Shown: positions 1 through 64,000 of the stretch, piece after piece
Layout: each line of letters starts with the position of its first letter
Numbering within the stretch: position 1 is the first letter of the stretch
NCBI RefSeq assembly: GCF_021398735.1
Contig: NZ_CP090349.1
Span: forward strand, 3,615,001 to 3,679,000
Reading direction: 5' to 3'
Origin: Methylobacterium oryzae
GTDB taxonomy: Bacteria; Pseudomonadota; Alphaproteobacteria; Rhizobiales; Beijerinckiaceae
Length of the DNA: 64,000 nt
Notes under the pieces: model-generated
Databases searched by the model: none
What the model was told of the DNA's origin: nothing
Seen by the model: the letters and a program-made list of their open reading frames with translations, nothing else
Translations under genes and position numbers: made by a program

Positions 1-58
1 ATTGAGCAATTAGTATCTGCGTACTAATTCGGCTTCACTCGCCTCTTAAGACGGTATT

Positions 59-101
59 CATGAAAATTTAACCACGCCTCGATAGCTTCGAAATTTTCAT
101 G
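59..101. repeat. 11-bp perfect inverted repeat
   Basis: The arms CATGAAAATTT (59-69) and AAATTTTCATG (91-101) are exact reverse complements separated by 21 bases. The surroundings are AT-richer than the rest of the window. There is no T-run typical of an intrinsic terminator, so it could be a protein-binding site or a weak hairpin. No gene is recognised next to it. Confidence 0.5.
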
Positions 102-181
102 ACTAAACTCTTCTGGGAAGCTGAGCGTGACGACACCTTCAGGAATGTTGCAGGTATCAGCTCGAGAGCGTCAGAGGCTGT

Positions 182-442
182 TCAAAAGCGGCGCACGAAA
201 TCTCCGAGCTCGAGGCTCATCCCAGCTTGGAAACCGATGTGCCAGGCCCGGACTTCAGCGGGCAGCATGCCGGCTTTCAGATGCTCCTGGGCCACGATGA
301 TGCCGACCTCCTCGACCCGGCGCACGAGGCCCTGAACGCTACCTGTCTGCGGGCTCAGCGTCTTGATCATCTCGCTCGCTGCGAGCCGGCCAGCTTTTTC
401 GCCTCGGGTGGTGGGAGCGAGCGGCTCGCTATGCGGCGGCAT
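182..442 (-). CDS. Hypothetical protein, 86 aa
   Basis: I do not recognise this small protein. The C-terminal two thirds has alternating hydrophobic and charged residues and a motif-like stretch (AWHIGFQAGM) that looks like a folded helical protein rather than noise. The reading frame stays open well upstream, but that part runs through a hairpin at 573-601, so I take the ATG at 442; the ATG at 370 is an alternative. No strong ribosome binding site is visible for either. It lies inside the decayed integrated element ending at 3434. Confidence 0.4.
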   Translation of the reverse strand: MPPHSEPLAPTTRGEKAGRLAASEMIKTLSPQTGSVQGLVRRVEEVGIIVAQEHLKAGMLPAEVRAWHIGFQAGMSLELGDFVRRF

Positions 443-572
443 GGGATACGATTGCCTCACCTGCGGGAGCCGATACGCAACGCGGCCCGGCGACAGAATG
501 GTCGGCCTTGGTTTCTGTGTCGTGCGGATGCCGGCGGGCGAGCCGTCCCGCGCCAGGATTCCAGGCACGAAA

Positions 573-601
573 AAGCCCGCGCCGGCGGACCGGGCGGGCT
601 T
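573..601 (-). terminator. Hairpin with A-tract, terminator-like
   Basis: The 8-bp arms AAGCCCGC (573-580) and GCGGGCTT (594-601) form a GC-rich stem. On the minus strand the stem is followed by a T-run, as in intrinsic terminators. No minus-strand gene ends just upstream of it, so it may belong to a gene lost from this element. The rest of 443-785 shows no convincing gene. Confidence 0.45.
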
Positions 602-785
602 CTTAGGCTCGGCACCGACAAGGGAGTAATCCCGCCAAACCTGAAACTGAGAGTGGGTTAGGAGCAGGGAAAGACAAGCCCCCCAACGGTAGTGACGCTG
701 GAAGCGAGGACCCGACGCCCGCCCAGGCAAATCGAACTACCCATCTTTGAAAGCGTTCACGCCCCGCAACAACGGAGAGCACGAC

Positions 786-1136
786 ATGAAGGTGATCTCA
801 GCGACCGTCCTTGGCCTGGCGCTAGTCAGCGGAACCGCTCCGGCCTTCGCACAGCCATACGGCGGGCGCGACTACGGCTACGATCGCGGCGACTACGGAC
901 CCCGCGACCGAGGCTACGGAGATCGGGGCTACGGCGATCGTGACCGCCGCGACTACGATCGGGACTATGACCGAGGCTCGCGGGGCGGGCGTGGCGACTA
1001 CGCGTTCAACGAGGAGGAGTATCTGCGCTGCAATCCGGATGTGCGCCGGGCGGTCATAGGCCGGGCGATCAAGTCCGGTCTGGAACACTACCGCAAGGTC
1101 GGGATGGCCGAGGGCCGGAAGTTGACCTGCAATTAG
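786..1136 (+). CDS. Secreted Gly/Tyr/Arg/Asp-rich protein
   Basis: This 116-aa protein has a clear Sec signal peptide: Lys at position 2, a hydrophobic core, and a predicted cut after the AFA at about residue 20. A repetitive segment rich in the dipeptides DY, GY and DR follows. The C-terminal 50 residues are non-repetitive and contain a Cys near each end (YLRCNPDV and KLTCN), compatible with one disulfide. The ATG at 786 is preferred over an in-frame ATG 39 bases upstream because it has a GGAGAG site and begins the signal peptide. Export is inferred and its function is unknown. Confidence 0.75.
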   Translation: MKVISATVLGLALVSGTAPAFAQPYGGRDYGYDRGDYGPRDRGYGDRGYGDRDRRDYDRDYDRGSRGGRGDYAFNEEEYLRCNPDVRRAVIGRAIKSGLEHYRKVGMAEGRKLTCN

Positions 1137-1277
1137 AGCGCATCTGAAGAGCAGAGCAGAGTGCGAAATAGCCCCGCGCGGCGGTGCCGGCGGGGCCGAA
1201 GGTGGTGAGTCTCGGTAACGGGATAGCAGCGTAGCGGGCGCCGTGACATCACCCGTTCGGGGGAGGCTGCCGACACG

Positions 1278-1308
1278 AAAAAGCCGCCGCGGCCGGAGCC
1301 GGGCGGTT
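1278..1308 (-). terminator. Probable intrinsic terminator of the MucR-like gene
   Basis: On the minus strand a GC-rich stem with one bulge (bases 1281-1288 pairing with 1302-1308) is followed by a run of five T. It lies about 80 bases past the stop codon of the MucR-like gene, where a terminator is expected. Confidence 0.55.
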
Positions 1309-1386
1309 CGAGGTCATCGCATCGGGGATGCTGGGTAGACCCGCGCGCGGGCTGGCGGCTTCCCACCGCTCTCGCGCTAGGCAGAT

Positions 1387-1959
1387 TCACTCCGCGGCGA
1401 CAGCAGCCTTCTTCGCCTTGCGAGCGCGGACAGGCTTCTCGGCCGGCGCGACCGCAGGCTCGGCCGCCTTCTTCCGTCCCCGGGCCTTGGGCGCCTCCGC
1501 AACTTTCTCGTCGGTGACGGCAGCCTTCGGGGCTGCGTTCCTGCGCAGGTTTCCGAGGCCGGTGTTCTTCGCCAGGGCCGAGCGCATCTCGGAGTAGCCC
1601 GGGGCGGTCATGGGGTAGTCGACCGGAAGGCCCCACTTCGCCCGATATTCGTTCGGGGTAAGGCCCACTCCTTTGAGGTGCCGCTTCAGAGTCTTGTACG
1701 ACTTTCCATCCTCGAAGCTGATCAGCGCGTCGTTGCTGATCGACTTCCGGATCTGGCTCGGAGTGGCGCGGTCGACCTTAGCCTCGGCCGGAGCGGCGGG
1801 GTTGTTCAAGCCGTTGAGCGCGCCGTGGATCGCGGACAGAAGCGCCGGCATTTCGGACGTAGGCACAGAGTTTTTCGAGACGTAAGCGGACACGATATCG
1901 GCCGTGAGCTCGATTAGGTTGCTCTGATCCAGAGCCGATGTTGATGTAATGTCGTCCAT
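1387..1959 (-). CDS. Ros/MucR family transcriptional regulator lacking zinc ligands
   Basis: This 190-aa protein has the MucR/Ros core: EDGK, LKRHL, the YRAKWGLP block and the YPM...RSALAK tail (residues about 78-135). MucR proteins repress exopolysaccharide, motility and cell-cycle genes. In zinc-binding homologues a Cys precedes the EDGK block and a second His follows LKRHL. Here the Cys position is Ser81 and the region after His94 is shortened with no His, so the classic finger cannot form. Zinc-free Ros homologues are known in Mesorhizobium. Residues 141-190 form an Ala/Lys/Arg-rich tail with an RGRKK motif, like an H1 or AT-hook tail. The ATG at 1959 has a perfect AGGAGG seven bases upstream. 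It sits in the decayed element. Confidence 0.88.
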   Translation of the reverse strand: MDDITSTSALDQSNLIELTADIVSAYVSKNSVPTSEMPALLSAIHGALNGLNNPAAPAEAKVDRATPSQIRKSISNDALISFEDGKSYKTLKRHLKGVGLTPNEYRAKWGLPVDYPMTAPGYSEMRSALAKNTGLGNLRRNAAPKAAVTDEKVAEAPKARGRKKAAEPAVAPAEKPVRARKAKKAAVAAE

Positions 1960-2104
1960 TGAAGCCTCCTGCGTATGTGGCTGAGACTCACGCAGCAACA
2001 ACGACGCCTAGTCAAGGCGTATCTATGCTGGGACGGCGGAGAACGTTGGATATATGGCGGCTTCCAGGATAGTTGCTGAACATGTCTGCGAGAGATCGAG
2101 GCCC

Positions 2105-2642
2105 TCAGGTCCAGTGGCTCATGTCTTCCTTGGCGCCAGGCTCAGTCACCCCCAAGTCGGCACTCAGGCCGCCACAGGCCTTGATCCTCATGGAAGTGGC
2201 TCGCAGGCCCGCCTGCCGCAGCCCCGTCACCTCGATCTGAGCGTGGAAGCCGGACTGGCCCAAGCGCTCGATGTGCCGGCCCAACTCGGCCACGTGCTCA
2301 CGGAGTTCGGACATTCCGCGGCCGCCACCGCCACCGATCCCACCAGCTGACGCCGCCGGGACGATTGACCGGATCGACCCGTCCGGCATCTTCATCGTGC
2401 CGTCGCCGAGATCGAGGCCTTCCTTGCCGTCCAGGCCTTTGACCAGCTTCGGCTCGAGCGCCGTCGCGTCCTTGGCCACACCGGCGCCCAATCGCCACGC
2501 GCCAGGGCACGACGCAGCGCCGGATTGAATGGAGCCCAATCCTGGGGCCACCCCTGCACCGCAGGAGCGCCAGCGCGACGCGCGTCTGCTCCTCCATGCG
2601 AGCCGGCTTCGAGCGGATCTGGAAGCGAATTTCGTCACCCAT
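2105..2642 (-). pseudogene. Degenerate phage-like gene
   Basis: The N-terminus (MGDEIRFQIRSKPAR from the ATG at 2642) reads in one frame. A coding-like C-terminal half reads in another frame and contains a Gly-rich linker followed by a heptad-like helix (MSELREHVAELGRHIERLG). No single frame joins the two, which suggests a frameshift between about 2480 and 2570. The residue pattern recalls small phage virion proteins, but I cannot name a family. It is followed upstream by a small hypothetical gene and the integrase remnant, all on the minus strand. Confidence 0.4.
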
Positions 2643-2645
2643 GTC

Positions 2646-2858
2646 TCAGAGCCTCGTCCTCAGGGCTTCAGCGGCGGTGGCGAGCAGGTCGGCCTCGCTG
2701 TCGCGGCGGCCAGTCTCGGCGACGTCGCCCAAGCGATCGATGCAGCGGTCCATGAGGGCCGTGCACAGGCCGAGCTGCCAGTGAGCGAGCCGACCGGATG
2801 CGTTGGGCGTCTCGGTACCGTCGGGACCGTTCGTGATGCTGCAGGGTCGGCATGTCAT
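2646..2858 (-). CDS. Hypothetical protein, 70 aa, phage-element associated
   Basis: A short unrecognised protein with a Cys-containing N-terminus and a helical acidic C-terminus (ALMDRCIDRLGD). It ends three bases before the degenerate gene at 2642, as in a compact phage operon. The ATG at 2858 is one choice; the frame is also open to 2888. It is supported mainly by its spacing and codon pattern. Confidence 0.4.
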   Translation of the reverse strand: MTCRPCSITNGPDGTETPNASGRLAHWQLGLCTALMDRCIDRLGDVAETGRRDSEADLLATAAEALRTRL

Positions 2859-2896
2859 TGCTGCGGCGCCCGAGTTCCCGGTCACCATCTGATCGC

Positions 2897-3220
2897 TCAG
2901 GCTTGGCCGGTCTCACTCATCGCTCCCGCAACCTGCATGGAGCCCCGCCGCGTGGCGCGCTCCTCCGCCGGATCCTCGCCCTTCGCCACTTGGCCCAGCA
3001 GCCCCTTCGCCTCACGGCGGGCTTCGTCAGCCGTCAGGGCGCCGTGCAGCCCTATCGTGAAGCGCCTCGACCGCCCGCTGGCGCGGTACTACGCGAGGTA
3101 GCTGCGCCGGCCGGATGCGAAGATGCGCACCCCGAAGCCCGGGAGCTCATCGCACCAGAAGAAGTAGTCCCGGCCTTGCGACTCGGCCGCCTCGACCACG
3201 CGCTTGCTGAGCTTGGGCAT
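2897..3220 (-). pseudogene. Tyrosine-type integrase, N-terminal fragment with nonsense codon
   Basis: The ATG at 3220 opens the arm-DNA-binding domain of phage or island integrases (DUF4102 type): MPKLSKRVV, DYFFWCDELPGFGVR and SGRRSYLA. A TAG at 3089-3091 then interrupts the frame exactly where relatives have Gln in the SY..QYR motif, so a CAG to TAG change is likely. Past the stop the same frame continues with recognisable integrase sequence (RRFTIGLHGALTADEAR, LLGQVAKGEDP) before ending at 2897. The catalytic domain with the R-H-R-Y residues is missing. It lies about 170 bases from the tRNA-derived att sequence, as expected for an integrase. Confidence 0.85.
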
Positions 3221-3388
3221 GCCCTCCCCTCCGGTTCTGCCGAAGCACTGCGGAAGCACGCGGAAGCAAACCGAGCCCATCCGGCGGAGACGAGAGAAAT
3301 GCCCGGCGCGCCAATTTCACAAGGGGCAGCAGCGGTTTGGCAATAACGAGTAAACTCTAGCAATCACGGGAAAACATGTTAGGCTAAT

Positions 3389-3434
3389 CCTCCGAAGGCA
3401 AAGGTCACACGTTCGAATCGTGTCGGGTGCGCCA
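3389..3434 (+). other. Attachment-site remnant: 3' part of tRNA-Arg(CCG)
   Basis: The sequence reads as the 3' part of a tRNA. It has an anticodon loop CTCCGAA (3390-3396), variable loop AGGTC, T stem ACACG/CGTGT around TTCGAAT (3412-3418), acceptor strand CGGGTGC, discriminator G and encoded CCA (3432-3434). Upstream of the loop the sequence does not pair, so the 5' part of the tRNA is absent. This is the usual displaced att copy left when an element integrates into a tRNA 3' end. Because the tRNA points right, the element and the intact tRNA should lie to the left. Confidence 0.85.
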
Positions 3435-3566
3435 ATATTATCAATGGCTTAACAGGCGTCAGCGCTGATCTTGGAATGGTCGGTATCACCAAGGTATCAC
3501 CAAGGTGTCACCGCTGCGATCCCAAAGCGCGTCACTTCTCTGCTCACTTCTGCTCCTCTCGCCGGT

Positions 3567-4313
3567 ATGACGATAGCTAGCCCCGTGCAGGATGCCTCCG
3601 TGAAAGCGGAACTCGCTCCGACCGGTATGCTCCGAGTCGGTCTCGTTGAGGCGCCGTCCGCTGGCCTAATCTTCGTCAGCCGTGTCGCCGACGGAGCGCT
3701 CGACGGCGTGACAGCCGATCTGAGCGCGGATCTCGCCCGGCAGGTCGGCCTGCCGCTGGCCGTCACGCTGTTCCCGAACTCGGGCGCCGCGGCCGCCGCC
3801 CTCGAGGCCGCGGCGATCGATGTCAGCTTCATGCCGGTCGACGTGGCCCGGCGGCAGGTGATCGATTTCGGGCCGGGCTACTACGACCTGGAGAGCACCT
3901 ATCTGGTCAGCGTCGGGTCGGGCATCACCGACGTGGCGCAGGTGGATCGGCCGGGTCTCCGGGTCGTGGCGATCGACGGCACGACGACGTTCCGCGCCTC
4001 CGCCCGCACGCTGACCCGGACGCAACCCCTCCCCGTCCCGTCCGTGGCCGAGGCGGTCGCGCGCATGCGCGCCGGGCAGGCGGACGCCATTGCCCTCTCG
4101 CGCGACACGCTGCGGCCGGTGGTCCTGCAGGTTCCAGGTTCCCGGATCGTCGCGGGCGGCTTCCAGCAGACGCAGGTCGCCGTCGCCGTGCCTAAGGGGC
4201 GCCCCGCCGCCCTCGCCTGCGTTACGGCGTGGCTGGACGAGGCGAAGCGCACCGGTATCGTCCGGCAGATCTTCGACGCCCGCGGCTTCCGCGACGACGC
4301 GGTCGCGCATTAA
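3567..4313 (+). CDS. Solute-binding protein family 3 (amino-acid ABC-transporter type)
   Basis: The protein has the periplasmic binding-protein family 3 layout. It opens with a strand LRVGLVEAP, continues with a lobe containing DLARQVG (ligand pocket region) and DVSFMPVDVARRQVIDFGPGY, and has a second lobe from about residue 130. Such proteins capture amino acids or other small ligands for ABC importers. No permease or ATPase gene adjoins it, so it is an orphan. The ATG at 3567 gives 248 aa without a clear signal peptide. An upstream TTG at 3471 would add a weakly hydrophobic N-terminus. The true 5' end may have been altered by integration at the adjacent att site. Confidence 0.75.
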   Translation: MTIASPVQDASVKAELAPTGMLRVGLVEAPSAGLIFVSRVADGALDGVTADLSADLARQVGLPLAVTLFPNSGAAAAALEAAAIDVSFMPVDVARRQVIDFGPGYYDLESTYLVSVGSGITDVAQVDRPGLRVVAIDGTTTFRASARTLTRTQPLPVPSVAEAVARMRAGQADAIALSRDTLRPVVLQVPGSRIVAGGFQQTQVAVAVPKGRPAALACVTAWLDEAKRTGIVRQIFDARGFRDDAVAH

Positions 4314-4380
4314 CTGGTGCTCCGGTCGCGTCGCGTGTGGTAGCGCGACGTTCGAGAGGGAGCGAATTGAGGATTGCCGT

Positions 4381-4563
4381 ATGGCAGACAACCACAGCAA
4401 AGAGCGTATTCAGGCTGAGGCAGCTTTTGCGAAGATGCAGGACCGGTTTGGCAGCAAGGCCTTTGATGAGCCGGCAGTCAGTGCGGCGGACCAGAACACC
4501 GCACGCCTGAAGGCCGCGCGCCTTGAACGGGACGCCGCCAAAGCTGAGGCAAAAAAGCCGTGA
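4381..4563 (+). CDS. Small hypothetical protein, 60 aa (family also at 5414)
   Basis: A charged, helical protein ending in an Ala/Lys-rich tail. Its C-terminal motif NTARLKAARLERDA resembles QTAKLRAMRLAPEN of the protein encoded at 5414, so the two look like paralogues. It starts the run of overlapping tiny genes 4381-5111. Its stop overlaps the ATG of the next gene (TGATG). Function unknown. Confidence 0.6.
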   Translation: MADNHSKERIQAEAAFAKMQDRFGSKAFDEPAVSAADQNTARLKAARLERDAAKAEAKKP

Positions 4564-4625
4564 TGCACGACGCCATAGGCGAATCCCTTACCGAGCACCT
4601 GAAGGCGAAGGGCTACCTGAAGTGA
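4563..4625 (+). CDS. Putative 20-aa small protein
   Basis: An ATG overlapping the previous stop opens a 20-codon frame (MHDAIGESLTEHLKAKGYLK). Its stop overlaps the GTG start of the next gene. The translational coupling on both sides suggests a real coupled leader or microprotein, but length alone makes this uncertain. Confidence 0.35.
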   Translation: MHDAIGESLTEHLKAKGYLK

Positions 4626-4855
4626 GCGACACTGACGCCCAGCCCGATGAGATCCAAGAAATCCTTCGGCTCGCGACGGCGCTGGCAGAGCAGTTCCTGC
4701 AGTCTGAGGCGGAGGAGTCCGCCCGTCCGGAGAGGCTTAAGGCCCTCATCAGCGCCGCCCAATTTCTCCACGACCATGATGTGGCTTGGCCGACCGCCTT
4801 GCGTGAGGCCGTGGGCAAGGCCGTAGAGCGAATGGAAGCGGTCAGTGGACGATGA
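4622..4855 (+). CDS. Hypothetical protein, 77 aa, paralogue of the one at 36112
   Basis: A helical acidic protein from a GTG start that overlaps the preceding stop by four bases. The segment LISAAQFLHDHDVAWPTALREAV matches the layout of LVSAARMLLENGVAWPPSVTYLV in the protein encoded at 36112, so both belong to one small family. It overlaps the next gene by 11 bases. No function is known to me. Confidence 0.6.
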   Translation: MSDTDAQPDEIQEILRLATALAEQFLQSEAEESARPERLKALISAAQFLHDHDVAWPTALREAVGKAVERMEAVSGR

Positions 4856-5111
4856 GGACCGAGAATTCGAGCACTCTCCGCTGTCGGGCTCTTTCAGTCG
4901 CGATGGTGCGATCGTCGACGTCGAGATCTACCGCTACGCCGACACGCAGGACCCCTGGCAGTTAGTGGTGATCGATCTGTCGTCTGGCGGCTGCACCGCT
5001 TGGCAGGAGACCTTCACGACGGATCGTGAGGCTTACGAGGCCTTCACCGCGACGGTCGAAGCGGACGGCATGGCATCTTTCGCGGGCGTCGTGCCGACCG
5101 TGCGGCACTGA
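4845..5111 (+). CDS. Hypothetical protein, 88 aa
   Basis: From a GTG start inside the end of the previous gene. The protein is acidic at the N-terminus and has a strand-rich middle (AIVDVEIYRY, WQLVVIDLSSGGCTAW) followed by a helix (DREAYEAFTATVEADG), so a small alpha/beta fold is likely. It is the last gene of the overlapping run before the tRNA gene. I do not recognise the family. Confidence 0.6.
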   Translation: MDDEDREFEHSPLSGSFSRDGAIVDVEIYRYADTQDPWQLVVIDLSSGGCTAWQETFTTDREAYEAFTATVEADGMASFAGVVPTVRH

Positions 5112-5180
5112 CCCCATCCCTGCTTCGTGGCAGCGGCCCGAGTTGCGCATGCTAAGCCGCAACGGCTATCCGGGCCTAAG

Positions 5181-5256
5181 GGGGCTGTAGCTCAATGGTT
5201 AGAGCCGACCGCTCATAACGGTCTGGTTGCAGGTTCGAGTCCTGCCGGGCCCACCA
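5181..5256 (+). tRNA. tRNA with CAT anticodon (Ile2 or elongator Met)
   Basis: A complete 76-base cloverleaf: D stem GCTC/GAGC, anticodon stem GACCG/CGGTC around loop CTCATAA, T stem GCAGG/CCTGC around TTCGAGT, and encoded CCA. A CAT anticodon can be methionine or, after lysidine modification, isoleucine (AUA). The acceptor and loop resemble alphaproteobacterial Ile2 genes as I remember them, but identity elements would have to be scored. The acceptor stem has one mismatch: GGGGCTG against CGGGCCC puts G opposite G at position 4-69. Confidence 0.9.
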
Positions 5257-5413
5257 CGTCAGAGCAGCTGGCGTGACCTTCATTAAGGAGATCGGCGAGG
5301 GGCCCGGATTGCGGCTCCGGAAGGCGACATCCACCGCAACCGAGAGCCTTTCGGCTACTGACGTAGGCGAAACGCGCCCTAGGTTTTTCGCCTGTAGGTT
5401 GAGAGGAGCGTCG

Positions 5414-5593
5414 ATGTCCGAGAATCCCAGCCACGTTCAAGGCTATCGGGAGACGAAGGCGGCGAAGGCTGCAGAGAGGCACAACCAAGCCAACGAGGTC
5501 TGGGCGGAGGTTGAGGTAGAGCGACAAGCGTTCGACGAGCAAACGGCAAAGCTGCGAGCGATGCGGCTCGCCCCAGAGAACGCCGAATCTTGA
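5414..5593 (+). CDS. Small hypothetical protein, 59 aa
   Basis: Charged helical protein. The chosen ATG at 5414 follows a GAGAGGAG site; the frame is open upstream to 5273, but that part overlaps sequence next to the tRNA and looks non-coding. Its C-terminal motif is shared with the protein encoded at 4381. Function unknown. Confidence 0.6.
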   Translation: MSENPSHVQGYRETKAAKAAERHNQANEVWAEVEVERQAFDEQTAKLRAMRLAPENAES

Positions 5594-5612
5594 TGTCGAA
5601 GGGCCACCTGAG

Positions 5613-5930
5613 ATGAGGCGCCTACTCCTCGCCGGCCTCTTCGCAGCCGTCACCGGAGCGAGCGGTGCATATGCGCAGCCGACGCTGAGCGTTATCGACA
5701 CCGCGCCGAACGACGTGCTGAACGTCCGCGAGTTTCCAACCTCGGACGCGCGGATCGTAGGCGTGATTCCACCCGACGGGCGCGGCATCGTCCCGACTGG
5801 CGAGCGCAATGGCAACTGGGTGGTCGTCCGTTACCGGAGGGTCGAGGGCTGGGTTTCGCGGCGGTTCGTGTATCTCGGGGCGCCGCCGGTCCGGCGAGGC
5901 GGGAGCCTGGATCCGGACGTCAGCGAATAG
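5613..5930 (+). CDS. Secreted SH3-like (SH3b) domain protein
   Basis: This 105-aa protein has a signal peptide (MRRLLLAGLFAAVTGASGAYA, cut after AYA) followed by one bacterial SH3 fold. The fold is seen as LNVREFP near residue 40, a Gly/Asn turn with NWVVVRYR, and GWVSRRFVYL at the end. Such domains bind peptidoglycan or act as adaptors in the periplasm. A strong start follows 19 bases after the preceding gene. The prediction of the fold is good; the ligand is unknown. Confidence 0.8.
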   Translation: MRRLLLAGLFAAVTGASGAYAQPTLSVIDTAPNDVLNVREFPTSDARIVGVIPPDGRGIVPTGERNGNWVVVRYRRVEGWVSRRFVYLGAPPVRRGGSLDPDVSE

Positions 5931-6202
5931 CAACGCGGGGCTTCCGAGTACCTGAGCTCATTCCAGCCGCTCTCGGCCGGCTGTTCACGCCCATAGCGCA
6001 GCACGCGACCCGTCAGCAACGGGCAGAGCAGGTCCGACAGGAGCTCGACGCCGAGTAGGCGAGTTTGAGGAGCTGACGGCCTCGCGGTCAGCGAGCTACA
6101 CCGGAACGTCACCCGGTGGCGCTCCGCGATAGAAGCCTTAATTTAGTTTACACGTCATTAAGCATGTCGACCGATGGTGCCGTGACGTCGGAAGGACTTG
6201 CG
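5931..6202 (+). other. Intergenic, upstream of glycosyltransferase
   Basis: No convincing gene. An in-frame extension of the next gene reaches a GTG at 6116, but the residues there are unlike the family and the best ribosome binding site is just before 6203. An AT-rich patch at about 6139-6160 could hold the promoter. Confidence 0.4.
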
Positions 6203-8365
6203 ATGAGCCGGGGCGAGCCCCTGCGGGAGCCGAAGGCTTTGGTGGGACCCATTCTCAATATGGCCACCGCCCATCATGCCGCCGGGCGCCTGCACGAAGC
6301 CGATCAGCATTACAGACGATGCCTTGATCTCGATCCGGGACACGCAGCGGCGCATTACAATCTTGGCCTCATCGCCACGCTCTTGAGCGATCATGCCCGT
6401 GCGGTCCTTCATCACACCGCGGCGCTTCGCTCGGCACCTGAGCAGGCCTCTCGCTGGGTGGCACTAATCGGGGCGCTCCTCGCCTGCGACCGGGTGACAG
6501 ACGCCCGTAGCATCCTCGATCACTTTCTGGTGCACGGCTTCTCACCCCAGATCGTGTCCGAGCACTGCCAGCCGCTGGTTAAGGTGCTCGGCGCGAACGC
6601 TCGCCTCGCCTTCGCCGCTGGGCGGCTCGAGGACGCCGAATGCCTCCTCGAACTCTTAATCTCTATCGACAAAGATAATGGTGACGCGGTGCATCTTGCC
6701 GGGCTCACCGCCTTGCGCACCGGGCGTGCACAGCACGCCATCGATTTGATCACCATCGCGATCTACCGCGACAGCGGCAACGCCACGTACTTCGCCGATC
6801 TCGGTCTCGCCTTCCAGGCAATCGGCAACCTGGTCGCTGCTGGCTCGGCCTTCGAGAAGGCGCTCGAACTCGACCCTGCCTTGGATGACACCCGCGCCAA
6901 TCTCGCCATCGTGTATCAGGACACTGAACGCCAGCAGGACGCCGCTGACTGTTGGCGCGATCTGATCGCTCGGGTTCCCGGCTCGGCCGAGTTTCACAAC
7001 AATCTCGGCGCGGTGCTACACCGCCTTGGGCGCACCGAAGAGGCGATCGCCAATTTGGAGAAGGCGCTAGAAATCAATCCCGCCGCCGCTTTCGCGCTTT
7101 GCAACCTTGCACATGCGCAGCTCTTTGCCGAGCATAGTTCGGTGGAAAGCTTCTCGGAGAAGGCTAAGACCTACGGCCGCTGCCATGCTGACGCACTGCT
7201 GCGCATCCGGCCCTTCGCCAATGATCGCAATCTGGATCGGCGCCTGCGCATTGGCTTCGTCTCGGCGGATTTTCGCGATCACCCGGTGGTGCGGTTCCTC
7301 GAACCCTTCCTCCACTATGCCGATCGGGAACGCTTTGACCTCCTCGCTTATAGCAACACCAGTCGCGAAGACGCGGTGACGGAGACGCTGAAGGCCCGTT
7401 TCGACTCTTGGCGCCGAATCGATGTTCTCGACGACGAGGCCGTGGCGAACCTCATCGAGGCCGATCGCACCGACATCCTCATAGACCTAGCCGGCCATAG
7501 CGGCGGCAACCGCTTAATGGTTTTCGCGCGCAAGCCTGCGCCAGTTCAGGTGACTTGGATCGGACTGCCAGTCACCACGGGGCTGGCCGCCATAGACTAC
7601 CGCCTTACCGACGCTGTCTATGATCCGATCGGCGAGACCGAGCACCTGCATTCCGAGGTTCTCTGGCGGATGCCTGGCACTGGCACCTGCTACCGGCCGT
7701 TCCTGCCGGCGCCGGATGTCGCCGAGACAGCGCCCGTCACAAGAAACCGGCACGTCACCTTCGGCTGCTTCAACCGCTTCGAGAAGATGACCGACGCCGC
7801 AATCAAGGCCTGGGCCGCGATCCTAGCAGCGGTGCCCAACGCCCGGCTGAAGCTGATCGTAACCGATATCGACGATCCAAGGACGCGCGGGCCAGTGGAA
7901 GCACGTCTCGCGACCTGCGGCCTGCCACTCGACCGCGTCGACTTCGCGCCCCGCAATGCTGCCAATCGCTATGCGATGCACGGCAGTGTCGACATCGCGC
8001 TGGATGCGTTCCCCTTCAACGGCAACGTCACGACATTCGACACTCTTTACATGGGCGTCCCTGTAGTGACGCTTGCCGGACCCCAGACAATCTCGCGGGT
8101 GGGCGCCGCCATTCTCGGGATCCTAGGGCTGCCGGATCTCATCGCCCGCGATGTCGACAGCTATGTCGCCATCGCCTGCCGTCTCGCCAGCGATCCGGAC
8201 GAACTTCTCAAATTGCGCAGCGGCCTGCGCGAGCGCTTGGTCGCCAGCCCCCACATGGATCACGCCGGCCATGCCAGGGAGGTTGGTCTGGCCCTTAGCG
8301 AGATGTGGCGGCTTTGGTGCGCCGAGACAGCGCCCAGCGCGGTGGCCTCTCCCGCCTCACGATGA
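6203..8365 (+). CDS. TPR-repeat glycosyltransferase, O-GlcNAc transferase (SPINDLY) type
   Basis: The protein (720 aa from this start) has an N-terminal superhelix of TPR motifs to about residue 330, for example ADQHYRRCLDLDPGHAAAHYNLG and AIANLEKALEINPAAAFALCNLA in shortened form. The C-terminal half is a GT41 catalytic domain: RIGFVSADFRDHPVVRF, DLAGHSGGNRL, PAPVQVTWIGLP and DAFPFNGNVTTFDTLYMG...LAG. The family transfers a sugar from UDP- or GDP-sugars, often to proteins such as flagellin, or builds surface glycans. The ATG at 6203 has GGAAGGA eight bases upstream, better than 6164 or the GTG at 6116. Its last 71 bases overlap the convergent gene at 8295. Confidence 0.9.
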   Translation: MSRGEPLREPKALVGPILNMATAHHAAGRLHEADQHYRRCLDLDPGHAAAHYNLGLIATLLSDHARAVLHHTAALRSAPEQASRWVALIGALLACDRVTDARSILDHFLVHGFSPQIVSEHCQPLVKVLGANARLAFAAGRLEDAECLLELLISIDKDNGDAVHLAGLTALRTGRAQHAIDLITIAIYRDSGNATYFADLGLAFQAIGNLVAAGSAFEKALELDPALDDTRANLAIVYQDTERQQDAADCWRDLIARVPGSAEFHNNLGAVLHRLGRTEEAIANLEKALEINPAAAFALCNLAHAQLFAEHSSVESFSEKAKTYGRCHADALLRIRPFANDRNLDRRLRIGFVSADFRDHPVVRFLEPFLHYADRERFDLLAYSNTSREDAVTETLKARFDSWRRIDVLDDEAVANLIEADRTDILIDLAGHSGGNRLMVFARKPAPVQVTWIGLPVTTGLAAIDYRLTDAVYDPIGETEHLHSEVLWRMPGTGTCYRPFLPAPDVAETAPVTRNRHVTFGCFNRFEKMTDAAIKAWAAILAAVPNARLKLIVTDIDDPRTRGPVEARLATCGLPLDRVDFAPRNAANRYAMHGSVDIALDAFPFNGNVTTFDTLYMGVPVVTLAGPQTISRVGAAILGILGLPDLIARDVDSYVAIACRLASDPDELLKLRSGLRERLVASPHMDHAGHAREVGLALSEMWRLWCAETAPSAVASPASR

Positions 8366-8783
8366 CCCGCGCGCGGTCCCGAAGGGTGACCTCGTGCGTC
8401 GGCCATTCCAGGCAGGCTGCATCGAACGCCGCCTCGGCCATCGACAGCGGGTAGATCGTCGCGAGGTGCAGCTCGACATTGCCGCTGGTCTCTCGCCAGA
8501 TCTCGACCGTGTAGGGCACACCCGGCGGCACGGGCGGGATCTGCTTGGCGGCCGGCGGCAGCGTGATCGCGGCCAGACACAGGTGCTCGTACTTCCGCGT
8601 AAGCGGCGCCCCGGGCGCGCGCTGATAGCGGCACGCGGCCGTCAGGTGCCGGAGCAGGTCGAGCGTCGAGATGTCGGCCCCGTAGCGACCGATCAGGCTG
8701 ACCACGGTATAGCGGCCCGAGCGCTTGCAGGTGGCGCGGTCGACGTACACCCGACTAGGCCCTGCATCCCCCAGGTGCCCCAT
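8295..8783 (-). CDS. Hypothetical protein, 162 aa
   Basis: An unrecognised protein with a plausible mixed fold: RYGADISTLDLLRHLTAAC and TVEIWRETSGNVELHLATIY look like packed helix and strand. Two Cys lie in the first 50 residues. Its 3' end overlaps the end of the glycosyltransferase gene on the other strand by 71 bases. The last 25 residues, inside the overlap, are Arg-rich and less convincing. The next 222 bases upstream hold no clear gene. Confidence 0.55.
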   Translation of the reverse strand: MGHLGDAGPSRVYVDRATCKRSGRYTVVSLIGRYGADISTLDLLRHLTAACRYQRAPGAPLTRKYEHLCLAAITLPPAAKQIPPVPPGVPYTVEIWRETSGNVELHLATIYPLSMAEAAFDAACLEWPTHEVTLRDRARVIVRRERPPRWALSRRTKAATSR

Positions 8784-9005
8784 TCTGGTGGCCCCCCCGC
8801 TCGCGAACGAAAACGGAACAAGCTCAGGCGCCCGCGCGCTTCGACCAGCCGCCGAGCCGCGCGCGATCGTAGTGGAGCAGTGTGGACGACGTTCGGAAAG
8901 CCGAGACCCGTCAGGCGATTCGGCTGACCCAAGCCGCGAACTCCCAGACCGGCGGCCCCCCAGACTTGTGCGTCTCTGACTACAAAGAATCAGAGGAAGG
9001 ATGAA

Positions 9006-9284
9006 TCAGGCCGAACGCTTCAGCTCAGTTTGATCATCGTTCGTAACACTAGTAGCAGGTTGCTGTTGCGGTTTGAGGCTCTGCATAGAGGTGACAGAAG
9101 ATGTGCGGCTGCTCGATGATGATGAGCGCCGCAGAGCGAACAACAAGGCAGCGCTTACAACACATGCTACGGCTGCCCCGACCGGCGCCACAAAGATCGA
9201 AATCGCTCCCAGCGACGGCCATATAGCCACAATCGAAAGTCCTGCGCCTACGAAGGCCGATAGAACGAGGAAGATGAGGTTCAC
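9006..9284 (-). CDS. Small membrane protein, two predicted TM helices
   Basis: Residues 3-25 and 28-50 are strongly hydrophobic with a short polar turn, so the protein should form a membrane hairpin. A Ser-rich, then polar tail of about 40 residues follows. Family not recognised. It starts at the first ATG of the frame. Confidence 0.55.
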   Translation of the reverse strand: MNLIFLVLSAFVGAGLSIVAIWPSLGAISIFVAPVGAAVACVVSAALLFALRRSSSSSSRTSSVTSMQSLKPQQQPATSVTNDDQTELKRSA

Positions 9285-9363
9285 GAGCGCACCTTTCCGC
9301 GATAGGCGGCCCGACGTGTCGCCCTCGGGTTCGAAGAACGGGGAGGTTGTATGACGATCTCAA

Positions 9364-9648
9364 TGGCCGATATGCGGCAACTTCTGAGCGAAAACCGGTA
9401 ACGGTCAGCCGGCGCGCCAAGCGTGCTCACGGCGGCATCAGCTGGGGGAGTGACTCAGCGAAGGTACGACGGCGGCAGGCAATCTCACAGCTGTAGAAGC
9501 GTCGGACGCGTAGGAGCAGCGTCATGGGCTGCCCGATGCTCGGCAGATCGGCCGGACGGCGTTCATAGCGGCTGTGAACGACAGAGCTGGTCGTATCACA
9601 GGTTGGACACTGCCCGTGCGCACGCCGCACTTGGGCGAAGACGACCGT
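9364..9648 (-). pseudogene. ISL3-family transposase fragment
   Basis: The fragment carries the N-terminal zinc-finger region typical of ISL3 transposases: CPTC, SSVVHSRYERRPADLP, then LRVRRFYSC and CRRRTFAE. A TGA at 9427-9429 stands where an Arg codon (CGA) is expected after LPQLMPP, and the frame continues with ARLARRLTV. The DDE catalytic domain is missing and no terminal repeats were found, so the element is dead. It marks the left side of the accessory segment holding the sulfation genes. Confidence 0.75.
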
Positions 9649-9808
9649 CGGTCCGGATGACGCGCCCGATGGTACAGCCCGGCAGGGATGAGGACAGGAT
9701 CAAACGCTTGGTGAACCAGCCCGTGCCATCCTCGTCACCGCGACCGTTCCACGCAAAGTGCGGGAGAACCGCAAAGCCGAAGGAAGATCATACAGTACCG
9801 AGCCAGCC

Positions 9809-10006
9809 ATGCACTTCGAAATCCGCGTGGCCGGCCGCCACCTCTAGACTTGGGTGCTGCTCGACGCCTCCCACATGACGGTGAACGAATCGGACTGGAC
9901 CTTCCCGTCCGAGGCGCAGGCTTTAGCTGCCGCGCTGGCCTTCTCGAAGCAGATGAACCGCGCCTGGAAGACGCTGACCGCGCCGATGTCGGACGGCCTG
10001 CTATGA
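9809..10006 (+). pseudogene. Small gene with in-frame TAG
   Basis: The frame from the ATG at 9809 reads MHFEIRVAGRHL, then TAG at 9845-9847, then a coding-like stretch (TVNESDWTFPSEAQALAAALAF and the helix FSKQMNRAWKTL) to a stop at 10006. Either the gene is broken or translation starts at the internal ATG just past the stop. No family is recognised. Confidence 0.45.
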
Positions 10007-10159
10007 TGTGCTGCCGCGGATCCGCGATAGCGCCGCTCAGCCTAATCCCGGCTGCGCGCCATTCCTCGGCGGCGATTAGAAGGTCGCGGTAGGCAACGGC
10101 CCGTGGTCTGACAGGCTTGATTTGATCTGGACAACAATTGAAGACATGGAAAACAATAA

Positions 10160-11440
10160 TTAACAATCATTTAAAAGTTTTTGAGCTTGATATAGATAGA
10201 CTTCATGACGGTGTGCAGTCGCTCCGTCGCTGGGCGTCGACTTAGCCACATCAGTCAAAATTTTCTTGAATTTAGATCGATTGAGTCCGCGCCAGGTAAT
10301 GCTGGAGACCAGTGTCGATATGACGATTTCTAACGCATGTGACCGCTCTGTCTCGTTAGCCAATTGACGTTCAAGCAACTGTTCCCTCTGGCGCGCCGCA
10401 GCCAAAATAATTTCGATTTGGTTCCAGGCGTCCATATCCCTCTCGCACGATCTAAGATCACGTAGGATCGGTGATGTTGCCGAACTTTGGCTTTTTCGGC
10501 GAGCTGTGACTTCAGCAAAAGCGAACATGGCAGAAACAAGGTCGGGATTGGCGGTCCAAAAATCTGAATTGATGTACGAGTACGCTCGCTCCCGTAAAGC
10601 AAACAATTTGCCGCCAGTGAAACCCTCGATCCGATCTCCCCACCGAGCTATTAAGGTGCTCTCTATGCTAAGAAATTCCTCTATATCATAACCTATAGTC
10701 ATATTTTCCATGAATCTATCTGCTCTTTCCGCCACTAACGTGCGTAAGAATTTAGATTCTTGTGCCTGGATTGCATCTATGCCAACGAAACCAAATGCAT
10801 TCCACAGGCGGATCATCTCACATTCGATGTATTCGAAAGATTTGTTGTTGTCTGTTAGCTCGCCAGGGGGACTCGTCAAGCCGAGTAAATCGGAGGCGAA
10901 CTGTTGTGTCACATCAGGAATTTGATCGTACAAGAAAATCTTAATCGCGTTTCTTCCAAAAACAGATGCCCAGTTACTCAACAATAAATCTGGAACCAGT
11001 AGATGTAGGCTGCCAGGAAGCGCAATTGCATCTTGAATAAACCTAGTAAAATCTTCGACCCCGCCATGTTTAATTAATTCTTGCCACCATGAAGGGAGAA
11101 GAGACAAGATATTCCTCTGGTAATAAACAATAGTAAATTCGGAAGATGGAAGAGCCGCGCGAATCTTTTGCAACGAGGCGACTGGAAGAAAGCTAAGCTC
11201 TTCACTCGAGAGAACACAGGTTTTCTCAAGGCCCGAAAGAATCTCCAGCAGGCCGCCAAGTTTGGAATGATCAGGGTCAGACGCTGTCCGAGCAAACTCG
11301 TGCTGCCCCGTCTGATTGGCATGAGCGAAGGGGTAAACAAAACTTGCGCCACTCTGCAAAGAGCGTGCGTAGAGCATGTTTTGGATCGATGTGGTTCCCG
11401 TTTTATGCGGGCCGATGTGTATTATAAAATTTTGAGTCAT
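10160..11440 (-). CDS. Sulfotransferase-like protein
   Basis: This 426-aa protein begins with IIHIGPHKTGTTSIQ, the 5'-phosphosulfate binding loop of PAPS-dependent sulfotransferases. A later segment with Arg and Ser (IVYYQRNILSLLPSWWQ, about residues 104-120) fits the 3'-phosphate binding region. It should transfer sulfate from PAPS to a sugar or other acceptor, plausibly a surface glycan. It lies two bases after the APS kinase gene, so the donor is made by its own operon partner. The gene is clearly AT-richer than the genome background, which points to horizontal acquisition. The acceptor cannot be told from sequence. Confidence 0.82.
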   Translation of the reverse strand: MTQNFIIHIGPHKTGTTSIQNMLYARSLQSGASFVYPFAHANQTGQHEFARTASDPDHSKLGGLLEILSGLEKTCVLSSEELSFLPVASLQKIRAALPSSEFTIVYYQRNILSLLPSWWQELIKHGGVEDFTRFIQDAIALPGSLHLLVPDLLLSNWASVFGRNAIKIFLYDQIPDVTQQFASDLLGLTSPPGELTDNNKSFEYIECEMIRLWNAFGFVGIDAIQAQESKFLRTLVAERADRFMENMTIGYDIEEFLSIESTLIARWGDRIEGFTGGKLFALRERAYSYINSDFWTANPDLVSAMFAFAEVTARRKSQSSATSPILRDLRSCERDMDAWNQIEIILAAARQREQLLERQLANETERSHALEIVISTLVSSITWRGLNRSKFKKILTDVAKSTPSDGATAHRHEVYLYQAQKLLNDC

Positions 11441-11442
11441 AG

Positions 11443-12117
11443 TTAGATATTGCGCATTAGCTCCGGATTTTTAGGCAAAATTTGATCATAAAGTGGCTGT
11501 TCTGATACTGCGCTCAGCTGTAAGAGCATGTCGATTAATGGCCGTGCTGTATCGGCAATGGACTGACCCACGGTGGCGAGCGTTAAGTCAGGCTTCGTCG
11601 GCTCTTCATAGGGCGCTGTGATGCCGGTAAAATTCGGGATTGTGCCGGCGCGCGCTCGAAAATATAATCCCTTTGGATCTCGTTCCTCACAAATTGGTAG
11701 AGGCGTATCTATAAAAACTTCAATAAATGCGACGTCTCCAGCGATAGCCCTTGCGGCCTTCCGTTCCGCTGAGAAGGGGGATATAAGCGAGACAATTGTT
11801 ACAAGACCAGCATCAGCTACCAGTTTTGCTGTTTCGGCCACACGGCGGACGTTCTCAGCTCTGTCGCGGTCGGTAAATCCCAAGTCACTATTCAATCCAT
11901 GACGTAGATTATCGCCGTCCAGCACCATTGTTGCGCGTCCTGAAGCGGTCAGGGCTTGATCCACGACGTTTGCGATCGTTGATTTCCCTGCGCCTGAAAG
12001 GCCAGTAAGCCAAGCAATGACTGGTCGCTGACCAAGAGCCTTCCATCGTTGCTCCCGTGGCTGCAGGTGCTGCCAAGTCAGGTTCCGATCCGACGTTGGG
12101 CCTCGTGATCGGTTCAT
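11443..12117 (-). CDS. cysC: Adenylylsulfate (APS) kinase
   Basis: The 224-aa protein phosphorylates APS with ATP to make PAPS, the sulfate donor for sulfotransferases and for reduction. The P-loop GLSGAGKS is at residues 39-46, followed by LDGDNLRHGLNSDLGF and the FTDRDRAENVRRVAE helix that contact APS, then DPKGLYFRARAG and FTGI.APYE near the C-terminus. It is a stand-alone kinase, not a CysN fusion, and no ATP sulfurylase genes are nearby, so APS must come from elsewhere in the genome. It forms a two-gene operon with the sulfotransferase and shares its lower GC content. Confidence 0.93.
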   Translation of the reverse strand: MNRSRGPTSDRNLTWQHLQPREQRWKALGQRPVIAWLTGLSGAGKSTIANVVDQALTASGRATMVLDGDNLRHGLNSDLGFTDRDRAENVRRVAETAKLVADAGLVTIVSLISPFSAERKAARAIAGDVAFIEVFIDTPLPICEERDPKGLYFRARAGTIPNFTGITAPYEEPTKPDLTLATVGQSIADTARPLIDMLLQLSAVSEQPLYDQILPKNPELMRNI

Positions 12118-12243
12118 GCTTCGCTCCTAAGTTGTCCCCCAGGTATGGATACACAAAAACGTGATCGGTTGTGTTGCTACAACGTCACGTTGATGCGCTT
12201 CGTAGCGGCGGAGGGTAATTACCCAGGCCTTTGATGGCAGGGG

Positions 12244-12528
12244 TCAGGCGCCGACGGTTTTGAGGATGAAGCCGAATGGATTGGCACCGCTCAGGCGCGC
12301 GGTGTCGACAACGGTGCGGATGGCGGCCTCGCCCTCAGCTGGCCACATGTCGCGATAGCCGTTGGTCGCTTTCCGCTGGACGACAGCCGGACGCAGGAGC
12401 CGCTCGGAGCTGTTGTTAGTCGGCTCGACCTTTCCGGGATAGGCGAGGAAGACGAGGGGCTGATCGCGGGAGCGGCTGAGCTTGGCCTGCAACTCGCGGG
12501 TCAGGTCACGGACGCAACACGGGTGCAA
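12244..12528 (-). pseudogene. IS66-family transposase (TnpC) C-terminal fragment
   Basis: The fragment matches the end of IS66 transposases: VEPTNNSSERLLRPAVVQRK, then NGYRDMWPAEGEAAIRTVVDTARL and a final helix. The DDE domain and the accessory genes tnpA and tnpB are absent. With the ISL3 remnant at 9364 it brackets the AT-rich sulfation operon, which suggests arrival by transposition or recombination between IS copies. Confidence 0.8.
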
Positions 12529-12623
12529 TGCGCTTCATATACGGCCTTCCGTCATTCGCATGAGGAAAGCGATAATCCTTAGCGCTAGAACGCGCTCGGA
12601 TGTCTGGGTGGAGGCCTTCTCCG

Positions 12624-12866
12624 ATGAGGCTTAATCTCGATTTTCCCGGTAGCTGGATCGTTAATCCCGGGTATTTGGCGCAGCGTATCGGCGTGAGCGC
12701 AACGACGCTGAAGCGTTCCGTCATCGAGGGAAACGCCAGGGTCTTGATCGTCCCCGGAAGCTGGGCGGACGCGAGGGGCGCGCGCGTCACTGTTCATCAC
12801 TACGACGGTGGGTGGCAGGGCACGTTCGATCAGAGCGGACAGCTCGTGGCTGAGCATGTCTGGTAA
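12624..12866 (+). CDS. Hypothetical protein, 80 aa, paralogue of the one at 13128 (DUF6522-like)
   Basis: Starts at an ATG with GGAGG about ten bases upstream. The order of elements is WIVNPGYLAQRIGVSATTLKR (a small helix-turn-helix-like segment), then an RVTVHHYDGGWQGTFD strand pair and a C-terminal HVW. The protein encoded at 13128 has the same length and order. The shape resembles the DUF6522 family of Rhizobiales, from memory. Function unknown. Confidence 0.6.
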   Translation: MRLNLDFPGSWIVNPGYLAQRIGVSATTLKRSVIEGNARVLIVPGSWADARGARVTVHHYDGGWQGTFDQSGQLVAEHVW

Positions 12867-12925
12867 CTGCGGCCGCACCAACCGGAGGCACGGCGAGTTG
12901 TATCTCCTACTGGCAGGAGACGCCC

Positions 12926-13111
12926 ATGAGCGCGCACACCTATCCGGACGTGAACACCAGTTCTGCAAGCGGAGCGGCTGCCAACAAGTTGACTCACCGA
13001 CTTGGCGTAGACGTCAACAGCGGCGATCAGCTTCCCAGCCCATACCTGCTCGGCATCGCGCTTTCGGGTGCAGCCGTGGCGTGCCTGCTGATCCGGCTAG
13101 TGATCGGGTGA
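12926..13111 (+). CDS. Small protein with C-terminal membrane anchor
   Basis: 61 aa. The first 40 residues are polar; the last 20 (LLGIALSGAAVACLLIRLVIG) form one transmembrane helix, a tail-anchored layout. The ATG follows a GGAGA site. It sits between the two paralogues at 12624 and 13128. Confidence 0.5.
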   Translation: MSAHTYPDVNTSSASGAAANKLTHRLGVDVNSGDQLPSPYLLGIALSGAAVACLLIRLVIG

Positions 13112-13127
13112 GCGGCACAACCTGCCC

Positions 13128-13370
13128 ATGAGGCACACCCTCGGCCAGCAAGGCGACTGGGTCGTCGATCCGTGTGAGTTGGCCCCACGCCTCGGTGTGG
13201 ATGCCGATTACCTGAAGCGCATGGAGCGGCAGGGACACGTCGATGCCCGGATCAAGATCGACGATGACAGCGGCACGGGCCAGACACGTGTGACCGTCCG
13301 CCTGCTGAACCGAGGCTGGAGAGGCACCTTCCATGGAGGCGGCCCCCTCATTTACGAAGAGATGTGGTAA
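13128..13370 (+). CDS. Hypothetical protein, 80 aa, paralogue of the one at 12624
   Basis: Same length and segment order as the 12624 product: WVVDPCELAPRLGVDADYLKRM, then TRVTVRLLNRGWRGTFHG and a C-terminal EEMW. The pair probably arose by local duplication, with the small membrane-protein gene between them. Function unknown; possibly DUF6522-like. Confidence 0.6.
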   Translation: MRHTLGQQGDWVVDPCELAPRLGVDADYLKRMERQGHVDARIKIDDDSGTGQTRVTVRLLNRGWRGTFHGGGPLIYEEMW

Positions 13371-13415
13371 GGCCTTGCAGTTGCAGCCGGCCCTTCGGCA
13401 CTGCATAGCTCGGCC

Positions 13416-13619
13416 ATGACAGCTGACGTACCGCACCCCTACTCGGTGACCATCGAGCCCCTGAAAAAACCGGAGGGTCATTTCGGTTGGGCATTGCGCC
13501 GAAGTGGTAAACTAATCGAGCGCTCGGACAGGGCGTTCACCACCGAGGTTAAGGCTTTCGAGAACGCTTTGAGGGCGATTGAGATAGACACGAAGCCGAG
13601 CAGTGGCGGCCGCCGCTAG
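13416..13619 (+). CDS. Hypothetical protein, 67 aa
   Basis: A small protein of a type common in Methylobacterium and Bradyrhizobium, judged by memory: a strand (YSVTIEPL), then HFGWALRRSGKLIERSDR and a helix (EVKAFENALRAIE). It is the last gene of a four-gene plus-strand run and is followed by a hairpin. Confidence 0.6.
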   Translation: MTADVPHPYSVTIEPLKKPEGHFGWALRRSGKLIERSDRAFTTEVKAFENALRAIEIDTKPSSGGRR

Positions 13620-13641
13620 GTGAGCGGACGCGCCGGATATT

Positions 13642-13666
13642 CCGGACAAGCGTCTCGTTTGTCCGG
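13642..13666. terminator. Hairpin between convergent genes
   Basis: Arms CCGGACAA (13642-13649) and TTGTCCGG (13659-13666) pair over 8 bp with a 9-base loop. It lies between a plus-strand gene ending at 13619 and a minus-strand gene ending at 13683, where a shared terminator is expected. There is no long T-run. Confidence 0.5.
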
Positions 13667-13682
13667 CGTCCGGTCGCGGTAC

Positions 13683-14213
13683 TCATCCTGGCAACTCGAT
13701 CAGCCAGAGGTGGTTGACGCCGTTGAGAGCGACCGGGACAATCAGGCTGCGGCCGAGGCGTGCTTCGACGGCTCGCTTAAACACCTTGCTGGCGGCCTCC
13801 GTCCGCTTGGCCTCATCGTCGCCGTCGGCCAGGTAGATGACGAAGAATGCCGTCCTGGCGGCCTGCAGCGGGACGGCACGAACCTTGGAGCCCTCATTGC
13901 CGAACGGCCACGCGCAGATGCCATCGTCGGTGACGCTCGTCCGAAGTGCTTGTCGGAACACCTCTGACGATGTCGGCCAGCGCTCCTTGCTGGCCGCGAC
14001 GGCTACCGCGGAGGTGCCGTCCGTCTGCCACTTCACGACACAGGTAGTGATCGGCTCGCGGTCGTAGATCTCGCCGACTGTGACGACCTCCAGATCAAAA
14101 GAGATCTCGTACCCGCAACGGGTGCCCCGCACCTTCCGGATTGCCACGCGCGTGTTGTTGATGGCGCCGCCCTTATAGCGATCGGCGAGAACGGCGAGAG
14201 CCTCATCAGCCAA
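13683..14213 (-). pseudogene. C-terminal fragment of a phage/plasmid-type AAA (RepA-like) ATPase
   Basis: The start of this 176-aa frame (GGAINNTRVAIRKVRGTRCGYEI, shortened here) and the segment GEIYDREPITTCVVKW resemble the C-terminal tails of AAA helicase or primase proteins of phages and plasmids. The P-loop ATPase domain that should precede it is missing. The family is named from memory and needs a profile search. A truncated mobile-element gene would fit the surrounding IS remnants. Confidence 0.55.
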
Positions 14214-14290
14214 TCAATCGGTCGTCGCCCGTTTGTTGTGAGGAGAGAATTTTTAAGCCGCAGATTAGAAGCGGCGCAGGCCTTCCCGAC

Positions 14291-14503
14291 TCAGACGGTG
14301 ATGTCCACCACACGCTCCTGCGATGCGAGAAGTTTCGGGTCATTCTTTTGCCTTTGGATGCCTGCGTCGTCCGGCGGGGGCGCCGGCATTGAGACGGTAT
14401 GCAGCCCCGCTTTGTGCTCGATCGCAGCTTCCGCCCTTGCCGACTGGATCATCTCCGTCGCCTTCACCAGTCCGATGGCATTTATAGTGGTGGTGATTGT
14501 CAT
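14291..14503 (-). CDS. Hypothetical protein, 70 aa
   Basis: Starts at an ATG with AAGGAGAT seven bases upstream. The N-terminal half is helical (NAIGLVKATEMIQSARAEAA), followed by a Pro-rich linker and a polar tail. No family recognised. Confidence 0.5.
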   Translation of the reverse strand: MTITTTINAIGLVKATEMIQSARAEAAIEHKAGLHTVSMPAPPPDDAGIQRQKNDPKLLASQERVVDITV

Positions 14504-14530
14504 GGCTCTGATCTCCTTATTGGGGATCAA

Positions 14531-14917
14531 AGCACGTATTCGGTATTTGAATTACTTTTCTAATGTGTTCAATTTGCCGTTCTATCAGCGGTCCATTCTA
14601 AGCAGCCCTCATCCTTCTGTCTTGTCGGGCTAGTCCTGCTTGGCACCTCCGTTGATGCCTGTGCTATGCTCACCGCTGACGGAGCCGCTGCCGTGCCCCT
14701 GCGGGTTGAGGCGAGGACGATCCGACGTGAGATCTTCGGGCTTCGTCCCTTTGGTTTGGTCGGATATGAGGTTCCTTCTTACCGACGAACCTAAGACACG
14801 AGAAGAGTTCGCTCGTACCAGTGTGCGGGCTATGCGCCATCGGGCACGGCCAACTGCGCTGGAGCGTTCCAGATGTCTGGATGCAAGTTTTCCGAGGACG
14901 CGCGGGTTCGCCTCTCC
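14531..14917. other. Gene-free stretch
   Basis: Both strands show only short, composition-driven frames. I see no convincing gene, RNA or repeat here. Confidence 0.4.
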
Positions 14918-15430
14918 TCAGCGGTCCGGCCGACTACGTCCGATCGCTTCCGCCAATGCAGGGAAGCCGCCGATGAGTTCGGCACCGCTGATCCAGTAGC
15001 AATGCCCGAACATGATGTTCAGCCAAGATGTAAAGCGAGCCCGTCTCGTCCAATGAATCCGCGCAGCAGCTTCGGGATCAATCTCCAGCCGGTAGTAGCT
15101 GCTCATCCAGAATTGCAGAGGCTTGATGGCGCGGATCGTCTTCCACGGGATCCAATCCGTCGAGAGGCGTCGGTCATAAATCCCTTGAGGACCAATGGAG
15201 ACGACCACGTCGGGCTGGAACAGCTTCAGGCCCCACACAAGTGCGCCAAGGCCGAAGATCACTACGCCAACGCGCATCTCATAATCCCGGAAGCTTCCAG
15301 GAATTATGGTATCAGTGCCGACATTAGGCTGAGTCAGAGCCAGCCAAAGGGCCACTGCGACGAACATACACGATCCCATAAAGCGCGTAAAAATGCGCGA
15401 ATTGGATCGGTAGAGATCGATTGTGCTCAT
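14918..15430 (-). CDS. Membrane protein of STM3941 type
   Basis: 170 aa with two transmembrane helices (about residues 15-35 and 55-72). A soluble domain follows with VSIGPQGIYDRRLSTDWIPWKTIRAI and a Trp/Tyr-rich stretch. This resembles STM3941-family proteins, which pair two helices with a PH-like domain. The C-terminal GAELIGGFPALAEAI fits the family ending. The cellular role of the family is unclear to me. Confidence 0.65.
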   Translation of the reverse strand: MSTIDLYRSNSRIFTRFMGSCMFVAVALWLALTQPNVGTDTIIPGSFRDYEMRVGVVIFGLGALVWGLKLFQPDVVVSIGPQGIYDRRLSTDWIPWKTIRAIKPLQFWMSSYYRLEIDPEAAARIHWTRRARFTSWLNIMFGHCYWISGAELIGGFPALAEAIGRSRPDR

Positions 15431-15576
15431 TGGAATACTCCCTCACTTGAGTATTCGGCCTACGCCTCGCTACGGGCTTCCGAGGTGCGGCGGAGCACTG
15501 ATGCGACCGCTGCAAGCGGTGCCAGTCACTCCGTCCACCAACTCAGTTGCGCAGGCTTGCATTGTGGAGGTTGACG

Positions 15577-16089
15577 ATGACCTCAGATCCCGGCCGCACC
15601 GCCTACTACGCGCGCTTCGCATACGCCCGGCCACGCGAGTTCGACTCGTGGGACAGCCTGACACCGGAGGTGCGTGCCATCTGGGCACAGGTAGAGGTCG
15701 CGGTCCTCACCGGCGCTAGCTCTGGCATTCACCCCGGCCAAGCTCGGGAGGTCGCCGACGATCCGGATCGGCCCTCCACCATCTCAACGGCGGCCATAGT
15801 CCCGTCCGTGGTGGCTGGTGAGACCTTCGTGGTTATCCAAGACGAGCACGTGCAACTGCTTCAGCGCATTGACCGCGGCCCGTTCTTCGTGCCGCTCCTC
15901 GAGCTCGCATACGTGAAGCTCATCCCATGGAACGGTGACACGCTCATCCCGCGTCTGGTGAGCTGCGGCTGGGCTGAGATGGCGCCGCGCGAGTCGCGCG
16001 CAGTCCGAATCACCGACGCTGGCCGGCAGGCATTGGCCGATCTCGACGAAGCTAGGCTGAAGGAGCAGGGAGGGGGCAGTGCCGCGTGA
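15577..16089 (+). CDS. Hypothetical protein with possible winged-helix C-terminus
   Basis: 170 aa from an ATG preceded by GGAGG. The C-terminal 60 residues (LVSCGWAEMAPRESRAVRITDAGRQAL, shortened) have the pattern of a winged helix: a recognition helix, a beta wing and a closing helix as in MarR-type proteins. The N-terminal part is unrecognised. It could be a DNA-binding protein, but a classic first helix is not obvious. Confidence 0.5.
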   Translation: MTSDPGRTAYYARFAYARPREFDSWDSLTPEVRAIWAQVEVAVLTGASSGIHPGQAREVADDPDRPSTISTAAIVPSVVAGETFVVIQDEHVQLLQRIDRGPFFVPLLELAYVKLIPWNGDTLIPRLVSCGWAEMAPRESRAVRITDAGRQALADLDEARLKEQGGGSAA

Positions 16090-16486
16090 GCAGTTGGCCA
16101 GCGCCGCCGACTTGGTGCGCGTATTCGGCTTCACCGAACGGCACTGAATCCGCCAGGCTGCGGCCGGGCGAAACGCTGATGCTCGACAGCCGTTCGGCGC
16201 GCAGTCATCGTAGGTGTTCGACCAACGTGCCGTGCGTCAGTGGTGGGATGCTTCGACGAGGACGGTGCCGGAATGACCGACACCTACCTCCGCGGTAAGA
16301 CGTGGTGGGTCCAAGTCCACGCTAGGACACGGGAAACGAGCGCGACCACGCCGAGATCGTTGCCCCAGGAATTCGCCTTGGCTGCGCCTGAATGGGGCGC
16401 CGAATGAGGCTTAGAGGTTCACCTTTCTGCCCACCTGAGATCCGGGGGACCTCCACCGAGGCTGCGTGAAAGGGCCCCGACTTGGC
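16090..16486. other. Mostly gene-free; one short frame
   Basis: A 44-codon frame at 16273-16407 begins MTDTYLRGKTWWVQVHA, which resembles the first strands of some integrases. It decays within 25 residues and could be a relic. Nothing else is supported. Confidence 0.35.
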
Positions 16487-16624
16487 TCAGGCCAGCGTCG
16501 GAACCGGGCCGGTGAAGCCCGTGGCCGGCTTGTCGGCGTCGAAGTGATTGGCCAGCGCCACCACGAAGGCGAAGTTGGCGATGGCGGCGAAGGGGAGAAG
16601 GGCAACAGCGGTGAGGAGGGTCAT
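16487..16624 (-). CDS. Small membrane protein, 45 aa
   Basis: The ATG at 16624 has AAGGAC about eight bases upstream. Residues 2-23 form one transmembrane helix (LLTAVALLPFAAIANFAFVV), followed by a polar tail with a Pro-rich end. Such microproteins often associate with membrane complexes; its partner is unknown. Confidence 0.5.
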   Translation of the reverse strand: MTLLTAVALLPFAAIANFAFVVALANHFDADKPATGFTGPVPTLA

Positions 16625-17479
16625 CGGCGGCGTCCTTTTGTGCGGTGCGTGAGAAGGTATATCGCACTGCACGCGACTTCTTGGTATGCCACATGCCTCA
16701 CGCCAGATATGCGGCGCATGCATGAAGGTGTCGGGAATAAGATCGACCCTTGCAACGATCGGGCTGTAGATCCTCGGCCCGCAGTCGAGCGGAGTGCGGG
16801 TCGTCGACGTGCGCGCCGCCGCCTGTTCGAGATGCCGAGTTCTCATCCTCTGCATCGAACCCCAACGCGCGGCAGTTGAGCCGCCGCACAATCGCAGCTG
16901 AGACATTCGGGCATTTCAACTGCGCTCTCCGAGAGCCGAATGTGCCGGATGGCCGACGAATGGCCACGTTGCGGCCGCAACGCCTCGGACACGTCGCGCT
17001 GTTCGCCGGATTGACTCTGGAGAGACGGGGCGCGGGCCGATCCAGTCCGGCACGCGGACTGCTCGCCGCAAGCCGAAAGGGAGGCCGTGTGGACGGATCC
17101 GGGGAAGTGGAAAAGCGCGACCTCAAAGCCCCTGGTGATCGCGCTCGTCGTCGTGGAACGCGTCTCCGCGGGTCCATCGCGGGCAACTGGATCTGGCAGG
17201 CCGGCAGCCGGCCGCATACTGCCCCGCAGCAGAGCGACGGATCGGCGACGGCTCTCCCGACGTGAGCGGGTGATCCGGGCCGCAGGTCCGGCGGACACTG
17301 TCGTCTTGGTCGAGGCGGAATCTTGGGCGGGTAGAGCGCCAGTATCGAGGCAGCGCTTAAAGAAAAGCTCCAGCGATGCGGGCAATCGAGACGGTCCGTG
17401 ACACCCGGCCTTCAGCCGGGATCAGGTATTCGAGCGGTGCCGACGGAGATCGGCTCAGCCAAGACCTGGAGATCGGTTG
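16625..17479. other. Gene-free stretch of about 850 bases
   Basis: Frames on both strands are open because of high GC but show no family features, signal peptides or ribosome binding sites. The promoter of the GCG-rich protein gene presumably lies near its end. Confidence 0.4.
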
Positions 17480-17749
17480 ATGCTCAAGTCCCTCGCCGCC
17501 GCGGCACTGCTCGCCGTCGGCATCGCCGCGCCGGCCTCGGCGCTGCCCGTCGCGGGTTCTCCGCTCCCCGCCGCGCAGGACGGGCTGATCCAGCACGTCT
17601 ACGGCGGCTGCGGGCCCTATGGCCATCGCGGCCCTTATGGCGGGTGCCGCGCCGGCGGCCAGTGGGGCGGCTATGTCGGTCGGGCCTGTCCGCGCGGCTT
17701 CCACCTCGGTCGCGGCGGGCGGCGCTGCTGGCCGAACCGGTACTGGTAG
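17480..17749 (+). CDS. Secreted GCG-rich protein (GCG_CRPN-type)
   Basis: 89 aa with a signal peptide cut after about residue 22 (PASA). The mature part has HVYGGCGPYGHRGPYGGCR and a later CPRGFHLG...RCWPN segment, giving four Cys in a Gly/Arg/Tyr-rich protein. This matches the GCG_CRPN prefix family common in Methylobacterium, from memory. A GGAGA site lies eight bases before the ATG. Probably an exported or surface small protein; its role is not known. Confidence 0.8.
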   Translation: MLKSLAAAALLAVGIAAPASALPVAGSPLPAAQDGLIQHVYGGCGPYGHRGPYGGCRAGGQWGGYVGRACPRGFHLGRGGRRCWPNRYW

Positions 17750-17811
17750 CGGCGCTCCCGCTGTTCGGGGCGATCGGCTGACCGCCGTGGCGCACCGTGA
17801 CGGAACGCAGG

Positions 17812-17843
17812 AACACCCTGGGAGCGTGCGCTCCCAGGGTGTT
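17812..17843. terminator. Perfect 14-bp hairpin between convergent genes
   Basis: Arms AACACCCTGGGAGC (17812-17825) and GCTCCCAGGGTGTT (17830-17843) enclose the loop GTGC. It lies between the plus-strand gene ending at 17749 and the minus-strand barrel gene ending at 17994, so a bidirectional terminator is likely. Confidence 0.7.
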
Positions 17844-17993
17844 GCCGACCTCGCGGCCAGTTTGATCGGGCTGGGGATGCGAAGGCCAACCGGAAGGCTG
17901 CTCTTCGGCGGCGGAGGGCGATGAGGCGGACCTGCCCCCCTCGCCCGCCGCCGCGTCTCCCGGCACGGAGGCCGGGAGCGGCGCGACCCGATC

Positions 17994-18860
17994 TCAGTAG
18001 GAGCCGAACTTGTAGTTCAGGCCGGCGCGGACGACGGCGAACTCGGTCTTGGCGGCGGCGCCGTTGAGGTAGGCGGTGCCGTTCGGGGGCAGGAGGTTGC
18101 CGTAGAACACGCCGCCGGCCGAGTTCTTCTGGCGGTCGAGGCTGACGTAGAGGCCTTCGACCTTCAGCGTGACGGCCGAGGAGCGGAAGAAGTTCAGGAA
18201 CGAGTCGGTGGGCAGGGCGTACTCGACGCCGCCGCCGGCGGCCCAGCCGGTGCGGAAGCTGTCGCGGAAGCGGTTGCCGGAGAAGTTCTGGTCGTCCTGG
18301 CCCGAGCCGTAGGCGAAGCCGCCGGTGCCGTACACGAGGGTGCGGTCGAAGGCGTAGCCGAGGCGGCCGCGCACGGTGCCGAAGTAGTCCAGGCCGTTGC
18401 CGCTGGTGGCGACGAAGGCCGGCGGGTTGGAGAAGGCGACGCCGGGGAAGCCGAGGAAGCTGTAGTTCTGGGTGGCGTTGGCGCGACGGGCGAAGTCGAC
18501 GTACTGGGCGTCGGCCTCGAAGCCGATCACGACGCCGGAGCCCGGGGTGAACTGATAGTTGTAACCGATCTGGGCGCCGCCCGAGAAGCCGTCGTTGTTG
18601 TTGCGGTTGTTGACGCTGACGACGCCGGCGGTGCCGGGGGAGTTGATCAGCGAGCCGCCGGGCAGGGCGTAGCTGGTGGTGTTGCGGCTGTTGGCGTCGA
18701 AGCCGTAGCCGGCGTTCACACCGATGTAGAAGCCGGTCCAGGTGAACACCGGCACCGGCGTGAACACCGGCGGCGGCGCGGCGCGGCGCGGAAGGTCGGC
18801 GGCGGACGCCGCGGCGGTCAGCGCAGTGAAGGCGGTCAGGGAGGCGAGGAGCTTGGTCAT
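17994..18860 (-). CDS. Outer-membrane beta-barrel protein, Omp25/RopB type
   Basis: 288 aa with a signal peptide cut after AASA near residue 20, then a Pro-rich linker and WTGFYIGVNAGYGFD, the first strand of the Omp25 family. Alternating aromatic and Gly residues through the length (GGAQIGYNYQF, VRGRLGYAFD, GTGGFAYGSG) and a final strand LNYKFGSY fit an eight-stranded barrel. Such proteins are abundant in the outer membrane of Rhizobiales. No operon partner; the promoter region lies upstream of 18860. Confidence 0.9.
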   Translation of the reverse strand: MTKLLASLTAFTALTAAASAADLPRRAAPPPVFTPVPVFTWTGFYIGVNAGYGFDANSRNTTSYALPGGSLINSPGTAGVVSVNNRNNNDGFSGGAQIGYNYQFTPGSGVVIGFEADAQYVDFARRANATQNYSFLGFPGVAFSNPPAFVATSGNGLDYFGTVRGRLGYAFDRTLVYGTGGFAYGSGQDDQNFSGNRFRDSFRTGWAAGGGVEYALPTDSFLNFFRSSAVTLKVEGLYVSLDRQKNSAGGVFYGNLLPPNGTAYLNGAAAKTEFAVVRAGLNYKFGSY

Positions 18861-19220
18861 CAGGGTGATCCGGGTTTCGATCTGGTGATAAGACTACCAA
18901 GCTCTGAGCAGAATAGCTGTAGTTTTACGGACACACAGGCTCGCGACGTCGGAGAAAACATAGTAAACGGCCGATTAACTCCGGGCGGAGCTGTTAAATA
19001 CTGTTGAAGTTCTGGCGGTATGCTCGGGGCCTGCGCCCGAGGCGCGTGCATCGGTCCGCGGCGAGGCCGCGCGGGCGGCCAGGGGGCGACGCGCCGACAG
19101 TCCTGCGGGCGGCGCTGCCGGCCGCCTGAGCGGGGAGGGTTCGTCATCACTGTGGGTGCGCCGCGGACGACCCTGGCGCCGCCCGCGCCGGATCCGTCCG
19201 GCGGTAACATGGGATCGAGA

Positions 19221-19240
19221 GCCGGCGCTTCGGCGCCGGC
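19221..19240. other. UUCG-tetraloop hairpin
   Basis: An 8-bp stem GCCGGCGC/GCGCCGGC closes a TTCG loop, a very stable RNA hairpin. It is 28 bases from the terminator at 19268 and may act with it on minus-strand transcripts. Confidence 0.5.
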
Positions 19241-19267
19241 GGGGTGACACTGAGCCGGCGGACGGCG

Positions 19268-19295
19268 CGCGGGGACCTGTCCGGTGGTCCCCGCG
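19268..19295 (-). terminator. Hairpin after the gene at 19308
   Basis: A perfect 10-bp stem CGCGGGGACC/GGTCCCCGCG with an 8-base loop begins 13 bases past the minus-strand stop at 19308. It lacks a T-run, as is common in GC-rich genomes. Confidence 0.6.
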
Positions 19296-19307
19296 TCCGC
19301 GGCCGCG

Positions 19308-19502
19308 CTAACCCGTCCGGTCGCGCCGGGTGATGTGCTTGACCAGTTCGGCCAGCTTCTCCTCGGCCTTCTTCAGCGCCACGCGCGAACTGTGTCCGGG
19401 CGGCGTTCCTTCGGCAGCCTCGCGAAGCTTCGCGATGGTGTCCTGGGTATCCTCTACCTCGGTATCGAGCGCGGCACGCTCACCGGATCTATCGATGGCC
19501 AT
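19308..19502 (-). CDS. Small coiled-coil protein, 64 aa
   Basis: The ATG at 19502 follows GGAGG. Two helices with heptad character (ALDTEVEDTQDTIAKLREA and VALKKAEEKLAELVKHI) are joined by a Gly/Pro turn, a helical-hairpin layout. Function unknown. Confidence 0.6.
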   Translation of the reverse strand: MAIDRSGERAALDTEVEDTQDTIAKLREAAEGTPPGHSSRVALKKAEEKLAELVKHITRRDRTG

Positions 19503-19727
19503 ATCGATCCTCCAGGTGTTCTGCCCCTGGCGGCCGCCAGGGCGCCACGCCCTGAGGTAAGGCGGCATCCCGACCGTGGCGAGCTTCGCGGGCCTCGCCG
19601 GAGGCCGTTTCCGACACGGATCCGGGTTCGGCGACCCCGTCGCCGCCTGTGCGCCACGGCACGCCGCAGCGTGATCCCGGCGCCCGCGGACGGCGTTCTA
19701 CCGTCACACACACCGGAGACCGCCGCC

Positions 19728-19802
19728 ATGCTGATCCTCAATCCCCTCACCGGCCAGACGGTCGACGTGCGCGTGCCCCGCCCGCAACCCGGGAAGGCGT
19801 GA
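19728..19802 (+). CDS. Putative 24-aa protein
   Basis: A short frame (MLILNPLTGQTVDVRVPRP then a short tail) with a GGAGA site nine bases before the ATG, followed within six bases of the stop by a strong hairpin. The start and terminator signals around it favour a real microgene. Confidence 0.4.
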   Translation: MLILNPLTGQTVDVRVPRPQPGKA

Positions 19803-19807
19803 GGAAC

Positions 19808-19839
19808 GGCGTGAGCCCGCCCCCGTGCGGGCTCACGCC
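19808..19839 (+). terminator. 13-bp hairpin terminator-like
   Basis: Stem GGCGTGAGCCCGC/GCGGGCTCACGCC with a 6-base loop, directly after the stop of the 24-aa frame. No T-run follows. Confidence 0.6.
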
Positions 19840-19916
19840 GATGCGCCCCGGGGCCCGAGTGCGCCCTCCCCGGTCGCGCCCGCCCGCAGGTTCGGCGCGC
19901 CGGGTGCTGCGAGCGC

Positions 19917-20126
19917 TCACAGGGAACGCGGGGGCCGGCGCGCCAAGCGCTCGGCCTCCGCCTGCCACGCGTCGCGCTCGGCCTGAAGCGCCTCGATGCG
20001 GGCGTGGAGATGGCCGGCGTCGATGGCGGTCTCCATCAGCATGTCCTGCGCGGTGGCGAGCTGCTGGCGCAGCTCGGCGTTCTCGGTCGCGAGCGCGAGG
20101 AGCAGGGCCGCCACGTCATCGCTCAT
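19917..20126 (-). CDS. Small coiled-coil protein, 69 aa
   Basis: Almost the whole protein is one amphipathic helix with regular leucines (ALLLALATENAELRQQLATA), like a leucine-zipper rod, and a short basic tail. The acidic N-terminus MSDDVAA and first ATG fit a cytoplasmic protein. Role unknown. Confidence 0.6.
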   Translation of the reverse strand: MSDDVAALLLALATENAELRQQLATAQDMLMETAIDAGHLHARIEALQAERDAWQAEAERLARRPPRSL

Positions 20127-20243
20127 CCGGGCCCCTGCGCCGCCACCGAGCCGGCGCGTTTAGCCCCGGCACGACCGGGCCACAACCGCCCCGCGGGCAC
20201 CCCGCGGCCACCCCGGACCGATCGCCGCCCCGGGCCGCGCGCG

Positions 20244-20570
20244 TCAGGCGGCCTCGTCGGACAGGAGGCGCCCGACGTAGTGGCGCCCGACCGACTCGAT
20301 GACGGGCGCGAACAGGCTGGCCATCCAGGGCACCAGCGCCTCGACCTCCAGCGCGTCATCCGCCACCTGGATGGCGACGTGCGCCGACTGCCCGTAGCCG
20401 CTACCCGAGAAGGAGCGGCGATTACCCAGCCAGTCCTCGGCCTCGACGCAGATCTTCTCCGCCTCCAGGCGGCGGAAAGCCCAGTCCATGTGCAGGTCGA
20501 TGCGCCGGCGAACCTCGGCTGTCCCGAGGTCGTGCGGGACGGTGATTGTCAGGCGCTTCGGCATCGGCAT
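20244..20570 (-). CDS. Polyhydroxyalkanoic acid system family protein
   Basis: 108 aa beginning MPMPKRLTITVPHDLGTAEVRRRI, the typical start of the PHA_gran_rgn family, whose members are found near PHA synthesis or granule genes. Later strands (HVAIQVADDALEVEALVPW) and a closing helix match the family size of about 100 residues. Its exact role is not established. No PHA synthase lies nearby. It follows a separate promoter region and stands alone. Confidence 0.75.
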   Translation of the reverse strand: MPMPKRLTITVPHDLGTAEVRRRIDLHMDWAFRRLEAEKICVEAEDWLGNRRSFSGSGYGQSAHVAIQVADDALEVEALVPWMASLFAPVIESVGRHYVGRLLSDEAA

Positions 20571-20663
20571 CTCCTCGCGAGCGGGCCCCGTGAGGTGCGG
20601 CCGGAAGGTTAACGCCCGGTGATCGGCGCCACCCGATCGACGCGCCGGGCGAACCGCCGGCGG

Positions 20664-20978
20664 TCAGTACCGGACCGTGCGGACGCCGCCGGCCCCGCCG
20701 CTCACGACGCTCCGGATGACCTCCTTGGTCGACGGGCTGATCCCACCGTCACCGCGCAGCCGGCGCCCGTCCGCCCGGTCGAGGCGCGCGACGTCGTCGG
20801 AGCATCGGTCCAGGGCGCGGCGGACCTTGGACGACAGCGGCCCGCCGCGTTCCGCTGGGGCGCCGGCCATCTCGAACCGCAGGCAGGACGCCAGATAGCC
20901 TTTCAGGTCGTCGAAGGCGGCGGCCTGGGCCCCCGACGTCAGGACGATGAAGATCAGGGCGGATCGGGCGAGCATCAC
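20664..20978 (-). CDS. Secreted hypothetical protein, 104 aa
   Basis: A signal peptide (MMLARSALIFIVLTSGAQAAA) precedes a mature part with two Cys (residues about 32 and 59) that could form a disulfide. Helical throughout, no known family. Either of the two adjacent ATG codons may be used. Confidence 0.55.
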   Translation of the reverse strand: MMLARSALIFIVLTSGAQAAAFDDLKGYLASCLRFEMAGAPAERGGPLSSKVRRALDRCSDDVARLDRADGRRLRGDGGISPSTKEVIRSVVSGGAGGVRTVRY

Positions 20979-21060
20979 GCGCTCCAGGGAAAGCGGTCCG
21001 CGCGGACAACGCGCGAGCGGGGCGTTGGTCCCGGAGGCCGCGCCCTCGCGGCCGCCGCAC

Positions 21061-21291
21061 TCAGCCGCTGCGGCGGGGCGCCTGGGCCGCGTCGCGCCGC
21101 TGGTCCTGGGTTCCCCGACACTGCACGTATTCCGGCGTTCCCGGCTCGGCGCCGTAGCCCCGGCAGATCGCGTCGTCCTTCGCGGCGACGTCGGCCTCGC
21201 TCATGAAGAGCTCGCCGCGGCCGGGCCGGTTCGCCGCGTTGCAGGCCGTCAGGGCCGTGGCCGCGATGGCCAGAACGATGATGTGCTTCAT
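21061..21291 (-). CDS. Small lipoprotein
   Basis: 76 aa. The N-terminus MKHIIVLAIAATALTACN is a lipoprotein signal with lipobox LTAC, so the mature protein begins at the lipidated Cys at residue 17. The segment DDAICRGYGAEPGTPEYVQCR, with two Cys, is shared by many small rhizobial lipoproteins as I recall. Its role is unknown. Confidence 0.75.
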   Translation of the reverse strand: MKHIIVLAIAATALTACNAANRPGRGELFMSEADVAAKDDAICRGYGAEPGTPEYVQCRGTQDQRRDAAQAPRRSG

Positions 21292-21808
21292 GGGACCCCT
21301 CGCCGCCGATCAGCACCACAGCGGCAGGACGCTGTCGATGACGCTGTCGACGACGCTGCCGCGGCGTCCACAAGCCGGCGGTCGACATGGTTATCCAAGG
21401 ATGGCCGGACCTTCGGCGCCACGCCGCGGTCCCGGCCGTCCACCGCACGGGGCGGGGCCTGCTCGGCATGCAAGCCTGACGCCGCCGTGACCGGCGGTCC
21501 CTGCGGGGCCGACATGTCGTGTCGCCGGTGCAGCGGCGGCGCAACGCCGGCTAAGTATCTGCCTCTGCATCCTCCCAAGGCAGACCCACCTTCGGCCCCG
21601 CCGGCAGCGCCGCGCGGGGCCTTTTCGTGCGCCGATCCGGAGGGTTGGCGCGCCGCTCCCGGGCGAGACCCTGCGCGCCGGGCGCGGCCGGGCACGACGA
21701 TCGGCGGCGCACGACGACGGCGGGTGTCGGAAACCGTGTCCGCGCTCCCGCGTTCGGGCACGGAGGCCCGTGCGTGAGGCACAGTCGGGCCGAGATGCCA
21801 AGGAGCAC
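21292..21808. other. Gene-free stretch with a structured RNA candidate
   Basis: No coding frame is convincing on either strand. The segment 21560-21630 contains two adjacent hairpins, the second followed by T residues, described separately. Confidence 0.4.
21560..21630 (+). ncRNA. Candidate small RNA end: two hairpins and T-tract
   Basis: A hairpin with TCTGCCT/AGGCAGA arms is followed by a terminator-like GGCCCCG/CGGGGCC stem and TTTT at about 21623-21626. No plus-strand gene ends upstream, so this may terminate an unannotated small RNA starting somewhere in 21300-21560. This is inference from structure only. Confidence 0.3.
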
Positions 21809-22126
21809 ATGATGCGTCATGCCCTCTTCGCCATCTTCGCGCTGGTCGCGGCGTCGCCCGGTTCGGCGCAGACCAGCACCGGTCCCGCACCGATCCGGCA
21901 GCCCGGACCCGCGCAGCCGGTGACGCCGGGCACCCCGGCCGGGACCGTCGTCGTTCCCGGCGGCAGCCAGAACAGCGGTCCGGGCAGCACCGCCGTCGTC
22001 GCGCCCACTGGGACGGGGGCGACGACCATCACGACGGATTCGGCCGCCGGCGGGAATGCCGGTCAGCCGGAGCGCGGCGTACCCCAGGTCGGCAAGGGGA
22101 GCGGGGATGGCAGCGGCGGCAGCTGA
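21809..22126 (+). CDS. Secreted Pro/Gly/Thr-rich protein
   Basis: 105 aa from the ATG at 21809, with AAGGAG just upstream (a second ATG follows immediately). A signal peptide ends near GSAQ. The mature part is low complexity (Pro, Gly, Thr, Val) without predicted structure, ending in a Gly/Ser tail. Function unknown. Confidence 0.6.
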   Translation: MMRHALFAIFALVAASPGSAQTSTGPAPIRQPGPAQPVTPGTPAGTVVVPGGSQNSGPGSTAVVAPTGTGATTITTDSAAGGNAGQPERGVPQVGKGSGDGSGGS

Positions 22127-22526
22127 TCGCCGGCCCCCGTCCTGAGGATCCGCCCCGTGCCGGATCGGGGTGGGACAGGTGGACCGTCCCACCGCCGGTA
22201 TCGCAACGCGGCGGGCGGCGGCGCGCGGGCGCTGGACCATCACACCGTTGACCCGCAGCCCGGGACCGCCCGTCGCCGGGGAGGGATGATCTCGCGCCGC
22301 GTTCAATGCAGATGCCGAGCAAGTCTGTTGCGGGCCATCGAATTTTGATCGCTGTGTCTAACTCAGGTTCTGCTGCCAATCTTAGATAATGATCGGCTGC
22401 CAAATAATTGGTATCAATGTACCGGAAAAATTTATTTCCGATTCATCGATGCGGTGTTCGCACTCTCACGTTATAAAGATACTGTAGATTTAAAGCGACG
22501 CCGCCGCGCGTCCGTCGGAGATTGAT
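22127..22526. other. Gene-free stretch
   Basis: Contains the hairpin at 22169-22193 after the secreted protein gene. The rest, from 22290, is AT-richer and may hold the promoter of the gene at 22527. No coding signal seen. Confidence 0.4.
22169..22193 (+). terminator. 8-bp hairpin
   Basis: Arms GGTGGGAC (22169-22176) and GTCCCACC (22186-22193) with a 9-base loop, 43 bases past the stop at 22126. Confidence 0.5.
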
Positions 22527-22757
22527 TTGGCGGATCCGGAATTCGAGGGTGGAAAGTTCGGGCCGAACGGCAAGAGATCGATGCTCCGGCAGATCGCGCA
22601 CGCCCTCGGCGTGCCCGAAGACGCTTTCCTCGACGAATCCGAGGCGCTCGCCACGATCGACATGACGGGGGATTTGCTGCGCGTCTGGCACGCGCTCACC
22701 CTGTCGGACCGCCGCTTGCTGCTGCAGATGGCGCGCGGGATGATCTCCCGCGGCTAG
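22527..22757 (+). CDS. Small helical protein, possible regulator, 76 aa
   Basis: A TTG start with GGAGA eight bases upstream. The core RSMLRQIAHALGVPEDAFLDE resembles the middle of a Cro/CI-type helix-turn-helix, and the end (TLSDRRLLLQMARGMI) resembles the dimerisation helix of small regulators. The first helix of a full HTH is missing, so DNA binding is doubtful. Its stop overlaps the stop of the convergent gene at 22754 by four bases. Confidence 0.55.
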   Translation: MADPEFEGGKFGPNGKRSMLRQIAHALGVPEDAFLDESEALATIDMTGDLLRVWHALTLSDRRLLLQMARGMISRG

Positions 22758-22996
22758 AACGGCCACGGCTCCTCCTGCGGCCCCGGCGCCGTCCGCTCGC
22801 CCGGCGCCACGAGGTCCACGATCTCGTCGAGCGGCTGCGTCACCCGGATCGTTCGCCCCGCGGCGGTGATGAACGTCTCGTTGCGCATCAGGTCCGTGTC
22901 GCTCAGCGCCTGGACGCTCGTCACGCGCAGCAGGTGCCGGCAGCCGTCGCCGTCCTGCACCTGGAGGAAGTTCCCGACCCGCCGAACCGCCGACAT
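22754..22996 (-). CDS. Hypothetical protein, 80 aa
   Basis: ATG at 22996 after a GGGAGAG site. The pattern RVGNFLQVQDGDGCRHLLRVTSV and ITAAGRTIRVTQPLDEIVDL suggests a small all-beta domain. The tail is Pro-rich. Not recognised. Confidence 0.5.
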   Translation of the reverse strand: MSAVRRVGNFLQVQDGDGCRHLLRVTSVQALSDTDLMRNETFITAAGRTIRVTQPLDEIVDLVAPGERTAPGPQEEPWPF

Positions 22997-23028
22997 GGCG
23001 CTCTCCCGCCCCGCTGGTGATCTGTGGC

Positions 23029-23283
23029 CTAGGCGCCCTGCAGGCTCTCGGCGAAGTCGTCGGGGATCTCGCCCCACTGGCCGAGGATCGTGACGCCCTC
23101 CAGTTCGCCGGTCTCGTCGTCGGCCACCACCTTCAGCGCCGCCGCGCCCGGCATCCGCCTAGCCATGTTCTCGGCCTTCTTCACCGCCCCGCTCTCGGTC
23201 TGCGCAGGCTCCTGCCGGGCCGGCCGCAGCCGCTTCCGGTGCAGCTCGAAGGGCTGCACCACGAACGCCGTCCTCATCGCCAT
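23029..23283 (-). CDS. Hypothetical protein, 84 aa
   Basis: Starts MAMRTAFVVQPFELHRKRLRP, a small protein type seen in Methylobacterium and relatives as I recall. It then has a helix (AVKKAENMARRMPGAAAL) and a strand pair (KVVADDETGELEGVTILGQWGEIP). An in-frame ATG six bases later is an alternative start. It lies 32 bases upstream of the gene at 22754 on the same strand and may share its transcript. Confidence 0.55.
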   Translation of the reverse strand: MAMRTAFVVQPFELHRKRLRPARQEPAQTESGAVKKAENMARRMPGAAALKVVADDETGELEGVTILGQWGEIPDDFAESLQGA

Positions 23284-23704
23284 CGTCGTCCTGCACCCCG
23301 GTTCGTCACAGGTTCTCCACAGATCGCACGGGCCGCCCAAGAGCGCGCCACGACAGGGGTTTTCGAGCCGTATCCACACGCGTCCACGGGGCTGGAAGAA
23401 AAGTCTCGCCCGCAGATTGTGCCCGGCCCGCCCGTATGATCTGTTCCGCTTTCGTTCTAGCATGGCGAGGCCGCGGGTGCACCTCTCCCGGATCGACGCG
23501 CGGCGAATCTCGAGCGCCGACGCCGTCAGCGCGCCGGCGCCGCACCGGCCTCCCCGCGCCTGTCCGACAGGCGTTGGGCAAGGCGGCCGGGTCATGCCAC
23601 CGGGTCATACCAAGGTATGGCGCCGCCCCGCATCCGTATAAATGTAAGCCTCCGTCGCGATCGCTACACTTTCCGTCATTCAGCAGCACAGACGGAGATT
23701 TGTC
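23284..23704. other. Intergenic region of about 420 bases
   Basis: No gene is convincing. It holds the palindromic element at 23606-23619 upstream of the dehydrogenase gene and an AT-richer patch at 23633-23690. Confidence 0.4.
23606..23619 (+). promoter_or_regulatory. Operator candidate, AACCNNSGTATR-type site A
   Basis: CATACCAAGGTATG, with perfect 6-bp arms, lies 85 bases before the start of the dehydrogenase gene. Read toward the gene, ACCAAGGTATG fits the element found before three other genes (28829, 34435, 35037). Confidence 0.45.
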
Positions 23705-24520
23705 ATGACGGAACGTACCAAGGGAACTGCTCTGATCACCGGCGCTTCGGGCGGGATCGGCGCGATCTATGCCGAACAGCTCGCCGCGCGCGGCCACGAT
23801 CTCATCCTGACCGCCCGGAACGCGGATCGCCTGGAGGCGGTCGCCGAGACGGTGCGCGGGGCCTCGGGCCGCACCGTCGAGGCGCTCGCGGCGGACGTCA
23901 ACGACCGTGCCGGTCTCCGGCGCGTCGAGGACCGGCTGCGGAGCGACCCGGCGATCACCCTCCTGGTCAACAACGCCGGCTTCGGCTCCGCGGCCCCGCT
24001 GCTACAGGCGGATCCGGACGAGATGGAGCGCATGATCGGCGTGAACGTCACGGCCGTGACGCGCCTCGCCTACGCGGCGGCGCCGGCCTTCGTCGCGCGG
24101 GGGCACGGGGCGATCATCAACGTCGCCTCGACCGTCGCCCTCAATCCCGAACTGCTCAACGGCGTCTACGGGGCGAGCAAGGCCTACGTTCTCGCCTTCA
24201 CGCAGGCGTTGCAGCACGAACTCGCCCCCAGGGGCGTCCGGATCCAGGCGGTCCTGCCCGGCGCGACGGCCACCGAGTTCTGGACCGTGGCCGGCGTCGG
24301 CGGCCACCGGAACCTCCCGGCCAGCATCGTCATGACGCCGTCCGACCTGGTCGCGGCCGCGCTCGCGGGGTTCGATGCCGGCGAGGTCGTCACGATCCCG
24401 CCCCTGGAGAACGGTGCGGCCTGGTCCGCGCTGGACGCCGCGCGCCTCGAACTCGCCGCCCAGCTCGGCGCGGCGACGCCGGCGAGCCGGTACCGGACCG
24501 CGCGCGCCGTCGCCGCCTGA
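23705..24520 (+). CDS. Short-chain dehydrogenase/reductase (SDR)
   Basis: 271 aa with the classical SDR pattern: nucleotide-binding TGASGGIG (residues 13-20), NNAG near 90, catalytic Ser in NVASTVAL and the YGASK active-site Tyr/Lys near 156-160. It should oxidise or reduce an alcohol or carbonyl with NAD(P)H. The residues after TGASGGIG (LTARNADRLEAV) carry a basic residue, which favours NADP. GGAGAT precedes the ATG. It is transcribed alone; a possible regulatory palindrome lies upstream. The substrate is unknown. Confidence 0.9.
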   Translation: MTERTKGTALITGASGGIGAIYAEQLAARGHDLILTARNADRLEAVAETVRGASGRTVEALAADVNDRAGLRRVEDRLRSDPAITLLVNNAGFGSAAPLLQADPDEMERMIGVNVTAVTRLAYAAAPAFVARGHGAIINVASTVALNPELLNGVYGASKAYVLAFTQALQHELAPRGVRIQAVLPGATATEFWTVAGVGGHRNLPASIVMTPSDLVAAALAGFDAGEVVTIPPLENGAAWSALDAARLELAAQLGAATPASRYRTARAVAA

Positions 24521-24577
24521 GGCCCTCGCGGGGCGTCCCGGCCGGGGCGCCCCTGCCCGCTTCCCGCGGCCGCCCGG

Positions 24578-25828
24578 TCAGGACTGGGCGAGCGGAAGGC
24601 ACACCGAGAAGCGGGCGCCCGGCGCTCTGTCGCGGGGGCTCGCGTCGATCGAGCCGCCATGGGCCGCCACGATGGTCCGGCAGATCCGGAGACCGAGGCC
24701 GAGCCCCTCGGCCCGCGTCGTGAAGAAGCCGTCGAACAGCCGGTCGAGGGTGCCGGGATCGAGGCCCGGCCCGTTATCGACGACGTCGACCGTGATTGAC
24801 CCGTCCCGGCAGACGGTCTCGACCGCGATCTCGGGCCCGGGGGTCCGCGCCTGCCGATGGATCTGGATGGCGTTCATCAGCAGGTTGACGAAGACCTGTT
24901 GCAGCTGGATCCGGTCCGCGATGACCTGCGCGGCCGCGTCCGCCGGGGCGACGGTGAGCCTGATCTCGGTGCGGTTCAGATCGTGCGCCACGAACCGCGC
25001 GGCCTCGGCCAGGACCTCCGCCACGGAGACGGGCGCGCGGACGCTGTCCCGCTTGGCGGCCATGCGGCGTGTGCGATCGATGATGTCCCCGGCCCGCGTG
25101 ACCTGATCGACGATGCGCTGGCATTGCCGCCGGAGCAGGTCGCGGTCGAGATCCGCGCGATCGAGCAGGCGCAGCATCGCCCCGGCGGTCATGCCGATCG
25201 ACGATAGGGGCTGCCCGAGTTCATGCGCGATCGACGCCGAGAGCTCGCCCAGCGTCGAGATCCGGGAGACGTGGGCGAGCTCGTCGCGCAGCACCTCCAG
25301 CGACATCTGCCGCGCGACGTGCTCGGTGATGTCCACGAAGGAGGCGAGCCACAGGCCGGAGGTGGCGCCGTCCGCCCGCGGGACCACGCAGAACAGCGTC
25401 TCGAAGCGCGATCCGTCGAGCCGGACGCTGTGCGCCTGCTGCTGGAACGAGGTCGCGCCCGCCGCGAAGGCCCGGGCGGAATTGACCTGGGCGGTGCAGA
25501 GCGGGTCGAAGAAGCGCTGCGTGCGCTGCCCGATCATGTCCGCGCGGCCGCCCGCGCCGAACATCCGCACCGCCGCCTCGTTGACGTCGAGGATGACCAT
25601 CCCGTGCCGCAGGCGGTCGGCCACGTCCGGATGGGCGTCGAGGTGGGCGGCGATGTCGGTGATTCCGGCCGCCCGCAGGGCGTCCAGGGTGGCGACCCGC
25701 TCGCGGGCATCGACGACGACGAAGCCGATCGTCGAGACCTTCATGCAGACGAGGTACCACGCGTCGTTCCAGTCGGCCTCGCTGGCCACGATGATCCGGT
25801 CGGCCGTCGGCGTCAGACCGTTGCTCAT
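24578..25828 (-). CDS. PAS-domain sensor histidine kinase
   Basis: 416 aa without transmembrane helices. A PAS-like sensor region spans about residues 60-170, ending in VDITEH. The dimerisation box STLGELSASIAHELGQPLSS puts the phosphorylated His at 202. N box (NLLMNAIQ), G1 (DNGPGLD), FFTTRAEG and GLGLGL complete the ATPase domain. The family resembles DctB/FixL-type kinases. No regulator gene adjoins it directly. It lies 151 bases after the large molybdenum hydroxylase subunit on the same strand, so it may share regulation with that enzyme. Confidence 0.9.
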   Translation of the reverse strand: MSNGLTPTADRIIVASEADWNDAWYLVCMKVSTIGFVVVDARERVATLDALRAAGITDIAAHLDAHPDVADRLRHGMVILDVNEAAVRMFGAGGRADMIGQRTQRFFDPLCTAQVNSARAFAAGATSFQQQAHSVRLDGSRFETLFCVVPRADGATSGLWLASFVDITEHVARQMSLEVLRDELAHVSRISTLGELSASIAHELGQPLSSIGMTAGAMLRLLDRADLDRDLLRRQCQRIVDQVTRAGDIIDRTRRMAAKRDSVRAPVSVAEVLAEAARFVAHDLNRTEIRLTVAPADAAAQVIADRIQLQQVFVNLLMNAIQIHRQARTPGPEIAVETVCRDGSITVDVVDNGPGLDPGTLDRLFDGFFTTRAEGLGLGLRICRTIVAAHGGSIDASPRDRAPGARFSVCLPLAQS

Positions 25829-25979
25829 GTCGGCGGTTCCCGGGGGCGGCCCCGATTCAGGCCCGCCGCGCCCCCGCTATACGGCATCCGAAAATCCCGC
25901 TTCCAGTCGGGACGCGGGACTTTCGCGGGCGGGCCCGGGGGCGCCGCCCCGGGTTGTCGCCCGGGGTCATCGATCGGCG

Positions 25980-28226
25980 TCAGGTTCCCGAGAGGGTCTC
26001 CTTGGCCAGGGGCAGGCTGCGCAGGCGTCGGCCGGTCAGCGCCGCGACCGCGTTGACCACCGCCGGCGGCACGCCCGGCAGGCCGGGCTCGCCGATGCCG
26101 CCCATCGGCGCCCCGCTCTCGACGATCGCCACGTGAACCCGCGGCATCCGCTCCCGGTCGAGGATCGGGTAGGCGTCGAAGTTCCGCGCCTGCCGCTCCC
26201 CGTTCTCGTAGACGACCTGCTCCAACAGCGTCGACGAGAGGCCGAGCGCCGCCGCGCTCTCGACCTGGCGCTTCACGATCGCCGGGTTGACCACGCGGCC
26301 CGGATCGATGGCGATCCAGAGATCGTGCACCCGGGCCTCGCCGTTCTCGAGCGACACCTCGGCGATCGTCGCCGTCTCCGACCCGAACGGCGAGGCCATC
26401 GACACGCCCCGCGCCCGCCGCGTGCCGTCCTGTGCCCGGAACGGCCCGCGCGTCCAGCCGCCCGCGAGGTCGGCCACCGCCTGCAGCAGGGTGCGGTGGC
26501 GGGCGCTGTCCCTCAGGAGCGTCATCCGGAGGGCGAACGGGTCCTGGCCGCCGGCCTGCGCGATCTCGTCGAGGAAGCTCTCGTAGAAGTAATCGTTCAT
26601 CGAGTGCCCGACCGAGCGCCAGAACGCGATCGTCACCGGGTGCGGCACCTTCACGTAGGTGAGCCGCCGGTTCGGGATCGCGTAGGGCTTCCGGTCGAGG
26701 CCCTCCACCACCGAGGAATCCACCGGACCCTTGAACAGCGCGCCGAACCAGCGCCCGATCGGGCCCTCCCCCACCGCGGTGGTCTCCAGCGCCACCGGCA
26801 TCCCGTCCGGCCCGAGCGCCGCCCTGAACCGGGCGAAGCTCAGGGGGCGGACGGCGTCCATGCCGAACTCCTCCTCCCGCGACCACAGAACCCGCACCGG
26901 CTTGCCCGCCGCCTTGGCGAGCAGGATCGCCTGCGGGAACGGGCTCGCCGGCCCGTAGTGGAAGTGGCGCCCGAAGAAGCCGCCGAGCATCGGCGAGTGG
27001 ATCCGGACTTGATCCGGCTGCAGCCCGGCCGTCTTGGCGGCGACCTGCTGGAACAGCTCCGGCATCTGGTTCGGCACCCAGAGGTCGAGGCTGCCGTCGG
27101 GGGCGAAGCGCGCCACCGCCGAGGGCGGCTCGAGCTGCGCGTGGGCGAGGTAGGGGGCGTCGTACGCCGCCTCCACCACCTTGGCCGCGCCCGCGAAGGC
27201 GGCCGCCGGGTCGCCGGCCTGCTCGGCCGGAACGCCGGGTCCGCCCGCGTCCCGGAGGGCGGCCAGCATCGCCGCCGAGGAGAAGCCCGCCGAGACGGTC
27301 GCGACGCCGTCGGGCGCCGGCCGGGTCCAGGTCACCTGCAGGGCCTCGACGGCCCTGCGGGCCCGCCACCACGTGTCGGCCACCACCGCCACCGCGCCCG
27401 GCAGGCGCTCGACCGCCTGGACGCCCGGCATCGCGCGGACCTCCGCGGCGTTGGCGATCGCCTCCGGCTCGGTGCCGAGATGGGGCGCGTGCCGGATCGC
27501 GGCGTGGACCATGCCGTCGAGCCGGATATCGATGCTGTAGACGGCCCGGCCGGTGGACTTGTCGCGCATGTCGAGGCGCGCCACCGGCTTGCCGATCCAG
27601 CGGAAATCTTTGGGATCCTTCAGGGCGACGTCGTCCCGCGGCTGCAGCGCCAGCGCCGCGGCGGCCAGGGCGCCGTAGCCGAGGCTCCGGCCGGAGGCGG
27701 CGTGGATGACGCGCCCGTTCTCGGTGGTCAGACTGGCCTGCGGCACGGCGAGCTCGGCGGCCGCCGCCCGCAGGAGCATCTCGCGGGCGGTGGCGCCGAG
27801 GCGGCGCATGGCCTCGAAGCTGGAGCGTGTCGAGAACGACCCGCCGGTCATCCGCAGGCCGTTGACGACCGCGTAGTCGGGGCCGGGCGGGGCGCATTCC
27901 ACCGCGAAGCGCACCGGGTCGAGGTCGAGCTCCTCGCCGATCGTCTGGGCGAGGCCGGTGTTGATGCCCTGGCCGCCCTCCACGAAGGGGCTGAGCAGGC
28001 GCACGGTGTCGTCGGGGCGGATCTCCAGGAAGGCCGTCACGCGGGTCCCGGGTTTCGGCGCGACGGCCGCCGGGCCTTCGGCGCGGGTCTGGGCGGCGGC
28101 CGGCGCGAGCCGGAGGCCGACCCCGAGGAACAGCGCGCCCGAGGCGGCCCCCAGGAAGCCGCGGCGGGAGAGGTTGCGCACCGGTTCGCGACGGTCGGCG
28201 CGGCGGAGGGGCGTGAGGTCGGTCAT
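25980..28226 (-). CDS. Molybdopterin-binding large subunit of xanthine dehydrogenase family
   Basis: 748 aa of the isoquinoline 1-oxidoreductase (IorB)-like type, a molybdenum hydroxylase that hydroxylates aldehydes or N-heterocycles. The N-terminus has a twin-arginine signal (LSRRGFLGAASGALFLG), so the folded enzyme should be exported to the periplasm. The body has typical segments such as FVEGGQGINTGLAQ and LGGFFGRHFHYG, and a C-terminal GGIGEPGLPGVPPAVVNA with the conserved catalytic Glu region. The start at 28226 lies 11 bases after the iron-sulfur subunit. There is no FAD subunit or cytochrome c gene here; such two-subunit enzymes usually pass electrons to a cytochrome. Confidence 0.9.
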   Translation of the reverse strand: MTDLTPLRRADRREPVRNLSRRGFLGAASGALFLGVGLRLAPAAAQTRAEGPAAVAPKPGTRVTAFLEIRPDDTVRLLSPFVEGGQGINTGLAQTIGEELDLDPVRFAVECAPPGPDYAVVNGLRMTGGSFSTRSSFEAMRRLGATAREMLLRAAAAELAVPQASLTTENGRVIHAASGRSLGYGALAAAALALQPRDDVALKDPKDFRWIGKPVARLDMRDKSTGRAVYSIDIRLDGMVHAAIRHAPHLGTEPEAIANAAEVRAMPGVQAVERLPGAVAVVADTWWRARRAVEALQVTWTRPAPDGVATVSAGFSSAAMLAALRDAGGPGVPAEQAGDPAAAFAGAAKVVEAAYDAPYLAHAQLEPPSAVARFAPDGSLDLWVPNQMPELFQQVAAKTAGLQPDQVRIHSPMLGGFFGRHFHYGPASPFPQAILLAKAAGKPVRVLWSREEEFGMDAVRPLSFARFRAALGPDGMPVALETTAVGEGPIGRWFGALFKGPVDSSVVEGLDRKPYAIPNRRLTYVKVPHPVTIAFWRSVGHSMNDYFYESFLDEIAQAGGQDPFALRMTLLRDSARHRTLLQAVADLAGGWTRGPFRAQDGTRRARGVSMASPFGSETATIAEVSLENGEARVHDLWIAIDPGRVVNPAIVKRQVESAAALGLSSTLLEQVVYENGERQARNFDAYPILDRERMPRVHVAIVESGAPMGGIGEPGLPGVPPAVVNAVAALTGRRLRSLPLAKETLSGT

Positions 28227-28237
28227 CGTGCGCCTCC

Positions 28238-28684
28238 TCAGGCCGCGGCCTGCCGCACGGCGGCGGCGATGGCGTTGTAGGTTCCGCACCGGCACAGGTT
28301 GGTCATCGCGCCGGCGATGTCGGCCTCGGTCGGCTTCGGGGTCTGCTTGAGCAGGCTCGTGGCGGCCATGACCTGCCCGGACTGGCAGTAGCCGCACTGG
28401 GGCACCTCGATGCCGACCCAGGCGGCCACGACCCGGGCACCGACCGGGTCCTGCTCGATCGCCTCGATCGTCGTGATGGCTTGGTCGCCGACGCTCTCCA
28501 GGGGGATCTGGCAGGAGCGGGTCGCCGCGCCGTCGAGCAGCACCGTGCAGGCGCCGCACTGCCCGATGCCGCAGCCGTACTTCGTGCCGGTCAGCCCGAG
28601 GCTGTCGCGCAGGACGAACAGCAGCGGCGTGTCCGGTTCCGCGTCCACCGTGTAGCGACGCGCATTGATCGTGAGCTGGACCAT
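28238..28684 (-). CDS. (2Fe-2S) small subunit of molybdenum hydroxylase
   Basis: 148 aa with both iron-sulfur motifs of the family: CGIGQCGACTVLLDG for the plant-type cluster and CGYCQSGQ with CRCGTY for the second. It passes electrons from the molybdenum centre of the large subunit. It is the first gene of the operon. A regulatory element lies 144 bases upstream. No own signal peptide, so it presumably hitches across with the Tat-exported large subunit. Confidence 0.93.
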   Translation of the reverse strand: MVQLTINARRYTVDAEPDTPLLFVLRDSLGLTGTKYGCGIGQCGACTVLLDGAATRSCQIPLESVGDQAITTIEAIEQDPVGARVVAAWVGIEVPQCGYCQSGQVMAATSLLKQTPKPTEADIAGAMTNLCRCGTYNAIAAAVRQAAA

Positions 28685-29285
28685 CGTTCGACCTCGTGGG
28701 ATGGGGACGCCGCGACGTGTCTCGGCGTGCGAATCGGCCGGGCGACGTGTCTTCGGGGACGGCCGAAGGCGCGGTCCGGATCGTGTGCCGTGTCACGAGA
28801 GGTACCGCCGCCCCCGGCCGCGCGGAATCATACGAAGGTTAGGGGTCGTCACCCGAAACGGTGCCCCTCCGCGGCCCGCCCCCGGGATCAGGGCCGGCCG
28901 AGGACAGTCCATCGCCCCGGGTCTCGGCTCTGAAAGCTTCGCGCGGCGCTCGGGCGGCCGGTCACGCTCCCGGGCCGCGGCCGCCGCGAACCCGCGTATT
29001 CTGGGATCCTGAGCCTTCGAAGCGGAGGGCACGGGATCGCGGCAGGCCGGTCTGCAGAGGCGCCGACCGGAACGGGCGATCGCCCGTCGGCGATGGACGG
29101 AGCTGCGGTGATGGGCCGATCCGGCTCGGTCAGGCCGAGGTTTCGGTCGGATCATCCGAGACTCGATGCGCACGAAACCTGCACGCCGGACGGTCGGGAC
29201 CGGTCTATCATACCGACGCATGATATCCGTCCGGTCGTGAGGCCTCTACGTTTTCCGCAGATCTCGGGATCGCGGAGGAAATACC
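28685..29285. other. Divergent promoter region of 600 bases
   Basis: Lies between the molybdenum hydroxylase operon and the disulfide reductase gene. No gene is convincing. It holds the site at 28829-28840. Confidence 0.5.
28829..28840 (-). promoter_or_regulatory. Operator candidate, site B
   Basis: On the minus strand the site reads AACCTTCGTATG followed by ATTCC, toward the iron-sulfur subunit gene. It differs in a single base from AACCTCCGTATG at 35037, which is also followed by ATTCC. Confidence 0.5.
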
Positions 29286-30668
29286 ATGGACGACCACTAC
29301 GATGCCCTCGTGATCGGCAGCGGCGAGGGCGGCAAGTTCCTGGCGTGGCACCTCGCCAAGGCCGGCCAGAGGGTCGCGGTGATCGAGCGCCGCTGGATCG
29401 GGGGCTCCTGCCCCAACACCAACTGCCTGCCGAGCAAGAACGAGATCTGGAGCGCCGAGATCGCCCACCGCGCCCGGCAGGCAGACCGGTACGGCATCGA
29501 GACCGGACCGGTCGCGGTGGATATGGGCCGGGTGGTCGCGCGCAAGCGGGCGATGGTTCGCGACCTCATCGACATGCACCTCGACCGCTACCGCGAGAGC
29601 GGCGCGGAACTCGTCATGGGAACGGCCCGCTTCACGGGCCCCAGAGCGCTCACGGTCGCGCTGAACGCGGGCGGCTCGCGCGCGCTGACGGCCGAGCAGA
29701 TCTTCCTGAATCTCGGCACCCGCGCGACCATCCCGGACGTCCCGGGCCTGCGCGAGGCCGGGCCGCTCACCCATATCGAGGCGCTCGAACTCGACGCCGT
29801 GCCAGCCCACCTCGTCGTCCTCGGCGGCGGCTACGTGGGCCTCGAACTGGCCCAGGCCTACCGCCGGTTCGGCAGCGCGGTGACGGTGATCGAGCACGGG
29901 CCCCGGATCGCGGGCCGCGAGGATCCGGACGTGGCGTCCGCCCTCGCGCAACTCCTCGAGGCCGAGGGGCTGGCGATCCGCACCGGCACGGAGGTTGTGC
30001 GCGTGCGCGGCCGCTCGGGCGAGGCCGTGGAGATCACGGTGCGCGGCGGCGCCGGTGAGGCGGTCGTCGCCGCGAGCCACATCCTCGTCGCGGCGGGGCG
30101 CGCGCCGAACACCGACGGCATCGGTCTCGACCGCGCGGGCGTGGCGCTCACCGAGCGGGGCGTCATCGAGGTCGACGATCACCTCCGGACGAGCGCGCCG
30201 GGCGTCTGGGCCATCGGCGAGTGCGCGGGCAGCCCGGCCTTCACCCACGCCTCCGCGGACGATTTCCGCGTGATCCGCGACACGCTGGCGGGGATCCCGC
30301 GCTCGACCGCGGGCCGGCTGATGCCGTCCTGCCTGTTCACCGACCCGCCGCTTGCGCGGGTCGGGTCGACCGAGACGGAGGCGCGGGCCGACGGTCACGC
30401 CGTCCGGGTGGCGCGGCTGCCGATGGCGGCCGTGCTGCGCACGCGGACGACCGGGCAGACCGAGGGCTTCATGAAGGCCGTCATCGGTCCGGACGACCGC
30501 ATCCTCGGCTTCACGATGCTCGGCGCGGAGGCCGGCGAGGTCATGGCCGCGGTCCAGGTCGCCATGCTCGCCAACCTGCCCTACACGGCGTTGCGCGACG
30601 CGATCCTCGCCCATCCGACCACCGCGGAGGGGCTGAACAGCCTGTTCGCGGCCGTCCCCGCCCGCTGA
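29286..30668 (+). CDS. Pyridine nucleotide-disulfide oxidoreductase (mercuric reductase/lipoamide dehydrogenase-like)
   Basis: 460 aa. FAD site GSGEGG (residues 11-16), redox-active disulfide CPNTNC (Cys42 and Cys47, four residues apart as in the family), NAD site LGGGYVGLELA near 180, second FAD site GVWAIGECAGSP, and HPTTAEG near the C-terminus carrying the catalytic His. It oxidises NAD(P)H with a dithiol or disulfide partner. There is no heavy-metal or thiol domain at the N-terminus, and no 2-oxoacid dehydrogenase genes nearby, so the electron acceptor is unknown. Convergent with the transporter-kinase gene, three bases apart. Confidence 0.88.
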   Translation: MDDHYDALVIGSGEGGKFLAWHLAKAGQRVAVIERRWIGGSCPNTNCLPSKNEIWSAEIAHRARQADRYGIETGPVAVDMGRVVARKRAMVRDLIDMHLDRYRESGAELVMGTARFTGPRALTVALNAGGSRALTAEQIFLNLGTRATIPDVPGLREAGPLTHIEALELDAVPAHLVVLGGGYVGLELAQAYRRFGSAVTVIEHGPRIAGREDPDVASALAQLLEAEGLAIRTGTEVVRVRGRSGEAVEITVRGGAGEAVVAASHILVAAGRAPNTDGIGLDRAGVALTERGVIEVDDHLRTSAPGVWAIGECAGSPAFTHASADDFRVIRDTLAGIPRSTAGRLMPSCLFTDPPLARVGSTETEARADGHAVRVARLPMAAVLRTRTTGQTEGFMKAVIGPDDRILGFTMLGAEAGEVMAAVQVAMLANLPYTALRDAILAHPTTAEGLNSLFAAVPAR

Positions 30669-30671
30669 GGC

Positions 30672-33206
30672 TCAGCCGGCGGCGCCGGCGACGGCGGCGG
30701 GCTCGGCTGCGGCGCCTCCCGCCGCGTCCGGCTCGGCCGCCGGCAGCTCGACCGCGAAGGTCGCGCCCGGCCCGTCGTTGTTCCCGCCGGTCAGCGTGCC
30801 GCCATGGGACTCGACGATGGTCCGGCAGATCGCGAGGCCGATGCCCATCCCGTCGCGCTTCGTGGTGAAGAACGGGCTGAACAGCCTGGGCAGCTGCTCC
30901 GGATCGATGCCGGTGCCGCTGTCGACGACCGCGATCCGCAGCCGGCCCGGCGCGGGGGCGGTCAGCGCGATCCGCAACTCGCGGCGGGGCTCGGGCAGGT
31001 CGCGCACGGCGTGCAGGCCGTTCGTCACGAGGTTGACCACGACCTGCTGCAGCTCGACGCGGTCGGCCAGGACGCGCGCTTCGGTCGCGGCGATCACCGT
31101 CCGCACCGTCGCCCCGGCCGCCAGGATCTCCCGGTCGAGGAGGGCCGCGACCTCCGCCAGGAGGGAGCCCAGGTCGAGGATCTCGGGCTGGCTGCGGTCG
31201 CGGCGGAGCTGCTCGCGCGTCCGCTGCACGATCCGGCTCGCCCGCATGCCGTCGCGGACGGCGCGCTCGGCCGCCCGCGCGGCCGCCTCGAGGTCCGGCG
31301 TCTCGCGCCGCAGCCAGCGCAGGCAGGCCTCGGCGCTCATCACCATGGCGCCGATCGGCTGGTTGACCTCGTGGGCGATGGAGGCGGAGATCGCCCCGAC
31401 GGTCGAGACCCGGCCCGCGCGGGCGAGCTCGGCCTGGGCCGCGAGCAGGGCCTCCTTGGCGCGCTCCCGCTCGGTCACGTCGATCATCGCGCAGGCGACC
31501 CGGTCGAGGGCCGCCTCGTCGTCCGGCAGCGCCACGACGAGGATCGCGGTCACCTCCCGCCCGTCGGCGCGGATCAGGCGGCCCTGGGCCTCGAAGCGGC
31601 CGCCCGCCCGGTCGATCCGCTGCAGGAGCGGCAGGACGAGGTCGTTGCCCGGCGGGAGGAAGCGGCTCATCGAGCCGAGCACCGCCTCGCGGGAGCCGCA
31701 GCCGAGGAGCCGCACCGTCGCGTCGTTGACGTCGACCAGCGCGATCCGCCGGGCGCAGGCGGCGACGAGCGCGGCGTCGGCCTGCCCGCGGAGGTCGGGC
31801 CCGAGGGCGCCGGCGGCCCGCGCCTCGGCGAGGTGGGCCTGCGCCTCGGAGAGATCGACCTCGCACAGCGCGACGTGGCTCGGCTCGAACAGCGCGCGGT
31901 AGCGGCGCTCGCTCCGGGCGAGCGCGTCCAGCGCCCGCCGCCGGGCGCTCGTGTCGAAGGCGATGAGGCTGATCCCGCCGGTCAGCGCGAGGTAGAAGCC
32001 GACCGCGGTCAGGCCGCTCTGCGCGGCCAGCGCCTGGGCGATCATCGGCGAGAAGGCGCCGCCGATGATGCCGCCGACGTTGAACGCCACGGAAGTCCCC
32101 GTGTAGCGCACCTGCGGCGGGAACAGGCTCGGCAGCCACGCGCCGAGCGGCCCGTTGACGAAGCCCATCACCCACAGGGCGAAGGCCAGGAAGGCGAAGA
32201 TGGTCGCGAGGGAGCCGCTGCCGAGCATCGGCGCCAGCAGGATCCCCGACACGATGGTCCCGGCGCAGCCGACGATCAGCACCCGGGCCGGGTCGAGCCG
32301 GTCCGACAGCCAGCTCGCGACGACGATGGCGGCGGCCATGAACAGGATCGCGCCGAGCTCGACCGTCAGGAACGAGGCCCGGGAGTAGCCGAGCGTCGTT
32401 GTGCCGTAGCCGAGCGCGAAGGCGGTGGCGGTCCAGAACAGGGAGAAGCACGCGACGACGCCGAACATCCCGGCGACGACCTGCCCGGCATGGTCGCGCA
32501 TCAGCGCGACGAGGGGGACGCGCGGGGGCTGCGCGTCCTTCACGGCGGCGGCGAACTCCTCGGTCTCGCCGAGATTCGTGCGGACCCAGAGCCCGAGCCA
32601 GACCAGGGGCACGCTGAGCAGGAAGGGCACCCGCCAGCCCCAGTCCGCGAACTGCTCCGCGCTGAGGGTCAGGGTCAGGACGAGGAACAGGCCGTTGGCC
32701 ACGAAGAAGCCGAGGGGCGCCCCGAGCGGCGCGAACATCGCGTAGCGCGCGCGCCAGCCCGGCGGGGCGTTCTCCAGAGCCAGCAGGGCGGCGCCGCTCC
32801 ACTCGCCGCCGAGCGCCAAGCCCTGCCCGAACCGGAGGAGGCAGAGCAGGACGGGCGCGAGCCAGCCGGCCAGCGCGAAGGTGGGCAGCAGTCCGATGGC
32901 CGAGGTCGTGAGCCCCATCAGCAGGAGCGAGGCGACCAGCGTCGCCTTGCGCCCGATCCGGTCGCCGAAATGCCCGAAGACCGCGCCGCCGATCGGCCGG
33001 GCCACGAAGGCGAGGCCGAAGCTCGCGTAGGCGCTGATCAGCTCCGCCGATTGCAGCGCCGCCGGGAAGAACAGCGGCCCGAAGATCAGGCTCGCCGCCG
33101 TGGCGTAGATGTAGAAATCGTAGAACTCGACCGTCGTGCCGATCAGGCTCGCGAGGAGGACCCGCGCCGTCGTCTGCCTGGGACGCGCGTCGCCCACCGC
33201 ACTCAT
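30672..33206 (-). CDS. MHS-type transporter fused to PAS histidine kinase
   Basis: 844 aa. Residues about 15-417 are a complete 12-helix metabolite:H+ symporter (MFS, MHS family) with EFYDFYIYA at helix 1 and the GDRIGRK loop at 81-87. A short linker leads to a PAS-like domain (about 432-580, ending in DVTER) and a kinase with His612 in ASIAHEVNQPIGA, an N box, DSGTGID and the MGIGLAI box. Fusions of full transporters to kinases suggest a transport-coupled sensor. The start at 33206 begins the transporter; the longer frame upstream looks non-coding. The FixJ-type regulator gene diverges 318 bases away and is the natural partner. Confidence 0.9.
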   Translation of the reverse strand: MSAVGDARPRQTTARVLLASLIGTTVEFYDFYIYATAASLIFGPLFFPAALQSAELISAYASFGLAFVARPIGGAVFGHFGDRIGRKATLVASLLLMGLTTSAIGLLPTFALAGWLAPVLLCLLRFGQGLALGGEWSGAALLALENAPPGWRARYAMFAPLGAPLGFFVANGLFLVLTLTLSAEQFADWGWRVPFLLSVPLVWLGLWVRTNLGETEEFAAAVKDAQPPRVPLVALMRDHAGQVVAGMFGVVACFSLFWTATAFALGYGTTTLGYSRASFLTVELGAILFMAAAIVVASWLSDRLDPARVLIVGCAGTIVSGILLAPMLGSGSLATIFAFLAFALWVMGFVNGPLGAWLPSLFPPQVRYTGTSVAFNVGGIIGGAFSPMIAQALAAQSGLTAVGFYLALTGGISLIAFDTSARRRALDALARSERRYRALFEPSHVALCEVDLSEAQAHLAEARAAGALGPDLRGQADAALVAACARRIALVDVNDATVRLLGCGSREAVLGSMSRFLPPGNDLVLPLLQRIDRAGGRFEAQGRLIRADGREVTAILVVALPDDEAALDRVACAMIDVTERERAKEALLAAQAELARAGRVSTVGAISASIAHEVNQPIGAMVMSAEACLRWLRRETPDLEAAARAAERAVRDGMRASRIVQRTREQLRRDRSQPEILDLGSLLAEVAALLDREILAAGATVRTVIAATEARVLADRVELQQVVVNLVTNGLHAVRDLPEPRRELRIALTAPAPGRLRIAVVDSGTGIDPEQLPRLFSPFFTTKRDGMGIGLAICRTIVESHGGTLTGGNNDGPGATFAVELPAAEPDAAGGAAAEPAAVAGAAG

Positions 33207-33524
33207 CTCCGCGCCTCGCTGCACAGCCTGTCGGACGGGCGCGCGGCCGGAGGAGGCGGGCGGCCGCGAATCCTGGGCCGGGAGGCGCTGACCTCGCCGG
33301 AGGTTGAGCCAGTCCCGGGGACAGTGCAACCGCTCATAGCCACAAGCTTGGCCGCGAGTCGATAGGCGGGTCGGGAGCGGTCCGGCGAGCGGCCATTCGG
33401 GGCGATCCGTGCCGGCGGTCCGCGCCGTCCACAAAAGGGTCGGCTTGATCGGGCGCGGATACAACCTGTAAGCACTGCCCGTGCGGGCAGCCTGTCAGAG
33501 GCGCGCGGGGACTCGTCGATCACG
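33207..33524. other. Divergent promoter region
   Basis: About 318 bases between the transporter-kinase and regulator genes. No coding sequence seen. No copy of the AACCNNSGTATR element was found here. Confidence 0.4.
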
Positions 33525-34187
33525 ATGTCAGGCAACGTCCGGGGTGGCGCGGCGAAGCCCGGCGCCGACACGGCCTCACCGCTGGTGGTCATCGTCGAGG
33601 ATGACGAGGGCGTCCGCGAAGGTCTGCAGGACCTCCTGCACTCCGTCGGGCTCGACACCCTCGCCTACGGCGCGACGCGCGACCTCCTCGCGGCGACGCT
33701 GCCGGACCGCCCGGGCTGCCTGATCCTCGATGTGCGGCTGCCGGGATCCAGCGGCCTCGACCTGCAGGCGAAGCTCGCCGCGATGGGCAACCGCATGCCG
33801 ATCATCTTCATGACCGGCCACGGCGACATCCCCATGACCGTCCAGGCCATGAAGGCGGGCGCGCTCGATTTCCTGACCAAGCCATTCCGCGATCAGGACA
33901 TGCTCGACGCCATCGCGGTCGCGATCGAGCGAGACAGGACCCGGCGGGCGTCGAGCGCGGGGGTCGCCGAGCTCGAGGCGCTGGCCGCGACCCTGACGGC
34001 GCGGGAGGCCGAGGTGATGGCACAGGTCGTCAAGGGGCTGCTCAACAAGCAGATCGCCCACGCCCTCGGCATCAGCGAGATCACGGTCAAGATCCACCGG
34101 GGCAACGTCATGCGGAAGATGGCGGCCGGCTCCGTGGCCGACCTCGTGCGCAAGACCGAGCTGCTCAAGGCCCGGGCGGCCGTCTGA
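33525..34187 (+). CDS. FixJ/NarL-type response regulator
   Basis: 220 aa. The receiver domain has DD at 26-27, the phosphorylated Asp69 (ILDVRLPG), Thr97 and Lys119 (FLTKPF). The LuxR-type HTH occupies the C-terminus (LTAREAEVMAQVVKGLLNKQIA, then ISEITVKIHRGN). It probably activates or represses promoters after phosphorylation by the divergent transporter-kinase. ATG at 33525. Confidence 0.92.
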   Translation: MSGNVRGGAAKPGADTASPLVVIVEDDEGVREGLQDLLHSVGLDTLAYGATRDLLAATLPDRPGCLILDVRLPGSSGLDLQAKLAAMGNRMPIIFMTGHGDIPMTVQAMKAGALDFLTKPFRDQDMLDAIAVAIERDRTRRASSAGVAELEALAATLTAREAEVMAQVVKGLLNKQIAHALGISEITVKIHRGNVMRKMAAGSVADLVRKTELLKARAAV

Positions 34188-34518
34188 GCCGGACCATCGC
34201 CCCGTCTCTCCCGCAGACCCGTCCCGAGCCGATCGGCGCGGAACGATGCCGGACATCGCCGCGTTGGCACCCGCACTGGCCAGATTCGTCGCGGCGATCG
34301 GATCGGAGATCGGCGAAGAAGTCCTGCCTCAACTTGTGAAATCCATGTCTACCGGGTCGCGTCGCGACGCCCCAGGTCCTGCGTTGCTGTGGCAGGACTC
34401 GGTTCATCGGGATGTGAGTCCGTCGCGCGCATCAAACCATCGTATAATTTCGTCGGAGCCGCCGCCGGCCCACAGAGGTGGGATCGATGCGCCTTCGAGA
34501 GGCTCTGGAGGGAGATTC
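34188..34518. other. Intergenic region before the CheY-like gene
   Basis: The frame of the next gene is open back to 34246, but the residues are not receiver-like and the ribosome binding site is at 34505-34512. Contains operator site C. Confidence 0.5.
34435..34446 (+). promoter_or_regulatory. Operator candidate, site C
   Basis: AACCATCGTATA, preceded by CATCA as in site D (35037), lies 72 bases before the GTG start of the CheY-like gene. Confidence 0.45.
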
Positions 34519-34890
34519 GTGCCGGTCGGGAAGAAAGCGGTCGCGGTCGTGGACGACGACGAGGCGGTTCTGGACGCGACGTCCAGCTTCCTCGAGGCGT
34601 TGGGCTACGACGCGCGGGCCTTCAACTCGGGCGAGGCCTTCCTGGCCGCGATGGCCGGCAGCGACGTGTCGTGCCTGCTGACGGACGTGAACATGCCAGG
34701 GATCAGCGGCATCGAATTGCAGGACCGCGTCCGGGAGCAGCGCCCTGCCATGCCGGTCATCATGATGACTGCTCTGACCGACGACGCACTCCGGCGCCGG
34801 GCCCTCGCCGGGGGCGCCCGCGATCTCTTGCGCAAGCCGCTCGTGGCCGACGAGCTGATCCGCTGCCTGGAAGAGACGATCGGGGCCTGA
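34519..34890 (+). CDS. CheY-like single-domain response regulator
   Basis: 123 aa consisting only of a receiver domain: acidic VDDDE at residues 11-15, phosphorylated Asp56 (LLTDVNMPG), Thr in MMTALTD and Lys106 (RKPL). No output domain, so it acts by protein-protein contact or in a phosphorelay. The GTG start has GGAGGGAG six bases upstream. The soluble kinase at 35128 on the same strand is a likely partner. Confidence 0.88.
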   Translation: MPVGKKAVAVVDDDEAVLDATSSFLEALGYDARAFNSGEAFLAAMAGSDVSCLLTDVNMPGISGIELQDRVREQRPAMPVIMMTALTDDALRRRALAGGARDLLRKPLVADELIRCLEETIGA

Positions 34891-34934
34891 CGCCAGGGCC
34901 TGACGCCAGGGCCTGACTCCAGTGCCTGACTCCA
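34883..34934 (+). repeat. Tandem 13-bp repeat, four copies
   Basis: The unit GGGCCTGACGCCA occurs twice (34883-34895, 34896-34908), then as GGGCCTGACTCCA and GTGCCTGACTCCA to 34934. The first unit includes the stop codon of the regulator gene. Thirteen-base units are out of frame with codons, so expansion occurs in non-coding sequence. Confidence 0.85.
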
Positions 34935-35036
34935 GGGCCTTTCCATCCGTGACGGGATCGCCGGCCGGCTCCGGACCGGCATCGCGCGCGTGCGCCGCTG
35001 GCAAGCCGATCCGAGGCCGGTCCGGTTAGGACATCA

Positions 35037-35048
35037 AACCTCCGTATG
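35037..35048 (+). promoter_or_regulatory. Operator candidate, site D
   Basis: AACCTCCGTATG, preceded by CATCA and followed by ATTCC, lies 79 bases before the soluble kinase start. It is near-identical to site B. Confidence 0.5.
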
Positions 35049-35127
35049 ATTCCGGCGCGAACGGCCACGGTCCAAGGTCGCGCCATGGAAGCGGCGCGCC
35101 GTCGGCGGGCCGGACGAGGAGGCGGGG

Positions 35128-35865
35128 ATGGGACTGACGATGGCGAGCCCGGGTGCGGCGCCCGACGAGGCCCTGCTGCGCGCGGAGACCGCCCGCAGCG
35201 CCATGGCCCGGCTGCTCGCCGTGGCCGGACACGATCTGAAGCAACCCCTGCAGGTGGCCCTCATGGCCATCGACCGCGCGGTCTCGGACGGCGTCGGTCC
35301 CCGGGCCGCGGCCCGGCTCGGCCTCGCCAGCGACGCGCTGGTGCGGCTCGGCCGCGAGCTCGACGACCTGGCCCGCTCCTCCCAGGCCGGCAGCGTGGCG
35401 CCCCGGCTCGGTCCCGTCGCGGTCGCCCCGCTCCTGGAGGCGGTGGCGGCCGAATGGGCACCCTACGCCGACGCGGTCGGGGTGCGTGTCCGGGTCTGCG
35501 CCACGGCGCTGACGGTCACGAGCGAGGTCGCCATGCTGACGACCATCCTGCGCAACCTCGTCGGGAACGCCGTGAAGTATGCGGGCCCGGGCGGCCGCGT
35601 CGTCGTCGGATGCCGCCGCCGGCAGGGGCGCGTGGCGATCGAAGTGCACGACGGCGGTCCCGGCATCGCGCCCGAACGGCTGGCGGGCATCTTCGACGCC
35701 TTCGACCGCGCCGGACGCCGGGACGGGGCCGGTCTCGGGCTCGGCCTTCATATCGTCCGGCAAACCGCCGCGGCGCTCGATCACCCGGTCGCCGTGCGAT
35801 CCCGGCGCGACCGGGGCTCGGTCTTCGGCGTGACCGCGCCCCGCCACCGTCCGGCATCCGCGTAG
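35128..35865 (+). CDS. Short soluble histidine kinase
   Basis: 245 aa with no sensor or membrane segment. The H box AGHDLKQPLQ puts the phosphorylated His at 35. The ATPase domain has RNLVGNAVKYA, HDGGPGI and GLGLGLHIV. The minimal size suggests it takes its signal from another protein. The HDLKQPLQ form of the H box differs from the HE.NQPL form of the two other kinases in this window. It likely pairs with the CheY-like regulator upstream. Confidence 0.85.
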   Translation: MGLTMASPGAAPDEALLRAETARSAMARLLAVAGHDLKQPLQVALMAIDRAVSDGVGPRAAARLGLASDALVRLGRELDDLARSSQAGSVAPRLGPVAVAPLLEAVAAEWAPYADAVGVRVRVCATALTVTSEVAMLTTILRNLVGNAVKYAGPGGRVVVGCRRRQGRVAIEVHDGGPGIAPERLAGIFDAFDRAGRRDGAGLGLGLHIVRQTAAALDHPVAVRSRRDRGSVFGVTAPRHRPASA

Positions 35866-36111
35866 ACGCCCTGGGACGATCCCGACGGCACCGCCGCCGC
35901 GGAGCAGGTCCGCCGTCCCGGTACCGCAGGCCGCGAAACGCCCGGACCGCGCGCGCAGGCCGCCGAAATCGGCGGCGTCCACGGCTACGCAGGCGAGCCG
36001 CGGCCACACGGCTTGCTCGCCAGGGTTGCTTGTGGAACCGTGTCGGCCTGAGACCCCGAAGAGGCGACGGATGCTCCGCACCGTGCTTTCGCAGACGGAG
36101 CGCGACCTGAC

Positions 36112-36405
36112 ATGACGGCTGGTGATCCGCCCAACAAGATGGCCGAAGTTGCCGGCCTTGCGGCCGCGATCGCCGATCACATCCTCGCGCAGCACGAGGC
36201 CGGGACCACGATCCCGCCGGACCAGTTCCGGATGCTGGTAAGCGCCGCCCGGATGCTCCTGGAAAACGGCGTGGCTTGGCCGCCGTCGGTGACCTACCTC
36301 GTCATGGAAGTCGTCCGACGGGTCGAGGAGGCCGAGCCGCCGCCCAAGGGCGACGAGGTCGTGACGCACCTGGAGCAGGCGCTTGACGCGGCGAAACCCA
36401 CCTGA
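36112..36405 (+). CDS. Hypothetical protein, 97 aa, paralogue of the one at 4622
   Basis: Helical acidic protein sharing the layout of the 4622 gene product: a core helix (LVSAARMLLENGVAWPPSVTY) and a charged C-terminus. Function unknown. The ATG follows directly after a stop-rich intergenic stretch. Confidence 0.6.
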   Translation: MTAGDPPNKMAEVAGLAAAIADHILAQHEAGTTIPPDQFRMLVSAARMLLENGVAWPPSVTYLVMEVVRRVEEAEPPPKGDEVVTHLEQALDAAKPT

Positions 36406-36476
36406 GACACCTGAGACCGACCGTCACGCGGCGGGCGCGCCGACTTCCCGCGGGATCGGCGCCCTATATGGGCCCT

Positions 36477-36752
36477 ATGCCCACACTCGGTCTCAAGCTC
36501 CCGCTCCGGATCTGCGTCCTCGAGAACGCCGCCTGCGTCGAGGATGCCGGCGGCCGGCGCACCGGCTACGTCTACTGGGACGAGGGCCGTTCGGGAGGTG
36601 GTGACAGGCCCTTCACTCGCGCCGAGGCCATCGAGCAGGTCCGGATCATCGCGGGCGCCTGGGCCGGCGCCCTGGTCCACAGCGGCACCCTCGACACCGG
36701 CCCGGCGCCCGAGCCGGGTGCCGCCGCCGCCGAGCCCTCTCCGGAAGGCTGA
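36477..36752 (+). CDS. Hypothetical protein, 91 aa
   Basis: An ATG at 36468 is an alternative. The order is a hydrophobic strand (LPLRICVLENAACVED), a GYVYWDEGRSGGG turn, then FTRAEAIEQVRIIAGAWAGAL as a helix and a Pro/Ala-rich tail. Not recognised. Confidence 0.5.
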   Translation: MPTLGLKLPLRICVLENAACVEDAGGRRTGYVYWDEGRSGGGDRPFTRAEAIEQVRIIAGAWAGALVHSGTLDTGPAPEPGAAAAEPSPEG

Positions 36753-36776
36753 CCGCGCCCGGCCGAGCGGGATCCG

Positions 36777-36959
36777 CTACAGGCCGGTGCCGCTCACGTA
36801 CGAGACCGGCGCGCCCGGACCCGAACTCGTCGCGGAGGCCGCGACGGTGGCGGCGATCCAGTCGCCGTCGCTGGTCCCGGATGCCCGGCACTCCCGCGCC
36901 ATGGCCCGCACTCGGCGGCGCCAGAGCCAGAGGCGGAGGGTGTGGATGAGGTCGTACAT
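36777..36959 (-). CDS. Putative 60-aa protein
   Basis: A basic, Trp/Arg-rich N-terminus (LIHTLRLWLWRRRVRAMAREC) with an Ala/Ser-rich C-terminus. An upstream ATG at 36989 is possible. The ribosome binding site is weak. Not recognised. Confidence 0.4.
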   Translation of the reverse strand: MYDLIHTLRLWLWRRRVRAMARECRASGTSDGDWIAATVAASATSSGPGAPVSYVSGTGL

Positions 36960-37054
36960 GGTCGGCCCCGCGCTGTCGCTCCCGTCCATGTGGTGCGCGC
37001 AGGCGGACCGCTCAAGCCTGTGGCGCCCGACCGGTCGAGCTCGGAAGCCCCGCC

Positions 37055-37906
37055 TCAAGCGGAGCGGTGCTTCATCACGAAGTGGAAGCCGAGCTCGGGA
37101 TTCTTGCTGAAATCGGCGTCGTAGAACGCGTTCTCGTTGCCGGAGCCTCGGCAGAAATCCTTGAACTGAAACATGGTCATCGGGACAAATTCCAGCCCGT
37201 GCTGCCGGACAAGCTCGCGCCACCACGTCTCCGGCTTGACCGTCGGGTGGTAGCTCACGCCGTTGGCGACATCGTCGTATGTCGCGGCGGAGCCCACGAA
37301 AAGACCGCCGTCCGCCAAGTGGGATTTCACGTTCGCGAACAGCTGAGGAAGCAGCGATTCCTCGATGTGCTCGAGGACCTCCCACATCGTGATGACGTCA
37401 AATTTCGCTTTCGTCCCTGACCTCTGATCCATCAGAGAGAAGGGCTTGGTGATATCGCAGGTCTTCAGAAAGTCCGGGATGATGGACCACTCGGCGCGCT
37501 GCGCGCGAAGGGAGTAATCGCTCCCCTCGATCCCGAAAGCCGCGTTGCCTCGGATGAGGAAATCGAAGACGAGGCCGCCCCCTGCGCAGCCGAGGTCCAG
37601 GGCCCTGACCTTTCGGCCGAAATGGCTCTCGATCGCGTGGCAGAACCGCTGATTGCGCGTATTGTCATCCTTTGTTCCGCGCGGAACCGTGTGATCGTTG
37701 CTCTCGTAGGCGATCGGATGATCCGTCACGAGGCAGAAATCGTTCTTCGGCGCGAGCTGAACCACGGCGAGGCGTCGGACATCTTGCATCTGCGCCAGCT
37801 GCTGCGCGTGAGCCGTCATGATCTTGCTGTCGAGGGCGGCATAGAGCTGGCGGCCGACGTCGAGGATCTGCTGCGTGATAAATTGCTTGTCCTGGTCGTC
37901 CATCAC
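37055..37906 (-). CDS. Class I SAM-dependent methyltransferase
   Basis: 283 aa. SAM-binding motif ALDLGCAGGGLV near residue 103, acidic residue in GIEGSDYS, and DVITMWEVLEHIEESLL, the post-motif of Methyltransf_23-type enzymes. The N-terminal 95 residues lack a known domain and begin with a helix (QFITQQILDVGRQLYAAL). Likely methylates a small molecule, sugar or lipid. It is AT-richer than neighbours. No operon partner, so the substrate is open. Confidence 0.82.
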   Translation of the reverse strand: MMDDQDKQFITQQILDVGRQLYAALDSKIMTAHAQQLAQMQDVRRLAVVQLAPKNDFCLVTDHPIAYESNDHTVPRGTKDDNTRNQRFCHAIESHFGRKVRALDLGCAGGGLVFDFLIRGNAAFGIEGSDYSLRAQRAEWSIIPDFLKTCDITKPFSLMDQRSGTKAKFDVITMWEVLEHIEESLLPQLFANVKSHLADGGLFVGSAATYDDVANGVSYHPTVKPETWWRELVRQHGLEFVPMTMFQFKDFCRGSGNENAFYDADFSKNPELGFHFVMKHRSA

Positions 37907-38088
37907 AAATTCCCGACGAGCGATCTCGAGCTGACGCGGTGTGGCCAGCGCCGAATTTATCCGAGATCCTGTATCAAATCTTTACGCGGCGACCCGAATT
38001 CGGATCGTGGCGCGTCGGCGCGCTGCCCGACCGCGCGACGCCGTCCCGGATCTGCCGCCAGCCCGATCCGGCGAGCCGGCAGGACGCC

Positions 38089-38430
38089 TCACGCCCCTCC
38101 CCCGGGCAGGCCCGCCCAGGCCTCGCGGACGAGCGCGAGGCGCCGCTCGGCCCGGGCCGCGTCGGCGTCCGCGACTTGGTTGAGCACGGCCTCCAGCGCC
38201 TCGGATCCGCCGAGCGCGGCGGCCGCCTCGCCCTGGCGGCGCATGGCGGAGCGATGCGCCCGCATCGCCGGCCCGGCCTTCTGCCCGGCCTCGATCGCCT
38301 CCAGGGTGGCGATCAGGGCGGCCGCGAACGGGGCGACGTCGCGCCACGAGGCCGCCGCGGGCGCCGGCTCGGGCGGGTGGGCACGCTCCGGCGGCGGTGC
38401 GGAGAAGTTGGTGGTGAGTGGGCGCTTCAT
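38089..38430 (-). CDS. Hypothetical protein, 113 aa
   Basis: ATG at 38430 with GGAGG six bases upstream. A Pro-rich N-terminal third precedes an alanine-rich helical region (AALIATLEAIEAGQKAGPAM and more). Not recognised. Confidence 0.5.
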   Translation of the reverse strand: MKRPLTTNFSAPPPERAHPPEPAPAAASWRDVAPFAAALIATLEAIEAGQKAGPAMRAHRSAMRRQGEAAAALGGSEALEAVLNQVADADAARAERRLALVREAWAGLPGGGA

Positions 38431-38494
38431 GACGAACCTCCACGGGCGCGGTATCAGGGGGCCATCGGCCGGAGCGGAGCTGTACGAGGAGCGC

Positions 38495-38827
38495 ATGGCC
38501 GAAAGGCGGAAGGGCACCGGGTCCGGCGAGGATAGCCTGTCGCGCCACATCCTCCCCAATGCCGGCACGATGGTCGGCGTCTGCACCACGCTGATCGGCC
38601 TCGTGAAGATCGCCGAGGGCTGGATCGGGCCGAGCCACGTCGACGAGGCCGCCGCCCTGACGGCGATCCTGTTCCTGGTCAGCGCGATCGCGTCCTACCT
38701 GTCGATCCGCCTGGACGACGGCGGCGATCTCTCGGTCACCCTGGAGCGCTGCGCCGACATCTGCTTCGTCATCGGGCTGATCGGCCTGACGCTGATCTCG
38801 GTCCTGTTCGCCTACGAGACGATCTGA
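38495..38827 (+). CDS. Small membrane protein, three predicted TM helices
   Basis: 110 aa from an ATG with GAGGAG five bases upstream. Helices at about residues 25-43, 53-70 and 85-107. A conserved-looking LDDGGDLSVTLERCAD segment separates the second and third. It overlaps the convergent gene at 38812 by 16 bases. Function unknown. Confidence 0.6.
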   Translation: MAERRKGTGSGEDSLSRHILPNAGTMVGVCTTLIGLVKIAEGWIGPSHVDEAAALTAILFLVSAIASYLSIRLDDGGDLSVTLERCADICFVIGLIGLTLISVLFAYETI

Positions 38828-39258
38828 CGACGCGCGGCGCGGAGCCGGTCGGGCAGGGCCTCGCGGTCGGTCAGCGCCGCCGCCAGGACCGCGAACAGGC
38901 CGAGATGCAGGCCGAGCGCCGCCAGCCCGGGATCGCGCAGGGACCACAGGCCGGCCGCCCCGAGCGCCATGAGCGGCGGTCCGGCCACGTAGACGGCGCT
39001 CCGCCAGCCGGCGGGCCGACCGAGACGCCAGAAGCAGCCGGCCAGCGCCGCCAGGGCGAAGCCGCCCTTGAGCAGCGCCATGAAGCGGATCACCCGCACG
39101 AGGTCGGGATCGACGGGCGCCGCGGTGACCCGCGCGGCCGCGACGAAGGCCAGCGGAAGCGCGAGGATCGTCAGCGCGGCGAGCAGCAGGCGCGCCCGTG
39201 GGGCGCCGCGCGTCGCGGGCCCGGCCGCGGCCGGGATCGTCATCGCCTGAACCCGCAT
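38812..39258 (-). CDS. Membrane protein, about four TM helices
   Basis: 148 aa with four hydrophobic stretches (ARLLLAALTILALPLAFVAAA, MALLKGGFALAALAGCFW, AVYVAGPPLMALGAAGLW, AALGLHLGLFAVLAAAL). Basic ends fit a cytoplasmic C-terminus. No family recognised. Confidence 0.6.
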   Translation of the reverse strand: MRVQAMTIPAAAGPATRGAPRARLLLAALTILALPLAFVAAARVTAAPVDPDLVRVIRFMALLKGGFALAALAGCFWRLGRPAGWRSAVYVAGPPLMALGAAGLWSLRDPGLAALGLHLGLFAVLAAALTDREALPDRLRAARRQIVS

Positions 39259-39387
39259 CGGCTACCTCCTGCGCGCGCCGCGATCGGGGGCGAGTCTAGG
39301 CTCTCCGGAGGCTCCGGTCACCTCTTGGGGGAGGGCTGCGGCCGGACCGCGCCGTCGCGGGCCGGGTCCGAGGGCGGCGCGTGCGGC

Positions 39388-39720
39388 TCAGCAGCCGCGG
39401 AACAGCGCCACCCCGAAGGCGGTGAACTTCAGCGGCAGGTGGCAGTGGCGGTCGGGGTCGTCGAGCCGGAAGCGGATCGCGGTCTCCTCCAGGAACCCCT
39501 CCCCCGCGGCCCCGACGAAGTCCCCGATGACGAACACGACCTCGTAGAGGCCGGCGGCGAGCCGCGTCCGCACGACCGGATGGTCGAGGGTCCCGTCCGC
39601 CCCGAGGCGGCCCTCGGCGATCACCCGCCGCCTTCCCCCGGCGCGCAGGACGCGCACGCGCATCCCCTCGGCCGGCCGGCCCGTGGCGGCGTCGACGGCG
39701 TGGAGCGACAAGCCGGTCAC
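39388..39720 (-). CDS. Transthyretin-like / hydroxyisourate hydrolase family protein
   Basis: 110 aa with the family layout. LSLHAVDAATGRPAEGMRVRV carries the first catalytic His (residue 7), and the end HCHLPLKFTAFGVALFRGC carries the conserved His pair at 92 and 94. In typical 5-hydroxyisourate hydrolases the C-terminus is YRGS; here it is FRGC, so the enzyme may have a different substrate. The GTG start overlaps the amidase stop by four bases. It is the last gene of the eight-gene operon from 46598 and should hydrolyse a cyclic ureide-like ring. Confidence 0.8.
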   Translation of the reverse strand: MTGLSLHAVDAATGRPAEGMRVRVLRAGGRRRVIAEGRLGADGTLDHPVVRTRLAAGLYEVVFVIGDFVGAAGEGFLEETAIRFRLDDPDRHCHLPLKFTAFGVALFRGC

Positions 39721-41150
39721 GGGGCCGCGTCCTCCCAGACCATCCGCCAGGGATGGGCCGCCTCGTAGGCGGCCGCCATCGCGACCAGGGCCTCGTCGCC
39801 GCCCCAGGGCGCCACGAGCTGGAACCCGATCGGCAGCCCGGCGCCCGAGGGTCGGCAGGGGATCGAGATCCCCGGGCAGCCGGCGGCGTTGACGAAGCCC
39901 GTGAAGGTCGCCGAGCCGCGGGGGCCCACCGGCACCCCGGCGATGCGCGGCGGATGGGTGTCCTCCGCCGGCCATGGCAGCGCCGCGGCCGCGGGGGTCA
40001 TCAGCAGGTCGTGGTCGGCGAACAGGGCGGCGAGGTCCCGGCGCAGCGCCAGTGCCATCCGCTGCACGGCGAACAGGTCGGCCGCCGACAGGGCCGCCCC
40101 GGCCTCCGCCAGGGCGCGGATGTCGGGGCCGAGCGCGTCGAGTCCGCCCGGATGCGCGCGCATCAGCCACGCGATGCCCGCTTGGCCGAGGACCGGCCAC
40201 GCCTCGGTGATGGCCGTCGCCGCGTCGAAGCGGCCGGTCTCGACCCGGTGGCCGAGGCCGGCGAGGCACCCAGCCGCTTCGGCGACGCTGTCGGCGATCT
40301 CGGGATCGACCGGGGCCGTCCCGAAGGCCGGGACGTGCAGGATCCGCAGCGGGCGTTCCGGCACCGCGGCGCTCCCGAACGGGCCGAAGCCGTGCGGCGC
40401 GACGGAATCCGGGTCGGCCGCCCCGAGGACCCGCATCGCCGCCGCGAGATCCTCGACGGTGCGCGCCATCGGCCCGACCACCTCGAGGTCGAGCATGATG
40501 GGCGGCAGCCCGCCGGTCCGCGGCACCCGGCTGGCGGTGGGTTTCAGGCCGACGAGGCCGGTATGGGAGGCGGGGCGGCGGATCGAGCCGCCCGCGTCGG
40601 TTCCGAGTGCCAGGGGGCCGATCCCGGAGGCCACCGCCGCCACGGCGCCGCCGCTGGAGCCCCCCGGCGTCAGCGCCGGATCCCACGGGTTCCGGGTGAC
40701 GCCGTGAACCGGGTTGCCGGTGTAGCCCTGGACGGTCAGCTCGGGGACGTTGGTCTTGCCCAGGATCACCGCCCCGGCCGCGCGCAGGCGCGCCACCGGC
40801 GTCTCGTCGCGGTCGACGGCCTGCCCGGCCCCCTCCCCCGCGTAGAGCCGGCTGCCCCAGCCGGTCGCGAACCCGGCGACGTTCAGGCTGTCCTTGACGG
40901 TCAGCGGCACGCCGTCGAGGGGCCCGAGCGGCCGCCCCGCCCGCCACCGCGCGGCGCTCGCCGCGGCGGCGCGCTCCGCGCCCTCGGGATCGACGGCGAC
41001 GAGGGCGTTGAGCGTCGGATTCACGGCCTCGGCCCGCTCCAGGCAGGCGCGGGCGGCCGCGACCGGGCTCGCCGTCCCGGCCGCGTAGCGGCGGCCCAGG
41101 GCGGCGGCCGAGAGGGTCCAGAGCGGGCCGTCCGCGTCGATCCGGGTCAT
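39717..41150 (-). CDS. Amidase signature family enzyme
   Basis: 477 aa with the Ser-cisSer-Lys triad: Lys86 in LTVKDSLNV, the cis-Ser in TPGGSSGGAVAA (165-166) and the nucleophile Ser189 in TDAGGSIRRPA. It hydrolyses an amide bond in a small substrate. Its start overlaps the stop of the racemase-like gene by four bases and has AGGAGGAG upstream. Within the operon it would open or deaminate the imported compound. The exact substrate is unknown. Confidence 0.9.
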   Translation of the reverse strand: MTRIDADGPLWTLSAAALGRRYAAGTASPVAAARACLERAEAVNPTLNALVAVDPEGAERAAAASAARWRAGRPLGPLDGVPLTVKDSLNVAGFATGWGSRLYAGEGAGQAVDRDETPVARLRAAGAVILGKTNVPELTVQGYTGNPVHGVTRNPWDPALTPGGSSGGAVAAVASGIGPLALGTDAGGSIRRPASHTGLVGLKPTASRVPRTGGLPPIMLDLEVVGPMARTVEDLAAAMRVLGAADPDSVAPHGFGPFGSAAVPERPLRILHVPAFGTAPVDPEIADSVAEAAGCLAGLGHRVETGRFDAATAITEAWPVLGQAGIAWLMRAHPGGLDALGPDIRALAEAGAALSAADLFAVQRMALALRRDLAALFADHDLLMTPAAAALPWPAEDTHPPRIAGVPVGPRGSATFTGFVNAAGCPGISIPCRPSGAGLPIGFQLVAPWGGDEALVAMAAAYEAAHPWRMVWEDAAP

Positions 41151-41899
41151 GACTCCTCCTCGCGATGGGCGATCCAGCGGGCGAGCGGCCCGGCGAGGCC
41201 CGTGGCCGGCTTCGCGGGCGGCCGGGCGAAGCGGCCGGCCCGCGGCGGGCGCGTCCCGAGCCGCACCAGGGCCTGCGCCTGACCCAGGGCGGCCGCCAGC
41301 GGGTCGACGAGCGGCACCGGCACCGCGTCCCGCAGGACCGTGGCGAGGCCGGCGAGCGGCGCGCCGGCCAGGATCACGACGTCGGCCCCCTCCCCCACCG
41401 CCCGCTCGGCCAGGGCCAGGATCTCGGGCCGCAACTCGTCCTGCACGTCCGTCACGGCCTGGAACGGCCGGCGCACCGCGTGGAGGCCGGCGCAGCGCGC
41501 CGACAGCCCGGCCAGCGCCACCGCGTCCTCGTACCAGGGCAGCAGGGCCGGCGCGAAGGTGACGACCGCGAACCGCGCCCCGAGCTGGCAGGCGGTCAGC
41601 ATCGCGGCCTCGGCCATGCCGACGACCGGCAGGTCGAACAGCTCCCGCGCGGCGACCAGCCCGGGATCGCCATAGGCGGCGATCACCGCGGCGTCGTGGC
41701 CGGAATGGTGAGCGGCGAGCGTCTCCAGCACCGCCGCCCCGGCGAGCTGCGCCTCGGCCCGGCTCGCGATGTAGGGCAGGCCGGACGTGGCGGTGAGCGC
41801 GGTGATGTGCGCGTCGGGGGCGAGCGCCGCCTCGGCGGCCCGCGCCATGCGCGCGGTCATCGCCGCCGAGGTGTTGGGGTTGAGGAGCAGGATCCGCAT
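41147..41899 (-). CDS. Asp/Glu racemase-superfamily protein (hydantoin racemase-like) lacking both cysteines
   Basis: 250 aa. The opening ILLLNPNTSAAMT is typical of hydantoin racemases. In active members the two catalytic Cys lie in an I-A-C-F-G and an L-G-C-A-G motif. Here the first reads IAAYGDPG (Ala75 at the Cys position) and the second ILAGAPLAG (no Cys). The protein keeps the fold but should not racemise by the two-base Cys mechanism. It could be a binding protein, a lyase or a non-catalytic partner. It overlaps the amidase start by four bases. Confidence 0.82.
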   Translation of the reverse strand: MRILLLNPNTSAAMTARMARAAEAALAPDAHITALTATSGLPYIASRAEAQLAGAAVLETLAAHHSGHDAAVIAAYGDPGLVAARELFDLPVVGMAEAAMLTACQLGARFAVVTFAPALLPWYEDAVALAGLSARCAGLHAVRRPFQAVTDVQDELRPEILALAERAVGEGADVVILAGAPLAGLATVLRDAVPVPLVDPLAAALGQAQALVRLGTRPPRAGRFARPPAKPATGLAGPLARWIAHREEES

Positions 41900-41917
41900 G
41901 CGAGGGCTCCGGGCGCT

Positions 41918-42736
41918 TCAGCCCGCCATCCGGCGGGACAGGCCTGCGGCGCGCTCCATCACGGCGGCGAGCACCACGGTCACGAGGATCAGCAGGCTGG
42001 AGGCCGCCGCCACCGTGACGTCGAGGCGGCCCTCCAGGTCCTGCCACATGCGGATCGGCAGCATGTCGGTGGCGGCGTCGCGCAGGAACAGCGAGACCGG
42101 GACGTTGTCGAAGCTCGCCATGAAGGCGATGAAGCCGCCGGCCAGGATCCCGGGCCGGATCAGCGGCAGGGTCACCCGGCGGAACGTGTAGAGGCGCGAG
42201 GCGCCGAGCGAGGTCGAGCTCTCGAGGAGCACCGGGTCCATCTGCGACAGGGCCGCCACGGTGGTGCGGACCACGTAGGGCACGCAGACCACGGTGTGGC
42301 CGAGCACGAGGGTCAGCGGCGAGACCGGAATGCCGGCGAGGCTGAACAGCATCAGGGCGGCGAGCCCGAAGGCCAGGGCCGGCAGGACGAGGGGCGACAG
42401 GAACAGGCTGTCGAGGAGCCGCGCGGAGAGCCGCGGCGACCGGGCGATGGCGAGCGCCGCCGCGGTGCCCAGCACCACCGACAGCAGGGTCGTCCACCCC
42501 GCCACCACGAGGCTGTTCCAGGCGGCGGCCCGGAGCTGCTCGGCCTCCGCGAGCGCCGCGTACCAGCGCAGGGCGTAGCCCGGCGGCGGGAAGCGCAGGG
42601 AGAAGCCGCTGGTGAACGACACCACCACGACGATCACGGTGGGTGCCGCCAGCAGGACGAGGCAGAGCCCGGCCAGCAGCAGCACCGCGCCGTGGAAGCT
42701 GAACCAGTCGAAATCGCGCCGCAGGCTCGTCCGCAT
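41918..42736 (-). CDS. ABC transporter permease (polyamine/PotC type)
   Basis: 272 aa with six predicted helices. The EAA loop is near residue 175 (SSTSLGASRLYTFRRVTLPLIRPGI, shortened), where the ATPase docks. PotC-type position in the operon order. The ATG has GGGAGG upstream. Gap of 29 bases to the first permease. Confidence 0.88.
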   Translation of the reverse strand: MRTSLRRDFDWFSFHGAVLLLAGLCLVLLAAPTVIVVVVSFTSGFSLRFPPPGYALRWYAALAEAEQLRAAAWNSLVVAGWTTLLSVVLGTAAALAIARSPRLSARLLDSLFLSPLVLPALAFGLAALMLFSLAGIPVSPLTLVLGHTVVCVPYVVRTTVAALSQMDPVLLESSTSLGASRLYTFRRVTLPLIRPGILAGGFIAFMASFDNVPVSLFLRDAATDMLPIRMWQDLEGRLDVTVAAASSLLILVTVVLAAVMERAAGLSRRMAG

Positions 42737-42765
42737 GGTGACCTCCCGGAGACCGCCCGTTGACC

Positions 42766-43665
42766 TCAGGCGCGCGCGCGGCCGCCCGACAGGCGGCCCG
42801 CGAGGTTGAGGAGCGTGACGCAGGCGAGCACCGCCACGAGGAAGACGATCGCGATCGCCGCCGCGAACGGCCAGTTGTTGAGCGAGGACGCCTGCTGGTA
42901 CAGGTACATGGGCATGAACAGCATCTGCCCGCCGCCGATCAGCGACTGGGTGATGAAGGCGGTGATCGCCGCCGCGAAGGTCAGCAGGCAGCCCGCCACG
43001 ATGCCGGGCAGGCAGAGCGGCAGCGTCACCCGGAGGAAGGTGCGCCACGCCCCCGCCCCGAGCGCCGCCGAGGCGTCGGCGAGGTTCGGGTCGATCCGCG
43101 ACAGGGCGGTGACCAGGGGCAGGACCATCAGCGGCAGCTGCACCTGCGCCAGCGCCAGGACGAGGCCGCCCTCGGTGTAGAGCAGCTTCAGGGGCGCGTC
43201 GGTGAGGCCGAGGCCGAGGAGCGCGGCGTTGACGATGCCCTGGCGCCCCAGGATCACGATCCACGCGAAGGTCCGCACCACCACGCTCGTGAGCAGCGGC
43301 AGCAGCACGATCAGGGTCAGCAGGCCGCGCAGCCGGCCGGGCGCCCAGGTCAGGAGCAGCGCCAGCGGCAGGCCGAGCAGGAGGGTCAGCGCCGTGACCT
43401 CGACGCCGAGCCACAGGGTCGCGCCGAGCACCCGCAGGGAGAACGGGTCGAGCAGGAACCGGGCGTACTGGTCGAGGCCGAACCGGGTCATGGCCGGATC
43501 GGCGTAGAAGCTCACGAGCAGCAGCAGCGCCAGCGGCGCCAGGAAGAAGACGAGGAAGAAGGCCCCGAGCGGCAACGCGAGGCGGATGTCGTAGGCCGCC
43601 GTCCAGGCGCGGCCCGGGCGGAGGGGCGCCGCGACCGGGCCCGCCGTGGCCGGGCCGGCGCTCAC
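42766..43665 (-). CDS. ABC transporter permease (polyamine/PotB type)
   Basis: 299 aa with an N-terminal helix and six membrane segments. EAA loop DASAALGAGAWRTFLRVTLPLCLPG. PotB-type partner of the second permease. Its ATG overlaps the stop of the binding-protein gene by four bases (ATGA), a sign of coupling. Confidence 0.88.
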   Translation of the reverse strand: MSAGPATAGPVAAPLRPGRAWTAAYDIRLALPLGAFFLVFFLAPLALLLLVSFYADPAMTRFGLDQYARFLLDPFSLRVLGATLWLGVEVTALTLLLGLPLALLLTWAPGRLRGLLTLIVLLPLLTSVVVRTFAWIVILGRQGIVNAALLGLGLTDAPLKLLYTEGGLVLALAQVQLPLMVLPLVTALSRIDPNLADASAALGAGAWRTFLRVTLPLCLPGIVAGCLLTFAAAITAFITQSLIGGGQMLFMPMYLYQQASSLNNWPFAAAIAIVFLVAVLACVTLLNLAGRLSGGRARA

Positions 43666-44705
43666 ACCCGGATCTCGCGGTTGAAGCGCTCGATCCAGGC
43701 CGGCCGGCCGCGGTTGATCGCGGCCCAGTCCTGAAACACCGACTTGCGCTTCAGCTCGTCCGCGTCCTTCGCCAGGACCTTCGCGACCTCGCCCTCGATG
43801 GCGACCTTCCGGTTGGTCGGCACGATCAGGTAGGGGCTCTGCATCAGCTTGGCCTGCACCTCCGGCGACAGCGCGGCCTCGATCAGCTTGAAGGCCAGCT
43901 CCTTCGACGGCGTGTTCTTGACGATGTGGATCGTCGTCTTGAAGGCGATGATGCCCTCCTTCGGTGCGGCGAACTCCACCGGCACGCCCCGGGCCTTCAG
44001 GATCTGGATCGCGTTGAAATTGCCCGGCCCGATGTCGACCTGCTCCTGCTGGTAGAGGGCCGCCAGGGCGCCCGGGTTGGCCGCGACGGCGGCGAGGTTC
44101 GGCTTGAGCGCCTCCAGCGCCTTGAAGCCCGGCTCGACGTCGGTCTCAGAGCCGCCGTGCATGCGGGCGATCTCCACGAGGAAACCGGTGCCCAGCGTCG
44201 AGTTCAGGTTGGTGATGCCGACCCGGCCCCTGTACTCGGGCTTCCACAGGTCGGCCCAGGAGGTCGGCGGCGTCTTCACCTTCTCGGGATTGTAGGTCAG
44301 GCCGACGATCTGGAAGAACGGCGCCGGGCCCATCGATTCCTGCGCGTCCGCGATCAGGTCGCCGTAATGGGCCGACTGGGCCACCGGGTATGGCTCGACG
44401 AGGTCCTGGGCGATGGCCGTGAGGGCCGGCCCCGGATCGTGCAGCATCACGTCGATCGGCGGGTTGGCGCGGGCCGCCTGGACCTTGGCGATCTGGTCGA
44501 CCGAGAGCATCGGATCGAGGATCACGTCGCCGCCCGAACTCTTGCGGAAGGCCGGCACGAGCACGGCCCTGTGCGCCTCCTCCCAGCTGCCCGTGAAGGT
44601 CGCGAAGACGAGCTTGCGCGCCTGCGCGTGGGACAGGCCCGGGAAGGCCTGCGCGGCGCCGAGGGTCAGGGCGCCGGCGAGGAGGCTTCGGCGGTGCAGG
44701 GGCAT
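43662..44705 (-). CDS. ABC transporter substrate-binding protein (spermidine/putrescine-like)
   Basis: 347 aa. The N-terminus MPLHRRSLLAGALTLGAA has a twin-arginine-like RRSLL motif followed by a hydrophobic stretch, so the protein is exported to the periplasm. The body has the PotD layout: FATFTGSWEEAHRAVLVPAF, IDVMLHDPGP, VGLTYNPEKV...PTSWADLW and YRGRVGI. The order SBP, permease, permease follows the ATPase gene by 37 bases. The ligand is unlikely to be a simple polyamine, judging from the enzymes in this operon. Confidence 0.9.
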   Translation of the reverse strand: MPLHRRSLLAGALTLGAAQAFPGLSHAQARKLVFATFTGSWEEAHRAVLVPAFRKSSGGDVILDPMLSVDQIAKVQAARANPPIDVMLHDPGPALTAIAQDLVEPYPVAQSAHYGDLIADAQESMGPAPFFQIVGLTYNPEKVKTPPTSWADLWKPEYRGRVGITNLNSTLGTGFLVEIARMHGGSETDVEPGFKALEALKPNLAAVAANPGALAALYQQEQVDIGPGNFNAIQILKARGVPVEFAAPKEGIIAFKTTIHIVKNTPSKELAFKLIEAALSPEVQAKLMQSPYLIVPTNRKVAIEGEVAKVLAKDADELKRKSVFQDWAAINRGRPAWIERFNREIRV

Positions 44706-44742
44706 GGTCGGTTCTCCTGGCTCGGTGTCGGGCGGCTCGGCC

Positions 44743-45843
44743 TCAGTGTCGGGGATCGGGAAAGACGCCGACCCGCTCGGGTGCTGTCGGGCGCAGGCGC
44801 ACGCGGGTGCCGGGCAACCGGGGCCGGGCGCCCGCCGCGCGTGGCTCGGCGGTCTTGAGGCGGGCGCCGCCGTCGAGGCGGATCTCGTGGACCAGGGTGG
44901 CGCCCAGCGGCAGGCCGACCTCGACCGCGCCGTCGAGGCCATCCACGGCCCCCGCCCCGGCCCCCGGTCCCTCCTCCGCGAAGGCGACGTGCTCGGGCCG
45001 CAGGCAGGCGGCAACCCGGGTCCCGTCCGGCAGGGACGTGGCGGCGGGGAGCAGGCCGCCCGCCTCCAGGGCCACCACGCGGGCGCCGCCCGCCTCCGTC
45101 GCGAGCCGCCCGTGCAGGACGTTGGCCGTGCCCACGAAGGTGTTGACGAACAGCGTCTCGGGGCGGTCGTAGACGTCGGTCGGGGGGGCGAACTGCTCCA
45201 GGCGGCCGGCGTTGAGCACGGCGACCCGGTCGGCCATCGACAGCGCCTCCTCCTGGTCGTGCGTGACGATCAGTGTGGTGGTGCCGGCGCTGCGCTGGAT
45301 GCGCTTGATCTCGATCTGCATGTCGAGGCGCAGGTTCTTGTCGAGGGCCGCGAACGGCTCGTCGAGGAGCAGGATCGAGGGGCGCACGGCGAGCGCCCGG
45401 GCCAGCGCCACCCGCTGCTGTTGGCCGCCCGACATCTCCCGCGGGAAGCGCGCGGCGAGGTGCTCGAGGCGCACCAGCGCCAGCATCTCGGCGACCCGCG
45501 CCCTCTGCTCGGCCCGCCCGACGCCCCGGGCTGCGAGGCCGTAGGCGACGTTGTCGGCGACGCTCATGTGTGGGAACAGGGCGTAGTTCTGGAACACGAT
45601 GCCGACGGTGCGCCGGTTCGGCGGCAGGTGGTCGACCGCCTGATCGCCGATGATGACGCGCCCCTCCGTGGGCTTCAGGAAGCCCGCCACCGCGCGCAAC
45701 AGGGTGGTCTTTCCGCAGCCCGAGGGCCCGAGCAGCGCGACGAGCTCCCCGCCCCTGATGTCGAGGGTCACGGTGTCGACCGCGAGCGCCGTCCCGTAGC
45801 GCTGGGTGATCCCGTCGAGGATCAGGGTGGTCCCGGCGCTCAC
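44743..45843 (-). CDS. ABC transporter ATP-binding protein
   Basis: 366 aa. Walker A GPSGCGKTT, signature MSGGQQQRVALARAL, Walker B LLLDEPFAAL and the switch His in VTHDQEEA. The C-terminal 110 residues form a TOBE-type regulatory domain, as in PotA. It powers the importer made by the next three genes. Its GTG start overlaps the stop of the gene at 45840 by four bases. Confidence 0.93.
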   Translation of the reverse strand: MSAGTTLILDGITQRYGTALAVDTVTLDIRGGELVALLGPSGCGKTTLLRAVAGFLKPTEGRVIIGDQAVDHLPPNRRTVGIVFQNYALFPHMSVADNVAYGLAARGVGRAEQRARVAEMLALVRLEHLAARFPREMSGGQQQRVALARALAVRPSILLLDEPFAALDKNLRLDMQIEIKRIQRSAGTTTLIVTHDQEEALSMADRVAVLNAGRLEQFAPPTDVYDRPETLFVNTFVGTANVLHGRLATEAGGARVVALEAGGLLPAATSLPDGTRVAACLRPEHVAFAEEGPGAGAGAVDGLDGAVEVGLPLGATLVHEIRLDGGARLKTAEPRAAGARPRLPGTRVRLRPTAPERVGVFPDPRH

Positions 45844-46598
45844 GGGCGGCCCTCCCCGCCCGCCGCGAAGGCGCGGCCGTGCGCGGCGAGATGCGCCGTC
45901 GGGCAGCCCGCCAGCTCCAGGCCCTTCCACAGGGTGACGGCCACCGAATCGATCACCGGCACGCCGAGTTCCGCCTCCAGGGCCGGGGCGAGCGCGGCGC
46001 CCGCGAGGTTCGTGCACACGATCGCCACCGCGTCGACGCCCTCGGCCGCCACCGCCCGGACCATGCCGGCGATGGCCTCCGGGCCGGTCTCGGCGAAGGC
46101 GAAGTTCTCCGACAGGCCGAGGTGGCGCTCGGCGGCGCAGTCGAAGCCGGCCGCGGCCCAGTTGTCCCGGATCCGGCGCTGCACGTCGCCGGTATAGGGC
46201 GTGACGAGGCCGATCCGCCGGAAATCCCGGGCGCGGAACAGGTCGCGGAAGGCGAGTGCGGCGGTGGAGGCCGGGCACCCGGTCCGGTCGGTGATCGCGG
46301 CGCTCAGGCGCTCGTCCGCGTCGAAGCCGAGCCAAGCGCCGGAGGTGCCGTTCCACAGGATCGCGGCGACGCGGGCATCGCCGAGCAGTTCGGCCGCCGC
46401 CAGGATCGGCTCGGGGTCGAACTGGTCCAGCGCCGCTGCCGACAGGCCGATCTCCGTCACGCGGAAGCGGGCGAAGTGGGCGCTCACGCCCGCGAGCCCG
46501 GCCAGCAGATGCGCCGTGGCCGGCTCCAGGACGCTGTTCGACGAAGGCGTCAGCATGCCCAGACGCGTCGTGCGGTTCGCTCGTTCCATCGCATCCAT
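45840..46598 (-). CDS. Maleate isomerase / arylmalonate decarboxylase-type protein
   Basis: 252 aa of the Asp/Glu racemase superfamily. The first active-site segment reads WNGTSGAW (Gly84 where racemases and isomerases have Cys) and the second reads IVCTNLAG with Cys195 present. One Gly and one Cys is the arrangement of arylmalonate decarboxylase, so a decarboxylase or lyase reaction is plausible. It is the first gene of the operon. The ATG at 46589 is an alternative start. Confidence 0.78.
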   Translation of the reverse strand: MDAMERANRTTRLGMLTPSSNSVLEPATAHLLAGLAGVSAHFARFRVTEIGLSAAALDQFDPEPILAAAELLGDARVAAILWNGTSGAWLGFDADERLSAAITDRTGCPASTAALAFRDLFRARDFRRIGLVTPYTGDVQRRIRDNWAAAGFDCAAERHLGLSENFAFAETGPEAIAGMVRAVAAEGVDAVAIVCTNLAGAALAPALEAELGVPVIDSVAVTLWKGLELAGCPTAHLAAHGRAFAAGGEGRP

Positions 46599-46659
46599 CC
46601 CCGATCCGTGAAGCATCCGACAGGCCCGGGCGGGCGACAAGACATTTTCTGCATGCTGC

Positions 46660-46680
46660 ATGCAATTTGCGCAAATGCAT
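46660..46680. promoter_or_regulatory. Near-palindromic operator candidate between divergent genes
   Basis: ATGCAATTTGC and GCAAATGCAT form an inverted repeat with one extra A in the left arm, centred on TTTGCGCAAA. It lies between the divergent GntR gene and the eight-gene operon, the natural place for a FadR-type operator. Confidence 0.55.
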
Positions 46681-46765
46681 GATATGGCAGCGCAAGCGGC
46701 CGAAAAATGGGTCATCGATCGGGCGGCCGGACGCGCTAGGCTGGCGCGGGAGAACGGGAGGATCG

Positions 46766-47494
46766 ATGGACGTCGTCGCACGCCGCCGGGGCCGACCCCG
46801 CAAGGCCCCGGTCGTCCCGGCCGCGCAGGTGCCGCGGACCGGGCTGCACGAGCAGGCGGCGGGCCGGCTCAGGGACATGATCGTGCGCGGCGTGCTGCCG
46901 GCCGGCGCGTCCCTCGTGGAGACGGACCTCTCCGTCGCCCTCGGGGTCAGCCGCACACCGTTGCGGGAAGCGCTCAAGCTCCTGGCCGCGGAGGGCCTGG
47001 TCGAGCTGCACCAGAACCGCAGCGCCCGCGTCCCGGACTGGACGCCGGAGGAAATCCTCGAACTGTTCGAGGCGCTCGCCGGGATCGAGCGGCTGACCGC
47101 GGAACTCGCGGCGCCGCGGATCTCCGAAGTTCAGATGGACGCGCTGCGCGGCAAGCAGGCGCAGCTCGACCGGATGCACCGGGACCAAGTGCTCGACGCC
47201 TATTTCGCCCTGAACCAGGAGATCCACCGGACGATCGTCGAGGCCGCCCGGAACCGCCCGCTGGCGGAGGCCCACGCGGCGCTCCAGGCCCGGGCCCAGT
47301 GGGCGCGCCTGCGCGCGCTCTCCAGCGGCAGCCGCTGGGAGGAATCGGCCCGCGAGCACCGGGACCTGTTCGCGGCGCTCGCCGCGCGGGATGCCGCCGC
47401 GGCCGGGACCGTCGCCCACCGCCACGTGCTGCGGACCGGCGTGGTGATCGCCGAGACGCTCCAGGCCCGGCGCGCGGACCCCGCGGCGCGGTAA
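46766..47494 (+). CDS. GntR/FCD-family transcriptional regulator
   Basis: 242 aa. N-terminal winged helix (LRDMIVRGVLPAGASLVE, then LGVSRTPLREALKLLAAEGLVEL) and a C-terminal helical FCD domain (from about residue 110, with FALNQEIHRTIVEAA and SAREHRDLFAALAAR) carrying metal-binding His residues. Such proteins sense small acids. The ATG at 46766 has GGGAGG upstream; an Arg-rich N-terminal extension precedes the domain. It diverges from the operon and is its likely local regulator. Confidence 0.9.
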   Translation: MDVVARRRGRPRKAPVVPAAQVPRTGLHEQAAGRLRDMIVRGVLPAGASLVETDLSVALGVSRTPLREALKLLAAEGLVELHQNRSARVPDWTPEEILELFEALAGIERLTAELAAPRISEVQMDALRGKQAQLDRMHRDQVLDAYFALNQEIHRTIVEAARNRPLAEAHAALQARAQWARLRALSSGSRWEESAREHRDLFAALAARDAAAAGTVAHRHVLRTGVVIAETLQARRADPAAR

Positions 47495-47545
47495 CGAAGC
47501 GTTAACCCGGTCGTCGCATCGGTGGGTCACCAGCCGGACGCTGGC

Positions 47546-47592
47546 CTTCCACGCCCATCCGATCCGCCCCTCAACACGGGTGGGCGTGGAAG
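47546..47592. terminator. 12-bp inverted repeat between convergent genes
   Basis: Arms CTTCCACGCCCA (47546-47557) and TGGGCGTGGAAG (47581-47592) lie between the GntR stop at 47494 and the PilZ gene stop at 47609. A shared terminator is likely, though the loop is 23 bases. Confidence 0.5.
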
Positions 47593-47608
47593 CCTCGGCC
47601 GCCGCCCG

Positions 47609-47857
47609 TCAGGCGTCGCCGAACGCGACCCCGAGCTCGGTCTCCTGGCGCCACGTGACCCGCGCCGGCCGGCGCTGACCGCCGACCCCGTAGGCCAGCA
47701 CGAACGCGTCGGGCACGCCGATCACGCTCACGACCCTCAGGCGAGCGCCCCCGTCCGACATGTTGCGGATCGTGCAGTCGATCACGCCGCCGCCGGCGAG
47801 TTCGATATGGCCCTCGAGCAGGGTCCGTCTGCGGGGCGCGGCGCGTCTGTCGTCCAT
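47609..47857 (-). CDS. PilZ-domain protein
   Basis: 82 aa consisting of one PilZ domain. The c-di-GMP binding motif appears as RRAAPRRR at residues 4-11 and NMSDGGARLRV near 33. PilZ proteins respond to c-di-GMP and affect motility or secretion. The diguanylate cyclase gene lies about 200 bases away on the same strand and could supply the signal. The longer frame upstream of 47857 looks non-coding. Confidence 0.8.
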   Translation of the reverse strand: MDDRRAAPRRRTLLEGHIELAGGGVIDCTIRNMSDGGARLRVVSVIGVPDAFVLAYGVGGQRRPARVTWRQETELGVAFGDA

Positions 47858-48062
47858 CCTCGTTACCCTATAGTTGCGGGCCGGATCCCTCCGGATCCGC
47901 GCGCGCTCCGCCGGCCCGGGGCACGGATGATCGATCCTGCCCGCCCCGTCCCGACGCGACGCCGTCGGGCCCAGTCCGGGCCGTCCGCCATCGCGCCCAT
48001 GAGACCACGGCGTTCGTGTCGATTCCGTCAAAGCGCTCCGCGAAAGCGCGGCAGCGCGCCGG

Positions 48063-49595
48063 TCAGGACGTCCGCACGAGCTGCAGGGCGCCTCGCGAGG
48101 CCGGCGGCGAGACGCTGCGGGTCTGGTTGCGGCCGCCGTTCTTGGCCTCGTACAGGGCGCCGTCCGCCAGCCTGTAAGGGTCCGGCAACGGCGCGCTCCG
48201 GTCGGCGCCCGGCCGGACGGCCGCGAGCCCGATGCTCACCGTCACGGCGCCGGCCCCGATCCCGGCCGACGGGACGGTCAGCTTGGCAACCTCGGCGTGG
48301 ACCGTGTCGGCGACGCGCAGGGCGCCGGCCTCGTCCGTCTCGGGCAGGAGCAGGGTGAACTCCTCGCCGCCGATGCGGCTGACGAGATCCTGGGGGCGGT
48401 GCACGCTCGCCGCGAGGCAGCGGGCGAGGCCCCGCAGGATCTGGTCGCCCACCGGGTGTCCGTAGCGGTCGTTGAAGCGCTTGAAATGGTCCGCGTCGAC
48501 GATGAGCAGCGACAGGGGGTGGCCGTCGCGCCGGGCCGCGTCCAGGTTCCGCCGGAGGGCGTCCTCGAAGCAGCGGCGGTTCGGCAGGCCGGTCAGGGCG
48601 TCGGTGCGCGACAGCGCCGCCATCTCGGCCCGCAGCGCCTCGCGGCGGCGCAGCTCCCGCCCGAACAGGAGCGACAGCGCGATCGTGAGTCCGCACAGCG
48701 CCAGCACGATGCCGCCGATGATCGTCGCCTTCGCAGCCCACTCCGCCTCCACGTCCTTGGTGGACAGGGCGACGTTCAGGATCAGCGGCAGATTTCCGAT
48801 CCGCGTGAACGTGTAGTTCCGCTCGACGCCGTCGCGCACGGAGGTGCTGACGAAGTTGCCGCGTCCCTCGCGCAGGAACCGTTTGAAGATCGCGGTCTTC
48901 CCGATATTCGCCCCGAGATCCGCCTCCACGTAGGGGTAGCGCATCAGGCGGGTGCCGTCGGTCAGGTACAGGTTGATGGCCCCGCCCGGTCCGAGATCGA
49001 TCTCGCTGAACAGGTGCGTGAAGTAGGACAGTTTCACGGTGCCCAGGACCACGCCGCCGAAGCTGCCGTCGGGCCGGTCGATGCGGCGGCTGAACGGGAG
49101 CATCCGCTCCCCGTTGAGCCGCGACACGATCGGGCGCCCGACATGGAGGCCGAGCCCGGTGCTCGCCCGGTGGACCTGGAAGTACTCGCGGTCCGCGTAG
49201 TTGCCGGGGCGCGGCGGCACGGCCGCGATGTCGCCGATGGCGTCGCCCCGCTCGTCCAGGATCAGCATCACGCCCATGTCGCGGGCGGTCGCGGCGCGGT
49301 CGAACAGGATGAGCTGGCGCAGGTGCGGGTCGGCCTCGGCCAAGCCCGGCACCTTGAGGTTGTCGACCGCCGCGTGGATCGAGAGATCGTACATCTCGAT
49401 GTTGCGCGCGATATCGCGCTCGAGGACCTGCAGGAGGTTCCAGGAGGTCTGCTCCGCGCTGGTCCAGGCGTCGCGGCGCAGGTCGGCCAGCATGAGACCG
49501 GACGTCACGACCATGCCCAGCGGGGCCAGGATCCCGAAGACAATCCAGGTGCGGGCCGAGCCGAGCCACGGGGCGACGCGTCGCCAGACGTTCAT
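48063..49595 (-). CDS. Membrane diguanylate cyclase with extracytoplasmic sensor
   Basis: 510 aa. Two transmembrane helices (about 15-38 and 292-312) bracket a periplasmic Cache-type sensor that contains ADREYFQVHRASTGLG. The cytoplasmic end is a GGDEF domain with DALTGLPNRRCFE, the active site GGEEF and an RPQD inhibitory site five residues before it, so product feedback is likely. It makes c-di-GMP in response to a periplasmic ligand. Confidence 0.92.
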   Translation of the reverse strand: MNVWRRVAPWLGSARTWIVFGILAPLGMVVTSGLMLADLRRDAWTSAEQTSWNLLQVLERDIARNIEMYDLSIHAAVDNLKVPGLAEADPHLRQLILFDRAATARDMGVMLILDERGDAIGDIAAVPPRPGNYADREYFQVHRASTGLGLHVGRPIVSRLNGERMLPFSRRIDRPDGSFGGVVLGTVKLSYFTHLFSEIDLGPGGAINLYLTDGTRLMRYPYVEADLGANIGKTAIFKRFLREGRGNFVSTSVRDGVERNYTFTRIGNLPLILNVALSTKDVEAEWAAKATIIGGIVLALCGLTIALSLLFGRELRRREALRAEMAALSRTDALTGLPNRRCFEDALRRNLDAARRDGHPLSLLIVDADHFKRFNDRYGHPVGDQILRGLARCLAASVHRPQDLVSRIGGEEFTLLLPETDEAGALRVADTVHAEVAKLTVPSAGIGAGAVTVSIGLAAVRPGADRSAPLPDPYRLADGALYEAKNGGRNQTRSVSPPASRGALQLVRTS

Positions 49596-49737
49596 CGGCC
49601 CCCCGCGGACGGCGCTTCGTTGCCATGCTCTGGCACGTCGAGCCTTAACCGCCGCTTTCGCGGCGGTCGGGCCGGTCTTACATCCCGGGGTCTCTGTCCA
49701 CGATCCGAGAGACCCCGTTGATCGCGCCGCGCGGCCT

Positions 49738-49968
49738 TCAGAGTTCGCCGCCGTCCGGGGGGAAATGCTGCGTCTCGGGCGCGCCGGGAATGTCGGCGAT
49801 CGCCGCCAGGAGACTCAAGCCATGGCCGGCGGTCCGGCGCGCGGCCTCCGCGCGACCGACGCGGCGGAAGACCTCGCTGCACTTCCCCGGCGTCAACCCG
49901 GCGCTGACTCGGCGCAGCGAGCCGTTCTCGGTTCCGACGGCGATCGGTTTCATAACGCCCTTCGGCAC
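49738..49968 (-). pseudogene. Histidine-kinase ATPase-domain remnant
   Basis: The segment EVFRRVGRAEAARRTAGHGLSLLAAIADIPGA resembles the end of a kinase ATPase domain (F..R..R.E..R...G.GLGLSLV.AIA..HGA), here with the GLGL motif shortened to GLSL. Upstream boxes are missing, so this looks like a decayed fragment. Confidence 0.45.
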
Positions 49969-50432
49969 CGCGATCCTGAACGGCGTCGTGCCCGCGAGCT
50001 ACCTCCGCGATCTGGAGGCGACCGGCTCCGGCGTCCGGGAGGCCGCCACCTACGCCGCCGCGATACCGCTGCGACCCGTGATCTTGACGGCTCACCTTAC
50101 GGCACTGAACTTCCGGCTATGGCGTTCTCGACCAGCGCCCGCGCGGAGGTGCGGCGGCCGCTCGCCACCGCGGTGATCGGGGTCCTGATCGCCGCGACCC
50201 CGCTCACCCTGGTGGTGCTGCCGGCGGTCGATCCCACCGTCGCCGGCCTTCGCCGCCCTTCGAGTGGTCCCGGCCCCCTCCCGGCTACGGTTCTAAAGCG
50301 CGGCGGTGCGCGGCGACCGACCCGTGAACGCGACAAAGTATCCGCAATCGGTATGTGGATACGCAATTCTGTGCTGATGCCGGGACGATGCTCAGGCGAC
50401 TATGTTGAGCTGACACGGAGCGGGAGTCCGGC
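49969..50432. other. No gene identified
   Basis: Open frames exist but none shows a fold pattern or start signal. The kinase remnant may once have extended into this region. Confidence 0.35.
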
Positions 50433-50660
50433 ATGTTGGACGGCGACGCCTTTGCCCACGAGATCGCGGCGCTCCTGATCGCCGACATCAAGACCTCCGG
50501 TGCGCGCACGCGCGGCGAGCTCGAGGAGGCCTGCCGGATCTCCCTCGAGAGCCTGCTCGGCGGCATCGCGGTGCCGCCGCAGATCGCCGTGCTGATGCCG
50601 ATCGGCCTGGAGCGGTGGCCGCGGGTGGTCGTGAAGGGACGGCCCCTGCCGGACGTGTAG
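50433..50660 (+). CDS. Hypothetical protein, 75 aa
   Basis: Helical N-terminal part (AFAHEIAALLIADIKTSGARTRGEL) then a short strand (PRVVVKGRPLPDV). Not recognised; convergent with the secreted protein gene at 50681. Confidence 0.5.
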   Translation: MLDGDAFAHEIAALLIADIKTSGARTRGELEEACRISLESLLGGIAVPPQIAVLMPIGLERWPRVVVKGRPLPDV

Positions 50661-50680
50661 GCCGGCGCCGCTCGCCCCTC

Positions 50681-50956
50681 TCAGCGGCCGATGACGCCGG
50701 TGCCCCCGGTCGGGCCGATGGCGTTCGGCCCGGTGTTCGGAGCGGGCGTCGCGGCTTGGTTCCTCTGGATGTCCATCCGGAGCGTATTGCTCTGGGTCGT
50801 CTGCTCCTGTCGCAGAGCGCGGGCCTGACCGCTGGTCTCCATGGATTGGTTGGCGGCGTTCGGATTGTTCTGCTGCACCTGGGCCAGGGCGGGTGTCACG
50901 GCGGCCGCGGCCAGACCGAGGCTCGCGGCGGTGAGCGTGGCGATGAGGGGGCGCAT
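50681..50956 (-). CDS. Secreted Asn/Gln-rich protein
   Basis: 91 aa with a signal peptide cut after ALA near residue 25. The mature part is rich in Asn, Gln and Thr and ends in Pro/Gly repeats (NTGPNAIGPTGGTGVIG), so it is probably unstructured. The ATG at 50956 begins the signal peptide; the longer frame upstream does not. Confidence 0.6.
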   Translation of the reverse strand: MRPLIATLTAASLGLAAAAVTPALAQVQQNNPNAANQSMETSGQARALRQEQTTQSNTLRMDIQRNQAATPAPNTGPNAIGPTGGTGVIGR

Positions 50957-51162
50957 TAAAAAGCTCTCGCGCTGAGGGATCCTGCGGAGTTGACACGCCG
51001 ACCGCCCGCCAAGTTCCATCCCGGTCGCGTCAGGGGGTCGTCCTCGCCGTTTGGCGGGGTGGTTAGCCAATTCCTGCCGACCGACGGCGTTCTTCACGCC
51101 TTATTAACGCATCGGGGCAAGGCTGTCGGTGGCGTCGGGTGCGGGACGTTGAGAGGGGCGTG

Positions 51163-51453
51163 ATGCGGGCCTTGTCGGCGGAGGATGAACAGGCTGTCGA
51201 TCGGCTCACGCTGCGGCTTCTTCACGACGCCTATTGCGACCTCGCGGCGGTCCTGCGCGGTGCCCAGCCCCAGGCGGCCGCCGCGATCCTCGGCGTCATG
51301 GAGCAGCGCGTGACCGACGTCCTGACCCGGATCTGCCGGCAGGGTTCGGAAGGGGCGGCCTCGGTGGAGATCGCCGTCGCCGTCGGCGAGCGGATCGGGG
51401 AGATCATGGATCAGGCTCACGGACGGGACGTCGCCGGGACGCGAGCCGCTTGA
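51163..51453 (+). CDS. Hypothetical protein, 96 aa
   Basis: Helical protein (AVDRLTLRLLHDAYCDLAAVL and further helices) starting at an ATG with GAGGGG five bases upstream; a GTG at 51139 is possible. Not recognised. Confidence 0.5.
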   Translation: MRALSAEDEQAVDRLTLRLLHDAYCDLAAVLRGAQPQAAAAILGVMEQRVTDVLTRICRQGSEGAASVEIAVAVGERIGEIMDQAHGRDVAGTRAA

Positions 51454-51907
51454 TTTGAAGAGATCACGAACACCGGCACAACCAGCGTGTTCGACGCCTT
51501 GCGCATGCTCTATCATTCGAGGCTCAGGTAAAATTGCGGGCCACACAGAATTAGTTTCGACCTAAATGATTCTATATTATATATTCCGAATATGCGACCT
51601 CATAATCTCCATCTCGCCCATCTTTTGCACGAACTATCTTAGACAAAATGCTTGGCTGCTGCAAAAATATTCCCATAACTATATCGGCTCGGGTCGAAAG
51701 GCCGGCTTATGGCTTTGTGGACCAATCAAGGCGTGTTCGAAGTTCTTATGTTTCTTGACGACATGATTTTTATAGGTGCTTAAGCCAGTTCCAGATCCTT
51801 CGCGGCGCGTCTAATTTGTATTTCGACTGTATCTCTCAAAGTATGAGAATTTTTGCTTCCTTGTTTTGTCTTGTCACGGGCGTGGCGCCATTTGATGGCG
51901 TGGAATC
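51454..51907. other. AT-rich gene-free stretch
   Basis: Base composition falls well below the genome level between about 51540 and 51860. Short frames are not convincing. It sits at the end of the HipA gene and probably marks foreign DNA. Confidence 0.5.
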
Positions 51908-53158
51908 TCATTGTGGCGCGCTGGTCTTGGGTAGCGAGCCGAGGCATGCCAGGAATATTTCCCGATCCCGTCTCGACACGCCTCGGGCGTCGAGAAATGC
52001 TGGGATGCGTGAGGTGGCTTCATGAACCTCATCGAGAATGGAGCTGGCTTCGGCAGCGGAGAGGCCAAATTTTGTATAGGCCGCGAATGCGGTGCTTGGG
52101 TTGCATTCACGGCTAATACCGGGAGCCGGGGCGCAGACATGCTTGGTGCCCGACGGATGCGGGACAACATCGAACACCGGTGAAAGCTTCCAGCCGGTTC
52201 CATCGTTGATGAAGGCGTGGTTGCGCAAATGATCGTCGGTGTTCCGGAGATAGGCATTGACCAGGAGCCTGCGAAACATCTCGCGTTCCGGCTCGTGCAC
52301 ACCGATGCGGCGCGCGGCTGCCGCGATGTCCAAATAGGTCTTGCTTGTCGCATAACCATAAGCTGGCTCGCCCAGCAAAGTGCCGGCGCTGAGGTAGGAC
52401 AAATACGCTCCAGCCGAGGATCGGTCAAAACGTGATACCAAGAGAACCGGCCTGTCGTTTACGACACGAAGCTCACGCTCCGGGACTCGAAGGCCTGCTG
52501 CCTCAGCGAAATCGAGGCAAACCGCTTCAGCCCTGGGATTGTCGAACCTGTCGTCCCACGCGGAAAATTTGGCTATCCATTCTTTTTCTGAAATCCGAAC
52601 ACGCGCCTTTGGTCGAGCGCCCCCAATATCCGAACTGTGGATGAGTAGCTGCGCGAGTTGGCGCGCCGACACTTCGCCTTCCTCGTATTTCTCTGCTGCC
52701 ATGAGCGCATCTTCGAGATCGTCCTCACTTTGAGCGCGCTCAAGCGCTGCTTCCATCCTGGGTGTCCACCTCTCGGGAGCCTCTGGCGTTGAGCCGAAGG
52801 CCAGATCGCCAGTGCGCGACAGGCCGCCCAGAGCCAGAAATTCCGGCATGCCGAGTTCCAGTTCTGGGAATACCTGTGTCAAGATTCCTTTACCCCAGCC
52901 GTCGGGGCCTGCATCGTGAAAGGCCAGATGGACCTCTCCCACAGTCACAGGCCGCCACTTGTTTCCGAGTGGCAGGCCGATGGGGTCAATCGGCTTGCGT
53001 CCTTCCGAAATTAGATAGTCAGAGCTATAGGCAAAACGACCGAGCCGCCGTGAAGAGCCACCTTCAAAGACCAAGAGGCCGATGGGCATATAGCCGCTCG
53101 GCCCTGACCGGAACACGTGCATTTCCTCGATGCGGTTGTACTTAGAGGTTCGCCACAT
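51908..53158 (-). CDS. HipA-family serine/threonine kinase, no adjacent antitoxin
   Basis: 416 aa. HipA kinases phosphorylate target proteins, in E. coli Glu-tRNA synthetase, and cause growth arrest. The substrate and P-loop region GGARPKA is at 179-185, the ATP-binding Lys in WIAKF at 197, the catalytic NTDDHLRN at 306-313 and the metal-binding Asp in LSPVFDVVP near 330. All are kept, so the kinase looks active. Typical hipA is preceded by hipB, a small HTH antitoxin. Here nothing upstream in 53159-53850 resembles one. An upstream ATG or MHVFRSG at residue 13 are alternative starts. Confidence 0.85.
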   Translation of the reverse strand: MWRTSKYNRIEEMHVFRSGPSGYMPIGLLVFEGGSSRRLGRFAYSSDYLISEGRKPIDPIGLPLGNKWRPVTVGEVHLAFHDAGPDGWGKGILTQVFPELELGMPEFLALGGLSRTGDLAFGSTPEAPERWTPRMEAALERAQSEDDLEDALMAAEKYEEGEVSARQLAQLLIHSSDIGGARPKARVRISEKEWIAKFSAWDDRFDNPRAEAVCLDFAEAAGLRVPERELRVVNDRPVLLVSRFDRSSAGAYLSYLSAGTLLGEPAYGYATSKTYLDIAAAARRIGVHEPEREMFRRLLVNAYLRNTDDHLRNHAFINDGTGWKLSPVFDVVPHPSGTKHVCAPAPGISRECNPSTAFAAYTKFGLSAAEASSILDEVHEATSRIPAFLDARGVSRRDREIFLACLGSLPKTSAPQ

Positions 53159-53849
53159 ACCAACTCACAAAAATCCCGCGGCGATCCAGCACGGCATCCC
53201 CTGTGTCTCTAATGTGCACGCACAGGCAAATGTCGCCACGTTGATCTGTGCGGATCTGTGAGATCAGCGCACTTAGCACGAATCTGCTGGCGACAACCGG
53301 CCGCCCGGCCGTCAGGCGATCATGGGATGTGATGCACTCACCCGCAACAACAAAAAGGGCGCCAGGCTTCCGTTAACGATCGCGACAGGAAGGACTTCCT
53401 CAAGATCATATTGCCGCATCTGCGGCCTTCTCAAAGGTGCCGATCCACGCCAAGTTCGTTCCTGGCAGACCACCCGCACACGCCGCGCCGCTCTTTAGCA
53501 GGGGGCGGCCAGCACCGGTGTTAGCAGCACCGAGTGCCGGCCTGACCACGATCCGTATCGTAGGGGATACCGAGACCATGGCTGCGACCTTAACTACCGG
53601 CCTTATCGCGCCGACGAAACTGTCCCGATGCATGAAATCCGGGCAGTCCCACTTCCTGTCCCGGCCACGAGCCTGATCGCCTGAAGGTGCGCTGGCACGC
53701 GATACGCCGTGCCTCAGCGTCCCCTCGCTATCCCGCAATCCTGACGCCCTCGTCACCGCAGGCCTGAGGCTGCGAAAAACGAGCCCGTTCGTCGCTCAGC
53801 CATTCGGTGAGGCGCGCGCGGGTCGGCGTCGCCTGGACGGAAACCATCC
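53159..53849. other. Intergenic, 690 bases
   Basis: Both strands were scanned for a HipB-like HTH gene upstream of HipA; none was seen. Frames that are open have no recognisable features. The region probably contains the HipA promoter. Confidence 0.5.
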
Positions 53850-54740
53850 ATGACCATCGTCGTCCCCCACCCCGCCGCCCAGCGCGGCGGCCGACAGCGG
53901 TTATCTGCACGTGGGCAGCCTGGATCCGCGACCAGCAGCCGGATCACCGTCCCGCTCGGGAGCGCTGCGGCCCTCGGCTGCGGCCACGTCCAGCCCGCGA
54001 TCCCGCAGATCTGCGCACCCGAACTGATGGCTGCAGCCCAGGCCGCGCTCGACGGCGCGTTCCGGGCGACCTTCGTGCCCGATCCCCTGCTCGGACCAGG
54101 CTTGTCGCAACTCGGATCCGTGCTGGCCTCCATGGTCAAGAGGCATGGGTCGCTCATCGAGGCGGCCATCACGGACGTCCTGGAGCGAAGCGGGCGCTAC
54201 TTGGTGCTCCGCAACGTCGCGATGCCGATCACCGTTCCGACCCAGGAACTCGTGCGCGCCAGCAGCGTCGCCCAGCTCAACCAGACCTCGATCGAACTCG
54301 CGGGCGCCGTCGCGCAGTCGGTATTTCTCGACCTGATCGTCGTCGACCGGAAAGAGAGCCGAGCCATCATCGCGGAGGTCAAAAGAGGCTCCGGAAAAAA
54401 TGAGGCTAGGAAAATACACCAAGTCGAATGGGTGCTGCGGTGCGCGCAGGTCCAGGGCCGCTCGTTTCTGGCTTCACTCGGCTACGAGGTCGCGCAAATC
54501 CGCGCGGTGCTGATCGACGTCTATGGACGGGCCGGGTACGGCGATGAACTTACGGTGAGCGGACCGGCCATAGATCAGCTGTTCGCGACTCCAGTCTTGG
54601 CAGCACTCGAGACTGTGACGGCGGCGCTTCAAGCCCGATTGCGCGCGGCTGTGCCCGACCTTCTGACGATGGCGTTGGCGAGCCTCGCCGTTCCTGAGAA
54701 CGTCAAACGACCGCGCTCGCCCGGGCCGCTCGCGCCCTGA
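53850..54740 (+). CDS. Possible PD-(D/E)XK-fold nuclease-like protein
   Basis: 296 aa from the first ATG, though the first 50 residues are Arg/Pro-rich and a start near residue 60 is possible. A pattern typical of PD-(D/E)XK nucleases is visible: Glu104 in a first helix (GSLIEAAITDVL), Asp161 in a strand (VFLDLIVVD), then Glu176 and Lys178 in AIIAEVKRGSGK. The fold cuts or processes DNA or RNA. The C-terminal third is helical. It is the first of three plus-strand genes leading to an AAA+ ATPase, which suggests a nuclease/ATPase system. The pattern is short and needs a structural test. Confidence 0.6.
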   Translation: MTIVVPHPAAQRGGRQRLSARGQPGSATSSRITVPLGSAAALGCGHVQPAIPQICAPELMAAAQAALDGAFRATFVPDPLLGPGLSQLGSVLASMVKRHGSLIEAAITDVLERSGRYLVLRNVAMPITVPTQELVRASSVAQLNQTSIELAGAVAQSVFLDLIVVDRKESRAIIAEVKRGSGKNEARKIHQVEWVLRCAQVQGRSFLASLGYEVAQIRAVLIDVYGRAGYGDELTVSGPAIDQLFATPVLAALETVTAALQARLRAAVPDLLTMALASLAVPENVKRPRSPGPLAP

Positions 54741-54850
54741 CCGCACCACGCTGGCATCGGGTCGCGGCCGCGACCTGATGCGTCCATCTCGCTCTCCATC
54801 AATCCCGCACCGTGCGCCTGCGCGCCGTCGCGCTCTCCAGGTCTGTCTCA

Positions 54851-55294
54851 ATGACACTCGCTCGTGACCCCGATGCCCATCTCTCCGGCACAACTGACGC
54901 GGCCAAACTCTCGCTGCCGCTGTCCTGGTGGCGCGTCCTCGCCCCTGAGGCGCTCGATATGGCGGCGCAGTGCCGACTGTCCGCTGCCCTGAATGCCACG
55001 CAGCCCCTGCCGTCCCCCGACTGGTCCGCTGCTTGCCGAGGCGATTCGGCGGCTGCGATCCATATCGCACTCAACGTCCTCGCCGAGGCCATCGCCTTTC
55101 CTGGGCGCCTCGATCCGGCGATGTCGGCGATCTGCCTGTGCGCAGCGCGGGGTGACGGCTCTTGCATTGACCTGCTCGTGCACGTGCTCGGGCGGCGCGC
55201 TCGACGCCGGGCTGATCTCGAGGTGCTCTGCCTCGCCCACGCTTGGTGCTCCGCTCCGCGCCGCGGTGCCGACCGCGTCTGCGTCGCCCGCTGA
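54851..55294 (+). CDS. Unknown protein in nuclease/ATPase cluster
   Basis: 147 aa from the ATG at 54851. Several helical blocks (LSWWRVLAPEALDMAAQCRL, AAIHIALNVLAEAIAF) and six Cys in the second half, spread without a zinc-ribbon pattern. It ends 14 bases before the AAA+ ATPase start, with a GGGAGG site for that gene between. I cannot assign a family. Confidence 0.5.
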   Translation: MTLARDPDAHLSGTTDAAKLSLPLSWWRVLAPEALDMAAQCRLSAALNATQPLPSPDWSAACRGDSAAAIHIALNVLAEAIAFPGRLDPAMSAICLCAARGDGSCIDLLVHVLGRRARRRADLEVLCLAHAWCSAPRRGADRVCVAR

Positions 55295-55308
55295 AAGGGA
55301 GGAAGCCG

Positions 55309-57033
55309 ATGGCGATCTCTTCGACACCCCCTGCCCTGCAGATCGACCCCGAGGCGGCACGTCGCCTGCTCGAGCCGATGCTTCCGCGCCGCCTGCGCGC
55401 CTGCCTCGCTCAGGATCTGCGCGTGGCTTCTGCTTGCTCCGAACTCGCCCTCGAGATCACCACCCTCGCCCCGGATGCCGAGGCGCTGGTCTCCGCCTGG
55501 ATCGGGGCGGCCTCTTCGGAAGGCGGTTTGTGGCGTGACCGTCGATGGATAGCCCGACGATCCGCTCTGATCCGGTTCCTCGACGTGTGGGCAGTGGAGC
55601 ACGATCAGCCTGTGGCGCGGGCGTTGGCCGATGTCGCGATGCTGTTGTCCTGCGCCGGCGATGATCGCAGAGCTGCAGCGCGCTTGGCCCAGCCCCTGTG
55701 GCTGGAACGCGAAGCGGTTCTCGACCTCCGGCAAGGGGTTGCAGCGCTGGCCGAGGCGCAGACGCGCCTCACTATCGGACGCGTCGCTGGGCAGGGTGAC
55801 GATTCGGACGTTGCCGGCGCGACCGATCTCGCTGTCGCGCTGCAGGCAGCTTGGCACGACGCGCTCACGGACGCGCTTCTGACGTTCTCCGAGAAGACGA
55901 GCAGCGCCATCGCCGCTGCTGCCACCTTGGCCTGTGGCGCCGATGATGCCTTCGCCAGCGACGTGGCACTCGTCCACGCGCTCGTGCCCGTTGGGGAGGT
56001 CTTGACACGACCCGTCGCAGACAGCGCGGCGACGCGGGAGCGGCGCAGATGGAAGAAGATCGAGGCTCAGCTCGTCAAAAAAAGCGAGGCGCGCCGGCGC
56101 GAGAAGGCGGCGACCATCGACACCACGCCACAGCTGCCGGATGCCGTTGCCCCACCCGCGGAAGTGCCCAAAGGCCACGTCCTCGTCGTTCCGGCGATCC
56201 AGGAGACCGGGAGTGACCGCGGCAAATCCATTGCCCGCGGTTATGAGCACATCATCGGCAAGCCGCTCCCGCTTGTCGCCGTGCCTGATCTCGCAGCCGC
56301 GCGCACGCGGCTCGTCTTCGAATTTCCTTACGCTCAGGTTACGATCGACAGGCTTCTGGCCGACCTGATCGGACGTGAGTACACCACGTTCCGGCCGACC
56401 CTGCTGATCGGCCCGCCGGGAGCCGGCAAGACTCGCCTCATCGCCAGGATTGCCTTCCATCTCGGGCTGGGGTTGTGGCGAGTCGATGCGACGCGCGACG
56501 CCGGCGCATCGCTGGGTGGCCTCGACCGCCGTTGGGCGACATCGGAACCGGCGCATCCGATCATGGCGGTAGCTCGGACCGGTAGTGCTAACCCCCTGAT
56601 GCAGATCGATGAATTGGAGAAATCCGCGACTCGTTCGGATCACGGTAGGCTCTGGGATGCCCTGCTTTCGATGCTCGAACCGGAGACCGCCCGAACCTAC
56701 CAAGACCCTTGTTTCCAGACGGAGACTGATATCAGCCGTGTCTCGTGGCTGGCCACTGGCAATGAGATCGGCAACTTGCCCGCCCCTCTGCTTGATCGCC
56801 TGCGCGTGTTGGAAATGCCCGCCCCGAGCCACGCAGATCTCGATGCTCTGCTCGAACCGGTCCTGGCAGGAATCGCGGCCGACCACGAGCTCGCTCCCGC
56901 CTTCATTGCGCCGCTCGACGGCGAGGAGATCGCGTTGCTTCGACGGTCCTGGCGAGGCGGCTCGGTCAGGCGACTGATTCGCTTGGTCGAGGCTGTTGTC
57001 AATGCGCGTGAAACTCTCGCTGTGCGACAATAG
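55309..57033 (+). CDS. AAA+ ATPase with Lon-like ATPase module
   Basis: 574 aa. The N-terminal 330 residues are helical and not assigned. The AAA+ core has Walker A GPPGAGKT (368-375), Walker B LMQIDELEK (430-438), sensor-1 ATGNE (482-486) and an arginine-finger-like LLDRLRV near 497. The pattern QIDELEK followed by LLSMLEPE and LLDRLRV resembles the ATPase module of Lon. No protease domain follows, so it is an unfoldase or a remodelling motor. The ATG has GGGAGG upstream. The nuclease-like gene two genes upstream is a likely partner. Confidence 0.82.
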   Translation: MAISSTPPALQIDPEAARRLLEPMLPRRLRACLAQDLRVASACSELALEITTLAPDAEALVSAWIGAASSEGGLWRDRRWIARRSALIRFLDVWAVEHDQPVARALADVAMLLSCAGDDRRAAARLAQPLWLEREAVLDLRQGVAALAEAQTRLTIGRVAGQGDDSDVAGATDLAVALQAAWHDALTDALLTFSEKTSSAIAAAATLACGADDAFASDVALVHALVPVGEVLTRPVADSAATRERRRWKKIEAQLVKKSEARRREKAATIDTTPQLPDAVAPPAEVPKGHVLVVPAIQETGSDRGKSIARGYEHIIGKPLPLVAVPDLAAARTRLVFEFPYAQVTIDRLLADLIGREYTTFRPTLLIGPPGAGKTRLIARIAFHLGLGLWRVDATRDAGASLGGLDRRWATSEPAHPIMAVARTGSANPLMQIDELEKSATRSDHGRLWDALLSMLEPETARTYQDPCFQTETDISRVSWLATGNEIGNLPAPLLDRLRVLEMPAPSHADLDALLEPVLAGIAADHELAPAFIAPLDGEEIALLRRSWRGGSVRRLIRLVEAVVNARETLAVRQ

Positions 57034-57783
57034 ACTGACATGATTGATTGCTGGATAGGGTATATCGCTGTCCGGTTCTATTCTTGCACCCGTATGAGCC
57101 GTGACTCTGCAATGATCGTGCATTCTGTCGTGCTGAATAGGTTGAGAATAGCTTACACAATCATCGAATTTGTAGCTTTTAGATATTTCTGATGAATTTT
57201 CGTCAACATTAATGATTGCAACTGATATCGATATTTCTTCTTCAGATTCGTTTGAGCTCTCTCGGGTCTTCCCTTGAGACACTTTGTCCCTGACGTCGCC
57301 AGCCTGCCAAACTGCGCTGCCGGAAACACCGACCTTTACAGAAGTCTCACGCCACAAGGGATCGAATGCTCGGCGCGCACGGAACTGTTGATCCTCAGGT
57401 TCGAGCATGACTACGACGATAGGTTCTGGCCCATCACGGTGGAGGATCGCCGCACGGGCGGCTTCCCCGTGCTGTGCCAGGATCGAGGCGCGAATCGTGG
57501 ATGGCGACAGTTCGCCTCCCGTGCTGGCGTCGAGCGCCGGGCCGATATCGACAGTTGCGACCTTCATGTGGGCCGGCAATCGCTTGACGACGCCACTCAT
57601 GGTCACGGTCCGAGCCTCATGAACCCGTGCGTCGAGATCAGCGGCATATCCAATGGTGTCGCCAAGGATGGTGATCGAAGCTCGAGCGCCCTCTCCGCGT
57701 GGCCTCAGAATCCGGGAAGCCTCCTGCAACGCCGCTGCCTTCGCAACGAAGTAGCGCTTCAAATTGAAGGTTCCGGCAGCCAT
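57034..57783 (-). CDS. Hypothetical protein; frame lacks its own stop and runs antisense through the ATPase gene
   Basis: From the ATG at 57783 the first about 160 residues look like a folded protein (RYFVAKAAALQEASRILR, VTMSGVVKRLPAHMKVATVDIG, AILHRDGPEPIVVVMLEPE). The next 90 residues are AT-rich and low in order. No in-frame stop occurs until 54799, so the open frame spans 994 codons, most of it antisense to the AAA+ and nuclease-cluster genes. I believe the real 3' end was lost and give only the part outside the ATPase gene. It could be a truncated neighbour joined to foreign DNA. Confidence 0.4.
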
Positions 57784-58114
57784 GGTTGGGACCTCGCGGT
57801 ATGCCGGGAGGATAGGCGCTGACGGCGATGAAAATCGGAAGCGAAAAATTTAGATCGGCGTGACCTCGGCCATGGCGCTCACTAGGTCCCCTAGTGGGTC
57901 CTGAACCTATCCCCGAACCCGCTCGGGATTGGGATAAAATTTTTCCGCTTCGCATCGGACGGGAGATGTTGCCCAGGAGCGATCCCTCCAAGCATGAGGT
58001 GCTCATAAACGAGGTCCGACGCTGACCCTTGAGGTTACGACTCATCAGGGACCATCGCGATTTTCGTCGCACCTGGCCAAGCTAGAGAAACGAACAGGCC
58101 AGGGGGCGCGAACC
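57784..58114. other. Gene-free stretch
   Basis: About 330 bases between the divergent genes. AT-rich at 57840-57970. Probably holds both promoters. No convincing coding sequence. Confidence 0.45.
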
Positions 58115-59239
58115 ATGACACATTTCACATGTGTCCGTGTCGAACGTATCCGAGACCGCAGTGAGCTAGCCCGCATCGCGTCGCACGGTCTGCGGCTTGA
58201 TCCCAGCAGCAAGGCGCGTGTGGACCCGGCTCGAACGCCGCTCAACCGCTCGGGATCGGACTATGCGGAGAACCCGCTGGATCTCTCGAAGGCGCTCGAA
58301 GGCTTCCTCAAAGCAAACGGTGCCCGACTATACGGACGCGCGCCGATCGGCCTCCACGTCCTCGTGAGCGTCAGCCCCGGCTGGATCACTGAGGTCGGCG
58401 AATTGCACGATCCCCAAAATACGCGGAACGTTCAGTTGGCTCAACAAGCTGTGGACTGGGTCCAGCGAGCACTTGGCGGAGGGAGGCCCTGCATCGTGGC
58501 CTGGCGGCAGGATCTCGATGAGAAGGGCGGCGGGGTCGTGGACATCGTGGCCGCGCCGACCCGCGCTGCAAAGCTAAATCGGTTCAAAGATGATGTCACC
58601 ATCGTGTCGGTGACGGCCGCACTCGAAGCGCACCGTGCTCTACATCCAAAGGACCCAACCGCGTTCGGCGCGCTTCAGACTTCATGGGCAGCTCACGCCG
58701 CCAAGACTCTGGATCGCACGCTTCATCGCGGCACGCGCAAGGTCGATCAGCCCGCCGAGCACCTCGATCCAGAGCGTTACGGCCGGCTGGTAGATGCGGC
58801 TCGCGACGAGGCCAAGGCCATAGCGGCGCGAAATCTCGCCGAAGAGCGGGCAGTTCTGGATGCCCGCGAGCGACGGCTGGAAATCGCGGAGGAGAAGATC
58901 ACTCGGTTCGTTGCTGAGATGGCAGCCGAAAGAGAAGGGATCGTCGCGGAGGCCCGAGCTAAGGTTGATGACGCCCTCAACGCTATCGCGATCGGGATCG
59001 ATGCGCTGACCGATGGTAGGATCGTCGCCGTTGAGCATTGTGCAGAGAGCGGTGAGCTTCGCCTCTTTCCCGACATGAATCTTGATGCCGCCGAAAGATC
59101 CGCGTTGTGGGAGGCAATCACTCCGGGCCTGCCCGCTGGACTAATGACAGTCCTTGGATACATCCAAGCTGAGGCGGCTCGATCAGGAGAGGCCAGAAAT
59201 GGCTACCACGCTAGGCATCCTTCCCCGAGCCAATTCTGA
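58115..59239 (+). CDS. MobV (Pre/Mob)-like plasmid recombination protein without metal-site histidines
   Basis: 374 aa. The N-terminus (CVRVERIRDRSELARIASH, then RVDPARTPLNRSG) matches the start of MobV relaxases, which nick plasmid DNA for transfer. Their metal-binding motif His-x-Asp-Glu-x-x-Pro-His should lie near residue 135; here that region reads RQDLDEKGGG, keeping the Asp-Glu but no His. A long coiled coil follows (about residues 220-300). The protein may be a degenerate or diverged relative that keeps DNA binding only. It is on the edge of the second accessory block. Confidence 0.7.
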   Translation: MTHFTCVRVERIRDRSELARIASHGLRLDPSSKARVDPARTPLNRSGSDYAENPLDLSKALEGFLKANGARLYGRAPIGLHVLVSVSPGWITEVGELHDPQNTRNVQLAQQAVDWVQRALGGGRPCIVAWRQDLDEKGGGVVDIVAAPTRAAKLNRFKDDVTIVSVTAALEAHRALHPKDPTAFGALQTSWAAHAAKTLDRTLHRGTRKVDQPAEHLDPERYGRLVDAARDEAKAIAARNLAEERAVLDARERRLEIAEEKITRFVAEMAAEREGIVAEARAKVDDALNAIAIGIDALTDGRIVAVEHCAESGELRLFPDMNLDAAERSALWEAITPGLPAGLMTVLGYIQAEAARSGEARNGYHARHPSPSQF

Positions 59240-59985
59240 GTTTGATTTCAAAATCTATGTGGAATGCGCTTCGATAATGGGTCTGGCCACGCAAGATATG
59301 CGGCTGTTGCGGCGGGAGAAAACCCGGATGGTTGCGGCCAGATCGTCCTGGCTGTGATGAACTGCAATGCTTGCAGCTTCGCGTTAGGCCGAAGCTCAAG
59401 CACTCGCTCGGGCAAGCCATGGACTATGCGTTGGAAGATGCATTGTAGTCGGCGAGCGATGCTGCACTATTAAGATTCGATTGCATCGTCATCGCGCGTG
59501 CTGAGATTTGCGCAGGTGATGCACATAGTTCTGGTCGGACCATGACCAAAAATTGCTCCGCGTCGGTCGGCAACCTCGCGGCGCCGTATTTGGTGACAGA
59601 GAGGACTAATTTTTCAACTGCTCTGCCGCGAGCCCAAGCGCAAGCCTGCCTGCTCCGCCGAATAGTCCGCCAGCCAGGCAGCGTTCCCAGCCACCGAGCT
59701 GATGTCAATTTAATTAATGATTTAATATTGACTACGTTCTGCCCACGCACCAAAGATAGCCATGCAATTTTGATCGATAGGGCGCAAAAATCTGGAATAC
59801 TTACAATTAACGATCAATTTGCCGAAATTGTCTGCGCCAAAATATTTCATATTGATAGACCTTCGTTAATTTGGGCGCGCCTTTATATTTTTATGCCGGC
59901 TCGCGCTAAACGTATTTTCTCATCCTAACTTCGCCGGCTTTGATCGACTTACGACCGATCTCAATTTTCGATTTAAATTACAAGT
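59240..59985. other. AT-rich gene-free stretch
   Basis: About 745 bases with low GC, especially 59700-59980. A short frame at 59199-59357 overlaps the preceding gene and is not convincing. I see nothing else. Confidence 0.45.
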
Positions 59986-60315
59986 TTAGACATGCTGAGC
60001 TAACGGAATTTGTTGCTCAAGATGTGCGCGTAGGATCGAGTAGCATTTGACAACCTCCTCGAGTCTCTCGGCGTTGAGTCGCCGCATATGCTCGGACCCG
60101 TTGGGCTGCCTGTAGGTCGTGGCATAATAGGCAGCTTGAGCCTTTAGCTTGGCGGCGACAAAATCCAAATCGCCCGACCAAGTCGCTTCAGCGCGTACAC
60201 GGTGAAGGCGCTGGGCGATTTCTAGCCAGTGCAAGTCGAGTGCGATCCCGCTGCCCATCTGCTTGAAAAGGTCGAACATCGAGTCGAGGATCTCGATCGC
60301 GGTCTGTGCTGCCAT
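59986..60315 (-). CDS. Hypothetical protein, 109 aa
   Basis: Helical protein starting 11 bases after the FkbM gene stop, with a CGGAG site. Heptads in the first half (ALDLHWLEIAQRLHRV). Its position in an operon of glycan genes suggests a related role. Not recognised. Confidence 0.5.
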   Translation of the reverse strand: MAAQTAIEILDSMFDLFKQMGSGIALDLHWLEIAQRLHRVRAEATWSGDLDFVAAKLKAQAAYYATTYRQPNGSEHMRRLNAERLEEVVKCYSILRAHLEQQIPLAQHV

Positions 60316-60325
60316 GCCGGCTCCG

Positions 60326-61078
60326 TTAGGTCGATGCTGCGACCAGATCAGGTCGGACGTACCAATCATCGAACAAAGAGAGTTGCCGGAATCGTCGGCG
60401 ATAGCCGAGTCCGGTCAGAAGGCCATATATCTTGTCGCGGCTGTCGGAAAAGTTGTGTTCGACGCTTATTAGCGCGATGTCGTAGCTTGTAAAATCGAAG
60501 TTCTCCAGGACGTCAAACTCTCCGCCCTCCACATCGATGCTCATGTAGTCGATCTGCTTCGGAGCCCGCGCCTCCGAGAGAAAACGGTCCAGCGAGATTG
60601 TTTGGACTGGGTATTGTCGCCCATCTTGACGAAATTGGGAATGAAAGTCGCCTGCTGCGAATTCATCCATCCCGGACAGCTCGCCGATATTAACCTCATT
60701 GAACAAGACTTCGACGCCATTGGTCTTGTGAACGCACTTGTCAGTGATGTAGCAGTTTCGGTTATCATACAATGCCGCATGCCAAGCGCGGGCAGGCTCG
60801 GCGAGAGCGCCCTGCCAGCCATAGGCCTTCTCGAGAAGAAGCGTGTTGCTCAGGCTTATACCATCGCAGGCACCAAATTCGACGAAATATCCGTTCCGCT
60901 TCTCATTCAATTCGTACAGCGCCCAAAGATCCTGTAGAAGCTGCGCGTTGGAAAGGGGTGCTCTCTTCGCCGCAAATGACAGGAAATCGAGCTCCGAGCT
61001 TACGATATGCGGCGGCGCTTCCAGATTATCCCTGAGATTGACCAGTGCATTGAACACCGTCAGGAGCTCGACATCCAT
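60326..61078 (-). CDS. FkbM-family methyltransferase
   Basis: 250 aa. SAM site FVEFGACDGISLSNTLLLE near residue 65 and IDYMSIDVEGGEFDVL near 178 (acidic D-V-E-G motif) mark the FkbM family, which O-methylates sugars in surface polysaccharides. The first 40 residues are an N-terminal extension. It lies in an operon with a small helical gene downstream and the coiled-coil gene upstream. Confidence 0.85.
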   Translation of the reverse strand: MDVELLTVFNALVNLRDNLEAPPHIVSSELDFLSFAAKRAPLSNAQLLQDLWALYELNEKRNGYFVEFGACDGISLSNTLLLEKAYGWQGALAEPARAWHAALYDNRNCYITDKCVHKTNGVEVLFNEVNIGELSGMDEFAAGDFHSQFRQDGRQYPVQTISLDRFLSEARAPKQIDYMSIDVEGGEFDVLENFDFTSYDIALISVEHNFSDSRDKIYGLLTGLGYRRRFRQLSLFDDWYVRPDLVAAST

Positions 61079-61096
61079 GGCTCTCTGCTCAACCTG

Positions 61097-61459
61097 TTAC
61101 TTGGGATCGATGGGGCGGGTCTGGAACGGGCGGATCGAGGCGCCGTGCCGCGTCTGTAGGATCCGATTTGAGCCGTCGAACAGGACCGTGTGCTGAACCG
61201 AATCAACGCCGTGGTCGGGGATGGTCTGGGCCGCCTTACGAATAGCGGACAGGAACCCTTTACGGCTGAACCCGTAGGGACGAAGGCTCTTCAACAAGGC
61301 GTCGATTAGCTTCGTATGGCCTTCGGACCGCGCCTGGGCCAGATCGCGGTCGCGCACGGCGCTGTCGCGTTCGGCCCGCAGCAGCGACAGTTCGATCTGT
61401 TGCTGCTGGATCTGACGAATGAACTTCGTGTCAACGTCGTGAGCGAGATTCTTCGGCAT
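61097..61459 (-). CDS. Coiled-coil protein, 120 aa
   Basis: ATG at 61459. Residues about 12-60 form a long amphipathic helix (IRQIQQQQIELSLLRAERDSA). The C-terminus is basic and Pro-rich. It starts the short operon with the FkbM gene, 18 bases apart. Function unknown; could be a chain-length or scaffolding factor. Confidence 0.55.
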   Translation of the reverse strand: MPKNLAHDVDTKFIRQIQQQQIELSLLRAERDSAVRDRDLAQARSEGHTKLIDALLKSLRPYGFSRKGFLSAIRKAAQTIPDHGVDSVQHTVLFDGSNRILQTRHGASIRPFQTRPIDPK

Positions 61460-61596
61460 TCGGTAGCTCAACAGGCCCGGGAGGGGACGGGTTCGGAACG
61501 CGGTTGGTGACACCTCGGCGTCAAGGGGAAGCGGCCTTCCGTGATCACGCCACCGAGGTGGACCGGTTACTGAGATGGCACGGCAATCCCTGTTCT

Positions 61597-63051
61597 CTAG
61601 ATCGCTTCGGCCATGGCGGTGGCGGCTGCCGCGAGGCCCCATCGCACGAGATCCTGAGCCTCGGTCCCCGACTTGGCCTCAACGTAGCAGCGCAACTCCG
61701 GCGCGTTGCCGGAAGCCCGGAAGTGGATCGTCCGCCCGCCGTCCAGCTCGATCCGGATCCCATCCTGCTCGTCGATGGATTCCGGCGCTCCGATCGGTCG
61801 GAGGAACGACACCCGGAAGGCCTCCTCGCGCAAGCGGCCCAGGAAGGCGCTGCTTCGTTCGGACGGTGTGTTGGGGAGCCGGTCGCTCGCCATCTCCCCC
61901 GCATCGAGGGAGGTCACGAGGTCGGCCAGCGAGGTGCCGGCCGCGCGCGTCGCGGCCAGTGTCGCCAGGATCGGCAGCATGGCATCGCGCGTCGGCAGGG
62001 CTGGAAGGGGCCTGCCGTCGCGTGCGATGTCCGAGCCGAGCAGGAAGCCGCCATTCGCCTCGAAGCCCGCCACGATGGCCGCACCGGAGCGCCGCGCCTG
62101 TTCCATGCCGGCGATGACGTAGGGCGAGCCCACTCTCGTGCGCAGGACCTGCCTGAAGCCGCCGGAACGCTCCAGCGCCGAACCGGCCGTCACGGGCACC
62201 ACGACCGCGTCGGCCCCGAGGAAGCGTGCCGTAATCAGGCCGAGCACGTCGCCACGCACGATCCGGCCCACCTCATCGGCGATGAGAGGACGGTCGGCGT
62301 CGCCATCGGTGGTCACGAGCGCGTCGAAATCGCCCGAGGCCATCGCGTCGCGAATGAACGCGATATCCTCGGGCCGATGTGCCTCGGTGTCGATGGGCAC
62401 GAAAGTCTCGGACCGGCCGATCGTCGTGACCTGTGCGCCGAAGCCGGTGAGCAGATCGGCCAGGAGATCGCGGGCGACGGAACTCTGCTGGTAGACCGCG
62501 ATGCGCAGGCAAGCCAGCATCTCGGACGGGAATGCGTCGATATAACGGTGCTGGTAGCGGGCCAGGGCGCGGGGTTCGGGTGTGGCAGGGGTCCGTTCCG
62601 CCGACACGCCGGCGTGTGCGCCGCGGTCCAGAGCGGCCAAGATTGCCGCCTCGTCCGCCTTCGTGATCTCTCCGTCGGGCCGGTAGAATTTGAGTCCGTT
62701 GCGATCCTCCGGGATGTGGCTGCCCGTGATCATGACTGCCCAGGCGCCGCGCCGCATCGCCTCGAGGGCGAGGGCCGGTGTCGGGAGGGCGCCGCATTCG
62801 ATCGCCGTGAAGCCCGTTGCCGCAGCGGCATCCGCCACCGTCGCGGCGATGCTCGGGCTACTGTCGCGCAGGTCCCGCCCGATCACGACTGCCCGGGGGG
62901 CTTCGCCCGACATGGAGCGGAAGAACGCGCTGGCATAGGCGTAGGCCGGCCCTCCGACGAGGTCCGTCACCAGACCCCTCAAGCCACTCGTACCGAATCT
63001 CAGGCTGCTCACGGCGGTTCCGTCAGTGTCGATTGAGTTGGGATCGATCAC
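61597..63051 (-). CDS. Phosphomannomutase / phosphoglucomutase
   Basis: 484 aa of the alpha-D-phosphohexomutase family. Active-site Ser111 in TGSHIPEDRNG, metal-binding TDGDADRP (248-255), substrate loop GFEANGGF and phosphate-binding RASGNAPELRCY near the C-terminus. It interconverts mannose-6-P and mannose-1-P, supplying GDP-mannose for glycans. Length and all four loops fit the family. The next plus-strand genes (DUF4214, GHMP kinase) fit a surface-polysaccharide region. The gene name is not certain (manB or algC type). Confidence 0.9.
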   Translation of the reverse strand: MIDPNSIDTDGTAVSSLRFGTSGLRGLVTDLVGGPAYAYASAFFRSMSGEAPRAVVIGRDLRDSSPSIAATVADAAAATGFTAIECGALPTPALALEAMRRGAWAVMITGSHIPEDRNGLKFYRPDGEITKADEAAILAALDRGAHAGVSAERTPATPEPRALARYQHRYIDAFPSEMLACLRIAVYQQSSVARDLLADLLTGFGAQVTTIGRSETFVPIDTEAHRPEDIAFIRDAMASGDFDALVTTDGDADRPLIADEVGRIVRGDVLGLITARFLGADAVVVPVTAGSALERSGGFRQVLRTRVGSPYVIAGMEQARRSGAAIVAGFEANGGFLLGSDIARDGRPLPALPTRDAMLPILATLAATRAAGTSLADLVTSLDAGEMASDRLPNTPSERSSAFLGRLREEAFRVSFLRPIGAPESIDEQDGIRIELDGGRTIHFRASGNAPELRCYVEAKSGTEAQDLVRWGLAAAATAMAEAI

Positions 63052-63225
63052 TGATGCCGCGAAACGCCGTGCATCACAACATCCCGCGACGGGAGCCGGG
63101 CTCGCGCACGGGGTCCTTCACGAAGGCGCCGCACGCGCCTCTGCGCAATACCGTTTACCCTCTCTTAACCATGACTCCAGCATTGAGTCCTACGAGCTCA
63201 CCTCCAAGTTTCGGCTGTGGTCAGG

Positions 63226-63678
63226 ATGCATTCGCAAGGTCTCGATCTCTCGAACGTGGTCAGTTTGACGATTGCCTTGTCGGAGCGTGTCGCCGAAACG
63301 CGGCGACTGGGGCACCTCGTGGCGGTCGATGAGATCGAGGCGATCGGGAACGTGGCCTCCTTTCTGCGCCAGAACCTCGACGAGTGGCCCCCTGAATTAA
63401 GCCGCGCGATCTGCGACGTGATCACAAGCTCGCCGCGCGGGCGAGGCCGTTCGCTGCTGCTTGTCGAGTACATCCAATCCGGTGCCTTCGATCAGCAGCA
63501 ATCGGGGAAGCATACCATGCCGTTCGTGATGGATCTGTACCGTATCGTTCTGGGACGGGACGCGGAGGACGATGCGCTGCGGCATTGGTCTGCTCAGCTG
63601 AATGCGGGAAAGATCTCCCGGAGGCAACTTCTAGGGACCATCATCAGTTCAGAAGAATTCCGTGCGTCGCTGAATTAA
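63226..63678 (+). CDS. DUF4214-domain protein
   Basis: 150 aa. The C-terminal 50 residues (VMDLYRIVLGRDAEDDALRHW, then ISRRQLLGTIISSEEF) match the DUF4214 domain often found in secreted or surface proteins. The N-terminal part is a helical domain without signal peptide. The GTG at 63217 is an alternative start. Role unknown; near glycan genes. Confidence 0.7.
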   Translation: MHSQGLDLSNVVSLTIALSERVAETRRLGHLVAVDEIEAIGNVASFLRQNLDEWPPELSRAICDVITSSPRGRGRSLLLVEYIQSGAFDQQQSGKHTMPFVMDLYRIVLGRDAEDDALRHWSAQLNAGKISRRQLLGTIISSEEFRASLN

Positions 63679-63911
63679 TCCAGAGCTGCCTATATTTGTT
63701 GTATGTAGGTCAATACATATGATCAAAATATTCGCGGCAATATGAGACCTTGCGAGGCTGTATTCGACAGAGCGCTAAAATATGTCACCCGCGCACAAGA
63801 ATGTGTTGATAGAGTCGAGATATGGATCGATAGATCGAGCGCTGTCGCCTTTCGCGTGGGGGCTGTGCGTCTGAGATCTGCCTGGGCGGATAGGAGCGGC
63901 GGAATACCTTC

Positions 63912-64000
63912 ATGCTGACCGTGACTCGGACGCCGCTTCGAATAAGCTTGTTCGGCGGCGGCACAGATTACCCGGAATATTTTGAGCGGGCGCCCGGAGC
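63912..64000 (+). CDS. GHMP-family sugar kinase, N-terminal part (cut by window end)
   Basis: The window ends inside this gene. The first 30 residues (VTRTPLRISLFGGGTDYPEYF) match the start of GHMP kinases such as heptose-7-phosphate kinase (HddA type), used in GDP-heptose or fucose synthesis. Consistent with the polysaccharide region. Confidence 0.75.
   Translation, partial: MLTVTRTPLRISLFGGGTDYPEYFERAPG

Follow-up and report, generated by a model that had tools for sequence, protein, structure and literature searches.

The locus consists of three adjacent plus-strand genes at 53850-57033 of the window (the whole 64,000-nucleotide stretch of Methylobacterium oryzae DNA that was analysed), which encode a protein with a predicted nuclease fold, a small helical protein that we call c1, and an AAA+ ATPase. 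The three co-oriented genes of the preliminary description were confirmed, and their positions are given in Table 1 together with those of the key motifs. Their coding status is backed by conservation and by pN/pS values of 0.13, 0.35 and 0.20 for genes 1, 2 and 3, respectively, with the closest trio compared (L195) as the reference. A 994-aa antisense ORF (54799-57783, minus strand) overlaps genes 2 and 3, and the codon-usage gene caller left it unselected. This caller, with which gene order was mapped, was checked on one annotated record; it overlooks genes at some loci, where tblastn was substituted.

Table 1 Genes and conserved residues of the locus (positions in the window).
Feature	Position	Strand	Details
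Gene 1 (P0001), predicted PD-(D/E)XK-fold nuclease gene	53850..54740	+	296 aa; AF2 model, relatives
E104 codon	54159..54161	+	core helix; 19 E / 5 Q of 24 aligned
D161 codon	54330..54332	+	strand 154-166; invariant in 24 aligned
E176-x-K178 codons	54375..54383	+	K178 invariant 24/24; position 176 E/D 23/24
Gene 2 (c1), small protein predicted to be all-helical	54851..55294	+	147 aa from ATG; AF2 model
Gene 3 (P0003), Lon-type AAA+ ATPase without protease domain	55309..57033	+	574 aa; PF00004, Lon matches
Walker A GPPGAGKT, G369-T376	56410..56433	+	G369, G372, G374, K375 invariant 25/25
Walker B D435-E436	56608..56613	+	D 24/25, E 25/25

For gene 1, the AF2 model (mean pLDDT 80.5, with residues 1-50 at low confidence) has a helix-strand-strand-strand-helix-strand core, in which strand 2 carries a D and strand 3 an (E/D)-x-K motif, as in PD-(D/E)XK enzymes. 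The proteins aligned by VIA-align, as far as they can be named, are nearly all what we take to be PD-(D/E)XK proteins, and the predicted fold of the first protein is thus that of a nuclease. The E...D...E-x-K spacing noticed earlier corresponds to E104, D161, E176 and K178, of which D161 and K178 do not vary. Position 176 is E in 18, D in five and S in one of the aligned sequences; the S belongs to the L114 nuclease and counts against the explanation that we prefer below. Judged by this model, gene 1 likely encodes a DNA-cutting enzyme. A sequence-only search of gene 1 against solved structures (E up to 5) gave no match, nor did Foldseek against the PDB at E 0.001 or better for the gene 1 or the gene 2 model.

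The AF2 model of c1 consists exclusively of helices (mean pLDDT 88.2); an alternative GTG start at 54812 would extend the protein to 160 aa. It has no known family. Weak Sel1/TPR-like matches were obtained, a sequence-only search against solved structures returned rows at chance level only, and neither PADLOC-DB 2.0.0 (2023) nor PHROGs gave a match for gene 1 or gene 2. The preliminary description called the middle gene novel. Its label as Cys-rich fits the window copy (8 Cys in 147 residues) and fails for the family, which has a mean of 2.6 Cys. All 45 of 45 c1 family members are co-directional with the ATPase.

Gene 3, whose start is preceded by aaagggaggaagccg and whose residues are numbered in P0003 from one codon upstream of 55309, matches PF00004 above the cut-off (E 2e-10) and the Lon model TIGR00763 with E 6e-21 (74.6 bits, cut-off 608). 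Its best solved relatives are the AAA modules of Lon, with E values as low as 5.5e-33 for chains in the PDB. Pfam searches at E up to 1 gave no match to the Lon protease domain PF05362 or the Lon N-terminal domain PF02190, and the protein terminates after the AAA lid, which agrees with its first reading as a Lon-type AAA+ ATPase without protease. The genome's genuine Lon is probably a second match, to an 869-codon frame at C1:1153357. Among phage records, nine have weak Lon-domain matches, and IMG/VR yielded, with the patterns used, one contig for the ATPase and one for the nuclease.

The preliminary description made the proposed system depend on a nuclease fold in the first protein, which is predicted as described above, and on a conserved neighbourhood, which was found. 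Within the genus Methylobacterium, the nuclease is present in 12 of 111 genomes, and 10 of its 13 loci carry the same trio in fixed order and one direction. The distribution of the components is sporadic, a point in favour of the defence reading given below. Two results count against our preferred explanation: one of the ten genus trios (G344) has a stop within the nuclease, and at the level of the order 10 of 18 nuclease loci are partnerless, decayed or weakly scored, with no partner ATPase detected at six, decay at G742 and nuclease scores of just 44-49 bits at G667, G705 and G728. The genomes given G handles overlap the L-named loci, so counts from the two sources are not additive.

Using c1 alone as the query, with no anchoring on the ATPase, we found 21 places in 16 of the 397 genomes of the order. 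Six of these have a Lon-type gene within ~1.5 kb and another 14 have an FtsH-like gene within ~3.5 kb, the calls at seven of the 14 resting on profile search alone, so that 20 of the 21 have one or the other within ~3.5 kb; in the control, none of 20 random 18-kb segments gave a tblastn match to either kind of gene. Stops occur inside five of the 21 c1 matches. In relatives, the ATPase is replaceable by an FtsH-like AAA+ gene, and the HEXXH motif is retained in 8 of the 12 FtsH-like ORFs read. The nuclease is exchanged as well. The gene directly 5' of c1 (n=41) is PD-(D/E)XK in 12 cases, GIY-YIG or GIY-like in 11, and the c16 member of an HNH-c16 pair in five, and the ATPase tree requires 8 changes of nuclease type against a minimum of 2. 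Other partners in relatives are PF10108 and DnaQ-like 3'-5' exonucleases, metallophosphoesterases, DUF6634 and DUF2130.

None of the PADLOC, Pfam or NCBIfam models searched names the trio as a system, and a literature search, judged by titles and abstracts, found analogous systems but no description of this one. For gene 3, PADLOC-DB 2.0.0 gave no convincing system-specific match (mad8 E 6.5e-4, IetA E 1.3e-3, others weaker), and all matches except one Cmr5 row cover the P-loop region. McrBC pairs the AAA+ GTPase McrB with the endonuclease McrC, whereas the trio adds a helical gene and an exchangeable nuclease. Matches named McrB or McrC were absent from Pfam, NCBIfam and PADLOC at E up to 1; the sole McrB-like Pfam hint for gene 3 is AAA_5, which we take to be the family holding McrB, below its cut-off (18.2 against 22 bits, E 0.0026), while the best solved relatives are, as noted, Lon chains. 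Lamassu has a constant SMC-type ATPase core and exchangeable LmuA effectors, a likeness to the present arrangement, but gene 3 has no LmuB match in PADLOC. With Lon (LonA) the AAA+ module is clearly homologous; the differences are that gene 3 has no peptidase or N-terminal domain, scores far below the equivalog cut-off and shares an operon with a nuclease. No model of the "Lon-like" BREX protein BrxL matches gene 3 (PADLOC, NCBIfam, E up to 1), which also differs in stopping after the AAA lid. HerA is a different type of ATPase from gene 3. In DUF4297-HerA, a two-enzyme anti-phage system, complex formation activates the nuclease and the ATPase, and the parts of the source drawn on here name no c1-like partner (PMC11291478).

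At the window's own site, the trio was first reported to be flanked by HipA, AT-rich DNA and a MobV-like gene, as is often the case in defence islands. HipA and the MobV-like gene are there, but the MobV match is weak (17.6 bits against a cut-off of 100) and neither flank travels with the trio. We rejected both as parts of the system: the MobV-like gene was observed only in the window, and HipA relatives, besides the window, only at L011 and L084 and with none of the other trios. Comparison of the site in 20 genomes sharing the flank gene at 51163-51453 (present in 69 of the 111 genus genomes) revealed the trio in G371, whereas G374 has c1 and the ATPase without a nuclease remnant and the remaining genomes have different gene sets. 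Among the genomes with the closest flank gene, to which G374 belongs, G329 and G310 are without the trio; these cases count against our preferred explanation.

No recognised defence system was seen next to the trio in the window, and the local flanks are weak evidence for a defence island. The claim fares better among relatives, several of which adjoin defence genes. In the main set of 75 loci, seven have such neighbours, namely Zorya ABCD (L096), BREX (L069), SIR2-HerA (L099), Upx (L063), short pAgo (L070 and L077) and DISARM-like DrmA with a methyltransferase (L093); further cases are short pAgo at L191, a pAgo-associated SIR2 protein at L109, DrmD at L175, type III restriction at L182 and genes with CBASS names at L114. 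This list is incomplete and gives no unbiased count, because the 30 proteins scanned singly had been picked for their length or by eye, and 13 of these gave no match. Among the matches listed, defence models were matched at E < 1e-80, a cut-off chosen after inspection of the match lists, by 5 of 150 flank genes against 0 of 150 random genes (Fisher p 0.03), a comparison of five genes, one without a traced locus, with controls that were not strain-matched. The sample comprised 150 of 281 flank genes (up to four nearest non-core genes of at least 100 aa per locus) and covered 70 of the 75 loci, and matches were listed for 25 of 45 flank families and 23 of 23 control families. Among the matches listed, the control had more to the generic model mad3 than the flanks (5 against 3).

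From these sequence comparisons, we moderately favour reading the trio as one form of a modular operon of the alphaproteobacterial Hyphomicrobiales and as a candidate defence against phages or other mobile DNA. Several copies, however, adjoin conjugation, relaxase or transposon genes, so that other mobile-element functions would fit too. The trio might be a DNA-processing or maintenance module of plasmids, ICEs or Tn7-like transposons rather than host defence as such, serving, for example, their transfer, their stability or their rivalry with other elements; we consider this unlikely, though it is the strongest of the alternatives. An ATPase relative occurs in 12 of 72,556 plasmid records (E 1e-25 or better), one copy adjoins virB/virD4-type genes on a conjugative plasmid, and a relaxase cluster lies near five loci (one member PF03432, E 1.5e-5). 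TnsA, Mu-type transposase and TniQ are found beside the L114 nuclease and, as judged from gene cluster and length, near L193 and L087, and several partners have phage relatives (c16, phrog_4652; metallophosphoesterase, phrog_1649; GIY-YIG, phrog_12629). On the other hand, no single transfer or integration gene was seen to travel with the module at the mapped loci, the window copy is chromosomal (contig C1), and unrelated defence systems of several kinds are found among the neighbours.

Stress-induced DNA repair or mutagenesis, in which the AAA+ ring would strip proteins from DNA and the nuclease would process damaged ends, appears improbable. The PF10108 and DnaQ-like 3'-5' exonucleases and the metallophosphoesterases among the partners would suit such a role, and on one plasmid the annotation places a damage-inducible mutagenesis protein, DNA polymerase Y and an error-prone polymerase 1.4 kb from the copy; yet this neighbourhood occurs in one of eight annotated records, the nuclease type is frequently exchanged, and few genus genomes carry the nuclease at all. 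Equally hard to credit is a toxin-antitoxin-like unit, in which c1 (DUF6634 in relatives) would inhibit the nuclease until the AAA+ protein removes it and causes growth arrest under phage-unrelated stress: a toxic-type enzyme, a small partner and an unfoldase are present, the FtsH-like ORFs mostly keep HEXXH and several relatives have a divergent helix-turn-helix gene (XRE-like by eye) next to them, but c1 tracks the ATPase rather than one nuclease and follows unrelated folds (PD-(D/E)XK, GIY-YIG, the HNH-c16 pair), an unexpected pattern for a dedicated inhibitor.

Returning to the candidate defence operon, the original idea of a possible new nuclease/motor system is supported as a fair description, except that the motor probably acts on protein and not as a DNA translocase, because the mutually replacing Lon-type and FtsH-type machines have protein unfolding in common. 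McrB-like DNA translocation was ranked lower, given that the motor is swapped between these two ATPase types. In the mechanism that we propose, c1 would be an adaptor linking the AAA+ machine to a protein substrate or to the nuclease. The trigger would most likely be a foreign DNA-bound protein, or else an inhibitory contact would be lost; the ATPase would then remodel a protein, either exposing DNA to the nuclease or releasing the nuclease, which would cut DNA.

More tentatively, the operon could represent a new class of prokaryotic immunity, where an unfolding AAA+ machine works with a dedicated helical adaptor to gate a nuclease module that can be exchanged. The motor of such a class may be of Lon type and lack the peptidase, or of FtsH type and in most cases keep the peptidase motif, a division that we propose with some reserve. 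Its nuclease module, put forward with the same caution, could be of the PD-(D/E)XK, GIY-YIG or HNH kind, supplemented by a metallophosphoesterase, DUF6634, DUF2130 or an exonuclease. If confirmed, quality-control-type AAA+ machines would control immune nucleases, with the adaptor constant while nuclease and motor swap, and a function would follow for c1, DUF6634 and the PD-(D/E)XK family of gene 1, none of which has one assigned today. Natural swaps provide ready comparisons of motor sensing and nuclease action, for example L066, with a PD-(D/E)XK nuclease, beside L074, with GIY-YIG.

The three genes encode a predicted PD-(D/E)XK-fold nuclease (gene 1), the small all-helical protein c1 (gene 2) and a Lon-type AAA+ ATPase (gene 3). 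The window is C1:3615001-3679000 of the 6.65-Mb genome, and the closest named protein relatives originate from Methylobacterium. All three genes were chosen by a codon-usage gene caller, which was compared with the annotated record L107; a 994-aa antisense ORF was not picked by it. Against L195, the closest trio compared, pN/pS was 0.13, 0.35 and 0.20 for the trio genes, which fits the expectation under purifying selection. The synonymous difference from the same locus was 0.27 for the ATPase, 0.10 for the nuclease and 0.09 for c1, a pattern that recombination in the ATPase part might produce.

Coordinates of the trio and nearby features in the window.
Feature	Position	Direction	Basis
Gene 1 of the trio	53850-54740	same as genes 2 and 3	ORF
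Gene 2 (c1) of the trio	54851-55294	same as genes 1 and 3	ORF
Gene 3 of the trio (ATPase)	55309-57033	same as genes 1 and 2	ORF
Antisense ORF	54799-57783	antisense	ORF
Flank gene	51163-51453
HipA-like kinase gene	51908-53158	-
MobV-like gene	58115-59239	+

Judging from gene order, the nuclease, c1 and the ATPase travel together. Among the 111 genus genomes, 12 carry the nuclease, at a total of 13 places. The nuclease-c1-ATPase order of the window is found at 10 of the 13, one of which (genome G344) has a stop within the nuclease, and the three places lacking the arrangement are in G175, G367 and G369. At the order level, 18 of 397 genomes contain the nuclease, with a Lon-type ATPase in three (G000, G084, G572) and with an FtsH-like AAA+ gene in eight, three of which (G667, G705, G728) depend on weak nuclease scores. 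No partner ATPase was detected for six of the 18, and the G742 nuclease is a stop-broken copy with c1 and without an ATPase. An independent search with c1 gave 21 places in 16 of the 397 genomes. By coordinates, a Lon-type ATPase lies within about 1.5 kb of c1 at six of these places and an FtsH-like gene within about 3.5 kb at 14; the remaining one is the G742 copy. Seven of the FtsH-linked places were confirmed by tblastn with known c1 proteins and the other seven come from profile search alone; the G696 match is interrupted by stops and reads from the opposite strand. Neither ATPase was found in 20 random 18-kb segments searched by tblastn as for the c1 loci.

Gene 3 carries a Lon-type AAA+ module; G369, G372, G374, K375, E436, N486, D497, R498 and R555 are unchanged in 25 of 25 sequences, and D435 is kept in 24. 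The domain search found neither a Lon peptidase nor a Lon N-terminal domain in it. One other match to gene 3 in the genome at E 0.001, an 869-codon frame at C1:1153357, is probably the genome's true Lon. One FtsH-like partner (locus L048) matches PF00004 and Peptidase_M41. HEXXH is retained in 8 of the 12 FtsH-like ORFs read, a count separate from the second downstream ORFs of L182, L183 and L185, which also match the FtsH-like set.

The gene map, whose family names were each taken from one representative, covers 112 loci with the Lon-type ATPase (75 named loci and further loci). It includes c1 (43 loci), a metallophosphoesterase (42), DUF6634 (36), GIY-YIG (20), PD-(D/E)XK and a PF10108 exonuclease (14 each) and DUF2130 (12). 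The immediate 5' neighbour of c1 (n = 41) is PD-(D/E)XK in 12 cases, GIY-YIG or GIY-like in 11 and the c16 cluster after an HNH gene in five; the Pfam matches of GIY-YIG (E 0.011) and HNH (E 0.03) are both below cut-off, and a GIY-YIG-like motif was seen by eye. A quick tree built from 38 ATPases requires 8 changes of nuclease type, against a minimum of 2 and a mean of 15 for shuffled types (0 of 200 shuffles as low as 8): the type is partly inherited, yet repeatedly exchanged. Even near-sister ATPases, for example those of L066 and L074, differ in nuclease (PD-(D/E)XK versus GIY-YIG).

Several variants were seen among these loci. The c16 family, which adjoins HNH genes, is related in L080 (7246-7818) to the functionally uncharacterised phrog_4652 (E 6.8e-42). 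A variant operon in L069 (7655-11467), L068, L082 and L093 combines sigma-factor-like (called by eye), ParA/VirC1-like (VirC1 match below cut-off), DUF6634 and Lon-type ATPase genes. In L023, L024, L025 and relatives, the Lon-type ATPase is followed by a gene whose copy in L023 hits, with E 1.4e-24, the family PF25735 (gene 82 of Mycobacterium phage L5). One Bradyrhizobium erythrophlei genome contains both L104 and L076, whose upstream genes agree in order and length; the ATPase ORF of L104 is truncated (404 aa), and a second fragment follows it downstream.

Beyond the observed gene order, conservation, ATPase motifs, swaps and defence genes near several relatives, we propose that the AAA+ ring would remodel a protein, with c1 as its putative adaptor and the nuclease, whose fold is predicted, as the likely effector. 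Protein remodelling is preferred over DNA translocation mainly because Lon-type and FtsH-type motors swap. In its working, the trio would most resemble McrBC or DUF4297-HerA. The features tested for membership of McrBC and of BrxL were lacking in the trio, and DUF4297-HerA was compared solely through PADLOC, its models being absent among the matches of genes 1-3. These genes gave no convincing match to any PADLOC-DB 2.0.0 model, and searches of open papers turned up no description of the system; subscription papers and newer model sets lay outside the search, so an earlier description may exist.

Known defence genes lie next to several of the relatives: Zorya ZorA-ZorB-ZorC-ZorD (L096, E 3.5e-87 to 0), BREX BrxC and PglX (L069, E 0), SIR2-HerA (L099, E 2e-127 and 9e-238), short pAgo (L070, L077 and L191, E 5.6e-144 to 1.8e-220), a pAgo-associated SIR2 protein (L109, E 3.6e-169), Upx (L063, E 3e-149), DrmA with a methyltransferase (L093, E 1.7e-79 and 1.5e-101), DrmD (L175) and a type III restriction enzyme (L182). 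In L114, neighbours of the nuclease carry the annotations CBASS phospholipase, DncV-like synthase, ThiF and Mov34. Length or visual inspection guided the choice of the scanned neighbour proteins (n = 30), of which 13 had no match to defence models. At E <1e-80, a cut-off set afterwards, 5 of 150 flank genes matched defence models versus 0 of 150 random-segment genes (Fisher p 0.03), one of the five (PD-Lambda-3_B) not being assigned to its locus; mad3, a weak generic model, was commoner in the random control (5 versus 3 in the flanks). In the L114 region 3270-17724, on a Methylobacterium radiotolerans plasmid, the nuclease relative sits between the CBASS-named genes and TnsA, Mu-type transposase, ATP-binding and TniQ genes, and adjoins a 3'-5' exonuclease gene.

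The window's own neighbourhood is less telling than that of the relatives. The MobV-like gene reaches 17.6 bits where the cut-off is 100, and it was not observed alongside the trio in relatives. The HipA-like kinase gene has a full HipA_C domain (PF07804, E 1.6e-41), no HipB-like gene was called next to it in the window, and its cluster also has members in L011 and L084, close to relatives of the ATPase. The flank gene is present in 69 of 111 genomes. Among the 20 genomes read, the same site is occupied by the trio in G371, and by c1 and the ATPase alone in G374; the remaining genomes have different, unannotated gene sets there.
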